Shown here piece by piece: positions 1 through 64,000 of a stretch of 64,000 nt of DNA. The stretch comes from an uncultured Oscillospiraceae bacterium (GTDB lineage Bacteria > Bacillota > Clostridia > Oscillospirales > Oscillospiraceae). The notes under the pieces are model-generated. The model did not search any database. It worked only from the letters and a program-made list of their open reading frames with translations, and had not been told where the DNA came from. Location: assembly GCA_944387095.1 (NCBI GenBank), contig CALXDP010000007.1, positions 1 to 64,000 on the forward strand. Reading direction: 5' to 3'. The translations under genes were made by a program, and so were the position numbers. The stretch's first letter is position 1. Each line of letters opens with the position of its first letter.

Positions 1-1
1 A

Positions 2-1162
2 ATGGCCGAAAGGCGAAAAGACAGGAAAGGACGGGTATTGAGAGACGGCGAAAGCCAGAGACAAAACGGCACCTATATGTACCGCTATACCGATGTGCGT
101 GGAGAGCGCAAGTGCGTGTATGCCAAGACTTTGGAGCAACTGCGGGAGAAGGAACAAAAAATCCAGCAGGATCTCCACGACGGGATCAACTACGCTGCGG
201 GAGAAATCACGGTTATTGACCTCTTACACCGCTATATCGCCACCAAAACGGGTGTGCGGTATAACACAAAGGTGGGGTATCAGTTTGTTTTGAATCTGGT
301 CAGCAAGGAGGACTTTGGCTACCGGATGATCCGTGACGTCAAGCCCTCAGACGCAAAGCAGTGGTTCATCAAGCTGCACGAAGATGGAAGAGGGTACAGC
401 ACCATCACCAGCGTCCGGGGCGTTCTGCGTCCGGCTTTTGAGATGGCGGTGGAGGACGATATTATCCGGCGCAATCCTTTCTCCTTCAAGATCACCGATG
501 TGATGCCCAACGATTCGCAGACGCGGCAGGCAATTTCCAAAGAAGTCAAGGAGAGATTCCTGACATTTATCCGGGAGAGCAAGCACTATTCCCAGTACTA
601 TGACGAGATCGTCATTCTGCTGGGGACGGGAATGCGGGTCAGCGAACTGTATGGACTGACAAAAGCGGACATTGATTTTGAGGTACGGCGGATCAAGGTG
701 GAACGGCAGCTGACCCGGACCAGACACTGCGAGTATTACATTGAGAAACCCAAAACGGCCAGCGGGGAGCGGTATATCCCCATGACCAATGAGGTGTATC
801 AGGCGTTTCAGAATGCTGTCCAGCGCCGCAAACAGCCCAAGGTGGAGTTACTGATTGACGGACACACCGGCTTTCTGTTTCTGGATAAGGACGGAAAGCC
901 CAAGGTAGCCATGCACCTGGAACACGTGATGAAACGGATCGTGGATCGGTACAACGACACCCACGAGGATCAGCTGCCCTCCATCACGCCCCACGTGCTG
1001 CGGCACACCTTCTGTACGGAGATGGCCAACAGCGGGATCGACCTGAAAAGTTTGCAGTATCTTATGGGACATTCCGATGTAGGAGTGACGCTCAACGTCT
1101 ACACCCACGCCAGTTATGAGACGGCCCAGGCCGCTATGAAAAAGGCCATGGGCAGCGGCTGA
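2..1162 (+). CDS. int: Tn916-family tyrosine integrase
   Basis: Site-specific recombinase that excises and integrates a conjugative element. The N-terminus (about residues 1-60, RKDRKGRVLRDGESQRQNG) resembles the arm-type DNA-binding domain of Tn916 Int. A SAM-like core-binding domain follows (about 65-165) and then the catalytic domain (about 180-380). The catalytic set is visible: Arg in GTGMRVSELYGL, His-x-x-Arg in HVLRHTF, His in GHSDVGVTLNVY and the final Tyr in NVYTH. At 386 aa it is normal for the family. In Tn916-like elements int is the last gene before the right end, so the rest of the element should lie left of the window and the attachment site just downstream. The start sits at the window edge, so its ribosome binding site cannot be judged. 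Confidence 0.93.
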   Translation: MAERRKDRKGRVLRDGESQRQNGTYMYRYTDVRGERKCVYAKTLEQLREKEQKIQQDLHDGINYAAGEITVIDLLHRYIATKTGVRYNTKVGYQFVLNLVSKEDFGYRMIRDVKPSDAKQWFIKLHEDGRGYSTITSVRGVLRPAFEMAVEDDIIRRNPFSFKITDVMPNDSQTRQAISKEVKERFLTFIRESKHYSQYYDEIVILLGTGMRVSELYGLTKADIDFEVRRIKVERQLTRTRHCEYYIEKPKTASGERYIPMTNEVYQAFQNAVQRRKQPKVELLIDGHTGFLFLDKDGKPKVAMHLEHVMKRIVDRYNDTHEDQLPSITPHVLRHTFCTEMANSGIDLKSLQYLMGHSDVGVTLNVYTHASYETAQAAMKKAMGSG

Positions 1163-1175
1163 GCGTACACCAAAC

Positions 1176-1226
1176 TTACACCAAAACTGTGAACAGTGGT
1201 GTAAATTTACGTAGAGATGCGTAGAG
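1176..1226 (+). other. Probable right-end region of the integrative element: hairpin plus short direct repeats
   Basis: Directly after int lies an imperfect hairpin (TTACACC at 1176-1182 pairing GGTGTAA at 1198-1204, with an inner ACTG/CAGT stem). Two CGTAGAG copies follow at 1210-1216 and 1220-1226, one helical turn apart. Spaced short repeats beside int are what arm-type integrase binding sites look like, but this is inference. The element-chromosome junction should lie between here and 1316; the AT-rich stretch 1240-1285 is the best candidate. The core att repeat cannot be named without the other end. Confidence 0.4.
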
Positions 1227-1316
1227 TGAAAAACATGAACACGGAGAAAAAGTTTTGAAAAGGCGTATATATTGATAAAATCAAGGCTTTTCCTCTGAGA
1301 AAACGAGGACGCGAAA

Positions 1317-1772
1317 ATGGTAAAAATCCTGTTTGTCTGCCACGGCAATATCTGCCGCAGCACCATGGCACAATATGTGATGGAGGATCTGGTGCGGAAG
1401 GCCGGGGTGGAGGACCAATTTTATATTGACTCCGCCGCCACCTCCACTGAGGAGATCGGCAATCCCGTCCACCATGGCACCCGGCGGAAGCTGCGGGAAA
1501 TGGGGGTGCCCTGCGGTGAGCACCGGGCCAGACAGCTTACCCAGCGGGATTATGAGTCCTTCGACTGGCTGATCGGGATGGACGAGGCAAACCTGCGGGA
1601 TATGCGCCGGATGTTGGGAGGCGACCCCCAGGGGAAACTGCACCTGCTGCTGGATGTTACCAGCCGGCCGGGATCCATTGCCGATCCCTGGTATACCGGT
1701 GACTTTGACGCCACCTGGATGGATGTGCTGGAGGGCTGCCAGGGCCTTCTGAAAAAATTGAGACAAAATTAG
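1317..1772 (+). CDS. Low-molecular-weight protein tyrosine phosphatase
   Basis: Cytosolic phosphatase of 151 aa, the normal length for the family. The P-loop CX5R(S) is at residues 8-15 (CHGNICRS), and the general acid lies in the C-terminal DPWYTGDF motif. In Firmicutes such enzymes dephosphorylate phosphotyrosine or phosphoarginine on proteins; the target here is unknown. The gene begins about 150 bp after the integrase stop, so it may be the chromosomal flank of the integrative element. Its TAG stop codon lies inside the CIRCE operator of the next gene. Confidence 0.9.
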   Translation: MVKILFVCHGNICRSTMAQYVMEDLVRKAGVEDQFYIDSAATSTEEIGNPVHHGTRRKLREMGVPCGEHRARQLTQRDYESFDWLIGMDEANLRDMRRMLGGDPQGKLHLLLDVTSRPGSIADPWYTGDFDATWMDVLEGCQGLLKKLRQN

Positions 1773-1795
1773 CGCTCTATAAATATGAGTGCTAA
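1769..1795 (+). promoter_or_regulatory. CIRCE element (HrcA operator)
   Basis: TTAGCGCTC (1769-1777), nine bases, then GAGTGCTAA (1787-1795). The CIRCE consensus is TTAGCACTC-N9-GAGTGCTAA, so there is one mismatch in 18 and the spacing is exact. The flanks are symmetric too (AAAA before, AAAA after). It overlaps the stop of the phosphatase gene and lies 85 bp upstream of the HdeD-like start, so it should place that gene under the heat-shock repressor HrcA. A TTGAGA at 1758-1763 could be the -35, but the -10 is not clear. Confidence 0.85.
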
Positions 1796-1880
1796 AAATT
1801 CACGGATCGTTCACAGCTCGTCCGCAGTTCTGTCATAGAATTGCGGTACAGTGCAAAACATAAGAAAGGAAGTGTTCCGA

Positions 1881-2414
1881 ATGAGCAAAACTGCGTATCG
1901 GATTTTATGGGGGATCGCGGGGATCCTGCTGATCGTGGCTGGAATCGTGTGTATGAGCTGGGAGGCCGCGGCCCTGGCCTCGCTGGCGTTGTTCCTTGGG
2001 GTGGCCATGTTGGTGTCGGGCGTTGTGGATGTGCTGGTCTTTTTTGCGGGGCGCAGCGCCATGATTGGCTCTGGCTGGTTTTTGGTGGATGGGATCCTGA
2101 CTATCATCCTGGCGGTATTTATTCTGTTTAACCAAGCGTTCATGATGCTGACGCTGCCCTTCGTGTTCGGTATGTGGCTGATTTTCTCAGGCATTACCCG
2201 GTTTGTCCAGTCCTTTGATCTGAAGGCCTTTGGCGTGCGGGGCTGGGGCTGGTTCACCGCCGTGGGCATCCTGATGGCTATTGCGGGTGTGATCTCCTTC
2301 CTGAACCCGGTGGCCGGGATGGAGGCCATCAGCGCGGTGCTGGGAGTCAGCCTGATTCTGGAGGGGATTTCTGCGCTGACCAGAGCCTTCTGTGCGGGGC
2401 GGTTTTTCCGCTAA
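1881..2414 (+). CDS. HdeD-family (DUF308) membrane protein
   Basis: Inner-membrane protein of 177 aa made almost entirely of six hydrophobic segments in pairs, the DUF308/HdeD repeat pattern. HdeD in enterobacteria is linked to acid resistance; its mechanism is not established. The start at 1881 is chosen because AAGAAAGGA lies ten bases upstream; an in-frame ATG 30 bp earlier has no such site. A CIRCE operator lies 85 bp upstream, so control by HrcA and induction by protein-folding stress are likely. It is a single-gene unit closed by the hairpin at 2432-2468. Confidence 0.85.
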   Translation: MSKTAYRILWGIAGILLIVAGIVCMSWEAAALASLALFLGVAMLVSGVVDVLVFFAGRSAMIGSGWFLVDGILTIILAVFILFNQAFMMLTLPFVFGMWLIFSGITRFVQSFDLKAFGVRGWGWFTAVGILMAIAGVISFLNPVAGMEAISAVLGVSLILEGISALTRAFCAGRFFR

Positions 2415-2431
2415 AGGCACCCAAGAAAAAG

Positions 2432-2468
2432 AAGCCGGGGACGGCGGCAGAACGCCGCGCCCCGGCTT
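2432..2468. terminator. Bidirectional terminator hairpin
   Basis: AAGCCGGGG (2432-2440) pairs with CCCCGGCTT (2460-2468), with an inner GCGGC/GCCGC stem. The gene to its left is on the plus strand and the gene to its right on the minus strand, so it can serve both convergent transcripts. On the minus strand it is followed by TTCTTTTTC. Confidence 0.7.
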
Positions 2469-2494
2469 TGCCCTGCCTGTGGAAGGGGGTGGGA

Positions 2495-3106
2495 TTACGG
2501 TCCGCTTTGTTCCAGCAGGGTGCGCAGTTGCCGGCAGTGTTCCTGGCAGTTCTGGGCCAGCTGTTGGTACAGTTGGGGCAGGGCCGGATCGCCCGCGTCC
2601 TGGGCAGCGGATACAAAGGCCTGGCCGGCCGCTTCCTCCGCCTGATAGCGCCGGCGCAGAGCGCCCCACATGGAGGATATGGTGGGGACGGCAAGGGTGC
2701 CGGTGGGCCAGTAGCGCACTCCAGTGAGCAGGAAATAGGCCGCTGCCAACCGCCGGGCCTGCTGATGCTGATCGGCGGCCATGGCACTCAGAATGCGCCC
2801 TGCGCCGCCCCGGGCCCGCCGGGCCAGATAACGGTAGAACTGCCAGCCTTCCAGCGCCTCTAAAATCTGGCGGCGCAGCCGGGCGGTACAGGGATTTGAC
2901 GGCTCCGGCTGGGGAGCTGGGGCAGAGTTCTGGGCGGCGTCCTGCGCCGCCTGGGCCAGCTCGGCCAGCTTTCGGCAGGACAGGTCCCCTTCCATGCCCT
3001 CCGGTGGGTTGGCCGCCGGGCAGCCCTCCTGATCTCCCATCACCCGCGCCCACACCCTGCGGAATACCTCCTGATGCTCGGGAGAGCACAGGGTCATCTC
3101 TTCCAT
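2495..3106 (-). CDS. Ferritin-like helical protein of unknown function
   Basis: Predicted 203 aa. The N-terminal part (to about residue 75) is Pro/Ala-rich and probably disordered. The rest has long amphipathic helices: a four-helix pattern with EGWQFYRYLARRA early and a C-terminal NCQEHCRQLRTLLEQ. This resembles small ferritin-like/rubrerythrin-fold proteins annotated in Clostridia, but I do not see the full set of paired Glu/ExxH metal ligands, so iron binding is not claimed. The start at 3106 is chosen for AGGAGG ten bases upstream; the longer frame to 3196 has no signal. It diverges from sufC. Confidence 0.6.
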   Translation of the reverse strand: MEEMTLCSPEHQEVFRRVWARVMGDQEGCPAANPPEGMEGDLSCRKLAELAQAAQDAAQNSAPAPQPEPSNPCTARLRRQILEALEGWQFYRYLARRARGGAGRILSAMAADQHQQARRLAAAYFLLTGVRYWPTGTLAVPTISSMWGALRRRYQAEEAAGQAFVSAAQDAGDPALPQLYQQLAQNCQEHCRQLRTLLEQSGP

Positions 3107-3163
3107 AACAAAAGCACCTCCTCTGTCCCTCATTTTATGCGTGGGAATGGCCGGATGACCCTG

Positions 3164-3192
3164 TTGACAGGCACATAAAATCATGCTATACT
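3164..3192 (+). promoter_or_regulatory. Sigma-A promoter of the suf pair
   Basis: A consensus -35 TTGACA (3164-3169), a 17-bp spacer and -10 TATACT (3187-3192). The first codon of sufC is about 62 bp after the expected transcription start. The leader contains a small GC hairpin (CCCGGCTGCCCGGG, about 3225-3238). Confidence 0.85.
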
Positions 3193-3261
3193 GCAAAACA
3201 TAGGGAACGACTATGATTTGGAGCCCGGCTGCCCGGGTGGAACGGACAGGAGATAGAGATT

Positions 3262-3999
3262 ATGCTGGAGTTAAAACACCTTTCCTACTCTGTGGATGGG
3301 GAGGGGGCCAATCTGGATATTCTCAAGGACGTGTCGCTCACGGTACAGGACGGCACGTTTCTGGTGATCACAGGCCCCAACGGAGGTGGAAAGACCACCC
3401 TGGCCAAGACCATCATGGGCCTGAATCAGCCCACCGGCGGCCAGATTATCTGGAATGGGGAGGATATCACCCACCTGTCCATCACCCAGCGGGCCCAGCG
3501 GGGCATCAGCTACGGGTTCCAGCAGCCGCCCCGATTCAAGGGGCTGCGGGTGCGGGATCTGTTGGCCATGGCCTCTGGAAATCCTGGCCTGACCCATGCC
3601 GAGGGCTGTCAGCTGCTTACCCGGGTGGGGTTGTGCGCGGCGGACTATATTGACCGGGAGATGGACGCATCTTTGTCCGGCGGCGAGGTGAAGCGCATTG
3701 AGATCGCCACGATTCTGGCCCGGAACTCCCCGCTGATGATCTTCGATGAGCCGGAGGCGGGCATCGACCTGTGGTCCTTTGCCCGGCTCACCGACACCTT
3801 CCGCTATATCCATGATAAGCGGGCGGCCACCATCATTATCATCTCCCATCAGGAGCGGATCATCAACCTGGCTGACGAGATTGTCATGGTGGCCGACGGC
3901 GTCATCACCGACCAGGGTCCAAAGGATGAGCTGTTTTCCAAGATCCTGGCCAATACCCAAGCTCAGTGCGAATTTGTCCGAAAGGGGGGACTGGCGTGA
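3262..3999 (+). CDS. sufC: Fe-S cluster assembly ATPase SufC
   Basis: Cytosolic ABC-type ATPase (245 aa) that drives SufB-type scaffolds in iron-sulfur cluster assembly. Walker A is GPNGGGKTT, the Q-loop is YGFQQP, the signature is SGGEVKR and Walker B is LMIFDEPEAGID; EPEAGID is characteristic of SufC rather than transporters. ACAGGAGATAGAG lies just before the start. It overlaps the next gene by four bases (GTGA), so the two are translationally coupled. No sufS, sufU or sufD gene is nearby. Confidence 0.93.
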   Translation: MLELKHLSYSVDGEGANLDILKDVSLTVQDGTFLVITGPNGGGKTTLAKTIMGLNQPTGGQIIWNGEDITHLSITQRAQRGISYGFQQPPRFKGLRVRDLLAMASGNPGLTHAEGCQLLTRVGLCAADYIDREMDASLSGGEVKRIEIATILARNSPLMIFDEPEAGIDLWSFARLTDTFRYIHDKRAATIIIISHQERIINLADEIVMVADGVITDQGPKDELFSKILANTQAQCEFVRKGGLA

Positions 4000-4913
4000 A
4001 TTCCATGGACGCTCACCTGCTGCGGGAAATTGCAGATTTGGAGCGGGTGCCCCAGGGTGCTTATAACATCCGGAAAAACGGAAAGCTGGAGGGGCGGAAC
4101 AACTCGGCCAACATCACCATAGAGAGCAAAGAGGACAAGCCGGGCATTGATATTCGCATTGCCCCCCACACCCGTAACGAGTCGGTCCATATCCCGGTCA
4201 TTGTCACCCAGACGGGGCTGAAGGACCTGGTGTACAACGACTTCTACATCGGTGATGGCTGCGATGTGGATATTGTGGCCGGGTGCGGGATCCACAACTC
4301 CGGCTGCGAGACCGCCCAGCACGACGGGATTCATACCTTCCATGTGGGCAAGAACGCCAAGGTGCGCTATGTGGAGAAACACTACGGTGAGGGGGAGGGC
4401 ACCGGAGCGCGCATCCTGAACCCGCACACCATCGTCTACCTGGAGGAGGGGGCCAGCATCCAGCTGGAAACGGTGCAACTCCGGGGAGTGGACTCCACCA
4501 AACGGTATACCAAGGTGGTGCTGGACGCGGGCGCTGAGGCGGTGGTGACCGAGCGGCTGCTCACCCACGGCCAGCAGTTTGCCGAGAGTAAGATGGACGT
4601 GATTCTAAATGGGGAAGGGGCCAAAACTCAGGTGATCTCCCGGTCCGTGGCCCAGGACGAGTCGGTGCAGATGTTCTATCCCCAGGTAGAGGGCAACGCC
4701 CAATGCTTCGGCCATGTCCAGTGCGACTCCATCATCATGGGCAAGGCCAAGGTGAGCTCCATCCCCGCCATTGTGGCCAACCATATGGATGCCCAGCTGA
4801 TCCATGAGGCGGCCATCGGCAAGATCGCCGGAGATCAGATCCTGAAGCTCATGACCCTGGGCCTGAGCGAGGAAGAGGCGGAGCAGAAGATTCTGGACGG
4901 ATTTTTGCAGTAA
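3996..4913 (+). CDS. Short SufB/SufD-family scaffold protein
   Basis: Partner of SufC in Fe-S cluster assembly. At about 305 aa it is much shorter than E. coli SufB (about 495 aa): it is mainly the beta-helix core and C-terminal helices, lacking the long N-terminal region. Cys residues occur in VAGCGIHNSGCE, and a conserved His-rich C-terminal stretch (MDAQLIHEAAIGKIAGDQ) matches the SufB/D core. GTG at 3996 is chosen because AGGGGGGA is six bases upstream and it overlaps the sufC stop; ATG 4005 is the alternative. With only SufC beside it, this looks like the minimal two-gene SufBC type (called SMS in recent comparative work) rather than full SUF. Confidence 0.85.
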   Translation: MNSMDAHLLREIADLERVPQGAYNIRKNGKLEGRNNSANITIESKEDKPGIDIRIAPHTRNESVHIPVIVTQTGLKDLVYNDFYIGDGCDVDIVAGCGIHNSGCETAQHDGIHTFHVGKNAKVRYVEKHYGEGEGTGARILNPHTIVYLEEGASIQLETVQLRGVDSTKRYTKVVLDAGAEAVVTERLLTHGQQFAESKMDVILNGEGAKTQVISRSVAQDESVQMFYPQVEGNAQCFGHVQCDSIIMGKAKVSSIPAIVANHMDAQLIHEAAIGKIAGDQILKLMTLGLSEEEAEQKILDGFLQ

Positions 4914-4939
4914 GCGCAAGCGAAACATACAGGAAAGAG

Positions 4940-4973
4940 CCGGGCGGGCAGGTCCTAGGACCTGCCCGCCCGG
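4940..4973 (+). terminator. Terminator of the suf pair
   Basis: A perfect 34-bp palindrome (arms CCGGGCGGGCAGGTCCT and its complement) followed by TTTGCT. It closes the sufC-sufB transcript before the promoter of the radical SAM gene. Confidence 0.75.
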
Positions 4974-5016
4974 TTTGCTGCCCAGGGGGAAAATCCCAGA
5001 TGGGAGAACATGCCCC

Positions 5017-5044
5017 TTGACATTTCCGGCCAATGTCCTATAAT
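5017..5044 (+). promoter_or_regulatory. Promoter of the radical SAM/DUF4130 operon
   Basis: TTGACA (5017-5022), 16 bp, TATAAT (5039-5044). Both hexamers match consensus, and the expected start of transcription falls in the LexA box at 5049-5060. Confidence 0.85.
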
Positions 5045-5048
5045 TATA

Positions 5049-5060
5049 GAACAAATGTTC
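5049..5060 (+). promoter_or_regulatory. LexA (SOS) box
   Basis: GAACAAATGTTC, a perfect GAAC-N4-GTTC dyad, the Gram-positive LexA operator core. It lies immediately after the -10 hexamer and three bases before the AAGGAGG of the radical SAM gene, so bound LexA should block transcription start. Confidence 0.85.
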
Positions 5061-5078
5061 TATAAGGAGGACGGAGAC

Positions 5079-6353
5079 ATGGATGTGATGGACAAGCTGA
5101 CGATTCTGACAGACGCGGCCAAGTATGACGCAGCCTGTACCTCCAGCGGCCTGGACCGGAGGGGCAGGGCGGGGCGGATGGGCAGCGCCACCAGGGCGGG
5201 GTGCTGCCACAGCTTTTCCGCTGACGGGCGGTGCGTCACCTTGCTGAAGGTGCTGATGAGCAATGCCTGCGCCTACGATTGCCAGTACTGTGTCAACCGG
5301 AGGTCCAACGACGTGCCCCGGGCCACCTTCGCCCCCTGGGAGCTGGCGGAGCTCACCATCCAGTTCTATCGCCGTAACTATATCGAGGGGCTGTTTCTCT
5401 CTTCGGCGGTGGTAGGCAGTCCGGACCACACCACCGAGGAGATGATCCGGGTGCTGCGGCTGCTCCGGGAGGAGTACGGCTTCTGGGGATACATCCACGC
5501 CAAGGCCATTCCCGGGGCGGACCCCCTGCTCATCCGGCGGCTGGGAATGCTGGCCGACCGGCTGAGCGTGAACATCGAGCTGCCCTCCCAACAAAGCCTG
5601 GCCCTGCTGGCCCCGGAGAAGCAGCGGGCGGGTATCCTGGCTCCCATGGCCCAGATCCGGGACGGTATCGCCGCCTCCCAAGGAGAGCTGGTCCGGTTCC
5701 GCTGCGCCCCCCGGTTTGCCCCCGCGGGGCAGTCCACCCAAATGATCATCGGGGCCACGCCGGAGAGTGACCGGCACATCCTCACTCTAGCCCAGGCCCT
5801 GTATGACAAGTACCGCCTAAAGCGGGTATTTTACTCCGCCTATATCCCCGTGTCGGGCAGCAAGCTTCTGCCCGCCCCCCAGCAGTTTAGGCCGCCCCTG
5901 CTGCGGGAGCACCGGCTGTACCAGGCGGACTGGCTGCTGCGGTACTACCACTTCCGGGCGGAGGAGCTGCTGGACGAGGAGGAGCCCAATTTTGACGAGT
6001 GGGTGGATCCCAAGTGCTCATGGGCCTTGCGGCACATGGGGTTTTTCCCGGTGGAGGTAAGCCGGGCAGACTATGAGGCCCTGCTGCGGGTGCCGGGTAT
6101 CGGGGTGCGCTCCGCCCGGAGGATTCTCACCGCACGGCGCGCCGCGCCCCTATCCTTTGACATCCTCAAGCGTTTGGGGGTGGTGCTCAAGCGGGCGCAG
6201 TATTTCATCACCTGCGGGGGAAAGTTACTGCCCGGACTGCGGGTGCGGGAGGACCAGGTGCTGGGCCACCTGGTGGCCCTGGAGCGGCCCGCGCTGCTGG
6301 AGCCGGCGCCGGTGCAGCTGTCCCTGTTCGGCGGGGAGGAGGGCGGGGTATGA
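5079..6353 (+). CDS. Radical SAM protein of the putative DNA modification/repair family (TIGR03916 type)
   Basis: Predicted 424 aa. The radical SAM cluster motif is C-x3-C-x2-C (CAYDCQYC) near residue 68, followed by CVNRRSND. A helix-hairpin-helix DNA-binding motif is near the C-terminus (LLRVPGIGVRSARRIL). This pairing is typical of a family annotated as putative DNA modification or repair radical SAM proteins; its reaction is not known. ATG 5079 is chosen for the AAGGAGG ten bases upstream. It overlaps the DUF4130 gene by ATGA. The LexA box in its promoter independently supports a DNA-damage role. Confidence 0.88.
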   Translation: MDVMDKLTILTDAAKYDAACTSSGLDRRGRAGRMGSATRAGCCHSFSADGRCVTLLKVLMSNACAYDCQYCVNRRSNDVPRATFAPWELAELTIQFYRRNYIEGLFLSSAVVGSPDHTTEEMIRVLRLLREEYGFWGYIHAKAIPGADPLLIRRLGMLADRLSVNIELPSQQSLALLAPEKQRAGILAPMAQIRDGIAASQGELVRFRCAPRFAPAGQSTQMIIGATPESDRHILTLAQALYDKYRLKRVFYSAYIPVSGSKLLPAPQQFRPPLLREHRLYQADWLLRYYHFRAEELLDEEEPNFDEWVDPKCSWALRHMGFFPVEVSRADYEALLRVPGIGVRSARRILTARRAAPLSFDILKRLGVVLKRAQYFITCGGKLLPGLRVREDQVLGHLVALERPALLEPAPVQLSLFGGEEGGV

Positions 6354-7120
6354 GCTGGTCCCAGGTGTGCTATGAATATGACGGCAGTTTTGAGGGCTTT
6401 CTCACCTGTGTGTTTGAAAGCTACGCCCACCACGAGGAGCCGATGTGCTTTCAGGGGCCGGAGGCGCTGTACTACACGCTGTGGGACGCCCGGCGGGTGG
6501 ATACGGACCAGGAGAAGGCCGCGCGGGTGTTCCGTTCTCTGGACGCCCGGCTGGGCCGGGGGGCGTCCCGGTTGGTATACCGCGCCTTTCTCACCTGCCT
6601 GGAGGAGCGGGAGCTGCACATCTATCGGTTTTTGCAGTACGGATACCGCCGGGGCCGGAGCGTCATGGGGGAATTGGGACACCCCCTGGTGTGCGTCCTG
6701 AACAAAGCGGTCCATCATTTGGAACATGAGGCCCATCTGTACACGGGATTTGTCCGCTTTTCCGACTACCGGGGGGTGCTCCTGGGGGAGATCGAGCCCA
6801 AGAACCAGGTGCTGCCCCTGGTGAGGGCCCACTTTATCCAGCGGTACAATACCGAGCGGTTTCTGCTCTACGACCGCACCCATGGGCAGGCCCTGGTATA
6901 CCGGCCGGGGCAGTGGGTCATCACGGCGGTAGACCAGCTTCAGCTGCCCCAGGCGGAGAAAGAGGAGCTGCGTTACCGAAGCCTGTGGCGGCGTTTTTTT
7001 CACACCTTGGCCATTGAGGACCGGCGCAATACCCGATGCCAGAATACCCATCTGTCCAAGCGCTTCCGCGGGCTGATGACGGAGTTTCAGCGGGAGGAAC
7101 AAGGGGAGAGATTGCCTTGA
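6350..7120 (+). CDS. DUF4130 putative DNA metabolism protein (TIGR03915 type)
   Basis: Protein of 256 aa with the features of the DUF4130 family: N-terminal YDGSFEGFLTCVFESY, and a C-terminal RRNTRCQNTHLSKRFRGLMTEF. In proteobacteria DUF4130 occurs fused to a uracil-DNA-glycosylase-like domain; in Firmicutes it stands alone beside the HhH radical SAM gene, as here. The reaction is unknown. It shares the LexA-controlled promoter and is translationally coupled (ATGA overlap). The transcript ends at the palindrome 7135-7168. Confidence 0.85.
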   Translation: MSWSQVCYEYDGSFEGFLTCVFESYAHHEEPMCFQGPEALYYTLWDARRVDTDQEKAARVFRSLDARLGRGASRLVYRAFLTCLEERELHIYRFLQYGYRRGRSVMGELGHPLVCVLNKAVHHLEHEAHLYTGFVRFSDYRGVLLGEIEPKNQVLPLVRAHFIQRYNTERFLLYDRTHGQALVYRPGQWVITAVDQLQLPQAEKEELRYRSLWRRFFHTLAIEDRRNTRCQNTHLSKRFRGLMTEFQREEQGERLP

Positions 7121-7134
7121 CAAAATAATATAAT

Positions 7135-7168
7135 TTCGGCCGCAAGCCCCATGGGGCTTGCGGCCGAA
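7135..7168. terminator. Bidirectional terminator
   Basis: A perfect 34-bp palindrome with arms TTCGGCCGCAAGCCCC. On the minus strand it is followed by a T-rich run (AATTATATTATTTTG), so it is a good terminator for rqcP. It also ends the DUF4130 transcript. Confidence 0.75.
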
Positions 7169-7195
7169 GCGGTTTCAGTCTGATGCGCCGGGGCA

Positions 7196-7438
7196 TCAGG
7201 AAAGCTGCCGGTACATGGCGTCGGCACCGTCCTTGCCCACGATTTCAGCGGTGGAGAGCACCTCCACCCGAATGAGCTTTTCCCCGAATTTCAGCTCCAG
7301 GACATCGCCGGTTTTCACCTCATAGGAGGCCTTCACCGGGCGGCCGTCCACGGAGATCCGGCCGCTGTCGCAGGCCTCATTGGCCACGGTACGCCTTTTG
7401 ATCAGGCGGGAGACTTTTAACCATTTGTCCAGACGCAA
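7196..7438 (-). CDS. rqcP: S4-domain ribosome quality control protein RqcP
   Basis: Small RNA-binding protein (80 aa) that holds the peptidyl-tRNA during C-terminal alanine tailing of stalled nascent chains on the 50S subunit (established for Bacillus RqcP/YabO with RqcH). The S4 motif RLDKWLKVSRLIKRRTVANE is at the very N-terminus. The TTG at 7438 is chosen because family members begin M-R-L-D-K; GAAAGG lies about ten bases upstream. The frame stays open upstream to 7597, but that part does not resemble the family. It lies near HU and mazG as in Bacillus, where yabO follows yabN. Confidence 0.88.
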   Translation of the reverse strand: MRLDKWLKVSRLIKRRTVANEACDSGRISVDGRPVKASYEVKTGDVLELKFGEKLIRVEVLSTAEIVGKDGADAMYRQLS

Positions 7439-7685
7439 AGGGAACACAACCTTTCGAAAGATAGGGCGCACCGCGGCTGACGAAAGCGGTATTGGCGGGA
7501 ACCGCCGCACAAGCGCGGCCCGAAGAGACGCCTTGGAATCGCCGGGATTCACTTCCGGCGATTTGAGTAAAAACAGGAGGCCCCGCAAAATCCCCAATTC
7601 TGCAGGGTGAGCTTTTTTGAGAGGGAGAGCATTGCGGGGCGATGCAAAAACAGAGGGCAGGGCCTTGAAGCCCTGCCCACAGACA
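7439..7685. other. Intergenic region between HU and rqcP
   Basis: 247 bases without a convincing gene. It contains the HU terminator (7655-7678) and a hairpin AATCGCCGG/CCGGCGATT at 7537-7563 whose T-poor flanks make it a weak terminator. The open minus-strand frame upstream of rqcP has no ribosome binding site. Confidence 0.5.
7655..7678 (-). terminator. Terminator of the HU gene
   Basis: GGGCAGGGC arms around a short loop (plus strand GGGCAGGGCCTTGAAGCCCTGCCC is split as 7655-7663 and 7670-7678). On the minus strand it is followed by TCTGTTTTTGC, an intrinsic terminator shape. Confidence 0.8.
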
Positions 7686-7961
7686 TTACTTGGAGACGGT
7701 GTCTTTCAGAGCCTTGCCGGCCTTGAATACGGGGATCTTGGAAGCGGGGATATTGATCTGCTCCTTGGTGCGGGGATTGCGGCCGATGCGGGCGGCACGG
7801 CTCTTGACTTCGAAGGAGCCAAAGCCAACCAGCTGTACCTTCTCGTCCTTGCTCAGAGTCTCAGCGATGACGTCGATGGCGGTGGTGATAGCGGCCTCAG
7901 TATCCTTCTTGGACAGGCCGGCCTTCTCAGCCACGGCATTGATGAGTTCAGCTTTATTCAT
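7686..7961 (-). CDS. hup: Histone-like DNA-binding protein HU
   Basis: 91-aa nucleoid protein that binds and bends DNA as a dimer. It shows the typical start MNKAELINAVAEKAGLSKKD, the central GFGSFEV, and the DNA-binding arm with RIGRNPRTKEQINIPASKIPVF. TAGGAGGACACAATC precedes the start. It lies between mazG and rqcP, an insertion compared with the Bacillus yab cluster. The strong terminator downstream suggests a high-level transcript ending here. Confidence 0.96.
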   Translation of the reverse strand: MNKAELINAVAEKAGLSKKDTEAAITTAIDVIAETLSKDEKVQLVGFGSFEVKSRAARIGRNPRTKEQINIPASKIPVFKAGKALKDTVSK

Positions 7962-8008
7962 GATTGTGTCCTCCTACTGATTTTTTCTTTGCGGCATCGC
8001 CGCGGGTA

Positions 8009-8833
8009 TCACTTAAAGCGCGGCGGGGCGCTGTTAAGCTTCGGGGGGCTGTGCTTGACTTGGTTCCAGATCCCGTCCAACTCGGAAAGGGAGAGCTCGT
8101 CCATCCGGCGGCCAGACTCCAGTACTTGCTGTTCCACCAAACGGAACCGGGCGGCAAACTTGTCCGTGGCAGCCTGGAGGGCGTCCTCCGGATCCGCTTG
8201 GAGGAAGCGGGCCACGTTGACGGCAGCAAACAGCAGGTCACCCAGTTCTTCCACCGGATCGCCCCGGCCGTCCACGGCGTCCTGCAACTCTTGAATCTCC
8301 TCGGACAGCTTGTCCATCGCCCCGGACAGATCTGGCCAGTCAAATCCTGCCTTGGCCGCCTTTTTCTGCACCTTTTCCGCCCGCCACAAAGCAGGCAGGG
8401 AGCGGGCCACACCGTCCACTGCGTCGGCCTGGGTGGCCTGGCCCTTCTCCTTTTTCTTCAGCTCTTCCCAGTTGGAGAGGATCTCGCCGGTGGAGTGGAC
8501 GGTGACGTCGCCAAACACATGGGGATGGCGATAGATTAGCTTTGCGCACACACCGTCGGCCACATCGTTGAGATCAAAATGTCCCGCGTCCTCCTCGATG
8601 GAGGCGTGGAACACCACCTGGAGCAGCACATCACCCAGCTCCTCTTTCAGGTGTGCCAGGTCGCCCTCGTCGATGGCCTCCGCCACTTCGTAAGCCTCCT
8701 CCAGGAAGTTGCGCCGGATAGACGCATGGGTTTGGGCCGCGTCCCACTGACAACCGCCGGGGCCGCGGAGAATCTTGACGATTCGAATCAGATCCTGAAG
8801 GTCATAGGAATGCTGCTTCCATAAATCTACCAT
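8009..8833 (-). CDS. mazG: Nucleoside triphosphate pyrophosphohydrolase MazG
   Basis: 274-aa all-alpha NTP pyrophosphatase that hydrolyses (d)NTPs to NMP and PPi, cleaning non-canonical or excess nucleotides. It has two MazG repeats: the first carries GGCQWDAAQTHASIRRNFLEEAYE and KEELGDVLLQVVFHA, the second SEEIQELQDA and VEELGDLLFAAVN, giving the ExxE...ExxD metal ligands. GGTGAAAG precedes the start. It corresponds to the C-terminal half of Bacillus YabN; the N-terminal methylase half of YabN is absent. Confidence 0.93.
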   Translation of the reverse strand: MVDLWKQHSYDLQDLIRIVKILRGPGGCQWDAAQTHASIRRNFLEEAYEVAEAIDEGDLAHLKEELGDVLLQVVFHASIEEDAGHFDLNDVADGVCAKLIYRHPHVFGDVTVHSTGEILSNWEELKKKEKGQATQADAVDGVARSLPALWRAEKVQKKAAKAGFDWPDLSGAMDKLSEEIQELQDAVDGRGDPVEELGDLLFAAVNVARFLQADPEDALQAATDKFAARFRLVEQQVLESGRRMDELSLSELDGIWNQVKHSPPKLNSAPPRFK

Positions 8834-8931
8834 ACTTTCACCAGCTCTGCAAGGATTTTTTGAGGGTTTCTCCGCCTATCGCGGGAAAAGGAATAAATTC
8901 TGGGGACTTGGCAGGAAAAATCAGGGAAAAC

Positions 8932-10587
8932 TTAACGCAAACGAAGCAATTTGGCGATTTTATCCCCCTTTGGCATGAGGGACAGATCCTCCCTGGAAAT
9001 GGCCCGGGTGAGCAGGATCAGGGCGAAGTAGATGACCACGCCCACCCCGATGGCGCCCGCCACGGCCAGGGCGTTGCCGGTGCCGGTGAGGATCTGGGTT
9101 TGGCCGTCCTCAGATAGAGTTTGGAAGAAGGACAGAGACAACAGGACCCGGGAGGCGAGCCCGTATACCGCCCACGCGGCCACTCCCATGACGGCGGCGG
9201 CCAGAGCGGGCTTGAGAAAGACCCTGCGATAGCTCAGGGAGCGGGGCAGAGCGAACTTGATGATGACCAGATCCAGAATGGCAATCAGGCCGAAGCACAC
9301 CAGAGTGCTGATGCTGCCCCCACGGATGTTGATATCAGGGTTGCCCACCAGGACATAGGTGAGCACAATTTTGGCCACGCAGCCCACGATAGTGGTGACC
9401 ATGGGGAGGGAGACCAGGCGGTGGGCCTGCATGATGGAGTTGCACACCAACATGAAGCACACGCAGATGGAGGCCATACCCAGCACGGACAGCATCCATC
9501 CGGCCAGGGCCACATCGGTGGTGGGGTAGAGCAGCCGGATGATGGGCTGGCTGAGGACACACAGGCCCACGCCGGCGGGGATGGCGATGAGGGCGGTGGT
9601 GCGCAGGGCGGTCTCGCTAACCTGGGCGCCCAGACGGTGGTTCTTCACTGCCCGGGCGGCGGACACCGCGGGGATCACGCTGACAGTCAGCGGGGTCATA
9701 AAGGCGGAGGGCAGGTTATACAGGGTCAGGGCCTTGTCGTAAACCCCCTTCAGCACCCGGGCCTCATCCTCGCTAAAACCGGCGGCATCCTGAAGCCGGC
9801 CAAAGGTGATGCTGGTGTCCAGAATGTTGGCGATGGCGATGACTGAGGAGGCCAGGGTGATGGGGATAGCCAGCTTGACCAGAGTAGTGAGAATCTCCCT
9901 GGAATGGCTGGGTCGGTCGTTGGAAGCGGGCACAGTGCACCGGTGGCTGCGGTAGCAGAAGAGCATATACACCATGGCCAGGGCGCAGCCCACCGATACC
10001 CCGAAGATGGCGCCGGCGGCGGTATAGGAGTCGTCCGAACCCTGGGAGACCAGGAAGGTGGCCAGGGCCAGGCCGATGACCAGCTTGCACGCCGCCTCGA
10101 TGATCTGGGACACCGCGGTGGGGGCCATGAGGGAGTGTCCCTGAAAATAGCCCCGCAGAGCGGACAGAGGGCAGATAAAGAACAGGGCGGGGGCCAGGGC
10201 CAGAATGCTGGGGGCGCTGTGGGAGTTGTTCATCAGGGCGGCCAGCTGGTTGGGAAAGAGCACCATGATCAGGCAGCACAGGATGCCCAGGGAGCAAAAG
10301 GTCACCAGGGCCAGGCGGAAGGTCTTTTTCACCTGATTGCCCCGGCCCAGGGCGTTGGCCTCGGACACCATCTTGGACAGGGCCACCGGCAAACCGCCGG
10401 TGGAGACGATGATCAGCAGCGAATAGATATAGTAGGCGGTGTTGAAATCCGCGAAGGCCGCCTCGCTGATGATGTTGCCCAGAGGGATTTTGTACAGGGC
10501 TCCGATGAGCTTGACGATGATGATGCCGGCGGTGAGGATGGCTGCGCCGCCGAAGAAGGAGTTCTTTTTGGGGAATGAATTGGCCAT
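8932..10587 (-). CDS. Polysaccharide/lipid II flippase of the MOP superfamily (YabM/SpoVB-like)
   Basis: 551-aa membrane protein with about 14 hydrophobic segments, in the polysaccharide transporter/MurJ-like group. The N-terminal segments (AAILTAGIIIVKLIGALYKI, then ADFNTAYYIYSLLI, STGGLPVALSKMVSE) match SpoVB/YtgP/YabM proteins that flip lipid-linked cell-wall precursors. Its exact substrate cannot be read from sequence. The start at 10587 is chosen for AAAGG upstream. Upstream of mazG and rqcP on the same strand, it takes the place of yabM in the Bacillus cluster. It begins only four bases after the deaminase stop, so it may be read from the purine operon. Confidence 0.87.
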   Translation of the reverse strand: MANSFPKKNSFFGGAAILTAGIIIVKLIGALYKIPLGNIISEAAFADFNTAYYIYSLLIIVSTGGLPVALSKMVSEANALGRGNQVKKTFRLALVTFCSLGILCCLIMVLFPNQLAALMNNSHSAPSILALAPALFFICPLSALRGYFQGHSLMAPTAVSQIIEAACKLVIGLALATFLVSQGSDDSYTAAGAIFGVSVGCALAMVYMLFCYRSHRCTVPASNDRPSHSREILTTLVKLAIPITLASSVIAIANILDTSITFGRLQDAAGFSEDEARVLKGVYDKALTLYNLPSAFMTPLTVSVIPAVSAARAVKNHRLGAQVSETALRTTALIAIPAGVGLCVLSQPIIRLLYPTTDVALAGWMLSVLGMASICVCFMLVCNSIMQAHRLVSLPMVTTIVGCVAKIVLTYVLVGNPDINIRGGSISTLVCFGLIAILDLVIIKFALPRSLSYRRVFLKPALAAAVMGVAAWAVYGLASRVLLSLSFFQTLSEDGQTQILTGTGNALAVAGAIGVGVVIYFALILLTRAISREDLSLMPKGDKIAKLLRLR

Positions 10588-10591
10588 AATC

Positions 10592-11905
10592 TCAACCTTT
10601 CGTAGCGTCAAAGACCAGGGGCAGGGCGTAATGGCGCACCTCATCCTTGATGCGTTCCATATCCAGATTCAGGAAGGTCCCATTTTTGTATATGACCTTG
10701 CCCCGGGCCATATTCATCACCACGTTGGAGCCGTGGGCGGCGAAAACCAGGTTTTCCGCCGCGCTGTGGCAGGGGATGAGGTTGGGCGCGTCAAAGTCCA
10801 GCAGGATCAGGTCAGCCACGGCGCCGGCGGCGATGCGCCCTGTGTCCCGGCCCAGGGCCCGGGCTCCGTTGACGGTGGCCAGCTCCAGGGCCTGCCGGGC
10901 GGTCATGGCCACGGGGTCCCGGCGCACGCCGTTGTGGAGGATGGCGGCCAGTTTCATATCGTCAAACAGGTCGGCGCTGTTGTGGGAGCTCATACCGTCG
11001 GTGCCCAGGGCCACGTTGACCCCGGCGGCCAGCATGTCGGGGACGGGGGCTACCCCAGAACCAAGCTTCAAGTTGGAGTAGGGGTTGTGGACGCAGGCCA
11101 CTCCCTTTTCCGCCATGAGGGACCAGTCGTCCGGTGTGGTGTATACACAGTGAGCGGCAATGGCCCGCCCGTCCCACACGCCGTATTGATCCAGCGTCTG
11201 GATGGGGGTCAGGCCGTGGCGGCCCAGGCAGTCCTCATGCTCGGACCGGGTCTCGGAAATATGCACGTGCATGCCCAGGTTATGGGTGTGGGCATAGTCC
11301 GCCATCCACTGCCACAGGGGCGCGCTGGAGGTGTACTCCCCATGGATGGAGGCGTCCACCAGGATCTGCCCGTCCCCGGCGTTGTGCCACTGCTCGGTGA
11401 GGGCCTTCTGGTTGCCGCAGTCGGCGCAGGCATCCGGGGAGAAGTCCTGCGGCGGGCCGAAGTAGACCCCGCCGCAGGACAGGTTGGCGGAGATACCGGC
11501 GTCCAGCACCTGCTGGGCGATGACCGGGGTGCGCATATACATGTCGGCGATGCAGGTGACGCCGCAGGCGATCATCTCCGCCAAACCCAGCCCGGTGCCC
11601 GCGGCCACCGCCCGGTCGTCCAGCCTGGCCTCGGCGGGGAAGATATACTGGTTGAGCCAGTCCTGGAGGTTGTGGCCGCCGCCGTAGCCCCGCATGAGGG
11701 TCATGGGGATATGGGTATGGGCGTTGACGAAGCCGGGCATCATCACCTTGCCGGCACAGTCGATGGTCTCATCATAGCTGCCCTGGGGACGCTGGGTGCC
11801 CACATAGGTGATGCAGCTTCCCTCCACAGCCACATAGCCGTTCCTCAGGGTGGTGAAATCAGCGTCCATGAGCAGGGCGGTGACGTTGGTAAACAAGGTT
11901 GACAT
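10592..11905 (-). CDS. mtaD: 5-methylthioadenosine/S-adenosylhomocysteine deaminase
   Basis: 437-aa amidohydrolase-superfamily zinc enzyme that deaminates MTA, SAH or adenosine-type nucleosides to the inosine analogues. The metal and catalytic motifs are NAHTHIPM, HVHISET, AAHCVY and GTDGMSSHNSADLF in the expected order. The start at 11905 is chosen for GGAGG upstream. It follows the purine nucleoside phosphorylase gene by 48 bp. The pair suggests deamination followed by phosphorolysis, recovering hypoxanthine and avoiding SAH build-up. Substrate choice among MTA, SAH and 5'-deoxyadenosine cannot be settled from sequence. Confidence 0.88.
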   Translation of the reverse strand: MSTLFTNVTALLMDADFTTLRNGYVAVEGSCITYVGTQRPQGSYDETIDCAGKVMMPGFVNAHTHIPMTLMRGYGGGHNLQDWLNQYIFPAEARLDDRAVAAGTGLGLAEMIACGVTCIADMYMRTPVIAQQVLDAGISANLSCGGVYFGPPQDFSPDACADCGNQKALTEQWHNAGDGQILVDASIHGEYTSSAPLWQWMADYAHTHNLGMHVHISETRSEHEDCLGRHGLTPIQTLDQYGVWDGRAIAAHCVYTTPDDWSLMAEKGVACVHNPYSNLKLGSGVAPVPDMLAAGVNVALGTDGMSSHNSADLFDDMKLAAILHNGVRRDPVAMTARQALELATVNGARALGRDTGRIAAGAVADLILLDFDAPNLIPCHSAAENLVFAAHGSNVVMNMARGKVIYKNGTFLNLDMERIKDEVRHYALPLVFDATKG

Positions 11906-11953
11906 GGTAGCGCTCCTCCTTTCCAAAGGCCGCGGCGCAGACGCGCTTTCGGG

Positions 11954-12778
11954 TCAAAGCTCTGCCAGGCAGCCCAGCACCAGTCCGGAGAAGGTCTCCC
12001 GGGCGGCCGCGGCGGCATCCAGTACCTCCTGCTCGCTCAGTGGCTGGTCCAGAATGCCGGCGGCCATGTTGCTCAGCAGGGTGAAGCCCAGCACCTCCAT
12101 GCCGCAGTGGGCGGCCACGATGACCTCGGGGGCGGTGGACATACCCACCGCGTCCCCGCCCAGGATCCGGGCGGCGCGCACCTCGGCGGGAGTCTCGTAC
12201 TGGGGGCCATAGCAGTAGAAGTAGACCCCCTCCCGCAGGGCAACGCCCTGGGCCGCGGCCACCTGCCGGGCCAGCTCCTGGAGCCGGGGGGAGTACAGGT
12301 GGGAGGCGTCGGGGAAGCGGGTGCCGAACTGGGACAGGTTCTCCCCCCGGAGGGGGGACTCGGAGAACAGCTTGATCTGATCGGTGATGAGCATCAGATC
12401 CCCCGCCTGCCAGTCGGTGCGCACGCAGCCGGCGGCGTTGGTGACGATGAGGGTGTCGCAGCCCAGCAGCCCCAGCACCCGCACGGCGTAGGAGACCTCT
12501 TCATAGGAGTACCCCTCATAGTGATGCATCCGCCCCTGCATGACGGCCACCTTCTGGCCGGACAGGGTGCCAAACACCAGCCGGCCCTTGTGGCCGGGGG
12601 CGGTGGAAGCCCTGAAATGGGGGATCTCCCCATAGGGGATGGCGACGGCATCCTCCACCGCATCGCCCAAAAAGCCCAGGCCGGAGCCCAGGATCATGGC
12701 AACCTTTGGGGTAAAGCCCCCCAGCCGATCGCGAATATGGCCGGCACTTTGCTGATATTGATCGTAGGTGTACGTCAT
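11954..12778 (-). CDS. punA: Purine nucleoside phosphorylase (trimeric, PNP-I)
   Basis: 274-aa enzyme cleaving inosine/guanosine-type nucleosides with phosphate to base and ribose-1-phosphate. Visible motifs: ILGSGLGFLGD (phosphate loop), GRMHHYEGY, VTNAAGCVRTDWQAGD, YGPQYETPAEVRAAR and DAVGMSTAPE. CTAGGAGGATCGCGCC precedes the start. It is the first gene of the minus-strand operon with mtaD and the flippase. A -10 TATAAT lies at 12799-12804 on the minus strand. Confidence 0.95.
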   Translation of the reverse strand: MTYTYDQYQQSAGHIRDRLGGFTPKVAMILGSGLGFLGDAVEDAVAIPYGEIPHFRASTAPGHKGRLVFGTLSGQKVAVMQGRMHHYEGYSYEEVSYAVRVLGLLGCDTLIVTNAAGCVRTDWQAGDLMLITDQIKLFSESPLRGENLSQFGTRFPDASHLYSPRLQELARQVAAAQGVALREGVYFYCYGPQYETPAEVRAARILGGDAVGMSTAPEVIVAAHCGMEVLGFTLLSNMAAGILDQPLSEQEVLDAAAAARETFSGLVLGCLAEL

Positions 12779-13143
12779 GGCGCGATCCTCCTAGGTTGAT
12801 TATAGTACGCATAGATGTCCATTAGTCTACACCATTTTTGCAGAAAAATCAAGATTTCGCCCGGCGCCGCAGCGCCTGCACGTCAAAAAAATCCGGGGAA
12901 AATACAGCGTTCCGACAAGAAAAACACCCTGGGGCATGGGCCGAAGGGAAAACTTTGCAGAAAGTTCATAAATGGGGAGCGCCGGGGAGGGACAACCCAG
13001 AACAAGGGGAAAGAGGCGCCTGTTGGTGAGGGGGGAGAACTTCCGCCATCTCCGGTTGCATTTCCAGGCAATTTAGGGTATCATGTTACCGATTGACAGG
13101 ACCGGCCAATGGAAGCTGAACGTTTGGAACAGGAGGTCGCTTC
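12779..13143. other. Divergent intergenic region between punA and nadE
   Basis: 365 bases carrying outward promoters: a minus-strand TATAAT (12799-12804) for punA, without a clear -35, and the nadE promoter at 13056-13084. The middle (12840-13050) is GC- and A-rich with no supported reading frame, no repeat and no riboswitch motif that I recognise. Confidence 0.6.
13056..13084 (+). promoter_or_regulatory. Promoter of nadE
   Basis: TTGCAT (13056-13061), 17 bp, TATCAT (13079-13084), with the start codon 60 bp downstream and GGAGG at 13131-13135. Confidence 0.65.
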
Positions 13144-15099
13144 ATGAGAGACGGCTTTGTAAAAGTGGCGGCGGGCAAGCCCAAGATCCGGGTGGCGGAC
13201 TGCGCCTATAACGGGGAACAGATCGCCGCGCTGATGCGCCAGGCGGCGGAGCAGGGGGTGAAGGTGCTGGCCCTGCCCGAGCTGTGTCTCACCGGCTACA
13301 CCTGCGGGGACCTGTTTTTGCAGGACACCCTGCTGCAGGGCGCGCAGGATGCCCTGGCCCAAGTTCTGAGTGAGACAGCGGGGCTGGATCTGGTCGCCGC
13401 CCTGGGGCTTCCAGTGCGCAATCCGTGGGATAACAAATTGTATAATTGCGCGGTGGTGATACAGAGGGGAGCGGTTTTGGCCCTGGTTCCCAAGACGTAT
13501 CTGCCCAATTACGGCGAGTTCTATGAGCAGCGCTGGTTTGCCTCGGGGAAGGACCTGGATGCAACCATCGAACTGTGCGGCCGGCAGGTCTGGATGAGCC
13601 CCCGCTGTGTGCTGGCCTGTGATACCATGCCCAATCTGGTCTTAGGGGTGGAGATCTGTGAGGATCTGTGGGCGGCCCAGCCCCCCTCCGGCGCCCTGGC
13701 CCGGAGCGGGGCCACCCTCATCCTGAACTTGTCCGCTTCCGACGAGGTGGCGGGCAAGGCCGCCTACCGGCGGGAACTGGTGAGGGGCCAGTCCGGGCGG
13801 CTGCTGTGCGGCTATGTGTACGCCGACGCCGGGGCGGGGGAGAGCTCCACCGACCTGGTGTTCGCCGGGCACAATATGATCGCGGAGAACGGCGTTTTGC
13901 TGGCGGAAAAGCGGTTTGATACCGGGCTGACCGTCAGCGAGGTGGACGTGGACAAGCTGGTGTACGAGCGCCGGCGGATGAACACCTTTACCGCCCCGGA
14001 GCGCACGCCGATGGAACAGGCCCATGCCCTGGGGGTGTGCCGTATTTCCTTCTCCCTGGAGCTTGAAACCACGGCCCTGACCAGAAAGGTCTCCCCCAAC
14101 CCCTTCGTCCCCCAGGGGGAGCGGGACCGGGCGGAGCGGTGCGATGAGATTTTGCGCATTGCCGCCCTGGGGCTGAAGCAGCGCCTGGAGCACACCCGGG
14201 CTGCCTGCGCGGTCATCGGCCTGTCCGGTGGGCTGGACTCCACCCTGGCCCTGCTCATTACTGCCATGGCCTTCGACCTGTTGGGCCGGGACCGGCGGGA
14301 CATCCTGGCGGTGACCATGCCCTGCTTCGGCACCACGGCCCGCACCCGCTCCAACGCGGAGATTCTGGCCCGGGAGCTGGGGGCCAGCTTTCAGGAGGTA
14401 GACATCGGGGAGGCGGTGCGCCGGCACTTTGCCGACATCGGCCAGTCCATGGACGACCACTCGGTGACTTTTGAGAACGGGCAGGCCCGGGAGCGCACCC
14501 AGGTGCTCATGGACCTGGCCAACCAGCGGGGCGGCCTGGTGGTGGGCACCGGGGATCTGTCCGAGCTGGCCCTGGGCTGGGCCACCTACAACGGGGATCA
14601 CATGTCCATGTACGGAGTGAACGCCTCCATCCCCAAGACCCTGGTGCGACACCTGGTGGCCGCGGTGGCCGATGAAAAGGGCGGGCGGCTGGCCCAGGTG
14701 CTCCGAGACATTCTGGACACCCCGGTTTCCCCCGAGCTGCTGCCCCCCAAGGACGGGGAGATTGCCCAGCGCACCGAGGATTTGGTGGGGCCCTATGAGC
14801 TCCACGACTTCTTCCTGTACTATGCCATCCGCTGGGGCTTCCCACCCCGGAAGGTGTTCCGGCTGGCCCGGTACGCCCTGGGGGACCGGTATGACAAGGC
14901 TGTGATCCTCAAGTGGCTGGAGAACTTCTACCGCCGGTTCTTTGCCCAGCAGTTCAAACGCTCCTGCCTGCCCGACGGGCCCAAGGTGGGCACCCTCACC
15001 CTGTCCCCCCGGGGCGACTGGCGGATGCCCAGCGACGCGGCGGCCAACCTGTGGCTGTCCGAGCTGGCGCGGCTGGACAGGGAGGCAGGCCATGAATAA
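13144..15099 (+). CDS. nadE: Glutamine-hydrolysing NAD+ synthetase
   Basis: 651-aa two-domain enzyme making NAD+ from deamido-NAD+ with ATP and glutamine. The N-terminal nitrilase-type glutaminase domain (about 1-290) has the catalytic Glu (LALPELCLTGY), Lys (VPKTYLPNYGEFYE) and Cys (GVEICEDLW). The C-terminal synthetase domain (about 330-640) has the PP-loop SGGLDST and the GTGDLSELALGW motif. AGGAGG precedes the start. The last eight bases overlap the first transporter gene. Confidence 0.95.
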   Translation: MRDGFVKVAAGKPKIRVADCAYNGEQIAALMRQAAEQGVKVLALPELCLTGYTCGDLFLQDTLLQGAQDALAQVLSETAGLDLVAALGLPVRNPWDNKLYNCAVVIQRGAVLALVPKTYLPNYGEFYEQRWFASGKDLDATIELCGRQVWMSPRCVLACDTMPNLVLGVEICEDLWAAQPPSGALARSGATLILNLSASDEVAGKAAYRRELVRGQSGRLLCGYVYADAGAGESSTDLVFAGHNMIAENGVLLAEKRFDTGLTVSEVDVDKLVYERRRMNTFTAPERTPMEQAHALGVCRISFSLELETTALTRKVSPNPFVPQGERDRAERCDEILRIAALGLKQRLEHTRAACAVIGLSGGLDSTLALLITAMAFDLLGRDRRDILAVTMPCFGTTARTRSNAEILARELGASFQEVDIGEAVRRHFADIGQSMDDHSVTFENGQARERTQVLMDLANQRGGLVVGTGDLSELALGWATYNGDHMSMYGVNASIPKTLVRHLVAAVADEKGGRLAQVLRDILDTPVSPELLPPKDGEIAQRTEDLVGPYELHDFFLYYAIRWGFPPRKVFRLARYALGDRYDKAVILKWLENFYRRFFAQQFKRSCLPDGPKVGTLTLSPRGDWRMPSDAAANLWLSELARLDREAGHE

Positions 15100-15685
15100 G
15101 CTGGCGGACCTGTTCCTGACCTTTGCCCGGATCGGGGTGTGTACCTTTGGGGGCGGCTATGCCATGCTCCCCATCCTCCAGCGGGAGCTGGTGGAAAAGA
15201 GAGGGTGGGCCACCGAGGACCAGCTGGCGGACTACTACGCCGTGGGCCAGTGTACCCCGGGCATCATCGCGGTGAACACCGCCACCTTTGTGGGCAACAG
15301 CGAGGCGGGGATCCCGGGCGGTATCATGGCCACCTTGGGGCTGGTGTTTCCCAGTATCGTGATTATCCTGGTCATCGCGGCGTTCCTCAGCAACTTCATG
15401 CACATTCAATGGGTGATCCACGCTTTCAACGGGGTGCGGGCCGGAGTGGTGGCCTTGATCCTCAGCAGCCTGATCAAGCTCTTCAAAGGCGGGGTGATCG
15501 ACTGGCCCACCCGAATCATCTACGCCGTGGTACTGGCGCTGTCCGCCGCCGGCGCTTTCCTGCCCATGCCTGCCGGTGTGCTGGGCGCGGCGCTGGGCTA
15601 CCTGTGCTCCCCGGTGGTGCTGGTGGTGCTCTCCGGCGTCGCCGGGCTGTGCGTGCGCATGGGGAAGGGGGGGAGAGGGAGATGA
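15092..15685 (+). CDS. Chromate transporter-family protein, first half-size subunit
   Basis: 197-aa membrane protein with one CHR domain. The start NKLADLFLTFARIGVCTFGGGYAMLPILQRELV carries the family motif FGGGYAML, and GQCTPGIIAVNTATFVG is the second conserved motif. Short-chain CHR proteins work as pairs of opposite topology, and here the second half follows with an ATGA overlap. Chromate itself is unlikely to be the daily substrate in a gut anaerobe; the physiological ion is unknown. It overlaps the nadE 3' end by eight bases (GGAGGCAGGCC just upstream). Confidence 0.88.
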   Translation: MNKLADLFLTFARIGVCTFGGGYAMLPILQRELVEKRGWATEDQLADYYAVGQCTPGIIAVNTATFVGNSEAGIPGGIMATLGLVFPSIVIILVIAAFLSNFMHIQWVIHAFNGVRAGVVALILSSLIKLFKGGVIDWPTRIIYAVVLALSAAGAFLPMPAGVLGAALGYLCSPVVLVVLSGVAGLCVRMGKGGRGR

Positions 15686-16239
15686 TCTACCTGCGCCTGT
15701 TCTGGGAGTTCTTCCAGGTGGGCCTGTTCTCCATCGGGGGCGGGATGGCCACCATCCCCTTCCTCACCGACCTGGGGGAGCGCACCGGCTGGTTCACCTC
15801 CGGGCAGCTGGCGGACATGATCGCCATCTCCGAGTCCACCCCCGGCCCCATGGGGGTGAACACCGCCACCTATGTGGGCTTTGCCACCGGGGGAGTCCCC
15901 GGCGGGGTGGTCGCCACCCTGGGGCTGATCTGCCCCTCCATCCTCATCATCCTCATCATCGCCAAGTTCCTCCAGCGGTTCCGTCAGTCCAGGGCGGTGG
16001 ACGGGGTGTTCTACGGCCTGCGGGCGGCCTCGGTGGCGCTGATCACCGCCGCCATGCTCCAGGTGGCCCAGATCGCCCTGATCGCCACAGGGACGGCGGG
16101 GGCTGTCACGATAAACTGGGTGGCGGTGGTCCTGGCCCTGGCAATCTTTGTCCTGATCCAGTTTACGCCATTGAAAAAGCTGCACCCCTTCTGCTTCATT
16201 GCCCTGTCCGCCGTAGTGGGCGTGATATTCCAGATGTAG
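15682..16239 (+). CDS. Chromate transporter-family protein, second half-size subunit
   Basis: 185 aa, again one CHR domain: FFQVGLFSIGGGMATIPFL and ISESTPGPMGVNTATYVGF mirror the motifs of the preceding gene. The pair should form the functional heteromer in the cytoplasmic membrane. The gene is coupled by ATGA overlap and the transcript ends at the hairpin 16243-16280. Confidence 0.88.
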   Translation: MIYLRLFWEFFQVGLFSIGGGMATIPFLTDLGERTGWFTSGQLADMIAISESTPGPMGVNTATYVGFATGGVPGGVVATLGLICPSILIILIIAKFLQRFRQSRAVDGVFYGLRAASVALITAAMLQVAQIALIATGTAGAVTINWVAVVLALAIFVLIQFTPLKKLHPFCFIALSAVVGVIFQM

Positions 16240-16242
16240 ACA

Positions 16243-16280
16243 AGAGGCCCCCGGCGATTTTTAAATCGCCGGGGGCCTCT
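16243..16280. terminator. Terminator between the CHR pair and the YIP1-like gene
   Basis: An 18-bp perfect stem (AGAGGCCCCCGGCGATTT at 16243-16260 and its complement at 16263-16280). It sits between convergent genes, so both can use it. Confidence 0.75.
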
Positions 16281-16298
16281 GACAGAAAAGGATTTAGG

Positions 16299-17120
16299 TT
16301 AGAAGAGAATGGAGGAGAAGATAAACCAAGTGATGCCCGCAACGAGCATGATCCCCACCAGATAACAGCCCCAGAACTTCCCGCCCCCCTGGCTGGGGCA
16401 GAGCAGCCTTGCGGGGATGAGGCCAACGGCGGCAAAAACAGGCAGCACCATGGCCAAAAGCCACAGGCCCAGGCCGAAGGAGACCAGCCCCACCAGGAAA
16501 GCCAGCAGCAGCAGAATGGTGATGGGAATGGTGTTGACGCCGCAGGCGATGAAGACATCCAGGAAGGAGACCCCGGACTTCATCAGCTTGGTCAGGACGA
16601 AGAGCATGATAGTCATAAGGCCCACGCCCAGCACCGTGGCCAGCAGACCGTAGGGGATGGACAGGGCGGGGGAAATCTGGAGCTCGTCGCCGCCGAAGAA
16701 AGCCAGGAAAGAGAATAGGGAGGCGATCAGCTGGTTCAGGCGCAGGAACACCGCCACAAAGGCCAGGATGGCCGCCACCGCCTGCGCCACGCACAGCAGT
16801 GCGGCAAGCAGCCAATCCTTCTGCCCGACAGCGGACTGGGTGGCCTGGGCGGGGCTGCGCCAGTAGGCCTTCAGGAAGGGGAGCACGTTTTGTAAAGCGG
16901 CGGAGAACTTGGAGGGCTGGGCCGGGGCCGCCTGATGGGGAGGCGGGGGCGTTGTATCGGTTTGGGTGGTGGTTGTCTGCCCGCCGGCGCCGCTCTCCGG
17001 TTGGGCCTCCTGCGGGGGGATGTGGTCTGGATGGGGTGCGGAAGCGGGGGCCTGGCTGGCCTGGCAGGTACAGCGCTGGCCCTCCTCTAAGTAGGCGCCG
17101 CAGTGTTCGCAATAGGGCAT
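16299..17120 (-). CDS. Zinc-ribbon YIP1-like integral membrane protein
   Basis: 273 aa. The N-terminus has a short zinc ribbon (YCEHCGAY...RCTCQ), followed by a Pro/Thr/Gln-rich linker (about 25-75) and five hydrophobic segments (about 100-273) in the YIP1-like pattern. Function unknown. The start at 17120 is chosen because GAGAGAGG lies nine bases upstream; the ATG at 17129 is too close to that site. It stands alone between two terminators. Confidence 0.7.
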   Translation of the reverse strand: MPYCEHCGAYLEEGQRCTCQASQAPASAPHPDHIPPQEAQPESGAGGQTTTTQTDTTPPPPHQAAPAQPSKFSAALQNVLPFLKAYWRSPAQATQSAVGQKDWLLAALLCVAQAVAAILAFVAVFLRLNQLIASLFSFLAFFGGDELQISPALSIPYGLLATVLGVGLMTIMLFVLTKLMKSGVSFLDVFIACGVNTIPITILLLLAFLVGLVSFGLGLWLLAMVLPVFAAVGLIPARLLCPSQGGGKFWGCYLVGIMLVAGITWFIFSSILF

Positions 17121-17206
17121 GAATACCATCCTCTCTCTAAAATTAGCCGCATTGGTTGACTCAGTATATCATATCTAGGCGCAGCTGTAAATAAAAAAGC
17201 CGGAAA

Positions 17207-17246
17207 CCGGCGTGGGGCGCGGTGTTTCTACCGCGCCCCACGCCGG
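17207..17246 (-). terminator. Terminator of the arginine deiminase operon
   Basis: A 16-bp perfect stem (CCGGCGTGGGGCGCGG at 17207-17222 and its complement at 17231-17246). On the minus strand it runs into TTTCCGGCTTTTTTATTT. It lies four bases past the last gene. Confidence 0.88.
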
Positions 17247-17250
17247 TAGC

Positions 17251-18648
17251 TCATTGCAGAAGGGTGCCTACCATCAAAAGCGCCAGCAGAACGGCGAACA
17301 GGAGCAGTAGCAGTTTCCAGGTAAACCGCAGCCACCGGTCAAAGGGAACCCGGCCCAGGGCCAGGGCACCCATCACCACCGCGCTGGTGGGGGTGATGAG
17401 GTTGACAAGGCCCGAGGCACACTGAAACGCGGTGATGACCAGTTCCCGCCCTACCCCGGCAAAGTCGGCCAGAGGGGCCATGATGGGCATGGACAGGGCC
17501 GCCAGCCCCGAAGTGGAGGGGATGAGAAAGGACAGGGGGAGAAAGAGCAGGTAGGTCAGGGCCAGAAAGCCCGCCGAACCGGCCCCCGTCAGGGCGCGCT
17601 CCCCCAGATTCAAAATGGTGTCGGTGATCTGGCCGCGGCTCATGATCACGGTGATGCCCCGGGACACCCCGATGATAAAGGCCACGCTCAAAAGCTCCGC
17701 CGCCCCGGATACGAAGGAACTCACAATTTCCATCTCAGCCAGGCCGCAGCACAGTCCCAGCAGGATGGACGCGCCCAGAAACAGGGCGGACAGCTCCGGG
17801 AACCACCAGCTCAAAGCGGGCAGGGGCAGGCCCATGTCCTGGAAGGGAATGACGGCGTAGACCATCACCAGAAAGGTGAGGGCGAACAGGACCAGGGCCA
17901 GCTTGTGAATGCCGGTCATGTGGATTTCCTCCTGGCGCAGGGCGGAGAAGTGGGCGGAGTTTTCCGTGCGCATGTCCGCTACCAGGGATTTGCCCGGCTC
18001 GTTCCACACCCGCTGGGCGTAGGACATGACAAACCAGATGGACAGCGCCAGCATGGTAAACAGGATGACCAGGCGCAGCCCGATGCCCTGCCCCAGGGAG
18101 ACGCCGGCAAAGCCCGCGGCGATGCCGGTGGCAAAGGGGTTGACGGTGGAACCGATGACGCCCGCACCTGCCCCCAGCAGGATGACCGCCACACCAGTGA
18201 GGGCGTCATACCCCGCCGCCACCATGATGGGCAGTACCAGGGGGTAAAAGGCGATGGTCTCCTCCGCCATGCCAAAGGTGGTGCCCCCCAAGGCGAAGGC
18301 GCCCATGAGAATGGGGATGAGCAGCTTCTCCCGGCCTTTCAGCTTCCGGATGATGTTGGCGATGCCCGCGTCCAGCGCCCCGGTCTTGGCCACCACCCCC
18401 AGAAAGCCGCCCACCATGAGGATAAAGGCCGCAATGTCAATGGCCTCATACAGCCCCTCCAGCGGCGCGGTGAGTACCGCGGTGATGGGCTGGCCCTGGC
18501 TGTCCACCCGGTGGTAGCTGCCGGCGATGGGCTGGCCGTCGGAGGTGTACTCATAGCTCCCGGAGGGAACCACCCAGGTGAGAATGGTCATAACCAGGAT
18601 AATGGCGAACAGAATGGTGAAGGCGGTGGGCATCTTGAACTTGCGCAT
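17251..18648 (-). CDS. YfcC-family amino acid/dicarboxylate transporter of the ADI operon
   Basis: 465-aa membrane protein with about 11-12 hydrophobic segments of the C4-dicarboxylate anaerobic carrier (DcuC/YfcC) family. GAFALGGTTFGMAEE and VNPFATGIAAGFAG are family signatures. Being last in the arcA-argF-arcC operon, it most likely exchanges arginine for ornithine, a role taken by ArcD in other species; YfcC proteins occupy this place in many clostridia. AGGAGGCACTGC precedes the start. Confidence 0.87.
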   Translation of the reverse strand: MRKFKMPTAFTILFAIILVMTILTWVVPSGSYEYTSDGQPIAGSYHRVDSQGQPITAVLTAPLEGLYEAIDIAAFILMVGGFLGVVAKTGALDAGIANIIRKLKGREKLLIPILMGAFALGGTTFGMAEETIAFYPLVLPIMVAAGYDALTGVAVILLGAGAGVIGSTVNPFATGIAAGFAGVSLGQGIGLRLVILFTMLALSIWFVMSYAQRVWNEPGKSLVADMRTENSAHFSALRQEEIHMTGIHKLALVLFALTFLVMVYAVIPFQDMGLPLPALSWWFPELSALFLGASILLGLCCGLAEMEIVSSFVSGAAELLSVAFIIGVSRGITVIMSRGQITDTILNLGERALTGAGSAGFLALTYLLFLPLSFLIPSTSGLAALSMPIMAPLADFAGVGRELVITAFQCASGLVNLITPTSAVVMGALALGRVPFDRWLRFTWKLLLLLFAVLLALLMVGTLLQ

Positions 18649-18663
18649 GCAGTGCCTCCTCCC

Positions 18664-19611
18664 TTACCCCGTAACCCGGGTGCCTGCCCGGCCGGCCAGA
18701 GCCTCCAGTCCCAGGTCCAGGGAGGTGATGATGGCCTGCCGCCCGGGAGCGGAGCGGACAAAATCCACGGCTGCCTGCACCTTGGGCAGCATGGAGCCCG
18801 CCCCAAACTGACCCTGGGCGGCGTACTCCTCCAGCTGAGCGGCGGTGGTCTCCCCCAGATCCTCCTGGTCCGGCTTGCCGAAGCGGATAGCCACGGCGGG
18901 CACCTCGGTGAGGATCATGAGGATGTCCGCCTCCATCTCCTGGGCTAGGCGGCAGGCGGCCAGGTCCTTATCAATGACGGCGGCCACGCCCGCTAAGCTG
19001 CCATCCTCTTTTTCTATCACCGGTACGCCGCCTCCGCCGCAGGCGATGGATACGGTGGTGTCCCACAAGGTTTTGATGGTGCCGATCTCCACAATCCGCC
19101 GCGGCTTGGGGGAGGGCACTACCCGCCGCCAGCCCCGGCCCGAGTCCTCTTTCATGGTATAGCCCTTGTCCCGCTCCAACGCCTGGGCCTGCTCCCGGGT
19201 GTAAAAGGGGCCGATGGGCTTGGTGGGATGCTGAAAGGCGGGGTCGGCGGGGTCCACCACCATCTGGGTGATGATGGTGACCACGGGAATCTTCCGCCCC
19301 CGGCGGCGCAGGGCGGCGGTGAGGGACTGCTGGAGGTGATAGCCGATATAGCCCTGGCTCATGGCGCCACACACGTCGAAGGGCATGGAGGGGGTCACCT
19401 CGGCCGCTGTCTCGCTGGCCAGCAGGATGCGGCCCACCTGGGGGCCGTTGCCGTGGACGATGGCCAGCTCATATCCCGCGCAGGACAGCTGAGCGAGCTG
19501 CTCCGCCGTCCGCCCGGCCACCTGGAGCTGGGAGTCGGCGGTGGGGGGCAGGGATTTGTCCTCCAAGGCGTTGCCCCCTAAGGCAACCACCACTTTGACG
19601 GGCCCGCTCAT
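18664..19611 (-). CDS. arcC: Carbamate kinase
   Basis: 315-aa enzyme making ATP from carbamoyl phosphate and ADP, the energy-yielding step of arginine fermentation. Family motifs: VVALGGNAL at the N-terminus, VHGNGPQVG, GYIGYHLQQSL, CGGGGVPV and IDKDLAACRLA. Its ATG overlaps the preceding carbamoyltransferase stop (ATGA), and 15 bp separate it from the transporter gene. Confidence 0.95.
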   Translation of the reverse strand: MSGPVKVVVALGGNALEDKSLPPTADSQLQVAGRTAEQLAQLSCAGYELAIVHGNGPQVGRILLASETAAEVTPSMPFDVCGAMSQGYIGYHLQQSLTAALRRRGRKIPVVTIITQMVVDPADPAFQHPTKPIGPFYTREQAQALERDKGYTMKEDSGRGWRRVVPSPKPRRIVEIGTIKTLWDTTVSIACGGGGVPVIEKEDGSLAGVAAVIDKDLAACRLAQEMEADILMILTEVPAVAIRFGKPDQEDLGETTAAQLEEYAAQGQFGAGSMLPKVQAAVDFVRSAPGRQAIITSLDLGLEALAGRAGTRVTG

Positions 19612-20600
19612 AGGGTGGCCACCAGCACGGCCTTGATGGTGTGCATCCGGTTTTCTGCCTCGTCAAATACCACCGAGTGGCGGCCCCGGAACACCTCGTC
19701 AGTGACCTCCCGGATGTCCACCCCTTTGTCCTTCCATTCTTTGGCCAGCTTGGTCTCAAAGTCGTGGAAGGAGGGCAGGCAGTGCATAAAGATAACGTTG
19801 GGGTTGCCTGTGGCTTCCAGCATTGCGTCGTCGATGCGGTAGGGGGCCAGCAGTTTGGCCCGCTGGGGAATCAGTTCCTCCTCGCCCATGGAGGCCCAGA
19901 TGTCGGAGTACAGCACGTCCGCTCCCTTCAGGTCGTCCATGTTGTGGGACAGCTGAATACGGGCTCCGGTCTTTTCCCCTTCCGCCTGGCAGGCGGTCAG
20001 GATGGATTTGTCCGCCCCGTCGATGAGCTCCTGGGGGCCGTAGCCCACAAAATCCACCCCCATCTTACAGCAGCCGAACATCCAGGCGTAGGACATATTG
20101 TTGCGCACGTCCCCCACGAAGGCCACCTTGCACTCCCTCAGGGGTTTGTGGAGGTGTTCCTCCATGGTCATCATGTCCGCCAGGATCTGGGTGGGGTGGT
20201 CCAAATCGGTCAGGCCATTGAATACTGGCACGCCGGAGTGCTTGGCCAGGTCGATGACCACCTGCTGGTCAAAGCCCCGGTACTCGATGCCGTCAAAGAA
20301 CCGGCCCAGCACTTTTGCGGTGTCCTCCAGGGACTCCTTCTTGCCCATCTGGGAGGAGCCGGGGTCCAGGTAGGTGACGTTGCCCCCCTCCTCTTTGGCC
20401 GACACCTCGAAAGAGCAGCGGGTGCGGGTGGAGGTCTTTTCAAACAGCAGCACGATATTTTTGCCTTTGAGAGCCTGGCCGTGCAGGCCCATGCGCTTTT
20501 TGGCCTTCAGGTCATGGGCCAGGTCCAGAAGGTAGCGAATTTCCTGGGCGGACAGGTCCATAAGGGTGAGGAAGGATTTCCCTTTCATGTTGACTGACAT
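19608..20600 (-). CDS. arcB: Ornithine carbamoyltransferase (catabolic)
   Basis: 330 aa. It splits citrulline with phosphate into ornithine and carbamoyl phosphate. Carbamoyl phosphate site STRTRCSFE, DHPTQILAD, ornithine/SMG-loop region MSYAWMFG, and HCLPSFHD near the C-terminus are all present. Between arcA and arcC it is the catabolic enzyme rather than the biosynthetic argF. AAAGGAGACGCTGTT precedes the start. Confidence 0.95.
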   Translation of the reverse strand: MSVNMKGKSFLTLMDLSAQEIRYLLDLAHDLKAKKRMGLHGQALKGKNIVLLFEKTSTRTRCSFEVSAKEEGGNVTYLDPGSSQMGKKESLEDTAKVLGRFFDGIEYRGFDQQVVIDLAKHSGVPVFNGLTDLDHPTQILADMMTMEEHLHKPLRECKVAFVGDVRNNMSYAWMFGCCKMGVDFVGYGPQELIDGADKSILTACQAEGEKTGARIQLSHNMDDLKGADVLYSDIWASMGEEELIPQRAKLLAPYRIDDAMLEATGNPNVIFMHCLPSFHDFETKLAKEWKDKGVDIREVTDEVFRGRHSVVFDEAENRMHTIKAVLVATL

Positions 20601-20698
20601 AACAGCGTCTCCTTTTTCAAATGAAGATGGATGAGTGAAACAGTTTCACACAGCTCGCGCCCGCAGGGGCGGATGAAACCAGGCCTGTTTACGGCCGC

Positions 20699-21919
20699 TC
20701 AGACCGGTTCCCGCACCAGGGGCATGGTCATGCACCGGGGGCCGCCCCGGCCTCGGGACAGTTCGCTGCTGGGGATGGTGAGCACCTCCACCCCCGCGTC
20801 CTCCATGGCCCGGTTGGTCACATAGTTGCGGGAGTAGACGATCACCTTGCCCGGGGCAATGCAGAAGGTGTTGGAGCCGTCGTTCCATTGTTCCCGGGCC
20901 GCGTCGATCACCGAGCCGCCGCCGCAGGGGATGAGGGTGACCCGGTCCAGGTGGAGATGCTCCCGGAGGATGTGCTCCAGGCTGCCGTGCTCCTCGGTAA
21001 TGGTCAGATGGCCCTGGCCGCCCGCCTCCAGCACGAAAACCCGCAGGTCGGCGGTGATGTTGGGATGCATGGTGAATTTGTCATAGTCCACCATGGTAAA
21101 CACCGTGTCCAGGTGCATGAAGGCCCGGTTTTTGGGGATGTCAATGGCCAGTACCCGCTCAAATCCTGTGTTTCCCCACAGCAGCTTTTTGGCCAGCTGC
21201 TCGATGGCCCAGGGTTGGGTGCGCTGGGAGATGCCAATGGCCGCCACCTTACTGCTGAGCACCAAAATGTCGCCCCCTTCCACGGTGGCGTTGGCATGGC
21301 GATTGAAGTATACAGGGACGTTCCGGTACTGGGGATGGTACTGAAAAATATAGGTTGCGAACAGGGTCTCCCGGCCACGGGTGACGGAGTGCATCCGGTG
21401 GATGGACACCCCGGAGCCGATGGCGGCGAAAGGGTCCCGGGTGAAGTAGAGGTTGGGGATGGGGTCCAGCACAAAGGGGTAATAGTCGTCCAGGTAGTCG
21501 GTGAGGTTCTTCTTGCCATAGCCTGGCACATCCGATTTCCGCACCCCCTCCATCATCTTTTCCACCATGTTTTTGGTGGACATGGAGAGGAAAAAGTCCA
21601 GCATCATGGCGGTTCGTTTTTCCCCCCAGATACCCGCCTCGGCCAGATATTCCCGAATGAACTTCTCCCGGACCGCGGCATCCGCCAGGGATTCCGCTAC
21701 CAGGTCTGTGAGGTAGACTACCTCCACGCCGTTTTGCCGCAGCAGGTGGCAGAAGGCGTCGTGCTCCTCCTGGGCGATTTTCAGATAGGGAATGTCGTCA
21801 AACAACAGCCGCCCGATGGACTCGGGCATGAGATTTTCCAGCTCCCGGCCAGGCCGGTGGAGGAGTACCCGCCTGAGCGGGCCAATTTCACTGCGGATTT
21901 CAATGGGCGGCAGGCCCAT
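20699..21919 (-). CDS. arcA: Arginine deiminase
   Basis: 406-aa enzyme converting arginine to citrulline and ammonia, first step of the ADI pathway. Catalytic Cys is in the C-terminal GGPRCMTMPLVR; FTRDPFAAIG and EGGDILVL supply Asp/Glu and HLDTVFTMVD the His. AAAGGAGTGGTGGT precedes the start. It is first in the operon arcA-arcB-arcC-YfcC on the minus strand; a clear ArgR operator could not be assigned upstream. Confidence 0.96.
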   Translation of the reverse strand: MGLPPIEIRSEIGPLRRVLLHRPGRELENLMPESIGRLLFDDIPYLKIAQEEHDAFCHLLRQNGVEVVYLTDLVAESLADAAVREKFIREYLAEAGIWGEKRTAMMLDFFLSMSTKNMVEKMMEGVRKSDVPGYGKKNLTDYLDDYYPFVLDPIPNLYFTRDPFAAIGSGVSIHRMHSVTRGRETLFATYIFQYHPQYRNVPVYFNRHANATVEGGDILVLSSKVAAIGISQRTQPWAIEQLAKKLLWGNTGFERVLAIDIPKNRAFMHLDTVFTMVDYDKFTMHPNITADLRVFVLEAGGQGHLTITEEHGSLEHILREHLHLDRVTLIPCGGGSVIDAAREQWNDGSNTFCIAPGKVIVYSRNYVTNRAMEDAGVEVLTIPSSELSRGRGGPRCMTMPLVREPV

Positions 21920-22038
21920 ACCACCACTCCTTTCTTGGTCATAGCTCAGCTTTCCCGCGAAAGCCGGTTTTATGTATCAAAATGGGAGAACAGGCTGAAA
22001 CCGTCTGCGCTGTGCCGAGGTACCCTGTCTGGCGCAAA

Positions 22039-22083
22039 AAACCGTTTCTGCCCCGGGCCAAAGGCCCGGGGCAGAAACGGTTT
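22039..22083 (-). terminator. Terminator of the SLH nucleotidase gene
   Basis: A 21-bp stem (AAACCGTTTCTGCCCCGGGCC on the left arm, 22039-22059, three-base loop) that on the minus strand runs into a TTTTTT tract (22035-22042 region). It separates the nucleotidase from arcA. Confidence 0.88.
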
Positions 22084-22103
22084 GAAGAAAAAGGGGGTGA
22101 AGA

Positions 22104-24356
22104 TCAGCCCTTAATGCTCTCGCAGAACTTCATCATGAGCTGGGCAATCTCAGCGCGGGTGGCAATGCCATTGGGATTGAGCTGGCCGTTGCTGCCCTGC
22201 ATGACACCGGCGTCCACGGCCCACTCGATGGCCTCCCGGGCGCCGTTCCAGCCGGGGATTTCCTCCACGTCGGAGAAGCGGGAGAGATCGGCATCAAACT
22301 CATGGGAACCCAGATAGCGCCACATCATGGCCACGGCCTGGACGCGGGTAACGCTGCCGTGGGGGTTGGAGCCGTCGGAGACGCCCTCGTCCATGGCCCA
22401 CTCCATACCCGCCTGATACCAGGGGGAAGAGCCGCTGGTGTCCACGCCGGCGTAGCGGGCCAGCATGGTCATGAAAGCGCCCCGGGTGGTGGTGCCCTGG
22501 GGATCAAAGTTGCCGCCGCCAACGCCCTGCATGATGCCATTCTCGGTGACATAAGCTACGGCCTCGTAATACCAGTTGCTGGTGGTCACATCCTGATACA
22601 GCTCGTCGGAGGCCTCGTTGACGATGGCGATGCGATTGCCGGCCTGTTCGTAGCCGGTGACCTCGGGCAGGCCGTTTTCGTTGACGGGGAAGGACTGGAT
22701 ATAATTGGCCAGGACCATGTAGTCTTCCATGACGTAGTCCACGACGTTGACCGCGCCGTCAAACATGGCAAAACCGTCGCCCAGATCCCGCAAGGTGTAG
22801 TTGTAACCGGCCAGATTGTAGCTGGCAGTGAGATCCAGAGGCTCGTACGCCCCGGTCTCGTTGTTCAGGATCTCCACATTGGTGACCCGGTATTCCCCGG
22901 TGGGGCCGCCGGTCCATACGCCCTTGTCGTCCTGCTGGACGGTGGAAGGGATGGCGGTGTTGATGGTATAGCGCAGGCCGGAAACATGGAGAAAACCGCC
23001 GTTTTCCACAGCCGCAGTACCGGCGGGGGCCACATCCTTGGCGCCCCACTCCAGGGCGTCCACAAGCTGCTGGCCGGTGACGGTCTGCAGGCAGGCCACG
23101 TTGCCGAAGGTGTGGATTTCCTTGCAGGTCAGATAGCTGAGCTCACCGGTGATGGCTGTGTTGCGGATACCGCCGCCGTTCATGATGGCAACGTCCACGT
23201 CCAGATCCATGTTGTCAAAGAGATAGTAAAGCGCGTCGGTGGCAAAGTCGCCGGTGTTGGTCTCCTGCTTGCGCACCAGGCGGTTGCCATCGGCATCGTA
23301 GTTGTCCAGCACATTGTCAGTATAGCCGATGACCACGCCCAGCTCCTCATTCACCTCGTCGTACCAGGCGTTCTCAAGCGCCTGAACCTGGGCGTTGGGG
23401 GTAACATCGGCCAGATCCTCGCCGGTGAGCAGCTGAGCGGTGATGTCGCCCTGGGCAGAAATGGTCAACTGGCCCACGGTGCCCAGATAGGAACCAGTCT
23501 GGGTGAGCACCACGGGATTGCCGTTTTCATCAGGGACTTCTTCCATTTCCATCGTGGTGTGGGAATGGCCGTCGATGAAGGCGTCCAGGCCGGTGGTGTT
23601 GGCGATGACCTCCTCGGAGGTCCAGGGCTTGGAGGACTCATCCACGCCCAGATGGCCCAGGGCGATGACGTAGTCGGCCTCCTGAGAGGCGGCGTCAATG
23701 GCCTGCTGTACGGCATCGTACAGCGCATCGCCAGTGGTTCCGCCGGCGATGCCGTAAATGTAGTTGCCGTTCTCGTCCTGGAAGTAGGTGGGGGTGGATT
23801 TGGTGAAGGATTCAGGAGTGGTGATGCCAATGATGGCGATCTTCATGCCGTTGACCTCAAATACCTGGTAGCTGTCCAGCACGTTGTCGCCCTTTACGCC
23901 ATTCGCCTCATGATAGAAGTTGCAGGAGACATAGGGAAAGTCGGCCCACTCGATGGCGTTCATAGTGCCGTCCATGCCATAATCAAACTCGTGGTTGCCC
24001 AGAGTAGCCAGATTGTAACCGGCGGCGTTCATCAGGTCGATGATGGTTTTGCCGTTGTCCATAGAGCCATAGGCAGTGCCCTGGATATGGTCGCCAGCGT
24101 CCACAAGCAGAACGTTCTCCAGAGTATCCTTGTAGCCGGCCACTTTGGAGTAAGTCAAGGTGTTTTCCACAATCGCTCCATCATTGTCCCGGTTATTGCT
24201 GATGTAAGTGTGCACGTCATTGGTGTACAGGATCACGATGTCATCTTCTGCCACGGTGGGCAGCTCCCTGGCGTCCGGCGCTGCGGCAAGAGCAGGCACC
24301 GCCAGGCTGAACACCATGGCCAGAGCCAGCAGGAAGGGCAAAAGTCTTTTCTTCAC
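22104..24356 (-). CDS. Secreted, cell-wall-anchored 5'-nucleotidase with three SLH domains
   Basis: About 750 aa. A signal peptide (KKRLLPFLLALAMVFSLA, cleavage near residue 24, ALA-A) precedes the metallophosphoesterase domain: YTNDVHTY, DAGDHIQGT, LGNHEFDYG and DGHSHTT are the metal ligands. The 5'-nucleotidase C-terminal domain follows (NGGGIRNTAITGELSY, about 340-520). The last ~180 residues are three S-layer homology repeats (WYYEAVAYVTENGIMQGV, WAMDEGVSDGSN, AIEWAVDAGVMQGSN), which bind wall polysaccharide. GTG at 24356 is chosen because AAAGGTGG lies just upstream and it starts the signal peptide. It probably salvages extracellular nucleotides, which links loosely to punA/mtaD. Single-gene transcript. 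Confidence 0.92.
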   Translation of the reverse strand: MKKRLLPFLLALAMVFSLAVPALAAAPDARELPTVAEDDIVILYTNDVHTYISNNRDNDGAIVENTLTYSKVAGYKDTLENVLLVDAGDHIQGTAYGSMDNGKTIIDLMNAAGYNLATLGNHEFDYGMDGTMNAIEWADFPYVSCNFYHEANGVKGDNVLDSYQVFEVNGMKIAIIGITTPESFTKSTPTYFQDENGNYIYGIAGGTTGDALYDAVQQAIDAASQEADYVIALGHLGVDESSKPWTSEEVIANTTGLDAFIDGHSHTTMEMEEVPDENGNPVVLTQTGSYLGTVGQLTISAQGDITAQLLTGEDLADVTPNAQVQALENAWYDEVNEELGVVIGYTDNVLDNYDADGNRLVRKQETNTGDFATDALYYLFDNMDLDVDVAIMNGGGIRNTAITGELSYLTCKEIHTFGNVACLQTVTGQQLVDALEWGAKDVAPAGTAAVENGGFLHVSGLRYTINTAIPSTVQQDDKGVWTGGPTGEYRVTNVEILNNETGAYEPLDLTASYNLAGYNYTLRDLGDGFAMFDGAVNVVDYVMEDYMVLANYIQSFPVNENGLPEVTGYEQAGNRIAIVNEASDELYQDVTTSNWYYEAVAYVTENGIMQGVGGGNFDPQGTTTRGAFMTMLARYAGVDTSGSSPWYQAGMEWAMDEGVSDGSNPHGSVTRVQAVAMMWRYLGSHEFDADLSRFSDVEEIPGWNGAREAIEWAVDAGVMQGSNGQLNPNGIATRAEIAQLMMKFCESIKG

Positions 24357-24427
24357 AGAAAAACCACCTTTCTTTTTTTGTAGGCAGGATGGCACACCCG
24401 CACGGGGCAGACGCCGCCTATAGCTCC

Positions 24428-24455
24428 ATTTTATCAGCACAGTGGGAAAATGCAA
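24428..24455 (-). promoter_or_regulatory. Promoter of the SLH nucleotidase gene
   Basis: Minus-strand TTGCAT (plus 24450-24455), 16 bp, TAAAAT (plus 24428-24433). Moderate match, correctly placed 70 bp upstream of the start codon. Confidence 0.5.
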
Positions 24456-24603
24456 GGAAATTTGTTGAAGAGAGGAGAAAAAATACAGAATGATCTAAAA
24501 TTTTTTACTTGACAGGGCTGGCGGAGGGGGAATATCAGGGGAATAAAACACCGGTATTTGCAGGGGCCGAAGGCCCCGCGAAACAAGGCCTCCAGAAATA
24601 GAA

Positions 24604-25263
24604 TTATTTGCCTACAAATGTAATCTCAACATCCCCGTTGTTGCACGATATATGCAGCGTTTTTTCGCCGCCATCTTTCTGGTCCGGCAGATTGCTCTCC
24701 CCCTTTTTGACCTCGGATTGGATGGCAAAGTCATCATAACTTCCTGCAACCGCACCGGAAATGGTTCCATTTTTGACGTTCAGGGTCAGGGTATCGCCTA
24801 CATCCAATGTCCCAAAGGCAATATTGCCTCCATTAGAGGATAGGCTGATCCTTCCGGTTACAGCCAACGCAGAAAGCGTAATATCCTCGTTTGTTGTGGC
24901 CAGCGTAAGGTTTTCCAAAAGTGCATTGGGGATCTGCAATAAGATTTTCCGGTTTTCGGCAGCGGGTTTTCCCCCAATATAATCTGTCCACGCTTTGTCG
25001 CTTGCGCTTGTCATCGTCAATACAGTCCCTGAAACAGAAATGTCGTAATACTCCTTGTTGTTTTCAGCATATTGCATGTGGACTTGTTCGTCCTCAGACA
25101 ACGACACTTCAATTTCTCTATCTTGTACATCAAGATGGATCTCATTGATTTGGGTATCGGATGTGTAGCTTTTTTCTACAAAGGGTTCGCTGTCGCTCGC
25201 GCAACCCGACAAAACAAAACTGCCTAACGCAAGACACAAAACAAGCGGAATGATTTTCCTCAT
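24604..25263 (-). CDS. Lipoprotein with DUF4097-type beta-repeat domain
   Basis: 219 aa. Type II signal peptide with lipobox LSGC (Cys about 21), then a beta-rich DUF4097 region: KILLQIPNALLENLTLATTNEDITLSALA, then repeating SSNGGNIAFGTLDVG and VKNGTISGAVAG turns. Such domains occur in putative adhesins and sensory lipoproteins; function here unknown. GGAGGAATCACC precedes the start. The base composition is clearly lower in GC than the neighbours, with different codon use, so the gene probably came by transfer together with the MerR gene. Confidence 0.75.
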   Translation of the reverse strand: MRKIIPLVLCLALGSFVLSGCASDSEPFVEKSYTSDTQINEIHLDVQDREIEVSLSEDEQVHMQYAENNKEYYDISVSGTVLTMTSASDKAWTDYIGGKPAAENRKILLQIPNALLENLTLATTNEDITLSALAVTGRISLSSNGGNIAFGTLDVGDTLTLNVKNGTISGAVAGSYDDFAIQSEVKKGESNLPDQKDGGEKTLHISCNNGDVEITFVGK

Positions 25264-25293
25264 GGTGATTCCTCCATCATTTACAAATCAGAA

Positions 25294-25464
25294 TTACAAC
25301 TCTAATGCACAGTAGTATTCGTCGCGATCAGTCTTTCCCGCAACGTGAAAGCCGAAAGAAAGAGACAGGGCCTTTGTATTTTCATCTGCGCTGCCGATTA
25401 TTAAAATATCTTTTAGTACGGTTGCTTGCCCGTATCGTTTTGTAACCGCTCTCAGGTCTACCAT
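25294..25464 (-). pseudogene. Collapsed chimeric gene: ABC-ATPase start joined to an acetyltransferase-like tail
   Basis: A 56-aa frame with a good ribosome binding site (AGGAATGG). The first ~20 residues (VDLRAVTKRYGQATVLKDI) read as the beginning of an ABC transporter ATPase, before Walker A. The rest (ENTKALSLSFGFHVAGKT then DRDEYYCALEL) reads like the C-terminal end of a GNAT acetyltransferase. The simplest explanation is an internal deletion joining two neighbouring genes. A MerR-type promoter (25533-25563, minus strand) points into it. The acetyltransferase assignment is inference from a short stretch. Confidence 0.5.
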
Positions 25465-25532
25465 GTAACCATTCCTCCTAAGCGGCATTGCGCAATATAG
25501 ATTGATTTCCGCAATGCTCTCTGCTAAAATGA

Positions 25533-25563
25533 ATGATAAACCTTTGTGTAACACAAATGTCAA
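25533..25563 (-). promoter_or_regulatory. MerR-type promoter with 19-bp spacer and operator dyad
   Basis: Read on the minus strand: TTGACA (plus 25558-25563), a 19-bp spacer, TATCAT (plus 25533-25538). The spacer holds the dyad TTTGTGT-A-ACACAAA (25543-25557), abutting the -35. An over-long 19-bp spacer with a dyad is the hallmark of promoters activated by MerR-family regulators. It lies between the divergent MerR gene and the collapsed gene. Confidence 0.82.
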
Positions 25564-25582
25564 TAGGGTGTGAGAAAATAAA

Positions 25583-26365
25583 ATGAAGAAATATTTATCC
25601 GTGGGAGAAGCGGCAAAGGCCGTCCATACAACCAGCGAAACGCTGCGGCATTACGACCGCATCGGACTAGTGAAGCCGAGCCAAAAAGACGAATGGACAA
25701 ATTACCGCTATTATACCGAGCAGGATATCGTTCGGTTAAATACGGTGCGGGCTTTGCAGCTAATGGATTTGCGGTTGCAGGAGATCAAAAAGGTTTTGGG
25801 ATATGACGACCTTGAAAAGATTGTTGATTTTTTAGCACAGGCAGAACAGAAAGCCGATGAAAAAATTGCTGCACTCCAATACAGCAAGTCAAAAATCCAG
25901 TTGGCAAAAGCGGACTACGAAAAGAAGCTGCAGATGCGCAAAAATCCAAATGGCATCTTTGTCAAGGAGTCTCCAGAGCGTGTTATTTTGCTGTCTGACA
26001 CTTTGGAAGTGCCAACGATTGATAATCTTTGGAATTATCTCAGCCATTTCTACGATCAAGTTACTCCGGCCTTAAAAGATCAATTTTCCTTTGAGGATTT
26101 AGCAGGCATATACACCGAAAACGGAATATCAAGGCTCTTTGCCGTCTGCATGCGGCATGTGGAGATAGATGGATTAAAGGTGTTGCCCAAAGGAAACTAT
26201 CTGTGCGCAAACTGTACGGAAGAAAATAGGGAACAGACGCTGCGCAAGTTATTGCAGATCGCGCAAACAAAATATGGCGCGAAACCGTCCTTTACAGTAC
26301 AGTTAATCGTTGTATCGGGTATTTTACACTGGAATTATGAAGTGCAGGTTTATATAGATAGATAA
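25583..26365 (+). CDS. MerR-family transcriptional regulator with effector-binding domain
   Basis: 260 aa. The N-terminal winged helix is typical (YLSVGEAAKAVHTTSETLRHYDRIGL, then NYRYYTEQDIVRLNTV), followed by the dimerisation helix (about 75-115). The C-terminal ~140 residues resemble a GyrI/BmrR-type ligand-binding domain (LPKGNYLCANC, FTVQLIVV). Members activate genes for drug efflux or modification by untwisting a 19-bp spacer promoter; just such a promoter lies 20 bp upstream on the opposite strand. GC is lower than the surroundings. Its present target seems to be a degraded gene. Confidence 0.87.
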   Translation: MKKYLSVGEAAKAVHTTSETLRHYDRIGLVKPSQKDEWTNYRYYTEQDIVRLNTVRALQLMDLRLQEIKKVLGYDDLEKIVDFLAQAEQKADEKIAALQYSKSKIQLAKADYEKKLQMRKNPNGIFVKESPERVILLSDTLEVPTIDNLWNYLSHFYDQVTPALKDQFSFEDLAGIYTENGISRLFAVCMRHVEIDGLKVLPKGNYLCANCTEENREQTLRKLLQIAQTKYGAKPSFTVQLIVVSGILHWNYEVQVYIDR

Positions 26366-26519
26366 AGCAAGTTTACAAGAGGCGGTGTGTGAGCAGCGGT
26401 TTGAGGAAGCGGAAGAGCGCCAGAAAGCGCCAGTGGGAAATCACCCAGACAGAAAACCCAGAGATGATTGGGAGCTTCGTCGGGCAGCCGAAACAAGCCG
26501 GGAACAAGCGGCCTGTTGA
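26366..26519 (+). pseudogene. Remnant 3' end of an unrecognised gene
   Basis: Directly after the MerR stop, a frame without any start reads about 50 residues of charged, coding-like protein (QRFEEAEERQKAPV, then DDWELRRAAETSREQAA) to a TGA at 26517-26519. There is no start codon or ribosome binding site. It looks like the tail of a gene cut by an insertion or deletion, perhaps from a mobile element. Family not recognised. Confidence 0.3.
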
Positions 26520-26655
26520 ACAGCAAAGAAAAAGCAGGGCAGCATAGCCAATTGCCATGCTGTCCTGCAGGATACAAGGACGTTCCGATGGGAGCCCGGC
26601 GAAGCCGGGCGGCGCTTATGGTAGATATTATTTTATAATGGGGCCAGAGGCCGGC
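26520..26655. other. Hairpin-rich junction downstream of the low-GC patch
   Basis: Two hairpins are visible: CAGGGCAGCATAGC pairing GCCATGCTGTCCTG (about 26536-26568), and GCCCGGC-GAA-GCCGGGC near 26592-26608. They may terminate the minus-strand prfB transcript and the plus-strand MerR transcript. No gene is seen. Confidence 0.45.
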
Positions 26656-27777
26656 TCACTTTGCCGCCCAGTTTCCCGTGGCGGAGGCGGTGAGGTAGGC
26701 GTTGATGAACCCGTCCAGATCCCCGTCCATGACGCCGTTGACGTTGGAGGTCTCGTAGCCGGTGCGGTTGTCCTTTACCAGCTGGTAGGGCATGAATACA
26801 TAGGAGCGGATCTGGCTGCCCCACTCGATTTTCAGCTGGGTGCCCTTGATGTCGGAGATCTTGTCCAGGTGCTCCTGCTCCTTGATCTGGATGAGCTTGG
26901 AGCGCAGCATTTTCATACAGGTCTCCCGGTTCTGAAACTGGCTGCGCTCGGTCTGGCAGGCCACGACGATGCCTGTGGGCTTGTGGATGAGCCGGACGGC
27001 GGACGAGGTCTTGTTGATGTGCTGACCGCCGGCGCCGGAGGAGCGGTAGACCTGCATCTCGATGTCCTCGGGGCGGATGTCCACCTCCACGCTGTCATCG
27101 ATCTCCGGGGTGACCTCCACGGCGGCGAAGGAGGTCTGCCGCCGGGCGTTGGCGTCAAAGGGGGAGATGCGCACCAGACGGTGTACCCCGTGCTCGCTCT
27201 TCAGGTAGCCATAGGCGTGGGGGCCCTCGATGCGGATGGCGGCGGACTTGATGCCCGCCTCGTCCCCGTCCTGGTAGTCCAGGATGGTATAGGTCAGGCC
27301 GTGGCGCTCCGCCCAGCGGGTGTACATCCGGTAGAGCATCTGGGCCCAATCCTGGGCCTCGGTGCCGCCGGCCCCGGCCTGTAGGGAGACGATGGCGGGA
27401 TTGTCGTCATATTCCCCGCTGAGCAAGGTCTCCAGCCGGGCGTTCTCCATGTCCTGCACCAGGGCATCGTAGCCCTGCTCCACCTCGGGCACCAGGGAGG
27501 CGTCCTCCTCCTCGCTGCCCATTTCGCACAGCACCAGCAGATCCTCCCAGCTGGCCATGCGCTTTTTCTGGGCATTCACCTTGCCCTCCAGCTGGCTGAT
27601 GCGCTGCTGGACCTTCTGAGCCTTCTCCACGTTATTCCAGAAGCCATCGGAGGCGGACTCGGCCTGGAGCATGTCCAGCTCCCGGGCCGCACTGTCCAGA
27701 TCCAGGGATTTTCCCAGCTGCTCCAGCTCGGGCTTCAGATTGTGGAGCTTGACCTTATACTCATCAAATTGCAGCAT
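26656..27777 (-). CDS. prfB: Peptide chain release factor 2
   Basis: 373-aa RF2, recognising UGA and UAA stop codons. The SPF anticodon-like tripeptide is in RISPFDANARRQ; the GGQ catalytic motif is in SSGAGGQHINKTSSAVRL. The whole protein is encoded in one frame from ATG 27777 with AAAGGATG upstream. The early in-frame UGA and programmed +1 frameshift that many prfB genes use for autoregulation are absent. It is transcribed from the consensus-like promoter at 27825-27853. Confidence 0.95.
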   Translation of the reverse strand: MLQFDEYKVKLHNLKPELEQLGKSLDLDSAARELDMLQAESASDGFWNNVEKAQKVQQRISQLEGKVNAQKKRMASWEDLLVLCEMGSEEEDASLVPEVEQGYDALVQDMENARLETLLSGEYDDNPAIVSLQAGAGGTEAQDWAQMLYRMYTRWAERHGLTYTILDYQDGDEAGIKSAAIRIEGPHAYGYLKSEHGVHRLVRISPFDANARRQTSFAAVEVTPEIDDSVEVDIRPEDIEMQVYRSSGAGGQHINKTSSAVRLIHKPTGIVVACQTERSQFQNRETCMKMLRSKLIQIKEQEHLDKISDIKGTQLKIEWGSQIRSYVFMPYQLVKDNRTGYETSNVNGVMDGDLDGFINAYLTASATGNWAAK

Positions 27778-27824
27778 GAAATGTCATCCTTTTTCTGCCA
27801 TTTTAGCGTAAGCTCGCATCAAGC

Positions 27825-27853
27825 ATTATATAGAATAATCGCCCGGTTGTAAA
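27825..27853 (-). promoter_or_regulatory. Promoter of prfB
   Basis: Minus-strand TTTACA (plus 27848-27853), 17 bp, TATAAT (plus 27825-27830), 48 bp before the start codon. Confidence 0.78.
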
Positions 27854-27883
27854 GGGGGGAGCAGGAGGGCGGCCGGGAAGAGA

Positions 27884-27912
27884 TTGACGGGGCGGGGAAA
27901 CGGGAGTACAAT
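27884..27912 (+). promoter_or_regulatory. Promoter of the thioesterase gene
   Basis: TTGACG (27884-27889), 17 bp, TACAAT (27907-27912). The start codon follows 37 bp later with AGGAGG between. Confidence 0.75.
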
Positions 27913-27949
27913 AATACGCGAATACGCAATGGAGACAGGAGGGAGCGCC

Positions 27950-28360
27950 ATGGATTTTGAAAAGCTGGCGGCCTACCGGAACGAGCACAACCCCTTTGCC
28001 AGAAAACTGGGGATCCACCTGGAGGAGATCCGCCAGGGCTATGCCCGGGCGGTAAAGATTGTGGAGCCGGAGGAGGCCAACCCTGCGGGGGTGACCCACG
28101 GCGGGGTGTACTTTACCATGGCGGACGTGGCGTGCGGCGCGGCGTCCTCGTCCTGGGGATATGTGACGGTGACCCTCAACGCGCAGTATAACTTCCTGCG
28201 CAGCGCCAAGGTGGGGGACCGGCTCGTCGCCGAGGCACGGGAGGTCAAACACGGCAGGACGGTCAACGTCTATGAGGCTAGGGTTACCGATCAGGCTGGC
28301 GCGCTGCTGGGCACGGGGACCTTCACCTTTTATCAAATGGATCAGAGAATCCCGCTGTAA
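27950..28360 (+). CDS. PaaI-family hotdog-fold thioesterase
   Basis: 136-aa acyl-CoA thioesterase-like protein. The hotdog motif NPAGVTHGGVYFTMADVACG (His-Gly-Gly with the long helix) and LNAQYNFLRSAKVGDRLVAEA are typical of the PaaI/YbgC-type family that hydrolyses aryl- or acyl-CoA; substrate unknown. The start at 27950 is chosen for AGGAGG nine bases upstream; the frame is open further but without a signal. Single-gene transcript. Confidence 0.85.
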   Translation: MDFEKLAAYRNEHNPFARKLGIHLEEIRQGYARAVKIVEPEEANPAGVTHGGVYFTMADVACGAASSSWGYVTVTLNAQYNFLRSAKVGDRLVAEAREVKHGRTVNVYEARVTDQAGALLGTGTFTFYQMDQRIPL

Positions 28361-28372
28361 GCGGGGAGCAGA

Positions 28373-28414
28373 CGGCAAGGAGCACGGCCACCCTAGAGGC
28401 CGTGCTCCTTGCCG
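28373..28414. terminator. Terminator hairpin after the thioesterase gene
   Basis: GGCAAGGAGCACGGCC (from 28374) pairs with GGCCGTGCTCCTTGCC (to 28413). No strong T tract on either side, but it sits exactly between two convergent ends. Confidence 0.55.
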
Positions 28415-28415
28415 C

Positions 28416-28517
28416 CTATCGCTGACTGATGTATGGGTCAGTCTGGCCCGAAAAAATGAGGTCGTCGATGTCCTGAGGAGAAGTATGAGGCCCCTGCCGG
28501 ACGTCCTGCTCTGTCAT
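28416..28517 (-). CDS. Possible small protein of 33 aa
   Basis: The frame starts MTEQDVRQGP and ends SGQTDPYISQR. It has an AAAAAGGAGCG ribosome binding site about nine bases upstream, a TATAAT (plus 28575-28580, minus strand) at promoter distance but no clear -35, and a hairpin directly after its stop. No family recognised. It could equally be the tail of a lost gene. Confidence 0.35.
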   Translation of the reverse strand: MTEQDVRQGPHTSPQDIDDLIFSGQTDPYISQR

Positions 28518-28841
28518 TGCGCATCGCTCCTTTTTCTGTTTCACATAGACTCTGAAATTAGCCGTATACAGAGCATTATATGCACGAAGAGGTGCAACGA
28601 TGCGAGAAATCCGGCGTCCTTGAAAAAATTTCAGCCGTTCAGCCCGGTTTCCCCCAGGGACAGCAGGGCGGCCCCCAGAACGCCGCACGGGGCGGGCGCT
28701 TCAGGAATTTTTAGGAGTTTGCTGCTGGATGATGCCGCCGGCGTCTGGATATATTGCTTCACAGGAGAATTCCGCTTTATCTCAGGAAGAGAAAAACCAA
28801 GGGCTTGCCGCACAGCGGCAAGCCCCGGAACATGTGGCGGC
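28518..28841. other. Intergenic region upstream of the small gene and downstream of the DAK gene
   Basis: 324 bases. It holds the minus-strand TATAAT at 28575-28580 and the DAK terminator at 28801-28825. A minus-strand frame 28631-28700 ending GVLGAALLSLGETGLNG looks coding-like (it resembles the C-terminal turn of actin-fold kinases), but it lacks a start and is only a hint of a remnant. Confidence 0.35.
28801..28825 (-). terminator. Terminator of the Asp23-DAK operon
   Basis: GGGCTTGCCGC (28801-28811) pairs with GCGGCAAGCCC (28815-28825). On the minus strand it runs into TTGGTTTTTCTC. It lies 17 bases past the DAK stop. Confidence 0.8.
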
Positions 28842-30527
28842 TCATTCGGCGGAGATCATGTAATAATACACGGGTTGCCCGCCGCATAACAGGGTGACCT
28901 CGGCATTGGGACACAACCGCTGGAACAGCTCCAGGGTCTGGTTGGCGTCCTCCTCGGACACGTCCTGGCCATAGAAGATATTGATGAAGTCGGCCCGCTG
29001 CTGTCCGTCGGCCAGGGCCAGCTTTTCCAGCAGCCCAGTCAGGTTGTGGGCGGTGCCGAACAGCTGTCCGTCGGCCAGGGCCATATAGTCCCCCGCCTTG
29101 ATGGCAAAGCCGTCAAAGTCGGAGTCTCGGGCGGCGTAGGTGACCTCGCTGGTGCGCACGCTGTCCATGGCCGCCTTCATGGCGTCCACATTGGTGTCCA
29201 CCTCGGCATCAGGATCCATCACCAGCATGGCGGACACCCCCTGGGGGACAGTGCGGGTGGGGATGACCACCACCTGCTTGCCCTCCACCAGGCCCACGCA
29301 CTGTTCGGCGGCCATGATGATGTTCTTGTTGTTGGGCAGCACGAACACGATTTCCGCCGGGGTGCGGGAAACCTCCCGGAGGATGTCCTCGGTGGAGGGG
29401 TTCATGGTCTGCCCCCCGGAGATGACGCCGTCCACCCCCAGATCCCGGAATACGGAGGCCATGCCGTCCCCGGCGCATACCGCCACCACACCGTACTTTT
29501 TCTCGGCGGGGATGATGGCGGGCTCTTCAGAGACGGCCTGCTCCTGAGCGGCTTCCTGCATATCCAGGTCGTCCGTGCTCTGGGGGGCGCGGCCGGCGGC
29601 CATGTCCTCGTACTGGGTGCGCATGTTCTCGATCTTGGCCAGCTCCAGGGTGCCGTACCGCTGCCCCTCGGTGAGGGCGGCGCCGGGGATGTCGGTGTGG
29701 ACGTGGACCTTGAAGGACTCATCGTCCTCGCCGATGACCAGGCTGTCGCCAATGCCGTTGAGGTAGGAGCGGAAGGGGCCCAGGTCTATATTGGGGGTGC
29801 GCTTGCGCACGATGAACACGGTGTCGAAGGTGAAGGTGATCTCCTCGTCTCCCAGGTGGGCAAAATCCGCCTTCGACTGAACCGCGCCCTCCTCTTGAGT
29901 CTCGGGGGCGGGGAGGCCCCGCAGCTCGTCCAGCATGCCCTGAAGGATGATGAGGTAGCCCTTGCCGCCGGCATCCACCACTCCGGCTTTTTTCAGCACA
30001 GGGTTCTGGTTGACAGTGTCGGCCAGGGCAGTCTCCCCTTCGGCGATGGCGGCCTCCAGTACGTATTCGGCACTGTTCTGCTCCTGGGCGGCCTCCATGG
30101 CCCGCTGGGCACACAGGCGGGACACGGTGAGGATGGTGCCCTCGGCGGGCTTCATCACGGCCTTGTAGGCGGCGCTGACCCCCTCGTTCAGGGCGGCCGC
30201 CAGCACCGCCCCGTCGGCAGTATCGTGCTCCTTCAGCCCCTTGGACACCCCCCGGAACAGCAGGGAGAGAATGACGCCGGAGTTGCCCCGGGCGCCCCGC
30301 AGCAGGGCGGAGGCATTGGTAGCGGCGGCCTGGCTGATGGCGTGGGCAGGCTTTTTCCTGGCCTCGGCGGCGGCGGTCCCGATGGTCAGGGACATATTGG
30401 TGCCGGTATCTCCGTCGGGGACGGGGAATACATTCAGCTCGTTGATGCTCTGCTTTTGCGCGCCAATGGACGCGGCGGCATGGATGATCATGCGCTGGAA
30501 CAGGGAGCCGTCAATGATATCGATCAT
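28842..30527 (-). CDS. fakA: DAK-domain fatty acid kinase subunit FakA-like (YloV family)
   Basis: 561 aa. The N-terminal DhaL/DAK nucleotide-binding domain has LNVFPVPDGDTGTNMSLT (Mg-ATP Asp cluster) and ALLRGARGNSGVILS. The middle and C-terminal YloV regions follow (KVHVHTDIPG, FVLPNNKNI, VVVIPTRTVPQGVSAML). FakA phosphorylates FakB-bound fatty acids for phospholipid synthesis; this role is established in staphylococci and streptococci. No fakB is nearby. It follows an Asp23/Gls24 gene, the same order as Bacillus yloU-yloV. TTTCCTTTCTG (reverse: CAGAAAGGAAA) supplies the ribosome binding site. Confidence 0.9.
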   Translation of the reverse strand: MIDIIDGSLFQRMIIHAAASIGAQKQSINELNVFPVPDGDTGTNMSLTIGTAAAEARKKPAHAISQAAATNASALLRGARGNSGVILSLLFRGVSKGLKEHDTADGAVLAAALNEGVSAAYKAVMKPAEGTILTVSRLCAQRAMEAAQEQNSAEYVLEAAIAEGETALADTVNQNPVLKKAGVVDAGGKGYLIILQGMLDELRGLPAPETQEEGAVQSKADFAHLGDEEITFTFDTVFIVRKRTPNIDLGPFRSYLNGIGDSLVIGEDDESFKVHVHTDIPGAALTEGQRYGTLELAKIENMRTQYEDMAAGRAPQSTDDLDMQEAAQEQAVSEEPAIIPAEKKYGVVAVCAGDGMASVFRDLGVDGVISGGQTMNPSTEDILREVSRTPAEIVFVLPNNKNIIMAAEQCVGLVEGKQVVVIPTRTVPQGVSAMLVMDPDAEVDTNVDAMKAAMDSVRTSEVTYAARDSDFDGFAIKAGDYMALADGQLFGTAHNLTGLLEKLALADGQQRADFINIFYGQDVSEEDANQTLELFQRLCPNAEVTLLCGGQPVYYYMISAE

Positions 30528-30560
30528 AATTCGGATATTTCCTTTCTGTCTGTCCCGGGA

Positions 30561-30911
30561 TCACCCGATGACCATAAAATCCACGCAGACGGTGACGCTG
30601 CGCACCTCGATGCCGGTCAGGCGGTTGACGTTGTATTTGACCTCGCTCTGGATGGATCGGCTGACCGCCATCAAATTCACGCCGTTATCCACAATGATGT
30701 GCAGCTCAATGGAGATGGAATCATCCTCGTGGTAGGTGATCTTGACCCCCTTGGACATGGACTCTCTGCGCAGCAGATGAACCAGCCCGTCGGTTTTGGA
30801 GCGGAAGGCCATCCCCTTGACGCCGTAGCAGCTGGTGGCCACCGCGCCGGTGATGCAGGTAAATACGTCGCTGGCAAGGCGGATGCGGCCCTTCTCGGTT
30901 TGTATCTTCAT
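30561..30911 (-). CDS. Asp23/Gls24 family protein (YloU-like)
   Basis: 116 aa of the Asp23/Gls24 (DUF322) fold: GRIRLASDVFTCITGAVATS at the N-terminus, then GVKITYHEDDSISIELHIIV and RLTGIEVRSVTVCVDFMV. In Bacillus-like bacteria YloU precedes the DAK protein, and the pair is linked to cell-envelope or fatty acid metabolism. The start at 30911 is chosen for AAAGGAAGGG upstream. Transcribed from the promoter at 30970-30998. Confidence 0.88.
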   Translation of the reverse strand: MKIQTEKGRIRLASDVFTCITGAVATSCYGVKGMAFRSKTDGLVHLLRRESMSKGVKITYHEDDSISIELHIIVDNGVNLMAVSRSIQSEVKYNVNRLTGIEVRSVTVCVDFMVIG

Positions 30912-30969
30912 GGAACCCTTCCTTTCTGTGGGGTGATCGGGAAACACACGGAGTCTTATTTGTTCCCTC

Positions 30970-30998
30970 ATTGTATTCCATTTCATCGGAAAAAACAA
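30970..30998 (-). promoter_or_regulatory. Promoter of the Asp23-DAK operon
   Basis: Minus-strand TTGTTT (plus 30993-30998), 17 bp, TACAAT (plus 30970-30975), about 59 bp upstream of the Asp23 start. Confidence 0.65.
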
Positions 30999-31130
30999 GG
31001 GGGTTTTGCGGCGAGTGGGGGCGGACACAGGACAGGCGGCGAAAAAGCGGGGGCGGACCAAAGCCCCGGCTGCGGGTGGGACGGGGAGGGAAAGGCTGGA
31101 GCGGACCGCCCGGGAAATTTCAAAGAATAC

Positions 31131-31159
31131 TTGTAATTTCCACCGCAATCGTGTAAACT
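31131..31159 (+). promoter_or_regulatory. Possible promoter of the small membrane protein gene
   Basis: TTGTAA (31131-31136), 17 bp, TAAACT (31154-31159), followed by AAAAAGGAGG and ATG 31196. Moderate match to consensus. Confidence 0.45.
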
Positions 31160-31195
31160 ATACACTGACCATGAAACGAAAAAGGAGGAACTGAA

Positions 31196-31387
31196 ATGAA
31201 AGCTGCCCGCTGCATCCTGAAAGCCGCCGCGCTGGTCGCCGTGCTGGGCGCCGCCATCTGCGTCATCGCGGCCTATTGGGACAAGATCGTGGATGCGTTC
31301 TATGCCATTGCGGATAAGGTGGAGGAGAAAAAGGCCAACTGCTTCTGCTCCTCCGAGTATGACGACTACGATGACGGAGAACTGTAA
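31196..31387 (+). CDS. Small single-pass membrane protein with acidic tail
   Basis: 63 aa. Basic start (MKAARCILKAA), one hydrophobic segment (AALVAVLGAAICVIAAYW, about 10-28), then an amphipathic helix and a very acidic end (SSEYDDYDDGEL) with two Cys. The ribosome binding site AAAAAGGAGG is strong and a terminator (31403-31432) follows the stop, so it is very likely expressed. Family not recognised; function unknown. Confidence 0.7.
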   Translation: MKAARCILKAAALVAVLGAAICVIAAYWDKIVDAFYAIADKVEEKKANCFCSSEYDDYDDGEL

Positions 31388-31402
31388 GAAAAATCACGGT
31401 GA

Positions 31403-31432
31403 AAAATCCCCGGCCAACCGGCCGGGGATTTT
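31403..31432. terminator. Bidirectional terminator
   Basis: AAAATCCCCGGCC (31403-31415) pairs with GGCCGGGGATTTT (31420-31432). T tracts occur on both sides, serving the small membrane protein gene and the convergent aroE. Confidence 0.85.
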
Positions 31433-31436
31433 CGCG

Positions 31437-32282
31437 TCATTGCCCGGAGCGATCCAGGGCGGCCGCGGCCGCCCTGGCCATTTTTTCCCGATCCAGGGGC
31501 CGGTCCAGGAAATATTCCAGGGCCAGCACCGCCTGGTGCAGCAGCATGGGAAGGCCGTTGCAGGCCCGCAGGCCCCTGGCTCTGGCTTGGATGAGCAGCT
31601 GGGTCTGGGCGGGGTGGTAAATGAGGTCAAATACTCCCGCGTCTCCGGGCAGGGCGTCCAGGAAAGAGAAATTCTCAAACTGGCCGCAGCCTGCCATGCC
31701 CAGGTTGGTACAGTTGACCACCAGCTGGGCCTGGGCGCACAGCTGGGTCAGCGTCTCTAAGGAGAAAGACGCAGGGGTGAGGATGCCGCTGGGGTCGGCG
31801 GCGGCCAGAGCCTGGGCCTTGGCCGGAGTGCGGTTGCACACCCATACCTGCCGGGCGCCGCAGGCGGCCAGCTTTAGGGCCACCGCCTTGGCGGCCCCGC
31901 CTGCCCCCAGCACCACCGCCCGGTCCCGGGGCCACAGCCCTGCCTGCTCTAGGGCGATGAGGCAGCCCGCCCCGTCGGTGTTATAGCCAAGGAGCTTGCC
32001 GCCCCGGAGGCAGACTGTGTTCACCGCGCCGATGCGCCCGGCGTCCTCGTCCAGCTGATCCATGAGGGGAACCAGATCCTCCTTGTGGGGCATGGTGGCG
32101 TTGAACCCGATGACGTTGTGGGCTCTGGCCCAGGGGAGATAGTCCGGCAGGCCGCCCTTGGGCACCACATGGGGGGTGTAGGGAATGTCCAGCCCCAACT
32201 GGGCCAGCATGGCGGCGTGGATGACGGGGGACTTGGAGTGCAGCACCGGATCCCCGATGACCTGTAGCATGGGGGCGCTCAT
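31437..32282 (-). CDS. aroE: Shikimate dehydrogenase
   Basis: 281-aa NADP-dependent enzyme reducing 3-dehydroshikimate to shikimate. Substrate loop GDPVLHSKSPVIHAAM, catalytic Lys in NATMPHKEDL, Asn/Asp in AVNTV and NTDGAG, and the nucleotide motif VLGAGGAAKAV are present. Its ATG overlaps the stop of the aroK-aroQ fusion (ATGA), so three consecutive shikimate-pathway activities are co-translated. Confidence 0.95.
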   Translation of the reverse strand: MSAPMLQVIGDPVLHSKSPVIHAAMLAQLGLDIPYTPHVVPKGGLPDYLPWARAHNVIGFNATMPHKEDLVPLMDQLDEDAGRIGAVNTVCLRGGKLLGYNTDGAGCLIALEQAGLWPRDRAVVLGAGGAAKAVALKLAACGARQVWVCNRTPAKAQALAAADPSGILTPASFSLETLTQLCAQAQLVVNCTNLGMAGCGQFENFSFLDALPGDAGVFDLIYHPAQTQLLIQARARGLRACNGLPMLLHQAVLALEYFLDRPLDREKMARAAAAALDRSGQ

Positions 32283-33217
32283 GCCAGCCCCTCCAGGAAG
32301 TGGTCCATGGCCATGAGGTAGCCCTGAAAGCCGTGGCCGTACAGCTGGCCCACGCAGGCCGGGGCGGTGACAGAGACTGCCCGGAAAGGTTCCCGCTGGT
32401 CAATGTGGCTGATGTGTACTTCGTAGGCGGGGACGCGCACCGCCTTCAGCGCGTCCAGAATGGCATAGCTGTAATGGGTATAGGCCCCGGGGTTGAGGAT
32501 GATGGCGTCGTACACCCCTTCGGCGGCCTGAATCTGATCGATGATGGCCCCTTCGTGGTTGGACTGGAAACACACCGCGCTGGCGTTGTGGGCGGCGGCG
32601 TAGTCCCGGATAAGGCCGCATAAGGCGTCATAGGTCTGGTCGCCGTAGATCTCCGGTTCCCGCCTGCCCAGCAGATTCAGGTTGGGCCCGTTGATGACGA
32701 GAAAGCGCATGCGCAGCCGGGAAAGCTTGTCCAGGATCTCCTCCACCGTGGCCTGGGGGGAGGAGAAATCGGAGACAGTGAGATCCGCTGCCCCCAGATA
32801 GGCGGGCAGCCGCCGGGCATAGGTGTCCAGAAAGTCCTGTCTGCCCCTCTGGGCCAGGGGGCGGTTCTGTGTGGACAGGCCGTCGTAGATCTCTTCCACC
32901 GGGCGGCGGAGGAACACGATGAGCCCGTTTCTCCGCAAAGCGTCCACATTGTCCTGGCGCAGTATGGCGCCGCCGCCGGTGGCGATGACCAGGTTTTTCT
33001 GGCCGGAAAGCTCCAGCACCGCCTGGTGTTCCAGCTCCCGGAAGCCCCACTCCCCGTAGGCGGCGAAGAGCTCGGGGATGGAGCGGCCGACGGTCTGCCC
33101 GATCATCGCGTCGCAGTCCACAAACGTGCGCTGTGTTTTCTGGGCCAGCAGCTGGCCGCAGGTGGTCTTGCCCGAGCCCATCATACCGATGAGGATGATA
33201 TTTTGGTTGGAGTTCAT
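32279..33217 (-). CDS. Bifunctional shikimate kinase / type II 3-dehydroquinate dehydratase (AroK-AroQ fusion)
   Basis: 312 aa in one uninterrupted frame. Residues about 1-165 are shikimate kinase: Walker A IGMMGSGKTT, DCDAMIGQ, ATGGGAILR and the lid RPLAQRGRQ. From about residue 170 it is a full type II dehydroquinase: FLVINGPNLNLLGRREPEIY, the His/Asn region FQSNHEGAIIDQI, ILNPGAYTHYSYA and EVHISHIDQREPFR. The join (KLSRLRMRFLVING) has no stop; an internal Met exists, so a second start is not excluded. Usually these are separate genes. AGGAGGC precedes ATG 33217. Promoter at 33273-33301. Confidence 0.92.
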   Translation of the reverse strand: MNSNQNIILIGMMGSGKTTCGQLLAQKTQRTFVDCDAMIGQTVGRSIPELFAAYGEWGFRELEHQAVLELSGQKNLVIATGGGAILRQDNVDALRRNGLIVFLRRPVEEIYDGLSTQNRPLAQRGRQDFLDTYARRLPAYLGAADLTVSDFSSPQATVEEILDKLSRLRMRFLVINGPNLNLLGRREPEIYGDQTYDALCGLIRDYAAAHNASAVCFQSNHEGAIIDQIQAAEGVYDAIILNPGAYTHYSYAILDALKAVRVPAYEVHISHIDQREPFRAVSVTAPACVGQLYGHGFQGYLMAMDHFLEGLA

Positions 33218-33272
33218 AAGGGTGCCTCCTGCCTGCCCGCCGGACAGGGGTCCGGGAGCGTGTATTTTCTCC

Positions 33273-33301
33273 ATTATAATGCGTGCCCGGCAAAGCCGCA
33301 A
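33273..33301 (-). promoter_or_regulatory. Promoter of the aroKQ-aroE operon
   Basis: Minus-strand TTGCGG (plus 33296-33301), 17 bp, TATAAT (plus 33273-33278), 56 bp before the start codon. Confidence 0.65.
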
Positions 33302-33328
33302 GCAAAAATGAGGCGGCGGGCCCGCCCC

Positions 33329-33358
33329 TCATAATTCCGCTGCCGGGTGCATATAGAT
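33329..33358 (+). promoter_or_regulatory. Sigma-E-like sporulation promoter of spoIIID
   Basis: TCATAAT (33329-33335), 14 bp, CATATAGAT (33350-33358). This fits the Bacillus sigma-E pattern (about TCATATT, 13-15 bp, CATACAAT). In Bacillus spoIIID is transcribed by mother-cell sigma-E, so the placement agrees with known biology. Confidence 0.65.
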
Positions 33359-33394
33359 TCCCCAGGACGCCAAGAGCGGGGAGTTGTTGCCATT

Positions 33395-33643
33395 GTGAAA
33401 GGGAACATTGAGGAACGGGCCTGCCGCATGGCCCAGTACATCATTGAGAACAGGACCACTGTGCGGGCCGCAGCTCAGGCCTTTGGGATCTCCAAATCCA
33501 CCGTACATAAGGATCTGGCCGAGCGCCTGCCTGCCTTCAACCGGACCTTATATCTGCAGGTGAAGGCAGTGCTGGACGAGAACAAGGCACAGCGGCACAT
33601 CCGGGGGGGCATCGCCACCCGGAAAAAGTACAAGGGAGTGTAA
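33395..33643 (+). CDS. spoIIID: Sporulation regulator SpoIIID
   Basis: 82-aa DNA-binding regulator of the mother-cell sporulation programme. The helix-turn-helix TTVRAAAQAFGISKSTVHKD and the following LAERLPAFN and HIRGGIATRKKYK match SpoIIID closely. GTG at 33395 is used because family members begin about nine residues before the MAQYI-type helix; GGGGAG lies 11 bases upstream. An alternative upstream GTG (33347) would sit inside the -10. Presence implies that the organism can sporulate. Confidence 0.93.
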   Translation: MKGNIEERACRMAQYIIENRTTVRAAAQAFGISKSTVHKDLAERLPAFNRTLYLQVKAVLDENKAQRHIRGGIATRKKYKGV

Positions 33644-33680
33644 AAGATCCGGGCGCTTTTGTCCGGACTTCACAGGTTCA

Positions 33681-33730
33681 GGCAGAGCTCCGGGGCGGGA
33701 CCGCATAGCGGTCCGCCCCGGAGCTCTGCC
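33681..33730 (+). terminator. Very stable hairpin after spoIIID
   Basis: GGCAGAGCTCCGGGGCGG pairs with CCGCCCCGGAGCTCTGCC, continuing ACCGC/GCGGT, 23 pairs with one bulged G. No T tract follows, so termination is likely but not by the classical rule. Confidence 0.5.
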
Positions 33731-33758
33731 GCATATGGCGGGAATTCCACGGAAAAGG

Positions 33759-33892
33759 GCTCCGCAGAGCAGCTGGCTGTCCCCACCCCTGTTCCGACAA
33801 CCTCCCCATGCGCTCCCTGAACAGGCTTTCTCCGGTTCAGTTCGCCGTCCAATATATTTGACATAACCACACGCAAAGGAGCTCTGCGGAGC
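33759..33892. repeat. 134-bp structured element bounded by a 12-bp inverted repeat
   Basis: GCTCCGCAGAGC (33759-33770) and its exact complement GCTCTGCGGAGC (33881-33892) enclose further pairings (CCTGTTC 33788-33794 with GAACAGG 33819-33825; CTGAAC with GTTCAG). The arrangement resembles a MITE-like or structured-RNA element. The copy number in the genome is unknown. Confidence 0.45.
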
Positions 33893-33901
33893 AAAATCTC
33901 C

Positions 33902-33930
33902 TTGTCCTGGAGCGGAATCAGTGGTATAAT
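33902..33930 (+). promoter_or_regulatory. Promoter of pyrE
   Basis: TTGTCC (33902-33907), 17 bp, TATAAT (33925-33930), 43 bp before the start codon with AAGGGGAG between. No PyrR-type attenuator is visible in this short leader. Confidence 0.72.
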
Positions 33931-33973
33931 GATACGATTCACCCATTACAGATCAAAAAGGGGAGTGCGGGAT

Positions 33974-34645
33974 ATGACCTATCAGGAAGAATTTATCCAT
34001 TTTATGGTGCGCTCCGGCGTGCTCACCTTCGGGGACTTTATGACCAAGTCCGGGCGGAAGACCCCCTATTTCGTCAACACGGGCAACTACAAGACCGGCG
34101 CCCAAGCCGCCCGGCTGGGGGACTACTACGCCGCCTGTATCCAGCAGCATATGCCCCAGGGGATCACCGCCCTGTTCGGCCCAGCTTACAAGGGTATCCC
34201 ACTGGTGGTGACTGCCGCGGCGTCCCTGTACCGCAACTACGGCCGGGACTTGCCCTACTGCTTCAACCGCAAGGAGGTCAAGGATCACGGGGAAGGAGGC
34301 GATATGGTGGGGTACAAGCCCCAGGACGGGGACGACATCGCCATTGTGGAGGATGTGGTCACTGCCGGCACCGCCGTGCGGGAGTCCATTGAGCTGTTTC
34401 GGCGTGTGGCGGACGTGAACATCAGGGCGCTGTTCGTCTCCGTGGACCGAATGGAGCGGGGCACCCGGGCATGCACCACCCTGGACGAGCTGCGCCAGGA
34501 TTACGGCATTCAGGTCTATCCCATCGTCACCATCCGGGAGATCATCCGCTGCCTGCACAACAAGCCGGTGGACGGCAAGGTGTATCTTGACGATGCCATG
34601 CGGGAACGGATGGAGGAGTACCTGAAGATCTATGGGGCAGAGTAA
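33974..34645 (+). CDS. pyrE: Orotate phosphoribosyltransferase
   Basis: 223-aa enzyme of pyrimidine synthesis joining orotate to PRPP to give OMP. The PRPP-binding motif is DDIAIVEDVVTAGTAVRES; FGPAYKGIPL and YCFNRKEVKDHGEGG are the other conserved loops. The start at 33974 follows AAGGGGAG. No other pyr genes are nearby. It overlaps radC by 14 bases. Confidence 0.94.
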   Translation: MTYQEEFIHFMVRSGVLTFGDFMTKSGRKTPYFVNTGNYKTGAQAARLGDYYAACIQQHMPQGITALFGPAYKGIPLVVTAAASLYRNYGRDLPYCFNRKEVKDHGEGGDMVGYKPQDGDDIAIVEDVVTAGTAVRESIELFRRVADVNIRALFVSVDRMERGTRACTTLDELRQDYGIQVYPIVTIREIIRCLHNKPVDGKVYLDDAMRERMEEYLKIYGAE

Positions 34646-35336
34646 GAGCGAGGGTGTCTCCATCCACACCGGGCATCGGAAGCGGGCCAAGGAGGAGTTT
34701 CTGATCCGAGGACTGAACGGCATGGCCGACCACCGGGTGCTGGAGCTGCTGCTGTTTTACGCCATTCCCCAGGGGGACGTCAATCCCCTGGCCCACGCCC
34801 TGGCAGAACGGTTCGGCGGGCTGGCAGGGGTGTTCAACGCCACCTATGAGCAGCTCAAGGAGGTGAAGGGGATCGGGGACAACGCCGCCTGTCTTCTACG
34901 GCTGATCCCAGCGGTGGCCGCCCGGTACATGGAGCTCAGTTCGGATGTGTCTGGCCAGCTGCTGAGCAACTGGCAGTTTCAAGAGCTGCTCCTGCCCCTG
35001 TTTTTCGGCGCCCGCAATGAGATGGCCTACCTGGTGTGTATGGACGCCAAGAGCAAACTCATCGCCTGCCGGCAGTTGGGGGAGGGTATTCTGGACCAGG
35101 TGGGGGTGGCCAAGCGCAAGGTGGTGGAGACTGCCCTGGCCTGCAACGCCAGCCGGGTGGCCCTGGCCCACAACCACGTGTCCGGCGTGGCGCTGTTCTC
35201 CCCGGCGGATGTGGGTACCACCCTGGCCCTGCGGGAGCTGCTGCGCCAGGTCCATGTGGAGCTGGTGGACCACTTTGTGGTGGCGGCCAATGAGATGGTA
35301 TCCATGGCGGCCTCCGGCTACTTGAACGGAAAATAG
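34632..35336 (+). CDS. radC: RadC-family JAB-domain protein
   Basis: 234 aa. An N-terminal helix-hairpin-helix-like region (LKEVKGIGDNAACLL) is followed by the RadC JAB domain with the metal motif HNH (ALAHNHVSGVALFSPADVGTT). The usual HNHPSGD is changed to HNHVSGV, while the downstream S-P-A-D keeps the metal Asp. The role of RadC in repair is disputed; family members occur often on mobile DNA. It is translationally coupled to pyrE and precedes the LexA-controlled uvrB but has no LexA box of its own. Confidence 0.87.
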   Translation: MGQSKSEGVSIHTGHRKRAKEEFLIRGLNGMADHRVLELLLFYAIPQGDVNPLAHALAERFGGLAGVFNATYEQLKEVKGIGDNAACLLRLIPAVAARYMELSSDVSGQLLSNWQFQELLLPLFFGARNEMAYLVCMDAKSKLIACRQLGEGILDQVGVAKRKVVETALACNASRVALAHNHVSGVALFSPADVGTTLALRELLRQVHVELVDHFVVAANEMVSMAASGYLNGK

Positions 35337-35339
35337 GAA

Positions 35340-35368
35340 TTGACTGAGAACAGATGTTCTAATATAAT
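35340..35368 (+). promoter_or_regulatory. uvrB promoter with LexA box inside the spacer
   Basis: TTGACT (35340-35345), 17 bp, TATAAT (35363-35368). The LexA box GAACAGATGTTC (perfect GAAC-N4-GTTC) occupies 35348-35359 between the two hexamers, so LexA and RNA polymerase must exclude each other. Confidence 0.9.
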
Positions 35369-35460
35369 GGGGCTGAGCAATCGGCCGGGATGCCCGGGAG
35401 GAAACGGCTTTCGGGCATTTTCCCGTCTGTGGGTGAACAGCGGAAAGGATGAGGCGCAGT

Positions 35461-37428
35461 ATGCCGAAGTTTGAGGTGGTCAGCGAATATACTCCCAGCG
35501 GCGACCAGCCGCAGGCCATTGAGGCTTTGGCCAATGGTATTGAAATGGGCCTGAGCGAGCAGACCCTGCTGGGGGTCACTGGCTCGGGCAAAACCTATAC
35601 CATGGCCAAGGTCATTGAAAAGGTACAGCGGCCCACCTTGGTGCTGGCCCACAACAAGACTCTGGCCGCCCAGCTGTGCGCGGAGTTTCGGGAGTTTTTC
35701 CCCAACAACGCCGTGGAGTATTTCGTGAGTTACTACGACTACTACCAGCCAGAGGCCTATATTCCCCACACGGACACCTTTATTGAAAAGGATTTGTCCA
35801 TCAACGAGGAAATTGACCGGCTGCGGCTGTCCGCCACCGCCTCCCTGCTGGAGCGGCGGGACGTGATTGTGGTGTCCTCGGTATCCTGCATCTACGGCCT
35901 GGGCGAGCCAGAGAACTTTGAGAAGATGATGGTGGCCCTGGGGGTGGGCATGGAAATCCCCATCCCGGAGCTGCTCAAGCGGCTGGTAGCCATCCGGTAT
36001 GGCCGCAACGACGTGGCCTTTGAGCGCAACGCATTCCGGGTCCGGGGGGACACGGTGGAGATCTGGCCCGCCTACTGGAAGGACACCGCCGTCCGGGTGG
36101 AGTTCTTCGGGGACGAGATCGACCGCATCAGCGAGGTCAACGTGGTCACCGGCGCGCCCATCCGGCGGCTGACCACCATCCCCATCTGGCCCGCCAACCA
36201 CTATGTCACCCCCAAGGAGAAGATGGACGCCGCCATCCAGGAGATCTACCGGGAGCTGGAGGAGCGGGTGGCCTACTTCAACAGCCAGGACAAGCTGGTG
36301 GAGGCCCAGCGCATCAAGCAGCGCACCATGTACGACATCGAGATGATGCAGGAGCTGGGCTACTGCTCCGGCATTGAGAACTACTCCCGGGTGATCGAGG
36401 GCCGGCCCGCCGGCTCCCCGCCCCACACCCTGCTGGACTACTTTCCCAAGGACTTCGTGCTGTTCATCGACGAGAGCCACGCCACCCTGCCCCAGGTGCG
36501 GGCCATGTACAACGGGGACCGGGCCCGAAAGACTTCCCTGGTGGACTATGGCTTCCGGCTGCCCTGTGCCTTTGACAACCGGCCGTTGAAGTTCGACGAG
36601 TTCGAGGCCCGGCTCAATCAGGTGGTGTACGTCTCCGCCACCCCCGGGGAGTACGAGCGCGACCGCTCGGGACAGATCGTGGAGCAGGTGATCCGGCCTA
36701 CCGGCCTGTTGGATCCCCGGGTAGAGGTGCGGCCGGTGGAGGGGCAGATCGACGATCTCATCGGGGAGATCAACCAGCGTGCCGCCCGGGACGAGCGGGT
36801 GCTGGTGACCACCCTGACCAAAAAGATGGCGGAGAGCCTCACCGACTACCTGAAGGGGGCGGGCATCCGGGTGCGGTATATGCACCACGACATCGACACC
36901 ATCGAGCGCATGGAGATCATCCGGGATCTGCGCCTGGGCAAGTTCGACGTGCTGGTGGGCATCAACCTGCTCCGGGAGGGGCTGGACCTGCCGGAGGTGT
37001 CCCTGGTGGCCATCCTGGATGCCGACAAGGAGGGCTTTTTGCGCTCGGAGACCTCTCTGATCCAGACCATCGGCCGGGCGGCCCGGAATGCGGACGGCAT
37101 GGTCATTCTGTACGCCGACGCCGTCACCCCCTCCATGGCCCGGGCCATGGAGGAGACGGAGCGCCGCCGGGCCAAGCAGGACGCGTTCAACAAGGCCCAT
37201 GGCATCATCCCCAAGACGGTGAAGAAGTCGGTGCGGGAGCTCATGGCCCTCACCCCGGAGGGGGAGGGCGGCCACGACACCGCCGGCAGGCAGCTCACCC
37301 GCCAGCAGCGGCTGGAGCTCATCGCCAAGCTGGAAAAAGAGATGAAGGCGGCGGCGAAGATGCTGGAGTTCGAGCTGGCGGCAACGTTGAGAGACCAGAT
37401 TATCCAGCTGAGGGGCGAGAAGAAGTAA
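35461..37428 (+). CDS. uvrB: Excinuclease ABC subunit B
   Basis: 655-aa damage-verification helicase of nucleotide excision repair. Walker A GVTGSGKT, the beta-hairpin with [16 protein letters not shown]-type [10 protein letters not shown], helicase motif [11 protein letters not shown] and the C-terminal UVR domain ([18 protein letters not shown]) are present. The start at 35461 gives the usual [10 protein letters not shown]; the earlier in-frame ATG at 35449 lies too close to AAAGG. SOS control via the LexA box in its promoter. uvrA lies 3.8 kb downstream in a separate unit. Confidence 0.97.
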
Positions 37429-37726
37429 GCTGCCTTCTGCCCTGCTGGGGGACACTTGGGGGCGGTGCCTTTTGGCCAAGCTCCAAAAGGGGGCTGTCGA
37501 AGCCCGGCAAGGCGGGTTCGGCGGGGAAAGGACGGGCAAGGGAGCAGGCGCAGTTTTCACCATCGGCGGAAACGAGGTCATGCAGACTTTGCAAGGACGT
37601 GGCGCAGGCCAATTCACGCCGCGCCCCCGACAACTCTCTGCCTACGTTCTGTTCGTATAGAAAGCAGATCGCCCCCGGGGCGAAATCCGAACCCTGCCGC
37701 CTGGCGGCATGAGAAAAGGTGATACC
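37429..37726. other. Intergenic region after uvrB
   Basis: 298 bases. A hairpin CCTTTTGG/CCAAAAGG (37468-37490) is the only clear structure and may end uvrB transcription. Frames remain open across both strands without start signals or family resemblance. The stretch 37490-37640 looks unlike the neighbouring coding DNA and could be a dispersed repeat. Confidence 0.4.
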
Positions 37727-38218
37727 ATGGCCAAAAAAGAGGAAAAGACCAATGTGATGCGGGTGCTGGACCAGAAGGGGATCCCCTATACCCCCCACGC
37801 CTACCCCCACGGCGGGGATGCGGCCCCGGACGGAGAGTCGGTAGCCCGAGCCCTGGGTCAGGACCCGGCGGCGGTGTTCAAGACCCTGGTGACCAAGGGG
37901 GCTTCCGGGGGGCACTATGTGTTCGACATCCCGGTGGCTGCCACCCTGGATCTGAAGAAAGCCGCCAAGGCGGTGGGGGAGAAGTCGGTGGCCATGATCC
38001 ACCAAAAGGAGCTGCTGCCCCTGACGGGCTACGTCCACGGCGGCTGTTCTCCGGTGGGGATGAAGAAGCAGTTTCCCACTGTGTTCCACGAAAGCTGTCT
38101 GGCGCAGGATACCATCTGCGTGTCCGCTGGAAAAATCGGCTTTCAGGTGGAGGTGTGCCCGTCGGACCTCATCGCCCTGGTGGGCGGGGCCACCGCCGAC
38201 GTGACGGTGGAGGGCTGA
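37727..38218 (+). CDS. ybaK: Cys-tRNA(Pro) deacylase YbaK
   Basis: 163-aa editing factor that hydrolyses Cys-tRNA(Pro) mis-made by prolyl-tRNA synthetase. Conserved features: KTLVTKG with the catalytic Lys region, LDLKKAAKAVGEKSVAM, LTGYVHGGCSPVGMKK (GG-x-SP-x-G loop), and FHESCLAQDTICVSAGKIG. AAAAGGTGATACC precedes the start at 37727. One base separates its stop from the next start. Confidence 0.93.
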   Translation: MAKKEEKTNVMRVLDQKGIPYTPHAYPHGGDAAPDGESVARALGQDPAAVFKTLVTKGASGGHYVFDIPVAATLDLKKAAKAVGEKSVAMIHQKELLPLTGYVHGGCSPVGMKKQFPTVFHESCLAQDTICVSAGKIGFQVEVCPSDLIALVGGATADVTVEG

Positions 38219-38219
38219 C

Positions 38220-39056
38220 ATGGAGCTGACCACCCCCCGGCTGCGCCTGCGGCCCTTCGCACCGGTGGACGGGGATGGCCTGTTCGCCATTTTAGGGGAC
38301 CGGGAGAGTATGCGCTATTCCTTTCCCATGACCCGGGAGGAGAGCGACAGTTTTCTGGAACGTTCCCTGCTCCGGCGAAAGCCCCCGGCAGGCTATGCCC
38401 TGGAGGAGCGGGAGCAGCTCGGCTGTCTTGCGGGCTATGTCCTATTTTGCCCACTGGAGGAGCCCGGCGTGTACGAGCTGGGCTGGTTTCTCCGCCGGGA
38501 TCTGTGGGGCAGAGGGTATGCCTATGAGATATCCCAGGCCCTGTTGGATTACGCCTTTGACAGGCTGGGCCTGAACCGGGTGGAGGGGGAGACCATCGAC
38601 CCGGGCCGGGCGGGCAGGCTACTGGAGCGGCTGGGTATGACCCGGCTGGGGGAAGCACAGGTCACAGACTGCCGGGGCCGCCCGGCGGCGCTGTACCAGT
38701 ACGCCGTCACCGGGGAGCAGTGGCGGGAGCGGAACCGGCTGCTGGCCTTTTTTGACGCGGAAAACCGCCGGGACTGGGCCTGTTATCAGACTTTCCTGCA
38801 CCCGGAGGTGGTGTGGGAACTGCGCCAGCCCGGTGGACCGGTGGAGCGGATCTGTGGCATCCCGGCCTACCTGGCCCGCATCCGGGCGGCTTGCGAGGGC
38901 CGGGACGGACAGTTCCGGTGTGAAAAGCTGAAACGGGATGAAGAGAGGATTGAGGTATGGCTGGTCAACGACCGGGGCGAGCGGTTCCGGGAGCGGTTCC
39001 AATTTCAAAGCGGCCTGATCTGGCGGGAATGGGAGGATCCGAGGGATGAAGTATGA
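38220..39056 (+). CDS. GNAT acetyltransferase fused to an NTF2/SnoaL-like domain
   Basis: 278 aa. Residues 1-165 are a RimJ/RimL-type N-acetyltransferase (TPRLRLRPFAPVDGDGLF, ELGWFLRRDLWGRGYA with the acetyl-CoA loop, GLNRVEGETID). Residues about 170-278 resemble a small alpha+beta-barrel domain of the NTF2/SnoaL type (LLAFFDAENRRDWACYQTF, HPEVVWELRQPGG). The substrate is unknown. The fold of the C-terminal domain is inferred from pattern only. Overlaps the next gene by 11 bases. Confidence 0.72.
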   Translation: MELTTPRLRLRPFAPVDGDGLFAILGDRESMRYSFPMTREESDSFLERSLLRRKPPAGYALEEREQLGCLAGYVLFCPLEEPGVYELGWFLRRDLWGRGYAYEISQALLDYAFDRLGLNRVEGETIDPGRAGRLLERLGMTRLGEAQVTDCRGRPAALYQYAVTGEQWRERNRLLAFFDAENRRDWACYQTFLHPEVVWELRQPGGPVERICGIPAYLARIRAACEGRDGQFRCEKLKRDEERIEVWLVNDRGERFRERFQFQSGLIWREWEDPRDEV

Positions 39057-39426
39057 GTGGCTGGACGAGTATCTGCTGAGCATGCCGGGGACGGAGAAGG
39101 ATTTCAAGTTGGAGTGGCAATGGCACCGGTACATGGTGCGGGGCAAGCTGTTCGCCGCCGTCTGCGCCCCGGAGGAGAAATATAAGATTTACGGCGGCCA
39201 TGAACTGGTGAATCTGAAATGCGACCCCCGGCTGTCCGAACTGCTCCGGGTCCAATACCCGGAGATTTTGCCCGGCTTTTACTGCGACAAAACGAACTGG
39301 ATCGCCGCCCTGCTGGATGGGGATTTACCCGATGAGGTGCTCCGGGATCTGTGCGAGCAGTCCTACCGGCTGGTGGTGGCCAGGCTGCCCAAGTATGTCC
39401 AGCGGGAACTGCGAGCGCAGACATAA
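39046..39426 (+). CDS. MmcQ/YjbR family protein
   Basis: 126 aa of the MmcQ/YjbR (CyaY-like double-wing) family: the start WLDEYLLSMPGTEKDFKLEW, then GKLFAAVC, VNLKCDPRLSELLR, and the C-terminal LCEQSYRLVVARLPK. Often described as DNA-binding, with no defined role. Co-translated with the acetyltransferase. Confidence 0.88.
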   Translation: MKYEWLDEYLLSMPGTEKDFKLEWQWHRYMVRGKLFAAVCAPEEKYKIYGGHELVNLKCDPRLSELLRVQYPEILPGFYCDKTNWIAALLDGDLPDEVLRDLCEQSYRLVVARLPKYVQRELRAQT

Positions 39427-39453
39427 CACCGAGCCGGCCAGAGGTTAAAGCCG

Positions 39454-39693
39454 GTGACACGGTGTGGCAGAGAGGAGAGGGACGGATATGATAGGGACCC
39501 GAACCAAATGGGGGGAGATGTCCTGTTTTCCCGGGCTCTGCTCAAGCTGAGCCTACCGGGGCGGATCCGCTCCGTGGACCTCGGCGACACGGAGCTCTCC
39601 AGCTTTTACATCACCAGGGAGCATTTTGAGTGGGTCATCCTGGCGGGGCTGTGCCTGGTACGCTACGCCATGGCGCTGGGCATCGCGGTGTGA
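39454..39693 (+). CDS. Uncertain hypothetical protein
   Basis: An open frame of up to 79 codons, ending in a hydrophobic stretch (WVILAGLCLVRYAMALGIAV). Its only starts are GTG 39454 and ATG 39508, neither with a good ribosome binding site. The good site here (GAGAGGAGAGGGACGG) belongs to ATG 39488 in another frame, which stops after 20 codons. A frameshift or a decayed gene is possible. Family not recognised. Confidence 0.35.
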   Translation: MTRCGREERDGYDRDPNQMGGDVLFSRALLKLSLPGRIRSVDLGDTELSSFYITREHFEWVILAGLCLVRYAMALGIAV

Positions 39694-39743
39694 TAGGCCC
39701 GCCCATAGAGCACGCAGATAGATATTGGGAGGACAAGCAAATC

Positions 39744-40757
39744 ATGAAATACGTACAGCTGGGCCGCACGGGCCTGAAGTGCGCCGCTGTCTCCTTTGGC
39801 GGCATCCCCATCCAGCGCTCCGACGGGGCCAACACCAAAGCGGTGGTGGACGCTTTGGAACATTTCGGCATGAACTACATCGACACCGCCCGAGGTTACA
39901 CCGTGTCCGAGGAGTACCTGGGCGCGGCTCTGGAGGGGCGGCGGGAGAAATTCATCCTGGCCACCAAATCCATGTCCCGGGACTATGCGGGTATGAAGCG
40001 GGACATTGGCATCAGCCTGGGCAACCTGAGGACGGACTACATCGACGTCTACCAGATCCACAATCTGCCCCTGAAGGACTTTGAGCAGGTCTTTGGCCCG
40101 GAGGGAGCCTACCGGGCTCTGGCCAAGGCCAAGGCGGAGGGGAGGATCGGCCACATTGGGGCCACCGCCCACAGCGTGGACGCGCTGAAGCTGCTGGTGG
40201 AGGAGTACAGTGACCGAATTGAGACAGTGATGTTTCCTTATAATATCGTGGAGAACCAGGGGGAGGAGATTTTGGGCCTGGCCCGGGCGAAGGGGATGGG
40301 TACCATCGCCATGAAGCCCCTGGCAGGGGGGAACCTGGATGACTGGAAGCTGGCCCTGCGCTATGTGGCCGCCGCACCCTGCATCGACATCTCCATCCCC
40401 GGCATGGGCAGTGTGGAAGAGGTGGAGCGCAATGCCGCCGCGGCGGAGGAGCTGTCCCCGTTGACAGAGCGGGAGTTGGAACAGTGCGAAGCTGTCCGGC
40501 GGGAGCTGGGCACCCGCTTCTGCCGCCGGTGTGGCTACTGCGCTCCCTGCACCGTGGGCATCGACATCCCCAGCAGTTTCCTCATGGTCAACTATCTGCG
40601 CAAGTACGACCTGGCGGACTGGGCCAGAACCCGGTACGAGGGGATGGCCCACCATGCGGGGGAGTGCGTCGGCTGCGGGGCCTGTGAGAGCCGCTGTCCT
40701 TACGAGCTGCCCATCCGGGAGATGCTTCAGGGTGTGGCCGCCCAGTTTGGCTATTGA
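39744..40757 (+). CDS. Aldo/keto reductase with C-terminal 4Fe-4S ferredoxin domain
   Basis: 337 aa. Residues 1-265 form the AKR barrel (LGRTGLKCAAVSFGGIP, NYIDTARGYTVSEEYLGAAL with catalytic Asp/Tyr, DYIDVYQIHN). The C-terminal ~70 residues carry Cys clusters (FCRRCGYCAPC and CVGCGACESRCPYELP) typical of predicted ferredoxin-linked oxidoreductases of the aldo/keto reductase family in anaerobes. Substrate unknown. GGAGGACAAGCAAATC precedes the start. Confidence 0.9.
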   Translation: MKYVQLGRTGLKCAAVSFGGIPIQRSDGANTKAVVDALEHFGMNYIDTARGYTVSEEYLGAALEGRREKFILATKSMSRDYAGMKRDIGISLGNLRTDYIDVYQIHNLPLKDFEQVFGPEGAYRALAKAKAEGRIGHIGATAHSVDALKLLVEEYSDRIETVMFPYNIVENQGEEILGLARAKGMGTIAMKPLAGGNLDDWKLALRYVAAAPCIDISIPGMGSVEEVERNAAAAEELSPLTERELEQCEAVRRELGTRFCRRCGYCAPCTVGIDIPSSFLMVNYLRKYDLADWARTRYEGMAHHAGECVGCGACESRCPYELPIREMLQGVAAQFGY

Positions 40758-40800
40758 GCCGGGACTGCCTGGGGGTTTGACCGGAAGGAGGCGGGACGCC

Positions 40801-41211
40801 ATGGACCCAGAGGAGAAGAAAAGGGAAAAGCAGTTGTTCCTGCCCACAGCGGACAATGATCGCTTTTGGGTCCTTCTGGCAGGCGGAAAGGCCCGGGGCC
40901 CGGAACGGGAACCCGCCCCGGAGCCGGAAGCGGAGGCGGAGGAGCCGGCGGGGCGCTACCCCTGCCCCTGCTGCGGCTGCCTCACCTTCCCGGCGCCCAA
41001 GGAGGAGGCCATGGCCTACATCTGCCCGGTGTGCCTTTGGGAGAACGACGTGTTCGACCCGGGGGAGGACGATCCCAGTGACGAGAACCGGGGCATGACC
41101 CTGCGCCAGGGCCGGGAAAACTACCGGCGTTATGGGGCGGTGCGCCCTGATCTGGTTCAGTACGCCAGGCCGCCCCACCCGCGGGAGCGGCCTGAGTTCC
41201 CCGAAAAATAA
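40801..41211 (+). CDS. CPCC-type cysteine-rich zinc-binding protein
   Basis: 136 aa. The N-terminal ~55 residues are charged and Glu/Pro-rich. The cysteine-rich domain reads YPCPCCGCLTF...YICPVCLWENDVFD, the CPCC motif family, followed by NRGMTLRQGRENYRRYGAV. Function unknown; two CxxC pairs suggest zinc binding. GAAGGAGGCGGGACGCC precedes the start. Confidence 0.82.
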   Translation: MDPEEKKREKQLFLPTADNDRFWVLLAGGKARGPEREPAPEPEAEAEEPAGRYPCPCCGCLTFPAPKEEAMAYICPVCLWENDVFDPGEDDPSDENRGMTLRQGRENYRRYGAVRPDLVQYARPPHPRERPEFPEK

Positions 41212-41244
41212 ATACACTTTGGAATTTAATAGAGGAATATTACC

Positions 41245-44067
<2,823 letters not shown>

Positions 44068-44089
44068 GGGCCGAAAAGGAGGAGCCGGT

Positions 44090-44227
44090 ATGGCGCCTCC
44101 TGCTTTGGCGCCTTGGGTGCGGGATTTCCTGGCCACCGTGACGGATTAGGACCGGGAACGGCCGCATGGATTTTTCAGCACCGGGGCGGCGTACTGGCCC
44201 AACACCCATGAGGCGTTCAACCTGTGA
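44090..44227 (+). pseudogene. Small reading frame interrupted by an in-frame TAG
   Basis: AAAAGGAGGAGCCGGT leads into ATG 44090 (MAPPALAPWVRDFLATVTD), then TAG at 44147-44149, then the same frame continues DRERPHGFFSTGAAYWPN and THEAFNL to TGA 44225-44227. Both halves read like one protein of about 45 residues. A nonsense mutation, a sequencing error or stop readthrough would all give this picture. Family not recognised. Confidence 0.4.
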
Positions 44228-44274
44228 CAAAACCCACCTTGAAGGCATAGAATGGCCCGGGAGGTGGGGAAAGA

Positions 44275-44595
44275 ATGATTTTTTTCGAGGTTTTGCTATC
44301 CCTGCTGGCGGCCTTTGGCTTGGTGTGCCTGATCTGGCTGGGTCTGGGCTGGCTGTTGCTGCCCCTGCGCTGCCCTGTCCGGGTGATCCTGGAGGCCCGT
44401 GGGAACGGGGAGGGGCTGGAGCAGGGGGTTCGGGCTCTGCTGTGGCTGCGGCGCACGGGGCTGTTGCGGGGGACGGTGGTCATCCGGGACAGCGGCCTGG
44501 ATGACCAGGGGTTGGCCCTGGCCCGGGATCTGAGCCTGCGGGACGGAGTCAGGCTGGTGCAGTGCCCGGCCAGCGGGGGTTTCAGAGGGAAATAG
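44275..44595 (+). CDS. Small membrane-anchored protein of unknown function
   Basis: 106 aa. One N-terminal hydrophobic anchor (FFEVLLSLLAAFGLVCLIWL, about 3-30), then a soluble alpha/beta segment (RVILEARGNGEGLEQGVRAL, GTVVIRDSGLDDQGLALA). The soluble part resembles an incomplete nucleotide-diphosphosugar-like fold, but this is weak. Ribosome binding site GGGAGGTGGGGAAAG. No family assigned. Confidence 0.6.
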   Translation: MIFFEVLLSLLAAFGLVCLIWLGLGWLLLPLRCPVRVILEARGNGEGLEQGVRALLWLRRTGLLRGTVVIRDSGLDDQGLALARDLSLRDGVRLVQCPASGGFRGK

Positions 44596-44653
44596 CGCCG
44601 GAGATTCGGCCATATACTACATCATCATTTACATCAGAAGTGAGGAATGACCC

Positions 44654-46150
44654 ATGGAACTCAAACAGGCTTTGGAGCAGCTGGAGGCACTCCAGAAAAA
44701 GATGTACGCCTATCAGTGCGCCTCCTCGTCCCTGTATCTGGACAGCGTCACCGTGGCCCCCAGGGACACCGCCCAGGGCCGGGGGGTGGCCCTGGGTATT
44801 CTGGCGGGGGAGCGCCACAAGCTGTTCGCCAACCCCCAGGTGGGAGAACTGCTGGATTTCCTGGACGGCCAGCGGGAGGAGCTGACCTTTCTCCAACGCC
44901 GCCAGGTGGAGGAGCTGCGCCGCAGCTGGCGGCAGATGGCCCGCATTCCGGCGGAGGAGTACATGGCCTATGCCCAGCTGACCAACCAGGCCAGCGACGT
45001 ATGGCACAAGGCCAAGCAGACCAATGATTTCGAGCTGTTCCGGCCAGTTCTGGAACAGCTGGTGGTCTTTAGCCGGAAGTTTGCCGGCTATTACGACGAT
45101 ACCAAGGCCCCCTACGATGCCCTGCTCAATGAGTACGAGCGGGGGGTGGACATGGCTTACCTGGACCAGTTCTTTGCCGCCATCCGAGAGAAGCTGGTGC
45201 CGGTGATCCGGGCCATCGGGGAGAAAGCACAGCCCGATGACAGTTTCCTCCACCGGGCGTACCCCGTGGAGGGGCAGCGGAAGTTCTCCGGCTACCTTAT
45301 GGAGGTGCTGGGGCTGGATCGGGCCCACTGCGCCATCGGGGAGACGGAGCACCCCTTCACCCTGAATTTCAACAACAAGGACGTGCGCATTACCACCCGC
45401 TATGACGAGCGTGATGTGGCCAGCTCCATGTACTCCGTCATCCACGAGGGGGGCCACGCCAAGTATGAGCTGGGCATCCGGGACGACGTGCAGTACACCT
45501 GCCTGGCCGGGGGTGTGTCCATGGGTGTCCACGAGAGCCAGTCCCGGTTCTACGAGAACCTCATCGGGCGCTCCCGCCCCTTTATTGAGGCTATCTTCCC
45601 CAGGATGCGGGAGTTCTTTCCGGAGCAGCTGGCCGATGTGACGGCGGAGCGGTTCTACCGGGCGGTGAACAAGGCCCAGCCCTCCCTCATCCGCATTGAG
45701 GCGGACGAGCTGACCTACTGCCTGCATATCATGGTGCGCTATGAGATCGAAAAGCAGCTCATTGGCGGTGCGCTGGAAGTGAAGGACGTGCCGGAGGCCT
45801 GGAACCGGCTATACAAGGAGTACCTGGGGGTAGAGGTGCCCGACGACAGGCGGGGCTGCCTCCAGGACTCCCACTGGTCCGGCGGCTCCTTTGGCTACTT
45901 TCCCTCCTACGCCCTGGGCAGCGCCTACGGCGCCCAGATGCTGAAGAACATGGAGCAAGAGTTCGACGTGTGGGGCCCGGTGTCCCGGGGGGACCTGTCC
46001 CAGGTGTCCGCCTGGCTGGGGGACAAGGTCCACCAGTACGGCGGCCTGCTCACTCCGGCGGAAGTGGTGGAGAACGCCTGCGGGGATTTTGACCCCGGCA
46101 TTTACACAGACTATCTGGTGGACAAGTACAGCTGGCTGTACGGCCTGTAA
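44654..46150 (+). CDS. M32-family (Taq-type) metallocarboxypeptidase
   Basis: 498-aa cytosolic zinc carboxypeptidase removing C-terminal residues from peptides. The zinc motif is HExxH (SVIHEGGHAKYE), with downstream GVHESQSRFYENLIGRS supplying the third ligand, and the family motifs DVRITTRY and RIEADELTY are present. TCAGAAGTGAGGAATGACCC precedes the start. With the M3 peptidase and the peptide importer nearby it supports growth on peptides. Confidence 0.94.
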   Translation: MELKQALEQLEALQKKMYAYQCASSSLYLDSVTVAPRDTAQGRGVALGILAGERHKLFANPQVGELLDFLDGQREELTFLQRRQVEELRRSWRQMARIPAEEYMAYAQLTNQASDVWHKAKQTNDFELFRPVLEQLVVFSRKFAGYYDDTKAPYDALLNEYERGVDMAYLDQFFAAIREKLVPVIRAIGEKAQPDDSFLHRAYPVEGQRKFSGYLMEVLGLDRAHCAIGETEHPFTLNFNNKDVRITTRYDERDVASSMYSVIHEGGHAKYELGIRDDVQYTCLAGGVSMGVHESQSRFYENLIGRSRPFIEAIFPRMREFFPEQLADVTAERFYRAVNKAQPSLIRIEADELTYCLHIMVRYEIEKQLIGGALEVKDVPEAWNRLYKEYLGVEVPDDRRGCLQDSHWSGGSFGYFPSYALGSAYGAQMLKNMEQEFDVWGPVSRGDLSQVSAWLGDKVHQYGGLLTPAEVVENACGDFDPGIYTDYLVDKYSWLYGL

Positions 46151-46181
46151 GCGGCCGGGCCGGAGACAAGGGGGAAAACCT

Positions 46182-46955
46182 GTGAGGATCGCGCTGGTGA
46201 CGGGGGCCTCCAGCGGCCTGGGCCGGGAGTTTGTCCGGCAGCTGGACCGGGAGAGCGGGCTGAAACTGGACGAGCTGTGGGTGATTGCCCGGCGGGAGAA
46301 CCGCCTGGCGGAGCTGGGGGAGCGCTGCGCCCACCGGGTGCGGTCCCTGCCCATGGATCTGACCCGGCGGGAGAGCGTGGAGGCGCTGAAGGCCCTGCTG
46401 GAGCGGGAGAAGCCGGACATCGCCGTGCTGGTGTGCGCCGCGGGGCTGGGGCGGATCGGGCGGACTTGGGAGATCTCAGACCGGGACAACGATGCCATGA
46501 TCGACCTGAACTGCAGGGCGGCGGTAGACGTCACCTGCGCCTGTCTGCCCTACCTCCGCCGGGGCAGCCGGGTGCTGGAGCTGTGCTCCACCGCCGGCTT
46601 CCAGCCCATGCCGGAGCTCAACGTGTACGCGGCCACCAAGGCGTTCCTGCAAAGCTTTACCAAGACCCTGCACTACGAGCTACGGGGCCGGGGGATCCAC
46701 GTCACCGCGGTGTGCCCCTACTGGGTGAAGGACACGGAGTTCATTCCCAGGGCCAAGGAGCATGAGCCGGGGGGATTCCGTCACTTTCCCCTGGCTTCCC
46801 GGGCAGAGAACGTGGTGCGCCGGGCCCTGCGGGACAGCAGGCTGAACCTGTGGGTGTCCACCCCCGGGCCGGTGTGCACGGTCCACCGGCTGGCCGCCAA
46901 ATTTATCCCCCACGTGGTGATGGTCCCTCTGATGGACCTATTGCGCCGGCTGTGA
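46182..46955 (+). CDS. Short-chain dehydrogenase/reductase
   Basis: 257 aa. Rossmann motif TGASSGLG near the N-terminus, an NAG-like CAAGLG, and the catalytic YxxxK (VYAATKAFL) with a preceding Ser (ELCSTAG). GTG 46182 is chosen: AAGGGGGAAAACCT lies directly upstream and it gives the usual RIALVTGASSG start. A C-terminal amphipathic extension (AAKFIPHVVMVPLMDLLRRL) suggests membrane association as in DltE/YqjQ-type SDRs. Substrate unknown. Confidence 0.87.
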   Translation: MRIALVTGASSGLGREFVRQLDRESGLKLDELWVIARRENRLAELGERCAHRVRSLPMDLTRRESVEALKALLEREKPDIAVLVCAAGLGRIGRTWEISDRDNDAMIDLNCRAAVDVTCACLPYLRRGSRVLELCSTAGFQPMPELNVYAATKAFLQSFTKTLHYELRGRGIHVTAVCPYWVKDTEFIPRAKEHEPGGFRHFPLASRAENVVRRALRDSRLNLWVSTPGPVCTVHRLAAKFIPHVVMVPLMDLLRRL

Positions 46956-46983
46956 GCGCCGGAATGAATGGAGGCAACTGTGT

Positions 46984-47532
46984 ATGAAAGAGGCGTTGGA
47001 ACAGCTTACGGCCCAGGCCCGGCAGGTCACGGCGGAGCTGCTGGAGGTGGCCCAGCTCCGCCCGGGAGATATCTTTGTGGTGGGCTGCTCGTCCTCGGAG
47101 ATCATCGGTGGGCAGATTGGCCGCGCCTCCAGCCTGGAGGCGGCCCAGGCGGTATTTGCCGGCATCTACCCGGTGCTGCGAGACCGGGAGATCTGGCTGG
47201 CCGCTCAATGCTGCGAGCACCTGAACCGGGCCCTTGTCATTGAGGAGGCCTGCGCCCGGCAGTATGGCTGTGACCCGGTGTGCGTGGTGCCCCAGCCCAA
47301 GGCCGGCGGCTCGTTTGCCACCACGGCCTGGAGAAATTTTGCCTCTCCCGTGGCGGTGGAGCACATCCGGGCCCACGCCGGACTGGACATCGGCGGCACC
47401 CTCATCGGGATGCATCTGCGGGACGTGGCGGTACCGGTGCGGCTGAGTTTGGACCGCATCGGACAGGCCGGCCTGCTGTGCGCCCGAACCCGGCCCAAGC
47501 TCATCGGAGGCAGCCGGGCGGTGTACGGATGA
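46984..47532 (+). CDS. UPF0340/TIGR01440 family protein (YwlG-like)
   Basis: 182 aa of the conserved YwlG family: VVGCSSSEIIGGQIGR, AAQCCEHLNRALVIE, VVPQPKAGGSFATTAW and GIGGTLIGMHL-type motif (DIGGTLIGMHLRDVAVPVR). The function is not established. GGAGGCAACTGTGT precedes the start. The terminator at 47553-47581 ends the unit. Confidence 0.92.
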   Translation: MKEALEQLTAQARQVTAELLEVAQLRPGDIFVVGCSSSEIIGGQIGRASSLEAAQAVFAGIYPVLRDREIWLAAQCCEHLNRALVIEEACARQYGCDPVCVVPQPKAGGSFATTAWRNFASPVAVEHIRAHAGLDIGGTLIGMHLRDVAVPVRLSLDRIGQAGLLCARTRPKLIGGSRAVYG

Positions 47533-47552
47533 AGCGTCCGGGTTCTGTGGAA

Positions 47553-47581
47553 AGCCCCGCGCCCGCATGGGACGCGGGGCT
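47553..47581 (+). terminator. Terminator after the YwlG-like gene
   Basis: AGCCCCGCG (47553-47561) pairs with CGCGGGGCT (47573-47581), followed by TTTGC. Confidence 0.7.
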
Positions 47582-47626
47582 TTGCAAGTTTCGGCGGCTG
47601 CCGCTGCAAAGGATAAAATTTTCACC

Positions 47627-47655
47627 TTGCCCAATGGGGCAGTTTGTATTATAAT
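47627..47655 (+). promoter_or_regulatory. Promoter of the M3 peptidase gene
   Basis: TTGCCC (47627-47632), 17 bp, TATAAT (47650-47655), 38 bp before the start codon. Confidence 0.75.
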
Positions 47656-47693
47656 AACTTATACTTCTTTCAAAACGGCGGGAGGCAGCAGTG

Positions 47694-49397
47694 ATGAAAT
47701 TCCACGAAATGCCCTATGAGCGCCCTGACCTGGAGACGGTCAAGGCTGCCTTGTCGGATTATATCGAAAAATTGCGGAATGCCGCCAGCTACCAGCAGGC
47801 CAAGGCAGTCTTTCTGGAGCTTGAAAAGTACAATGAACATGTGGGCACTATGGGGACTCTGGCCCACATCCGCCACTCCATTGACACCCGGGACGAATTC
47901 TACGACGGGGAGGAGAAGTTCTGGAACTCCGCCGGGCCGGAGCTCCAGGAGTATGGCCAGGCCTGGACCCAGGCGATGCTGAACTCTCCCTTCCGCAAGG
48001 ACTTTGAGGCGGAGTACGGCGAGCTGATGTTCGTCAACGCGGAGATCGAGCTGAAGACCTTCTCCCCGGAGATTATTCCCCAGCTTCAGCAGGAGAACGA
48101 GTTGACCCAGGAGTATGAAAAGCTGCTGGCCTCTGCCCAGATCCCCTTTGAGGGCGGGGTGTATACCCTATCCCAGCTTACCCCTTTCAAAAACGACCCG
48201 GACGACGCCCGCCGCCTGGCTGCCTGGAAGGCGGAGGGCCGGTGGTACAAGGACAACCAGGAGAAGCTGGACGCCATCTACGATCAGCTGGTCCACCTGC
48301 GGGACGAGATGGGCCGCAAGCTGGGCTATGAGGGGTATACCACCCTGGGCTATTACCGCATGGGCCGCAACTGCTACACCAAGCAGGATGTGGAGAAGTT
48401 CCGCGCCGCGGTGGTAAAATACCTGGTGCCCGTGGCCGACAAGGTCTACCGCAAGCAGGCCCAGCGCCTGGGTAAGGACTATCCCATGAGCTTTGCCGAC
48501 AACGCCCTGGAGTTCCGATCCGGCAACCCCAAGCCCGTGGGTACCCCGGAGGACATCCTGTCCCAGGGGAAAAAGTTCTACGACGAGCTCTCCCCCGAGA
48601 CCAGCGTGTTCTTCCGCACCATGCTGGACAATGAGCTGCTGGACGTGCTGTCCACCGAGGGCAAGCAGTCCGGTGGCTATTGCACCGGCATCCGGGAGTA
48701 CAAGGTCCCCTTTATTTTCGCCAACTTCAACGGCACCCAAGGGGACGTGGAGGTGGTCACCCATGAGGCGGGCCACGCCTTCGCCTATTGGACCAACCGG
48801 GACCGGGTGCCGGGAGAGTACACCTGGCCCTCCATGGAGGCCTGCGAGGTCCACTCCATGTCCATGGAGTTCTTTGCCGAGCCCTGGGCGGATGGCTTCT
48901 TCGGCCCGGACGCCCGCAAGTTCCTGTACAGCCACCTGGCCGGCGCGCTGACCTTCATCCCCTACGGTACTATGGTGGACCACTTCCAGCACGAGGTGTA
49001 CGCCAACCCGGACATGACCCCTGCCCAGCGCCACGCCATGTGGAAAGAGCTGCTGGGAGTGTATATGCCCTGGATGCGCCTGGACGGGGACATCCCCTTC
49101 TACAGCGAAGGGGAGGGCTGGCAGCGCCAGCACCACATTTACTCCAGCCCCTTCTACTATATCGACTACTGTCTGGCCCAGACCGTGTCCCTCCAGTTCT
49201 GGGCCCTGATCCAGAAGGACCGGAAGGACGCCTGGGACCACTACATGGCCTACACCCGCCAGGGAGGGAGCCGCACCTTTACCGAGCTTCTGCGGAACGC
49301 CGGGCTGGAATCTCCCTTTGATGAGAGCTGCCTGCGGGGGGTGTGCCAGGCGGCCAGCGCCTGGCTGGACGGTTTCGATTTGACGGGTATCACTTAA
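47694..49397 (+). CDS. M3-family oligoendopeptidase (PepF-like)
   Basis: 567-aa cytosolic zinc oligopeptidase. The zinc motif is VVTHEAGHAFAYW (HExxH), with the downstream Glu in MEACEVHSMSMEFF. The length and the C-terminal motif HHIYSSPFYYIDYCLAQTV match clostridial M3 oligoendopeptidase F proteins. ATG 47694 is preferred over GTG 47691 because GGGAGG is then eight bases away. It lies directly upstream of the peptide importer locus. Confidence 0.93.
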   Translation: MKFHEMPYERPDLETVKAALSDYIEKLRNAASYQQAKAVFLELEKYNEHVGTMGTLAHIRHSIDTRDEFYDGEEKFWNSAGPELQEYGQAWTQAMLNSPFRKDFEAEYGELMFVNAEIELKTFSPEIIPQLQQENELTQEYEKLLASAQIPFEGGVYTLSQLTPFKNDPDDARRLAAWKAEGRWYKDNQEKLDAIYDQLVHLRDEMGRKLGYEGYTTLGYYRMGRNCYTKQDVEKFRAAVVKYLVPVADKVYRKQAQRLGKDYPMSFADNALEFRSGNPKPVGTPEDILSQGKKFYDELSPETSVFFRTMLDNELLDVLSTEGKQSGGYCTGIREYKVPFIFANFNGTQGDVEVVTHEAGHAFAYWTNRDRVPGEYTWPSMEACEVHSMSMEFFAEPWADGFFGPDARKFLYSHLAGALTFIPYGTMVDHFQHEVYANPDMTPAQRHAMWKELLGVYMPWMRLDGDIPFYSEGEGWQRQHHIYSSPFYYIDYCLAQTVSLQFWALIQKDRKDAWDHYMAYTRQGGSRTFTELLRNAGLESPFDESCLRGVCQAASAWLDGFDLTGIT

Positions 49398-49567
49398 GCG
49401 GGGCTTGGCGGGACCCGCCCGGGCACAGGGCGCCGCCCTGATTAGACGGCGGAAGCGGGAAATCCTGACAAAATATTGTGCACTTCCTACAAAAACGGGT
49501 GTTTTCCGGCGGGGGAATTTCTAAGCCGGCCGGGCGGGTTTGTGTAGGTTTTCAGGGAGATCTGTGC
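49398..49567. other. Intergenic region upstream of the importer promoter
   Basis: 170 bases with small palindromes (GGCGGGACCCGCC, about 49408-49420; CAGGGCGCCGCCCTG, about 49426-49440) that may end the M3 peptidase transcript. No gene seen. Confidence 0.45.
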
Positions 49568-49794
49568 TATAATAAAATGCGTAAAATTCCAAGGTGGAAA
49601 TTGCAAGTTTCAACCTCAAATCCTGCAAGATGATGCAGTTTCCGCTGGATTAACCCCGGAAGACAGCGGGGAAATTGCAAAAAGGGCCGCCCCTTTTTGC
49701 AGCCCGCCCCCGTGGCCGGGCTTGCTTTTGTGAACAGAGGATAAAATCCTTGTTCAGTTATAGATCCCTAAACTTATTTTTAGGAGGAAAGAAC
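49568..49794 (+). promoter_or_regulatory. Long structured leader of the peptide importer operon
   Basis: A -10 TATAAT (49568-49573) is followed by about 215 nt of leader. Three hairpins compete: CTGCA/TGCAG (49623-49638); GCAGTTTCCGCTG (49635-49647) with CAGCGGGGAAATTGC (49664-49678); and GCAAAAAGGG/CCCTTTTTGC (49677-49700), which looks like an attenuator. A further AGCCCG/CGGGCT stem with TGCTTTT follows (49701-49727). Shared bases mean that neighbouring stems exclude each other. GGAAATTGCA occurs twice (about 49605 and 49670). No T-box sequence or known riboswitch motif is recognised. Confidence 0.5.
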
Positions 49795-52305
49795 ATGAAA
49801 AAGCTTGTGGCTTTGCTGCTGGCTCTGGTCATGTGCGTCGGTCTGCTGGCCGGCTGTACCAACACTGGAACCGACAGCAGCGAAAACCCCAGCTCCGGGA
49901 CCACCGGCGAAGGTGTCAGCTACACCTATCGGGACTATTCCGAAGCTTTGGGCACCAACTGGAGCTCCCACACCTGGGAGACCAACGCAGACAGCAGCAT
50001 CATGGGTTACATCACCACCCAGATGGTCACCATGATGCCTCTGGACACCGAGAATGGCGTATACCAGTGGGTGTATGAGATGGCCACCTCCGTCACCGAC
50101 GTGACCGCTGACCATCAGGATGACCTGACCAAGTACAGCGTCACCCTTCCCGCAGGCACTGCCGCTGAGGATGTGACCGAGGGCTACGTGTACGAGGTCA
50201 CCCTGAACGAAGAGGCCGCCTGGCAGGATGGCACCCCCATCAACGCCGACACCTACATCTACTCCATGCAGCAGCTGCTCAACCCGGACATGAAGAACTA
50301 CCGGGCTAACCTGGTGTACAGCGGGGAGGGCGCCCTGGCCGGAGCCAACGCCTACTATAACTCCGGCAGCCCCATTTACAATCCTCTGGTTCCCGCCTAT
50401 GGCGAGGGAGAGACTCCCGATTACTCCTATGATCTGGAGCAGGGGATTGCCGACGGGCAGGTTTATATCAACGTCACTGCGACCAATATGACCCTGTACA
50501 ACGACAGCCTGAGCAACCTGAACTCCATGGTTGGCGCTGGCCTTGACGATCAGATTAGTGCCCTGGCTGAGGCCGCCGACGCCTACGGCTACACCCTGGT
50601 GACCGCCGAGAACCGTGAGACCGTGGAGACCGTGGTCAACACCATCCTGTCCGCTGGATTTGGGATCACCGATCCCACTGAGCAGGCCAACTACCTGAAG
50701 GAGGCCCTGTTCTACAACGATGGCTCCATGTCTGAAGTTCTGAACTATGACGATACCGTGGGCCTGTACAAGGTGGACGATTACACCCTGCGCTACGTCA
50801 CCCAGGCCTACATTGACCTGAACAACTTCATGACCTTCCTGGGCGACGGCTACCTGGTCTACGAGGAGACGTATGAGGCCGGCAAGGATACCTCCGGCAC
50901 CCTGGTGACCACCGACTACGGCACCAGCGTGGATACCACCATGTCCTTTGGCCCCTATATTCTGGAGTCCTATCAGGCCGACCGCCAGATGGTCTTTACC
51001 CGCAACGAGAACTGGTACGGTTGGGAGGATGAGCGCAACGAAGATGGCAACCTGGTATCCTACACCCCCTATGAGGTGGACGGCGAAAACGTAGAGCGCT
51101 GGCAGGCCACCAGCATTGTGGTCGACGTCATGGACGATAACACCGCCATGCAGGCCTTCCTCAGCGGCGATCTGAGCTCTTGGCGCCCCACTGCCGAGGA
51201 GCTGCCCAACTACACAACCTCCACCCAGCTGTTCCAGCAGCAGGAGAGCTATACCATGTCCTTCTTCTTCAACACTGATGTGGCGGCCCTGCAGACCATG
51301 GACGTGTCCGGTGGCAACACCAACAGCGTGGTGCTGTCCAACGAGAACTTCCGCCGTGCCATGAGTCTGGCCATCAACCGGGATGAGTATGTCACCGCTA
51401 CGCCTGGCTATGTGGCGGCTTACTCTCTGATGAACGACATGTACTACTATGACCCCTACAACGACCCCACCTCCAATTACCGTCATTCTGATGCCGCCAT
51501 GCAGGCCATCTGCAATCTGTACGGCGTGGAGTACGGCGAAGGCACTCCCTACGCCACCCTGGAGGACGCCTATAACTCCATCAACGGCTACAACCTTACC
51601 GAGGCCCAGGCCCTGATGGCCCAGGCCTGTGATGAGCTGGTGGAGGCCGGGCTGTACACCGAGGGCGAGGACATCTACATCCGTGTCGCCTGGGCGGCTG
51701 GCTCTCTTGCCGATCCGGACAACAACCAGGTGGCCCTGCTCAACGAGATGCTCAACGCCGCTTTGGAGGGCTCCGGCTTTGGCTCCCTCACTCTGGAGGC
51801 CGTGGGCAACCTGGAGAACCGCTATGCGGACGTACCCGCCGGCACTTATGCCATCGGCTACGGCGCCTGGGGCGGTGCTTACTTCTATCCCTTCCGCAAC
51901 ATGCAGGTCTACTGCGACCCCGACCAGTACGCGGTCAACGAGTTGGGCTGCTGGGATCCCACCACAGAGACCCTGACCCTCACCGTGGACGGCGAGGAGT
52001 ACACCATGACCTGGCAGGATTGGTCTAACTCCATGATCGGCGCCGGTCAGTTTGCCACCGCCTCCAACGAGACCAAGCTGCAGATCACCGCTCTGCTGGA
52101 GGAGGAGTATCTGAACAAGTTCTACCGCATCCCCCTGTGCGGCACCACTATTTGTGAGATGCTGTCCTACCAGGTGCGGTACATCACCGAGAACTACAAC
52201 GTCATGTACGGCTTCGGCGGTCTTGAGCTGATGAATTTCCTGTACAGCGACGCTGAGTGGGAAGCTGAAGTATCTGCGCAGGGTGGCAACCTGAGCTACG
52301 AGTAA
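49795..52305 (+). CDS. Oligopeptide ABC transporter substrate-binding lipoprotein, enlarged
   Basis: 836 aa. Lipoprotein signal (KKLVALLLALVMCVGLLAGC, Cys 20), a short Ser/Thr linker, then a family 5 (DppA/OppA) solute-binding fold: the typical phrases VYEVTLNEEAAWQDGTPINADTY, GPYILESYQADRQMVF and ENFRRAMSLAINRDEYV are spread along it. Family members are usually about 500-600 aa; here extra segments of roughly 250 aa are spread through the central part. Ribosome binding site AGGAGGAAAGAAC. First gene of the operon; a hairpin (52342-52374) follows it. Confidence 0.9.
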   Translation: MKKLVALLLALVMCVGLLAGCTNTGTDSSENPSSGTTGEGVSYTYRDYSEALGTNWSSHTWETNADSSIMGYITTQMVTMMPLDTENGVYQWVYEMATSVTDVTADHQDDLTKYSVTLPAGTAAEDVTEGYVYEVTLNEEAAWQDGTPINADTYIYSMQQLLNPDMKNYRANLVYSGEGALAGANAYYNSGSPIYNPLVPAYGEGETPDYSYDLEQGIADGQVYINVTATNMTLYNDSLSNLNSMVGAGLDDQISALAEAADAYGYTLVTAENRETVETVVNTILSAGFGITDPTEQANYLKEALFYNDGSMSEVLNYDDTVGLYKVDDYTLRYVTQAYIDLNNFMTFLGDGYLVYEETYEAGKDTSGTLVTTDYGTSVDTTMSFGPYILESYQADRQMVFTRNENWYGWEDERNEDGNLVSYTPYEVDGENVERWQATSIVVDVMDDNTAMQAFLSGDLSSWRPTAEELPNYTTSTQLFQQQESYTMSFFFNTDVAALQTMDVSGGNTNSVVLSNENFRRAMSLAINRDEYVTATPGYVAAYSLMNDMYYYDPYNDPTSNYRHSDAAMQAICNLYGVEYGEGTPYATLEDAYNSINGYNLTEAQALMAQACDELVEAGLYTEGEDIYIRVAWAAGSLADPDNNQVALLNEMLNAALEGSGFGSLTLEAVGNLENRYADVPAGTYAIGYGAWGGAYFYPFRNMQVYCDPDQYAVNELGCWDPTTETLTLTVDGEEYTMTWQDWSNSMIGAGQFATASNETKLQITALLEEEYLNKFYRIPLCGTTICEMLSYQVRYITENYNVMYGFGGLELMNFLYSDAEWEAEVSAQGGNLSYE

Positions 52306-52341
52306 GAAAGAAATATCGCAGAGCCGAACCAAATCAGTCTA

Positions 52342-52374
52342 CCGGGCAGGGGAGGGGCTCCCTCCTCTGCCCGG
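52342..52374 (+). other. Intra-operon hairpin after the binding-protein gene
   Basis: CCGGGCAG-GGGAGG pairs with CCTCCTCTGCCCGG around a short loop (52342-52374), with only a weak TTTT 10 bases later. Such a stem behind a binding-protein gene usually stabilises the upstream message or partly terminates, giving more binding protein than permease. Confidence 0.6.
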
Positions 52375-52452
52375 CGCGGCTTTTCCCCCGGCGGGTCTTG
52401 ATCACATTCGGCTCCAATGAGAATTTGCGGAGGCCGAAAAGGAGACGAGTCT

Positions 52453-53415
52453 ATGGCCAAATATGTGCTGAAACGGATCTTGCTGATGATCCTCACCTTC
52501 TTCGTCATCGTGACGATATGCTTCATGCTCATCCGGCTGCTGCCCCGGGAGCTGCCCATGGAGGAAAATCTCCGGGAAGTGATGTTGGCCCGGTTTGAGG
52601 CGCTGGGTTATAACGAACCGCTACTGGTGCAGTTCGGCATCTATCTGAAAAATATCTTTACCAACTGGGACTTTGGCACCTCTTGGTATGTGCAGTTCCG
52701 GGCGGACGCCTGGGACGTGCTTATGGACCGTCTGTGGCCTACCGTGCTAGTCAACTTCTACTCCTTCCTAGTGTCGGTCCCTCTGGGGCTGGCCCTGGGG
52801 ATCTATGCCGCAGTTCGCAAGAACAAGTGGCAGGACCATCTCATCAGCACTCTGGTGATGGTATTCGTTTCCGTGCCGTCCTATGTATATGGATTTCTGG
52901 TGCAGTATTTTCTGTACTTCAAGGCGGGCCTGTTCCCGCTGACGGTGTCCTCCCTGGCGGACGCCGGAGGGTCCTGGTTTACCTGGACCATGTTTTATAG
53001 TATGATTCCCCCCATCATTGCGCTCTCCTTCGGGCAGATTGCCGGCCTGTGCCGGTTCACTCGGGCGGAGCTGACAGAGACTTTGACTTCCGACTATATG
53101 CTGCTGGCGCGTACCAAGGGCCTGACCAGGAGCCAGGCAACCACTCGCCACGCGCTGAAAAACGCCATGGTGCCCATCCTACCCATGATCATTTCCACTT
53201 TCATTTCGATCCTGGCGGGCTCTATGGTCATTGAACAAATTTTCGCAATTCCCGGTGTCGGACAGCTCTACATCCGGTCCATTAATCTGTTGGACTATGA
53301 TGTGTTCATGATGGACACGGTGTTCTACGTGTTCGTGGGCCTGCTGGCCGGCATCGTTGTGGATATCAGCTACGGATTCATTGATCCGCGTATCAGAATG
53401 GGGAAGAAGAAATGA
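52453..53415 (+). CDS. Oligopeptide ABC transporter permease (OppB/DppB-type)
   Basis: 320-aa inner-membrane permease of normal length with six hydrophobic segments. The EAA loop is present (LARTKGLTRSQATTRHALKNAMVPI). The start at 52453 is chosen for AGGAGACGAG upstream. Overlaps the second permease by four bases (ATGA). Confidence 0.93.
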   Translation: MAKYVLKRILLMILTFFVIVTICFMLIRLLPRELPMEENLREVMLARFEALGYNEPLLVQFGIYLKNIFTNWDFGTSWYVQFRADAWDVLMDRLWPTVLVNFYSFLVSVPLGLALGIYAAVRKNKWQDHLISTLVMVFVSVPSYVYGFLVQYFLYFKAGLFPLTVSSLADAGGSWFTWTMFYSMIPPIIALSFGQIAGLCRFTRAELTETLTSDYMLLARTKGLTRSQATTRHALKNAMVPILPMIISTFISILAGSMVIEQIFAIPGVGQLYIRSINLLDYDVFMMDTVFYVFVGLLAGIVVDISYGFIDPRIRMGKKK

Positions 53416-54992
53416 AGAATACGACTGAATTTACTCACATCCCCAAGGACATGTTTGAGTTTGTCAACCACGGGGAACGGATTTCTGACAAGAAGTTCGA
53501 GGACAAGCCCATCGGCTACTTCAAGGACGCCTGGATCCGCTTCTGCAAGAACAAGGCGTCCATCGTGGCTGCTGTCATCATCCTGTGTATCCTGGCGTTT
53601 GCCTTTATCGCGCCTCTGGCCATTACTACCCACAACGCCACTTTCATGGACACCTACTACTCCCGCAAGCCCCCCCGCAACGAGCTGCTGAGCAACATCG
53701 GTATTGCCGACGGTGGCACCAACCGGGACTTCTCCGAGCAGGGTATCGTCAAGGCCGTCGCCGTGGGCATGGGCGCCGAGGACCACGATGGCTCCGGCAC
53801 TGTGACTCTGGAGGAGGGCATGGCCAGTGAGTACCAGCCCATTCTGGACATCATGGGCAGCCGTGAGGTCAGCGAGATCCGGGGCGTTCCCCCCAGAACC
53901 ATTTACAGCGCCAGGATTGAGAACTACCTGGAAGTGGGCTTTCTGTACCTGAGCATTCCCCAGTCCCAGTACTATCAGATTTTGGAGTGGCAGGAGGAGA
54001 CCGGCCTGCAGGTCCTCTATCCTCTGATTGCCAACAACGAGTACACTATGGATGCGGCTGACGCCAACTACTGGTACAAGATGGATAGCCGGGGCAATCC
54101 CGTGCGCACCACCGCCGGCGAGGCGGAGGTCATCGAGTACGCCGAGGGTATGGTGCTGGAGGACAACTACAGGCGGGATGAGAATGGCAACCCGGTTTAC
54201 TACGAGTACACCGGCGGCGGCAACCATGAGACCGCTCAGTTCCGGGTGCGGGTGCTGTACTACAACTATTATCAGTACCGCAACGGCTTCACCCCCCAAT
54301 ACCTGCTTGGCACCGACAGCCAGGGCTATGACCTGACCCTGCGTCTGGCCGACGGTATCAAGTTGTCTGTGCTGCTGGCCATCTGCGTGTCCGCCATCAA
54401 CCTGGTCATCGGCGCCATTTACGGCGCGGTGGAGGGTTACTACGGCGGCGCGGTGGATATGGTGATGGAACGCATCGTGGACGTGCTGGCCAACGTGCCC
54501 TTTGTGGTGGTGGCCACCCTGTTTCAGATGCATCTGGCTACCAGGGTGGGGGCCATCCCAAGCCTCTTGTTTGCCTTCGTGCTCACGGGGTGGATCTCCA
54601 CCGCTGCCCGTACCCGCACCCAGTTCTACCGATTCAAGGGGCAGGAGTACGTGCTGGCGGCCCGCACCCTGGGTGCCCGGGACCGGCGGATCATCTGGAA
54701 GCATATCTTCCCCAACTCCCTGGGCACCATCATTACTGCAAGTGCCCTGGTTATTCCCGGTGTCATCAACACCGAGAGCATGCTCAGCTACCTGGGCATC
54801 GTCAAGCTGAACACCTCTTCCGTGACCTCCCTGGGCAACCTGCTGGCGTCCGCCAGCAGCATCTGGACCAGCTATCCCCACCTGATGCTGTTTCCGGCCA
54901 TCGTGATTTCGCTGCTGATGATCTGCTTTAACCTGTTCGGCAACGGTCTGCGCGACGCGTTCAACCCGTCGCTGCGCGGTGTGGAGGAGTGA
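53412..54992 (+). CDS. Oligopeptide ABC transporter permease (OppC/DppC-type) with large extracytoplasmic insert
   Basis: 526 aa against about 300 for the family. Cytoplasmic N-terminus, first membrane segment about 50-72, then about 225 residues outside the membrane before the conserved LLGTDSQGYDLTLRLADG (normally GTDxxGRD) and the remaining five segments; EAA loop AARTLGARDRRIIWKHIFPN. The insert is Tyr/Glu/Asn-rich and contains an EF-hand-like loop, DHDGSGTVTLEE (residues 124-135, ligands at positions 1, 3, 5, 7, 9, 12). It probably contacts the enlarged binding protein (inference). Confidence 0.9.
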   Translation: MKNTTEFTHIPKDMFEFVNHGERISDKKFEDKPIGYFKDAWIRFCKNKASIVAAVIILCILAFAFIAPLAITTHNATFMDTYYSRKPPRNELLSNIGIADGGTNRDFSEQGIVKAVAVGMGAEDHDGSGTVTLEEGMASEYQPILDIMGSREVSEIRGVPPRTIYSARIENYLEVGFLYLSIPQSQYYQILEWQEETGLQVLYPLIANNEYTMDAADANYWYKMDSRGNPVRTTAGEAEVIEYAEGMVLEDNYRRDENGNPVYYEYTGGGNHETAQFRVRVLYYNYYQYRNGFTPQYLLGTDSQGYDLTLRLADGIKLSVLLAICVSAINLVIGAIYGAVEGYYGGAVDMVMERIVDVLANVPFVVVATLFQMHLATRVGAIPSLLFAFVLTGWISTAARTRTQFYRFKGQEYVLAARTLGARDRRIIWKHIFPNSLGTIITASALVIPGVINTESMLSYLGIVKLNTSSVTSLGNLLASASSIWTSYPHLMLFPAIVISLLMICFNLFGNGLRDAFNPSLRGVEE

Positions 54993-54996
54993 GCGT

Positions 54997-57183
54997 ATGA
55001 GTGAAGTTTTGGAAGTAAAAAACTTAAAAATCTCCTTCCGCACCGCCAGCGGCACCTTGAAGGCGGTACGGGATATCTCCTTCACCCTGGAAAAAGGAAA
55101 GACGCTGGCCATTGTGGGCGAGTCCGGCTCCGGTAAGTCGGTAACCTCCAAGGCCATCCTGGGCATCTTGGCTGGCAACTCCATTGTGGAGGGCGGGGAA
55201 ATCATCTATGACGGCAAGGATTTGCTGCGCATTCCCGAGGAGGAGATGTGCAAGATCCGGGGGGACCGGATCTCCATGATCTTCCAGGATCCTCTGTCTT
55301 CCCTGAACCCCATTGTGAAGATCGGCAAGCAGATCACCGAGGCCATGCTGCTCAAAAATAAGGGCAACCGCCGTGCCGCCCGGAAGGACTTCAACACCAT
55401 GCTGGCCACCCTGAAGGAGCATATGATTGCCGCCCAGGGGGAGCAGAGCAAGACAAAGGTGGAAGAGCTGATTGGGACCTTCGACAAGTTCAACATCGAG
55501 GCCATCAAGCTGGAGAACAGTTACAATGACGCGCTGCATGTGGCGGAGGAAGCGGTGTCCAAGATCGAGGACTTTCTGTTCAAGGCCGGCAGGCGCAAGG
55601 TGGACGTCAAAGGCGCGCTGAAGGAGTTTGCCGGAAAGGTGAAGCGGGTCCAGGATCCTTTTCTTACCCATGGCTTCGACTCCCGCCTGAGCCAGGCGTC
55701 GGCGGACTTGGAGCGGGTGCAGAGCAATTATCACGCACCCTCCGGGCACAAAAAGGATGGGGATGACGTACAACCCCTGCCCGAGGAGATCGAGCGCGTG
55801 CTGAACCAGACCAAGGAGCTGCTGGGGGAGCTGCTGGGCCGCACCCGCCCGGATTTCTTCCGCATCGGCTACTATAAGCTGAAAAACCCCGGTGAGGATT
55901 TGAGCGGAAAGCCGGTGGATCAGCTCAATGAGATGGCCCTGCGCTATCTGAACGACAACTTCATGTTGGAATTCATCGGCATTGAGACTGAGGCGGTGGC
56001 CCATTCCTACCACACGGCCCTGGAGAAGAAAAAGGCAGTGCTGGAACAGCTGGCCAGGGCCAAGGAGTTTTATGCCAAGGGCGGCTTTGACAAAGCCTCC
56101 GCCCGGAAGCAGTGCAGGGAGATCTCAGACCAGGTGGAAAAGACCATTGACCGTCTGGAGATTGTGAAGGACAGCACAGCTTACACCTTCCGCACCAGCC
56201 TGTCCGGCGCCATTGACAAGTACTTTGCCGCCAAGGCAAAAAACCCCAAGGAGGAGGCCCGCTTTGCCAAACAGAGCAAGAAGCGGGACACCCTCATTGC
56301 CAAGGGCAAGAACGTGGACTGGAAGGTCGTGCCCAAGGTGGTCTACGACCTGGATGAACTGAAGGCGGATATCGTCCAGGTGTTTGACCGCTTGATCCAG
56401 CATTACAACGAGTATATCGCCCAGGAATCCCAGGTGGATTTCCGGGCCAGGAGCATCGAACTGGTGGATTACTTCAAGGCGAAGGCCTCCGAGGTGGTCT
56501 ACAAGGTCACCAAAAGCATGGCCAAGGAAAAGGCGATCCAGCTCATGGAGGAAGTGGGCATTCCAGAACCCCGGGTGCGCTACTACCAGTATCCCTTTGA
56601 GTTTTCTGGCGGTATGCGCCAGCGTATTGTGATCGCCATCGCACTGGCGGCCAACCCGGATATCCTGATCTGTGACGAGCCCACCACCGCACTGGACGTG
56701 ACCATCCAGGCGCAGATCCTGGAACTGATCAACCGGCTGAAAGAGGAGCGGAACCTGTCTGTCATCTTCATCACCCATGATTTGGGCGTGGTGGCCAACA
56801 TGGCCGACGACATCGCGGTCATGTACGCCGGAAAGATCGTGGAGTACGGTACGGCGGACGATGTGTTCTATGATCCCAGGCACCCCTATACCTGGGCGCT
56901 GCTGTCCTCTATGCCCGACCTGGACACCAAGGAGAAGCTGGACGCCATTCCCGGCACGCCGCCCAATATGATCTATCCCCCGGAGGGCGACGCCTTTGCC
57001 GACCGGAACAAGTATGCCATGAAGATTGACTTCGTTCAGCAGCCGCCCCAGTTCCAGGTATCTCCCACCCACTGGGCGGCGACCTGGCTGCTTCATCCCG
57101 ACGCTCCAAAGGTGGAGCCGCCTAAGATTATCACAGACCGCATTGAGCGGATGCTGAAGAAGGCTGGAGGTGGACAGGCATGA
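54997..57183 (+). CDS. Oligopeptide ABC transporter ATPase (OppD/DppD-type) with ~390-aa helical insert
   Basis: 728 aa against about 330-350. Walker A GESGSGKS (41-48) and Q-loop MIFQDP (94-99) are normal. From about residue 121 to 510 an insert rich in Lys, Glu, Ala and Leu with long predicted helices replaces part of the helical subdomain. The standard domain resumes at [20 protein letters not shown], with signature FSGGMRQR, Walker [13 protein letters not shown] and the OppD C-terminal motif. All ATPase motifs are intact, so it should be active. ATG 54997; overlaps oppF by four bases. Confidence 0.92.
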
Positions 57184-58397
57184 GCAATCAAGACAATCAG
57201 GAGGTATTGCTCAAGGTTGAGCACCTGTGCCAGTACTTCAAGATGGGCGACTCCGAGCTGAAGGCTGTGGATGACGTCAGCTTCGACATCAAGCGGGGCG
57301 AGGTGTTTGGCCTGGTGGGTGAGTCGGGCTGCGGCAAGACCACCACGGGCCGCTCCATTATCAAGATTTACGATATTACCTCCGGCAGCATCTACTTCAA
57401 GGGCCAGCGCATCTGCGCGGGCACCCGCAGCTACCGGGACGCGATTGCCAGCGCCCGAAAGGAACTGAAAAAGCTGGGCCCCAACGACACGGCCAGGAAG
57501 GCGGAGCTGGAGAAGCGCATCGAGGCCAACCGGGAGGAGATCCGCAAGGCCCGGTATGACCACAGGCACTCCGATCAGGAGTACGCCCAGACCCTGGTGG
57601 ACAAACTGGAAAAGGAGTACGCTTCCAAGCTGGAGGAGGCCAAGAACGATCCCCAAAAGCTGGCCGAGGTGAAGAAGGAATATCAGGAGCAGCTGCGCAT
57701 TGCCAAAAAGACCAAACTGATCACCCAGATCCAGATGATTTTCCAGGATCCCATCGCCTCTCTGGATCCCCGCATGACCGTGCGGGAGACCATTGCCGAG
57801 GGCCTGGTGATCAACGGCATCCGGGATAAGGAGTACATTGATGAAAAGGTGTACGAGATCCTGGAGCTGGTGGGTCTGGTGCGGGAGCATGCCGGGCGCT
57901 ACCCCCACGAGTTTTCCGGTGGCCAGCGGCAGCGCATCGGCATTGCCCGGGCGGTCATCATGCGCCCCGATCTGCTCATTGCCGACGAGCCCATCTCCGC
58001 CCTGGATGTGTCCATCCAGGCCCAGGTCATCAACCTGCTCAATGAACTGCGCACCCGGTTGGGACTGACCATCCTGTTCATTGCCCACGACCTGTCGGTG
58101 GTCAAGTATTTCTCCGATCGAATCGGAGTGATGTACTTTGGCAAGATGGTGGAGCTGGCCCCCTCGGATGAACTGTTCGCCCATCCCCTGCATCCCTATA
58201 CCCGCTCTTTGCTGTCTGCCATCCCGCTGCCTGACCCCCGGTCGGAGAAAAAGCGGGTGCGGATCACCTACAATTCCCTGGCTGAGCACGATTACAGCGT
58301 AGATAAGCCCTCCATGCGGGAGATCCTCCCAGGGCACTTTGTGTATTGCAATAATGCGGAGGAGCTCAAGTATAAGAAGGAACTGGGACTGCTGTGA
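57180..58397 (+). CDS. Oligopeptide ABC transporter ATPase (OppF/DppF-type) with ~100-aa helical insert
   Basis: 405 aa. Walker A GESGCGKT (48-55). A charged coiled-coil-like insert spans about residues 80-178 ([37 protein letters not shown]), placed before the Q-loop ([14 protein letters not shown]), unlike its partner, where the insert follows the Q-loop. Signature [10 protein letters not shown], Walker [13 protein letters not shown] and the C-terminal [12 protein letters not shown] motif are normal. The stop overlaps the next start (GTGA). Confidence 0.92.
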
Positions 58398-58810
58398 ACG
58401 GGAAGAAGCTGCGCAATACGATATTAAAGTACGGCATTACCCTGGCGGTGGGGGCGGTCATGGCCTATGCGATGATGGAGCTGCATGGGCTGTGGGAGGC
58501 CGATGGGGCGGCGGAGCGCTACAAGATCCTGTGCGACGCGTTTACCATCCCGGGCGTGGTATTGGCGCTGAGCGCGGTGCTGGTGTTTGTGTCCAATGAA
58601 GGGATCTTTCATGGCATCACCTATGCGCTGACCTATGCGGTACGCATGCTGATTCCAGGCGCTGCCCATAAGGGTGAGCGCTATGGCGACTATGTGGAGC
58701 GTAAGCGGGAAAAAGGACCCATCAAGCATTTTGGATTTTTGGTCATTACAGGGGCCTTTTACCTGGCGCTGGCCCTGGTCTTTATGGTTCTTTTCTATAC
58801 CACACGGTAA
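58394..58810 (+). CDS. DUF3899-type membrane protein
   Basis: 138 aa with three to four hydrophobic segments (ILKYGITLAVGAVMAYAM, IPGVVLALSAVLVFVSNEG, FGFLVITGAFYLALALVFMV). VFVSNEGIFHGITYAL and DYVERKREK match the DUF3899 family, often last in clostridial operons. Begins with GTG overlapping the oppF stop, so co-expressed with the importer. Function unknown. Confidence 0.85.
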   Translation: MNGKKLRNTILKYGITLAVGAVMAYAMMELHGLWEADGAAERYKILCDAFTIPGVVLALSAVLVFVSNEGIFHGITYALTYAVRMLIPGAAHKGERYGDYVERKREKGPIKHFGFLVITGAFYLALALVFMVLFYTTR

Positions 58811-58823
58811 GCCCGCTTAAACT

Positions 58824-58879
58824 AGGACAAAAAGGGGGCCGGTATCCGCAAAAGCGGATACCGGCCCCCTTTTTGTCCT
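58824..58879. terminator. Strong bidirectional terminator
   Basis: A 26-bp perfect stem (arm AGGACAAAAAGGGGGCCGGT plus ATCCGC, AAAA loop), with TTTTT inside the descending arm on both strands. A second hairpin, AGGCAGGCGGCTCC/GGAGCCGCCTGCCT (58882-58919), lies beside it for the minus-strand operon. Confidence 0.85.
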
Positions 58880-58947
58880 ATAGGCAGGCGGCTCCATTCC
58901 AAAACGGAGCCGCCTGCCTGAAGCTTGTTCCACATGGGATCACCCCG

Positions 58948-59727
58948 TCACAAAAAGCACCGCGCCAGGTTATAGCAGCTGATGCCGGTGATGACCAGCA
59001 GCAGCCAGAAGAACAGCCGGTCCACCCCGGCGTTGCTCAGCTTTTTGCTGACGCTCCGGCCCAGGGTGCCCCCCGCGACGCCGCCCACTACCATGGCGAG
59101 GAGCACCGGCCATTCAAACGGGGGGATCGTGTCCCGCAGCAGGGTGTTGAGGAAGCTGGCACTCTGGGAAAACAGGATGACGTACAGGGAGTTGAGGGCG
59201 GCGGTCTTGGTATCCATGGAGAAGAAGTAGTAGAGTACTGCCAGGTTGATGGGGCCGCCGCCGATGCCCAAAAAGGCGGACAGCAGGCCCAGCACCAGGC
59301 CGATGGCCACGCAGGCCGCCGGGTTTTTCACGTCCCTCGTGATAATCCGGGGGCGGTTGACCGTATAGACCAGCACCCCCAGGGTGAGGACGATCATCAT
59401 CACCTGCTGGGCCACGGACACCGCGGAGCCGCCGGTGGATTGCACCAGTTCGAACAGCTCCTTGCCCACGACACCCCCCACTGCGGCACCGATGGCCAGC
59501 AGGGTCCCCCGCCGGGGCTCCACCTTTACCTCGCCGCCCCGGCTGTGGAGCATGGAGGTGATGGTCATGGCCAACACGGTACAGCCGGACAGGAAGCTCA
59601 CCGTGGCCACCGGCATGCCCGAGACGGCGTCCAGCACCGGCTTGATGATGACGCCGCCGCCCACCCCGCTGATGCCGCCAATGGTGGTGGCCAGCAGGCA
59701 GATGAGAAAACTGAACAGAATCTGCAT
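58948..59727 (-). CDS. TSUP (TauE/SafE) family transporter
   Basis: 259-aa membrane protein with about eight hydrophobic segments in two repeats. Glycine motifs TIGGISGVGGGVIIKPVL and LSAFLGIGGGPINLAVLYYF are the family signature. TSUP proteins export or import small organic or sulfur anions such as sulfite or sulfoacetate. Last in the sugar-catabolic operon, 18 bp after the phosphofructokinase, so it may move an organic acid substrate or product of that pathway (inference). Confidence 0.87.
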   Translation of the reverse strand: MQILFSFLICLLATTIGGISGVGGGVIIKPVLDAVSGMPVATVSFLSGCTVLAMTITSMLHSRGGEVKVEPRRGTLLAIGAAVGGVVGKELFELVQSTGGSAVSVAQQVMMIVLTLGVLVYTVNRPRIITRDVKNPAACVAIGLVLGLLSAFLGIGGGPINLAVLYYFFSMDTKTAALNSLYVILFSQSASFLNTLLRDTIPPFEWPVLLAMVVGGVAGGTLGRSVSKKLSNAGVDRLFFWLLLVITGISCYNLARCFL

Positions 59728-59745
59728 GGTCAGTGCCCGCCTCTC

Positions 59746-60912
59746 TCAGCGCAGGGAGGCAAATCGGATGTCACAGCCGCCCAGCAGGGGCAGGCAGTAG
59801 TCCTGAAACTCCGGCCGGATGCTGGCCCCGTCCGCCCCGATCCACTCCAGGGGGAACTTCTTCTCTGCATTGGCCACCTGCTCCAAGGGGATGAGGCAAG
59901 TCTCGCAATGGTACACTGGAGACCGGGCGGCTTCAAAGCCCACCATATAGCCGGTCTTGCCCTCCACGGCGGCGCGCGCCGCTGCGGCTCCGGCCTCCTC
60001 CGCCTCCTGACGGTCCACCGGGGAGGTGAGGGCCACGCTCACCCGGCCCAGCAGACCAGGCTTCTCCGCCCGGGATTTCAGGCTGGTCTCCGCCATAATC
60101 AGGTCAGACAGGGCCTGGGCCGCGCCGCCGGGGATCTTGTGGCCGAAGCCGTCCACCCGGCCGGTGTCGGCCACCGGGGTGCCGTCGGCGTAGTGGATGC
60201 CCTCGGACACGGTGACCAGCAGGCCCCTGCCCCTGGCCCATTTCTCCTGGACGGCGGACAGAAAGGCTTGCCTGTCAAAGTCGGTCTCAGGCAGGTAGAC
60301 CAGGTGCTCACAGGGCATCCGGTCGGCGAAGAGGGCGGAGGCGGCGGTGATCCACCCGGCGTTGCGGCCCATAAGTTCCATCACCACCACATGGATGGGC
60401 AGGGCGGAGGCGTCCAGGGCCAGTTCCAGGGCGGACACGGCGGCGTACTTGGCCGCGCTGCCAAAGCCGGGGCAGTGGTCGGTCACCGCCAGGTCGTTGT
60501 CCATGGTCTTAGGGATGCCCATGACCCGCAGTTCGTAGCCGGACTGGCAGGCCAGCTGGTAGACCTTGTGGCAGGTGTCCATGGAATCGTTGCCGCCGTT
60601 GTAGAAGAAGTAGCGGATGTTGAACTGTTTGAAGCACTCCAGCACCGCCGGATAGTCCCTGTCGGTGAGCTTGCGCCGGCAGGAGCCCAGGGCGGAGGCG
60701 GGGGTGCGGGAGAGCAGGTCCAGCTGTTCCTGGCTGACCTGCCCCAGATCCATGAGGTCCCCGGCCAGGATGCCCTCGGCGCCGAACCGGGCGCCGTAGA
60801 TGGTTTCGATCTCGCCGTGGCGTCTGGCCTCCCGAACCGCCCCCAGCAGGGAGCTGTTGATCACTGCGGTGGGGCCGCCGCCATGGGCGATGAGCATATT
60901 TCCTCTCAGCAT
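59746..60912 (-). CDS. 6-phosphofructokinase family protein, PPi-type
   Basis: 388 aa. Features: N-terminal IAHGGGPTAVINSSL, the phosphate donor loop YNGGNDSMDTCHK, and the catalytic GIPKTMDNDLAVTDHCPGFGSA, then MELMGRNAGWITAA. ATP-dependent enzymes have GGDGS and PPi-dependent ones GGDDS with a following PKT Lys; here the loop reads GGNDS with the PKT Lys present, so PPi use is likely but the Asp to Asn change is unusual. The substrate may be a sugar phosphate other than fructose 6-phosphate, given the neighbours. Confidence 0.85.
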   Translation of the reverse strand: MLRGNMLIAHGGGPTAVINSSLLGAVREARRHGEIETIYGARFGAEGILAGDLMDLGQVSQEQLDLLSRTPASALGSCRRKLTDRDYPAVLECFKQFNIRYFFYNGGNDSMDTCHKVYQLACQSGYELRVMGIPKTMDNDLAVTDHCPGFGSAAKYAAVSALELALDASALPIHVVVMELMGRNAGWITAASALFADRMPCEHLVYLPETDFDRQAFLSAVQEKWARGRGLLVTVSEGIHYADGTPVADTGRVDGFGHKIPGGAAQALSDLIMAETSLKSRAEKPGLLGRVSVALTSPVDRQEAEEAGAAAARAAVEGKTGYMVGFEAARSPVYHCETCLIPLEQVANAEKKFPLEWIGADGASIRPEFQDYCLPLLGGCDIRFASLR

Positions 60913-60927
60913 AGCGCCTGCCCCCTC

Positions 60928-62388
60928 TCACACCGTGGAAAGATCGTCGTCCTTCCTGCACAGGTGGACGGCGCCCAGCTTGAAGGTCTGGGGCAGGGCC
61001 AGAATATTGGGATTGGGGCCCACGAACTTGCGCTTGGCGTCCTCCAGGGCCTCCTCGAAGGTGGCCCGGGTCTTCAGGCCCATTCCCCGGGCGATGCCCG
61101 GCTCCTGGGCGCCCACGATGTAGATGGCGGCGGTGTTCATCTCGGCGATGTGGCCGCAGCTCATCATGGAAAAGCCGTGGAAGGGATGGAAGGCGTTGCA
61201 GAAGCGGTACTTGCGGATATACTCCTCATGGGTGGCGAAGTACTCCCCGTACCGGTCCATGTCGGGCAGGATGTTCATATAGTCGTGCTGGAACAGCTCA
61301 TACAACTCCCGGAGGTAGGGCCAGCGCTCGTCATGGAAATAGCCGTTGCAGATGGACGAGCAGAGGATGACGCAGTTTTCCTTCATCACCCGCTTGTGGC
61401 GGATGACCTGGGCGGACAGTGCCTGCATCATCTGGATGGGGTTGGTGCCCATACCGTCGCCATAGTGGAAGTCCTGGGGCATGCCGAACACCATCACGTC
61501 AAACTTCTCCTCCGCCCAGGGCACGTAGGTACGCCGGTTGGCCACCTTCCAGGACTCGGGCTGCATCACCTTGGCGTAGCCGCTGAAGATGGCGATCTGC
61601 CGGGAGTGGGTGTCCAGCACCGCGTCGCAGCAGAAGAAGGGGTGGCCCATCTTCTCCTCCATGTGCATGCCGATCTCGTCAAACTTGGTGCGCATGAGGG
61701 AGTGGCCGGACACGGGGGTGAAGTCCTCCCGGTGCATTACCTTGGGCACATGGTGGCTGGCGATGCTCCGCCAGTGGGTGATGCCGGTGGAACAGTGCTT
61801 GTAGCCCCCGGAGTAGCCCCCATAGGGGTTGCCCTGGGTATGGCCGATGAGGATGGGGATGTCGCAGTCAAAGACGTACTTGTTCATCAGCACCGGGTCG
61901 CCCCGCTGGGTGGTACCAAGGTCCACCATGTGGTTGTAGTCCTCGCTGTCGTGGCTGGTGATCTGATTGGTCCAGTAGAACTCGTTGAACAGCTCCTGGC
62001 CCAAAATCTTCTTCATCTCGGGCACGGTGGCCCGGGGATGCAGACCGTTGGAGAACAGCAGCAGGATGTCCTTTTTGTCCACCCCGGCTTCATACAGCTC
62101 ATCCAGGCAGGCCCGGATGGACACCCGGCGGTGGGCGGTGGGCTGGGTGCCCCCCTTGACAATGTCGGGGATGACGAACACCACCGTCTTGCCCGGGCCG
62201 GCCAGCTCCTTCAGGGGCTTCATGCCCAGGGGGTGGCGGATGGACTCCAGGGTGGCGGCGTACAGGCTGTCCCAGTCCTGGGGCAGGCAGGGGGGATCGG
62301 GCACGGTCTGGCCGGGGATAAAGACCTTGGTGCTGTCGGGCAGCTGGGCGCTCATCAGACCATGGCCGTATTCAAACGAGAGATTCAT
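60928..62388 (-). CDS. LarA-like nickel-pincer-nucleotide racemase/epimerase
   Basis: 486 aa, larger than lactate racemase LarA (about 425). Conserved points: GGTQPTAHRRV (substrate/nucleotide loop), NGLHPRAT (His117), HTQGN (His183), GGYSGGYKHCSTGI with Lys197 at the place of the pincer-bearing Lys, and SHH at 211-213. LarA homologues interconvert 2-hydroxy acids; several act on sugar acids. Flanked by aldolase, TIM and PFK genes, a sugar-acid epimerase is the best guess. The NPN cofactor makers LarB, LarC and LarE are not in the window. Confidence 0.8.
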   Translation of the reverse strand: MNLSFEYGHGLMSAQLPDSTKVFIPGQTVPDPPCLPQDWDSLYAATLESIRHPLGMKPLKELAGPGKTVVFVIPDIVKGGTQPTAHRRVSIRACLDELYEAGVDKKDILLLFSNGLHPRATVPEMKKILGQELFNEFYWTNQITSHDSEDYNHMVDLGTTQRGDPVLMNKYVFDCDIPILIGHTQGNPYGGYSGGYKHCSTGITHWRSIASHHVPKVMHREDFTPVSGHSLMRTKFDEIGMHMEEKMGHPFFCCDAVLDTHSRQIAIFSGYAKVMQPESWKVANRRTYVPWAEEKFDVMVFGMPQDFHYGDGMGTNPIQMMQALSAQVIRHKRVMKENCVILCSSICNGYFHDERWPYLRELYELFQHDYMNILPDMDRYGEYFATHEEYIRKYRFCNAFHPFHGFSMMSCGHIAEMNTAAIYIVGAQEPGIARGMGLKTRATFEEALEDAKRKFVGPNPNILALPQTFKLGAVHLCRKDDDLSTV

Positions 62389-62399
62389 GGCTTTTCTCC

Positions 62400-63236
62400 T
62401 TACTGTCCAAGATAGGTGCGGATGATCTCCAGGTACTCCTCAGGGTAGAATCCGATCTCCCCCTGGAATCGGGTCAGGGCGATGAGACCGCCGTCGATCT
62501 CGTTGATAGAGGCCAGCATTTCGGCGTTGTCTACTTTCAACCCGCCGCCGTATACCACGGGGAGGCCTCCGGTCCGCTCCTTGACGAACCGGGCGATCCT
62601 GGTGATGTAGTCCCGGCCCGCCGGGGTTTTGCCCGGGCCGATGGACCACACCGGCTCGTAACCGATGACCACCTTGGCGGTGTCCACTCCATCTAAACCC
62701 ACACGGAGCTGATCGCCCAGCACCTGCTGCCAGTTGTCCTGCTCCTCGCTTTTTTCTCCGATGCAGTAGAGAACGGTCAGTCCCTGCTCCACCGCCTGGC
62801 GGATCTCCTGGTTCAGGATGCGGTTGACCGCGGCGGTATCGGTGATACCGGCCTCGGCCAGGATGCCCGCTTTGTCATTGCGCTCCTCGCAGTGGCCGAT
62901 GAGGGCGGAGGTACACCCCATGGCCTTTGCGATGGAGGCGGGACGGTTGGTGGTGAGGGCGCCGAAATTACCCCCCACCGCGGTGTTCACCCGGTATACC
63001 CCCTGACAGCCCACCTGGACGGGGCTGCCCTCGCACAGGGCGTCCACAGCACCCAGGATGTGGGCCTCGGGGAAATACTGGATAAACTCCACCTGGCTGG
63101 GGTCGTACTTCTTCAGCCCCTCCTGGGTATTCTTCACGATATGGCCGCCCCAGTCCTTCAAGGGGGCGATACGGTTGACGCCGCCGTACTCTACGGGCAC
63201 GTCAAACCGCTTCAGATTCAGATACAGATGCTTCAC
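62400..63236 (-). CDS. Triosephosphate isomerase-like protein
   Basis: 278 aa, slightly longer than the usual 250. TIM catalytic residues are recognisable: Asn/Lys in LNLKRFDVP, His in LIGHCEERN, Glu in VIGYEPVWSIG, the flexible loop GPGKTPAG and the phosphate motif VVYGGGLKVDNA. The canonical NWKM is changed to NLKR, and the phosphate-binding GGxS reads GGGL. Paralogues of TIM act on erythrulose phosphate and other tetroses or ketoses; the operon suggests such a role. Confidence 0.85.
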   Translation of the reverse strand: MKHLYLNLKRFDVPVEYGGVNRIAPLKDWGGHIVKNTQEGLKKYDPSQVEFIQYFPEAHILGAVDALCEGSPVQVGCQGVYRVNTAVGGNFGALTTNRPASIAKAMGCTSALIGHCEERNDKAGILAEAGITDTAAVNRILNQEIRQAVEQGLTVLYCIGEKSEEQDNWQQVLGDQLRVGLDGVDTAKVVIGYEPVWSIGPGKTPAGRDYITRIARFVKERTGGLPVVYGGGLKVDNAEMLASINEIDGGLIALTRFQGEIGFYPEEYLEIIRTYLGQ

Positions 63237-63248
63237 GTCCGGACCTCC

Positions 63249-64000
63249 TCACTTCTTGTAGAAGGCGATCATGTCCTCCAGGGATTTCTGCTCGACCAGG
63301 GGGGCCTTGCCGTAGGAGCCGAAATGGACGATCAGGGAGCCCACGGCCTCCTTTACGCCCGCCTCCACCCGGCTCATGAGCAGGGCCACGTCGCCGTCAG
63401 GCACGTTGCCGGTGAGAACGGTGTCCATGATGGGCGGGAAGAACACCCGGGGGTCGAAGGCGGAGCGCTTCTCCCCCAGCAGGGCGTACACCCCGCCGAT
63501 GGAGGGGCTGTTTTGCAGCGCGGGTTGCTGGGCGAATAGCTCCTTCATGTTTCGGGTGACCGCCAGGCGGATGTCAGTGTCCACGTTGATCTTCCGGATG
63601 CCGCAGGGGATGGCGGCGATGAGCTCGTCCACATGGATGCCATAGGCGTTCTGAAGGTCGCCCCCCAGGTCGTTGATCTCCTGGACAATGTATTGGGGCA
63701 CGGTAGAGGAGCCGTGGGACACCAGGGCGCAGAAGATGCCAAGGCGGTTGATGCACTCCTTGATGGCGATGGGGATCTCCCGGCGCAGCCTGGCGTTCTT
63801 GCCCTTGTTGGCCCCGTGCTGGGTGCCGTAGGAGATGGCCAGGGCATCCACCTCGGTCTCCTGGATGAAACGCACCGCATCCAGGGGGTTTGTATAGGTG
63901 GAGGTGGCGGCGAACACATGGTCCTCCTGGCCGCCCAGCACGCCCAGCTCGCCCTCCACGGACACGCCCCGGGCGTGGGCATACTTCACCACCTCCCGGG
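63249..64000 (-). CDS. Class II (zinc) ketose-bisphosphate aldolase, 5' end outside the window
   Basis: About 249 C-terminal residues are visible; the frame runs off the right edge. Motifs: VEGELGVLGGQEDHVFA, VDALAISYGTQHGANKG (zinc His), FCALVSHGSSTVP (usual HGGSG-type) and INVDTDIRLAVTRN. It cleaves a ketose phosphate into triose phosphates or hydroxy-aldehydes in this family. It is the first of the five visible co-directional genes with TIM, LarA-like, PFK and TSUP. More genes probably precede it beyond the window. Confidence 0.9.
   Translation of the reverse strand, partial: REVVKYAHARGVSVEGELGVLGGQEDHVFAATSTYTNPLDAVRFIQETEVDALAISYGTQHGANKGKNARLRREIPIAIKECINRLGIFCALVSHGSSTVPQYIVQEINDLGGDLQNAYGIHVDELIAAIPCGIRKINVDTDIRLAVTRNMKELFAQQPALQNSPSIGGVYALLGEKRSAFDPRVFFPPIMDTVLTGNVPDGDVALLMSRVEAGVKEAVGSLIVHFGSYGKAPLVEQKSLEDMIAFYKK

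Follow-up and report, generated by a model that had tools for sequence, protein, structure and literature searches.

The window, the whole 64,000-nucleotide stretch of DNA analysed here, carries an operon whose products, judged from their Pfam domains, probably form an ABC importer of the Opp/Dpp type with peptides as its substrate (Table 1). OppA scores 121.2 bits against PF00496 (Pfam cut-off 32.4), and a lipoprotein-like signal (LLAGC) can be read in its translation. The MetI-type permease domain PF00528 is found on both OppB and OppC, with PF12911 on OppC alone, and OppD and OppF each combine PF00005 with the oligo_HPY tail PF08352. A sequence-only reading of this DNA had given the sizes of the five genes listed in Table 1 and described all catalytic and coupling motifs as intact. 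The open reading frames bear out the sizes (an alternative GTG start at 54979 would lengthen OppD to 734 aa), and motifs that we take to be Walker A, Q-loop, signature, Walker B and H-loop are visible in both ATPase translations. The same genome also encodes ordinary counterparts: three further PF00496 proteins (open frames of 523-590 aa) and an OppD/OppF pair (frames of 345 and 343 aa).

Table 1. Features of the importer locus, in window positions.
Feature	Position	Strand	Basis
M3-family peptidase gene, upstream context	47691..49397	+	PF01432
oppA, binding protein, 836 aa	49795..52305	+	ORF, PF00496 match
OppA extra segment, about residues 176-310, interrupting the PF00496 match	50320..50724	+	
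oppA-oppB gap, 147 nt, with 15-bp G+C-rich hairpin	52306..52452	+	
oppB, ordinary-sized permease, 320 aa	52453..53415	+	PF00528, PF19300
oppC, enlarged permease, 526 aa	53412..54992	+	PF12911 (OppC_N), PF00528
OppC insert, residues 77-292, TM1 to GTDxxGxD motif	53640..54287	+	alignment, model, lengths
oppD, enlarged ATPase, 728 aa	54997..57183	+	PF00005, PF08352
OppD insert, residues 121-500, Q-loop to signature (site 2), helical	55357..56496	+	alignment, model, lengths
oppF, modestly enlarged ATPase, 405 aa	57180..58397	+	PF00005, PF08352
OppF insert, residues 83-178, Walker A to Q-loop (site 1), length variable	57426..57713	+	
DUF3899 gene, small putative membrane protein, 138 aa	58394..58810	+	PF13038

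The genes had been described as one uninterrupted, co-translated operon. This holds from oppB onward, with 4-nt overlaps at the B/C, D/F and F/DUF3899 junctions and a C-D spacing of 4 nt, but not for oppA, which is set apart from oppB by the gap and its strong hairpin (z -2.37; equal stability in 2 of 200 shuffles). The sixth gene, which overlaps oppF, was absent from the earlier five-gene description. The M3 peptidase encoded upstream of oppA is perhaps linked in function to the importer.

Four of the five subunits had been read as enlarged, a description that stands for OppA, OppC and OppD; OppF has gained a modest 90 aa or so, the least stable enlargement among the four. In OppA, the PF00496 match is split in two (50173-50319, profile positions 13-61; 50722-51921, profile positions 61-363). 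Models of the isolated chains predict that the OppC insert is folded (pLDDT 84-97 by blocks of ten) and that the cytosolic OppD insert is folded and helical (pLDDT 83-97, except for blocks at 58 and 74); by topology, the OppC insert is probably extracellular. Neither insert gave a significant sequence match among Pfam families or PDB chains, the best PDB profile E-values being 0.59 for OppC and 0.0011 for OppD (8qae_A, presumably a designed coiled coil, going by its name).

The importer belongs to a widespread clade, here named type L, which we sampled by keeping 80 named relatives from Clostridia, Bacilli and one Treponema. Type L forms a single clade on OppD cores (SH-aLRT 95, in a tree of about every second named type-L locus, with 8 rows without parsable motifs skipped) and is spread across many uncultured gut Clostridia. 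Among the 69 complete operons (19 of 88 loci without the full five-gene set were left out), an enlarged OppA occurs in 68, an enlarged OppC in 69 and an enlarged OppD in 66, and the OppF insert is variable. The recurrence of the three large proteins in 66-69 of 69 operons rules out start choice or frameshifts as the source of their sizes. Insert lengths are nearly fixed in OppC (197-233 aa in 72/72 type-L sequences) and OppD (347-402 aa in 70/71). The site-by-site parse of OppD and OppF insert lengths leaves out 4 OppD and 5 OppF sequences in type L, and 4 and 3, respectively, in type S; the 223 that it gives for locus L131 is a mis-parse. Some loci may duplicate others (for example, L007 and L070, matching contigs of equal length). 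The DUF3899 gene directly follows oppF in 69 of the 72 type-L operons with room for it, and the putative membrane protein that it encodes is a good candidate for a sixth subunit; a literature search for DUF3899 returned nothing. The titles and abstract openings of the papers listed in further searches likewise yielded no description of this importer variant. T. denticola TDE1273, from an excerpt of PMC3931704, is a lead without an established sequence link to type L.

Do the enlarged subunits evolve together? After correction for the background divergence of each operon, OppA co-varied with the OppC insert in all four type-L runs (partial r of 0.53, 0.40, 0.41 and 0.44 for 50, 42, 33 and 17 loci, with permutations that ignore phylogeny). 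The extra segment of OppA taken alone gave 0.05 in the full set and 0.33 in the near clade. The partial r between OppA and the OppF insert was weakly positive in two runs (0.17 and 0.15), and that between OppA and the OppD insert lay at -0.02 to -0.03 across the four runs; in the background-corrected type-L data, the evolutionary rate of the OppD insert showed no link with that of OppA or of either the OppC or the OppF insert.

Two further kinds of Opp operon from the same bacterial family, which we call type 2 and type M, carry cores homologous to those of type L and, like it, a large OppA. In type 2, OppC is enlarged but OppD, unlike that of type L, is of ordinary or nearly ordinary size without a large insert. 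In type M, OppC is ordinary and the OppD insert sits at site 1; thus, a large OppA does not depend on the OppC domain. The OppC inserts of types 2 and L occupy the same place, with no detectable sequence homology (hhalign probability 1.7), and in type 2 the OppC insert again co-varied with OppA (partial r 0.42, n=12). Homology of the type-L OppD insert with the type-M OppD insert or the type-L OppF insert was likewise rejected (hhalign probabilities 0.2 and 0.7); the latter two gave a probability of 28 over 26 columns. The co-variation in type L and in a second lineage supports an earlier suggestion of a docking platform outside the cell, with the OppC insert and OppA as the putative extracellular docking module. 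Alternatively, this co-variation may stem from shared extracellular exposure or from joint exchange of neighbouring genes.

The reading that we favour, with moderate confidence, is that the type-L importer combines an OppC insert serving as OppA receptor, a separate OppD arm, a variable OppF insert and DUF3899 as a candidate subunit. The enlarged lipoprotein OppA would catch peptides outside the cell and dock on the OppB/OppC pore, and OppD and OppF would hydrolyse ATP. The domain of about 215 residues after TM1 of OppC would stand outside the membrane and most likely serve OppA specifically as its receptor. The helical insert of about 380 residues, lodged in the helical subdomain of OppD, would be an independent arm in the cytosol, present on just one of the two ATPases and most likely involved in regulation or tethering; the OppF insert would be a variable elaboration. 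The small DUF3899 membrane protein is encoded alongside the complex. A precedent for the receptor is the P2 loop of MalF in the maltose importer, described in an excerpt of PMC3150292 as a large periplasmic permease domain that meets the binding protein MalE. We liken the OppC insert, which co-varies with OppA and by its topology probably lies outside the membrane, to MalF P2 by analogy: searches of Pfam families and PDB chains gave no significant sequence match for the insert, and a MalF chain stood at rank 42 (rmsd 13.3) among the matches listed for OppC in a whole-chain Foldseek search. A fuller version, which we put forward tentatively as the less probable, holds that an extracellular OppC receptor domain co-evolving with OppA was gained independently at least twice and that type L is a six-part importer including DUF3899, in which a one-sided helical arm of OppD would control or tether the ATPases. 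Type I importers depend centrally on the binding protein docking on the permease, and OppC domains at one position in two lineages, unrelated as far as detectable and both co-varying with OppA, would make this step testable; the two predicted folded domains without a significant Pfam or PDB sequence match offer targets for structural work, as does the DUF3899 partner, which is nearly constant.

Could the inserts instead be neutral or lineage-specific elaborations, tolerated without a common function and co-inherited as the operon moves whole? The patchy distribution of the inserts and the OppD insert needing only one origin on the tree fit this explanation, as do inserts that evolve faster than the cores and the variability of the OppF insert. 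However, the nearly fixed lengths and confident folds of the OppC and OppD inserts, as well as near-invariant residues inside both, argue otherwise. Selection on the OppC, OppD and OppF inserts was purifying, with dN/dS of 0.05-0.54 and below 1 in every close pair tested (pairs hand-picked, dS above 1 in several), and the co-variation of OppA with the OppC insert recurs in two lineages. We thus regard neutrality as unlikely.

Less likely still is the original proposal that all four enlargements make one co-evolved machine, in which a stalk or ring would surround the ATPases in the cytosol and a platform would stand outside the cell. Nearly every complete operon does combine a large OppA, OppC and OppD, and within the class the 7 of 391 genomes that have the OppC insert are also the 7 with the OppD insert, the two lying side by side, but this co-occurrence rests on a single origin of the OppD insert. 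The lengths of the OppD site-2 and OppF site-1 inserts correlate weakly (Spearman 0.35, p 0.004, kinship ignored), and the two loci with short OppD inserts, L037 and L096, also have short OppF inserts (51 and 57); several other operons, in contrast, pair a full OppD insert with a short OppF insert. Further evidence against the single assembly comes from types 2 and M, which carry the enlargements in other combinations, and from the uncoupled OppD insert. Independent variation of the inserts, named beforehand as a sign against such an assembly, is what types 2 and M and the type-L OppF display.

How does type L compare with known systems? E. coli OppBCDF and M. tuberculosis OppABCD (PDB 8z21, 8j5q-8j5t), the top PDB hits in both sequence and fold searches, share a homologous pore and ATPases but lack counterparts of the OppC, OppD and OppF inserts (302 aa for OppC and 336 aa for OppD in 8z21, versus 526 and 728 aa here). 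Whole-chain Foldseek searches with the OppC and OppD models likewise gave pore and ATPase matches among the best 50 listed for each. In NCBIfam, OppB and OppC match best the Firmicutes Opp3B (250.6 bits) and Opp3C (268.1 bits), below the curated cut-offs (480 and 450) for equivalogs, and the Opp3C model has 328 positions versus the 526 aa of OppC. OppD and OppF match best MMSYN1_0167 (458.1 bits) and MMSYN1_0168 (410.1 bits) of the mycoplasma Opp system (MMSYN1_0165 to 0168), whose ATPases are also enlarged. That type L is simply a mycoplasma-type Opp system is nevertheless highly improbable: both scores fall below the curated cut-offs (740 and 800), as do all matches to MMSYN1_0165 to 0168, the mycoplasma OppC model (307 positions) has the size of an OppC that lacks an insert, and comparison of the models places the mycoplasma OppD insert at a different site, namely site 1, since its Q-loop lies at positions 302-338 of 561, versus site 2, after the Q-loop, in type L. 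The OppF insert does share site 1 with its mycoplasma counterpart, OppF residues 7-78 matching positions 1-72 of the MMSYN1_0168 model and residues 182-208 matching positions 403-429.

By the features tested, the operon encodes an Opp/Dpp importer: the five opp genes carry the Pfam domains of a peptide importer and lie where the sequence-only reading had placed them (49795–58397), with the sizes it gave, although scores stay below cut-off for the NCBIfam subtypes shown. The co-translation proposed for all five genes holds for OppB to OppF, which are close-packed, but not for OppA, because a 147-nt gap containing a 15-bp G+C-rich hairpin separates oppA from oppB. This hairpin could protect the oppA message or allow its over-expression. 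A sixth gene, absent from the sequence-only reading, encodes a DUF3899 protein and shares 4 nt with the end of oppF. Elsewhere, the genome (2.03 Mb, 62 contigs) encodes three other PF00496 proteins (frames of 523–590 aa) and another OppD/OppF pair (frames of 345 and 343 aa).

Features of the operon, its surroundings and two related loci (nucleotide positions in the window unless marked as residues or as a locus)
Feature	Position	Length	Remark
M3-family peptidase gene	47691-49397		upstream of the operon
oppA–oppB interval	52306-52452	147 nt	15-bp hairpin
OppA extra segment	176-310 (protein)		
OppC insert	residues 77-292	~215 residues	between TM1 and GTDxxGxD motif
OppD insert	residues 121-500	~380 residues	site 2 (Q-loop to signature), helical subdomain
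OppF insert	residues 83-178	~90 residues	site 1 (Walker A to Q-loop)
DUF3899 gene	58394-58810		small putative membrane protein
Genes after the operon	59746-63992, minus strand		phosphofructokinase, lactate-racemase-like, triosephosphate isomerase, class II aldolase
L171, type-M locus	2831-5719		binding-protein frame, 963 aa
L160 (G181:C28)	2258-19776		type-M operon, type-L operon directly after

The PF00496 match of OppA is broken by ~134 residues, and topology places the OppC insert presumably outside the cell. AlphaFold predicts the OppC insert as an alpha/beta domain (pLDDT 84–97 by blocks of ten) and the OppD insert as entirely helical, its longest helix having 55 residues (pLDDT 83–97 except for blocks at 58 and 74). 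The inserts diverge faster than the cores, mean pairwise identity being 0.39 vs 0.69 in OppC, 0.31 vs 0.76–0.80 in OppD and 0.33 vs 0.70–0.77 in OppF; insert dN/dS was 0.05–0.54 in the close pairs tested. Scans gave no match for the OppC insert in Pfam or for the OppD and OppF inserts in NCBIfam, the latter two having only below-cut-off matches in Pfam, and profile searches of the PDB with the inserts returned nothing convincing.

How widespread is this arrangement? Scanning one genome per species with an OppC alignment identified at least 516 encoding relatives; the best 80 of these at least 516, which were kept, belong to Clostridia, Bacilli and Treponema putidum. Within the family to which the window belongs, 5/120 genomes gave a near full-length OppC match. 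Distribution is patchy, since the four congeneric genomes compared lack an OppD match at E 1e-65, and G066, which is one of these four, carries a different Opp type after its copy of the M3 gene. Complete five-gene sets were recovered at 69/88 loci, among which OppA was ≥740 aa in 68, OppC ≥490 aa in all 69 (OppC being the criterion by which loci were selected), OppD ≥690 aa in 66 and OppF ≥370 aa in 54. Searched separately, OppD-insert and OppC-insert profiles hit the same 7/391 genomes of the class at E 1e-8, with both matches on one contig ~1.1–1.4 kb apart (the OppD-insert match of G469 is partial).

Independent variation of the inserts was assessed within the type and across relatives. 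Within type L, the clade of the window's own operon, the OppA/OppC/OppD package is stable: the OppC insert spans 197–233 residues in 72/72 proteins and the OppD insert 347–402 in 70/71, the remaining one having 200. OppD site 2 measures 404–459 in 74/77 parsed type-L proteins (L037, 268; L096, 257; L131, a mis-parse) vs 56–57 in 17 parsed ordinary ones. OppF varies, site 1 ranging over 17–244 in 73 parsed type-L proteins vs 15–37 in 18 parsed ordinary ones. Across relatives of the same bacterial family the parts separate. Operons that we call type 2 (13 loci) combine an OppC of 516–718 aa with an OppD of 380–396 aa (L040, 413) and, in the 12 loci where it is uncut, an OppA of 756–820. Those that we call type M (16 loci) combine an OppC of 319–329 aa with an OppD of 581–600 aa whose insert is at site 1; their OppA is 721–751 from the first ATG in 12 loci, is cut in L165 and was not found in L162 and L163. 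The 963-aa frame of L171, well above other type-M loci, perhaps has an overlong start. One locus outside both types, L053, has OppC 517 and OppD 322. In a quick OppD-core tree (91 rows, 8 skipped, with a long-branch warning from the program), types L, M and 2 require one change each (SH-aLRT 95, 92 and 99), the site-2 insert one and the OppC insert two; the nearest insert-free row, L176, has OppA 631, OppC 379, OppD 354 and OppF 313. Given these counts, the joint presence of the C and D inserts is, on the evidence of this tree, a single evolutionary event and not repeated evidence of need.

To test for co-variation, we regressed pairwise distances on those of OppB and of the cores of OppC and OppD/OppF and compared the residuals, using permutations that ignore phylogeny. 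OppA and the OppC insert correlated at 0.53 (50 loci, phylogeny not modelled; permutation p 0.001), the remaining five pairs giving −0.13 to 0.07. The correlation was 0.40 with quadratic terms and DUF3899 as an extra control (42 loci), and 0.41 and 0.44 in the near (33 loci) and far (17 loci) clades. Small positive values were obtained for OppA and the OppF insert (0.17, p 0.034; 0.15, p 0.036), for the OppC and OppF inserts (0.19, p 0.018) and, in the far clade, for the OppD and OppF inserts (0.20, p 0.054). By OppA part, the extra segment gave 0.05 over the full set and 0.33 when restricted to the near clade; values were 0.23–0.52 for most other parts, and 0.35 and 0.08 for the first part. 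Type 2, whose OppC insert has no homology found to that of type L, gave 0.42 for the same pair in 12 operons (p 0.004, permutations again ignoring phylogeny) and −0.47 to 0.28 for the other five, with only OppB and the OppC core regressed out.

The single large co-evolved assembly proposed from the sequence is not supported, because no coupling of the OppD insert to the extracellular parts was seen and enlargements are combined differently in relatives. OppA probably docks on the OppC ectodomain, for which MalF P2 and MalE offer a precedent (PMC3150292). The OppD arm would most likely be regulatory or tethering. In the libraries searched, the closest system whose ATPases are enlarged is mycoplasma Opp, but its OppD insert is at site 1. 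No title or abstract opening in our literature search describes the variant.

DUF3899 is a good candidate, still unproven, for a sixth subunit. Its gene lies behind oppF in 69/72 type-L operons with room, as judged by an HMM whose training set was the type-L hits themselves. Among the three operons missed, BLAST gives a hit in L071 and L076 and none in L134. It is also present in four further type-L loci (L172–L175) and in 1/52 loci fetched for other types (L176). PF13038 occurs in 7/120 family genomes, including 4 of the 5 that carry type-L OppC. Relatives are present in L067–L146 and L172–L176, and outside type L the gene is rare in the family.

M3-family peptidase genes also lie near other Opp operons (L043–L045, L047–L049, L051, L103, L118, L126 and L171). 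Since these include type L, type 2 and one type M, related genomes place different Opp types next to this one peptidase. The type-M and type-L operons of L160 follow one another in one genome.
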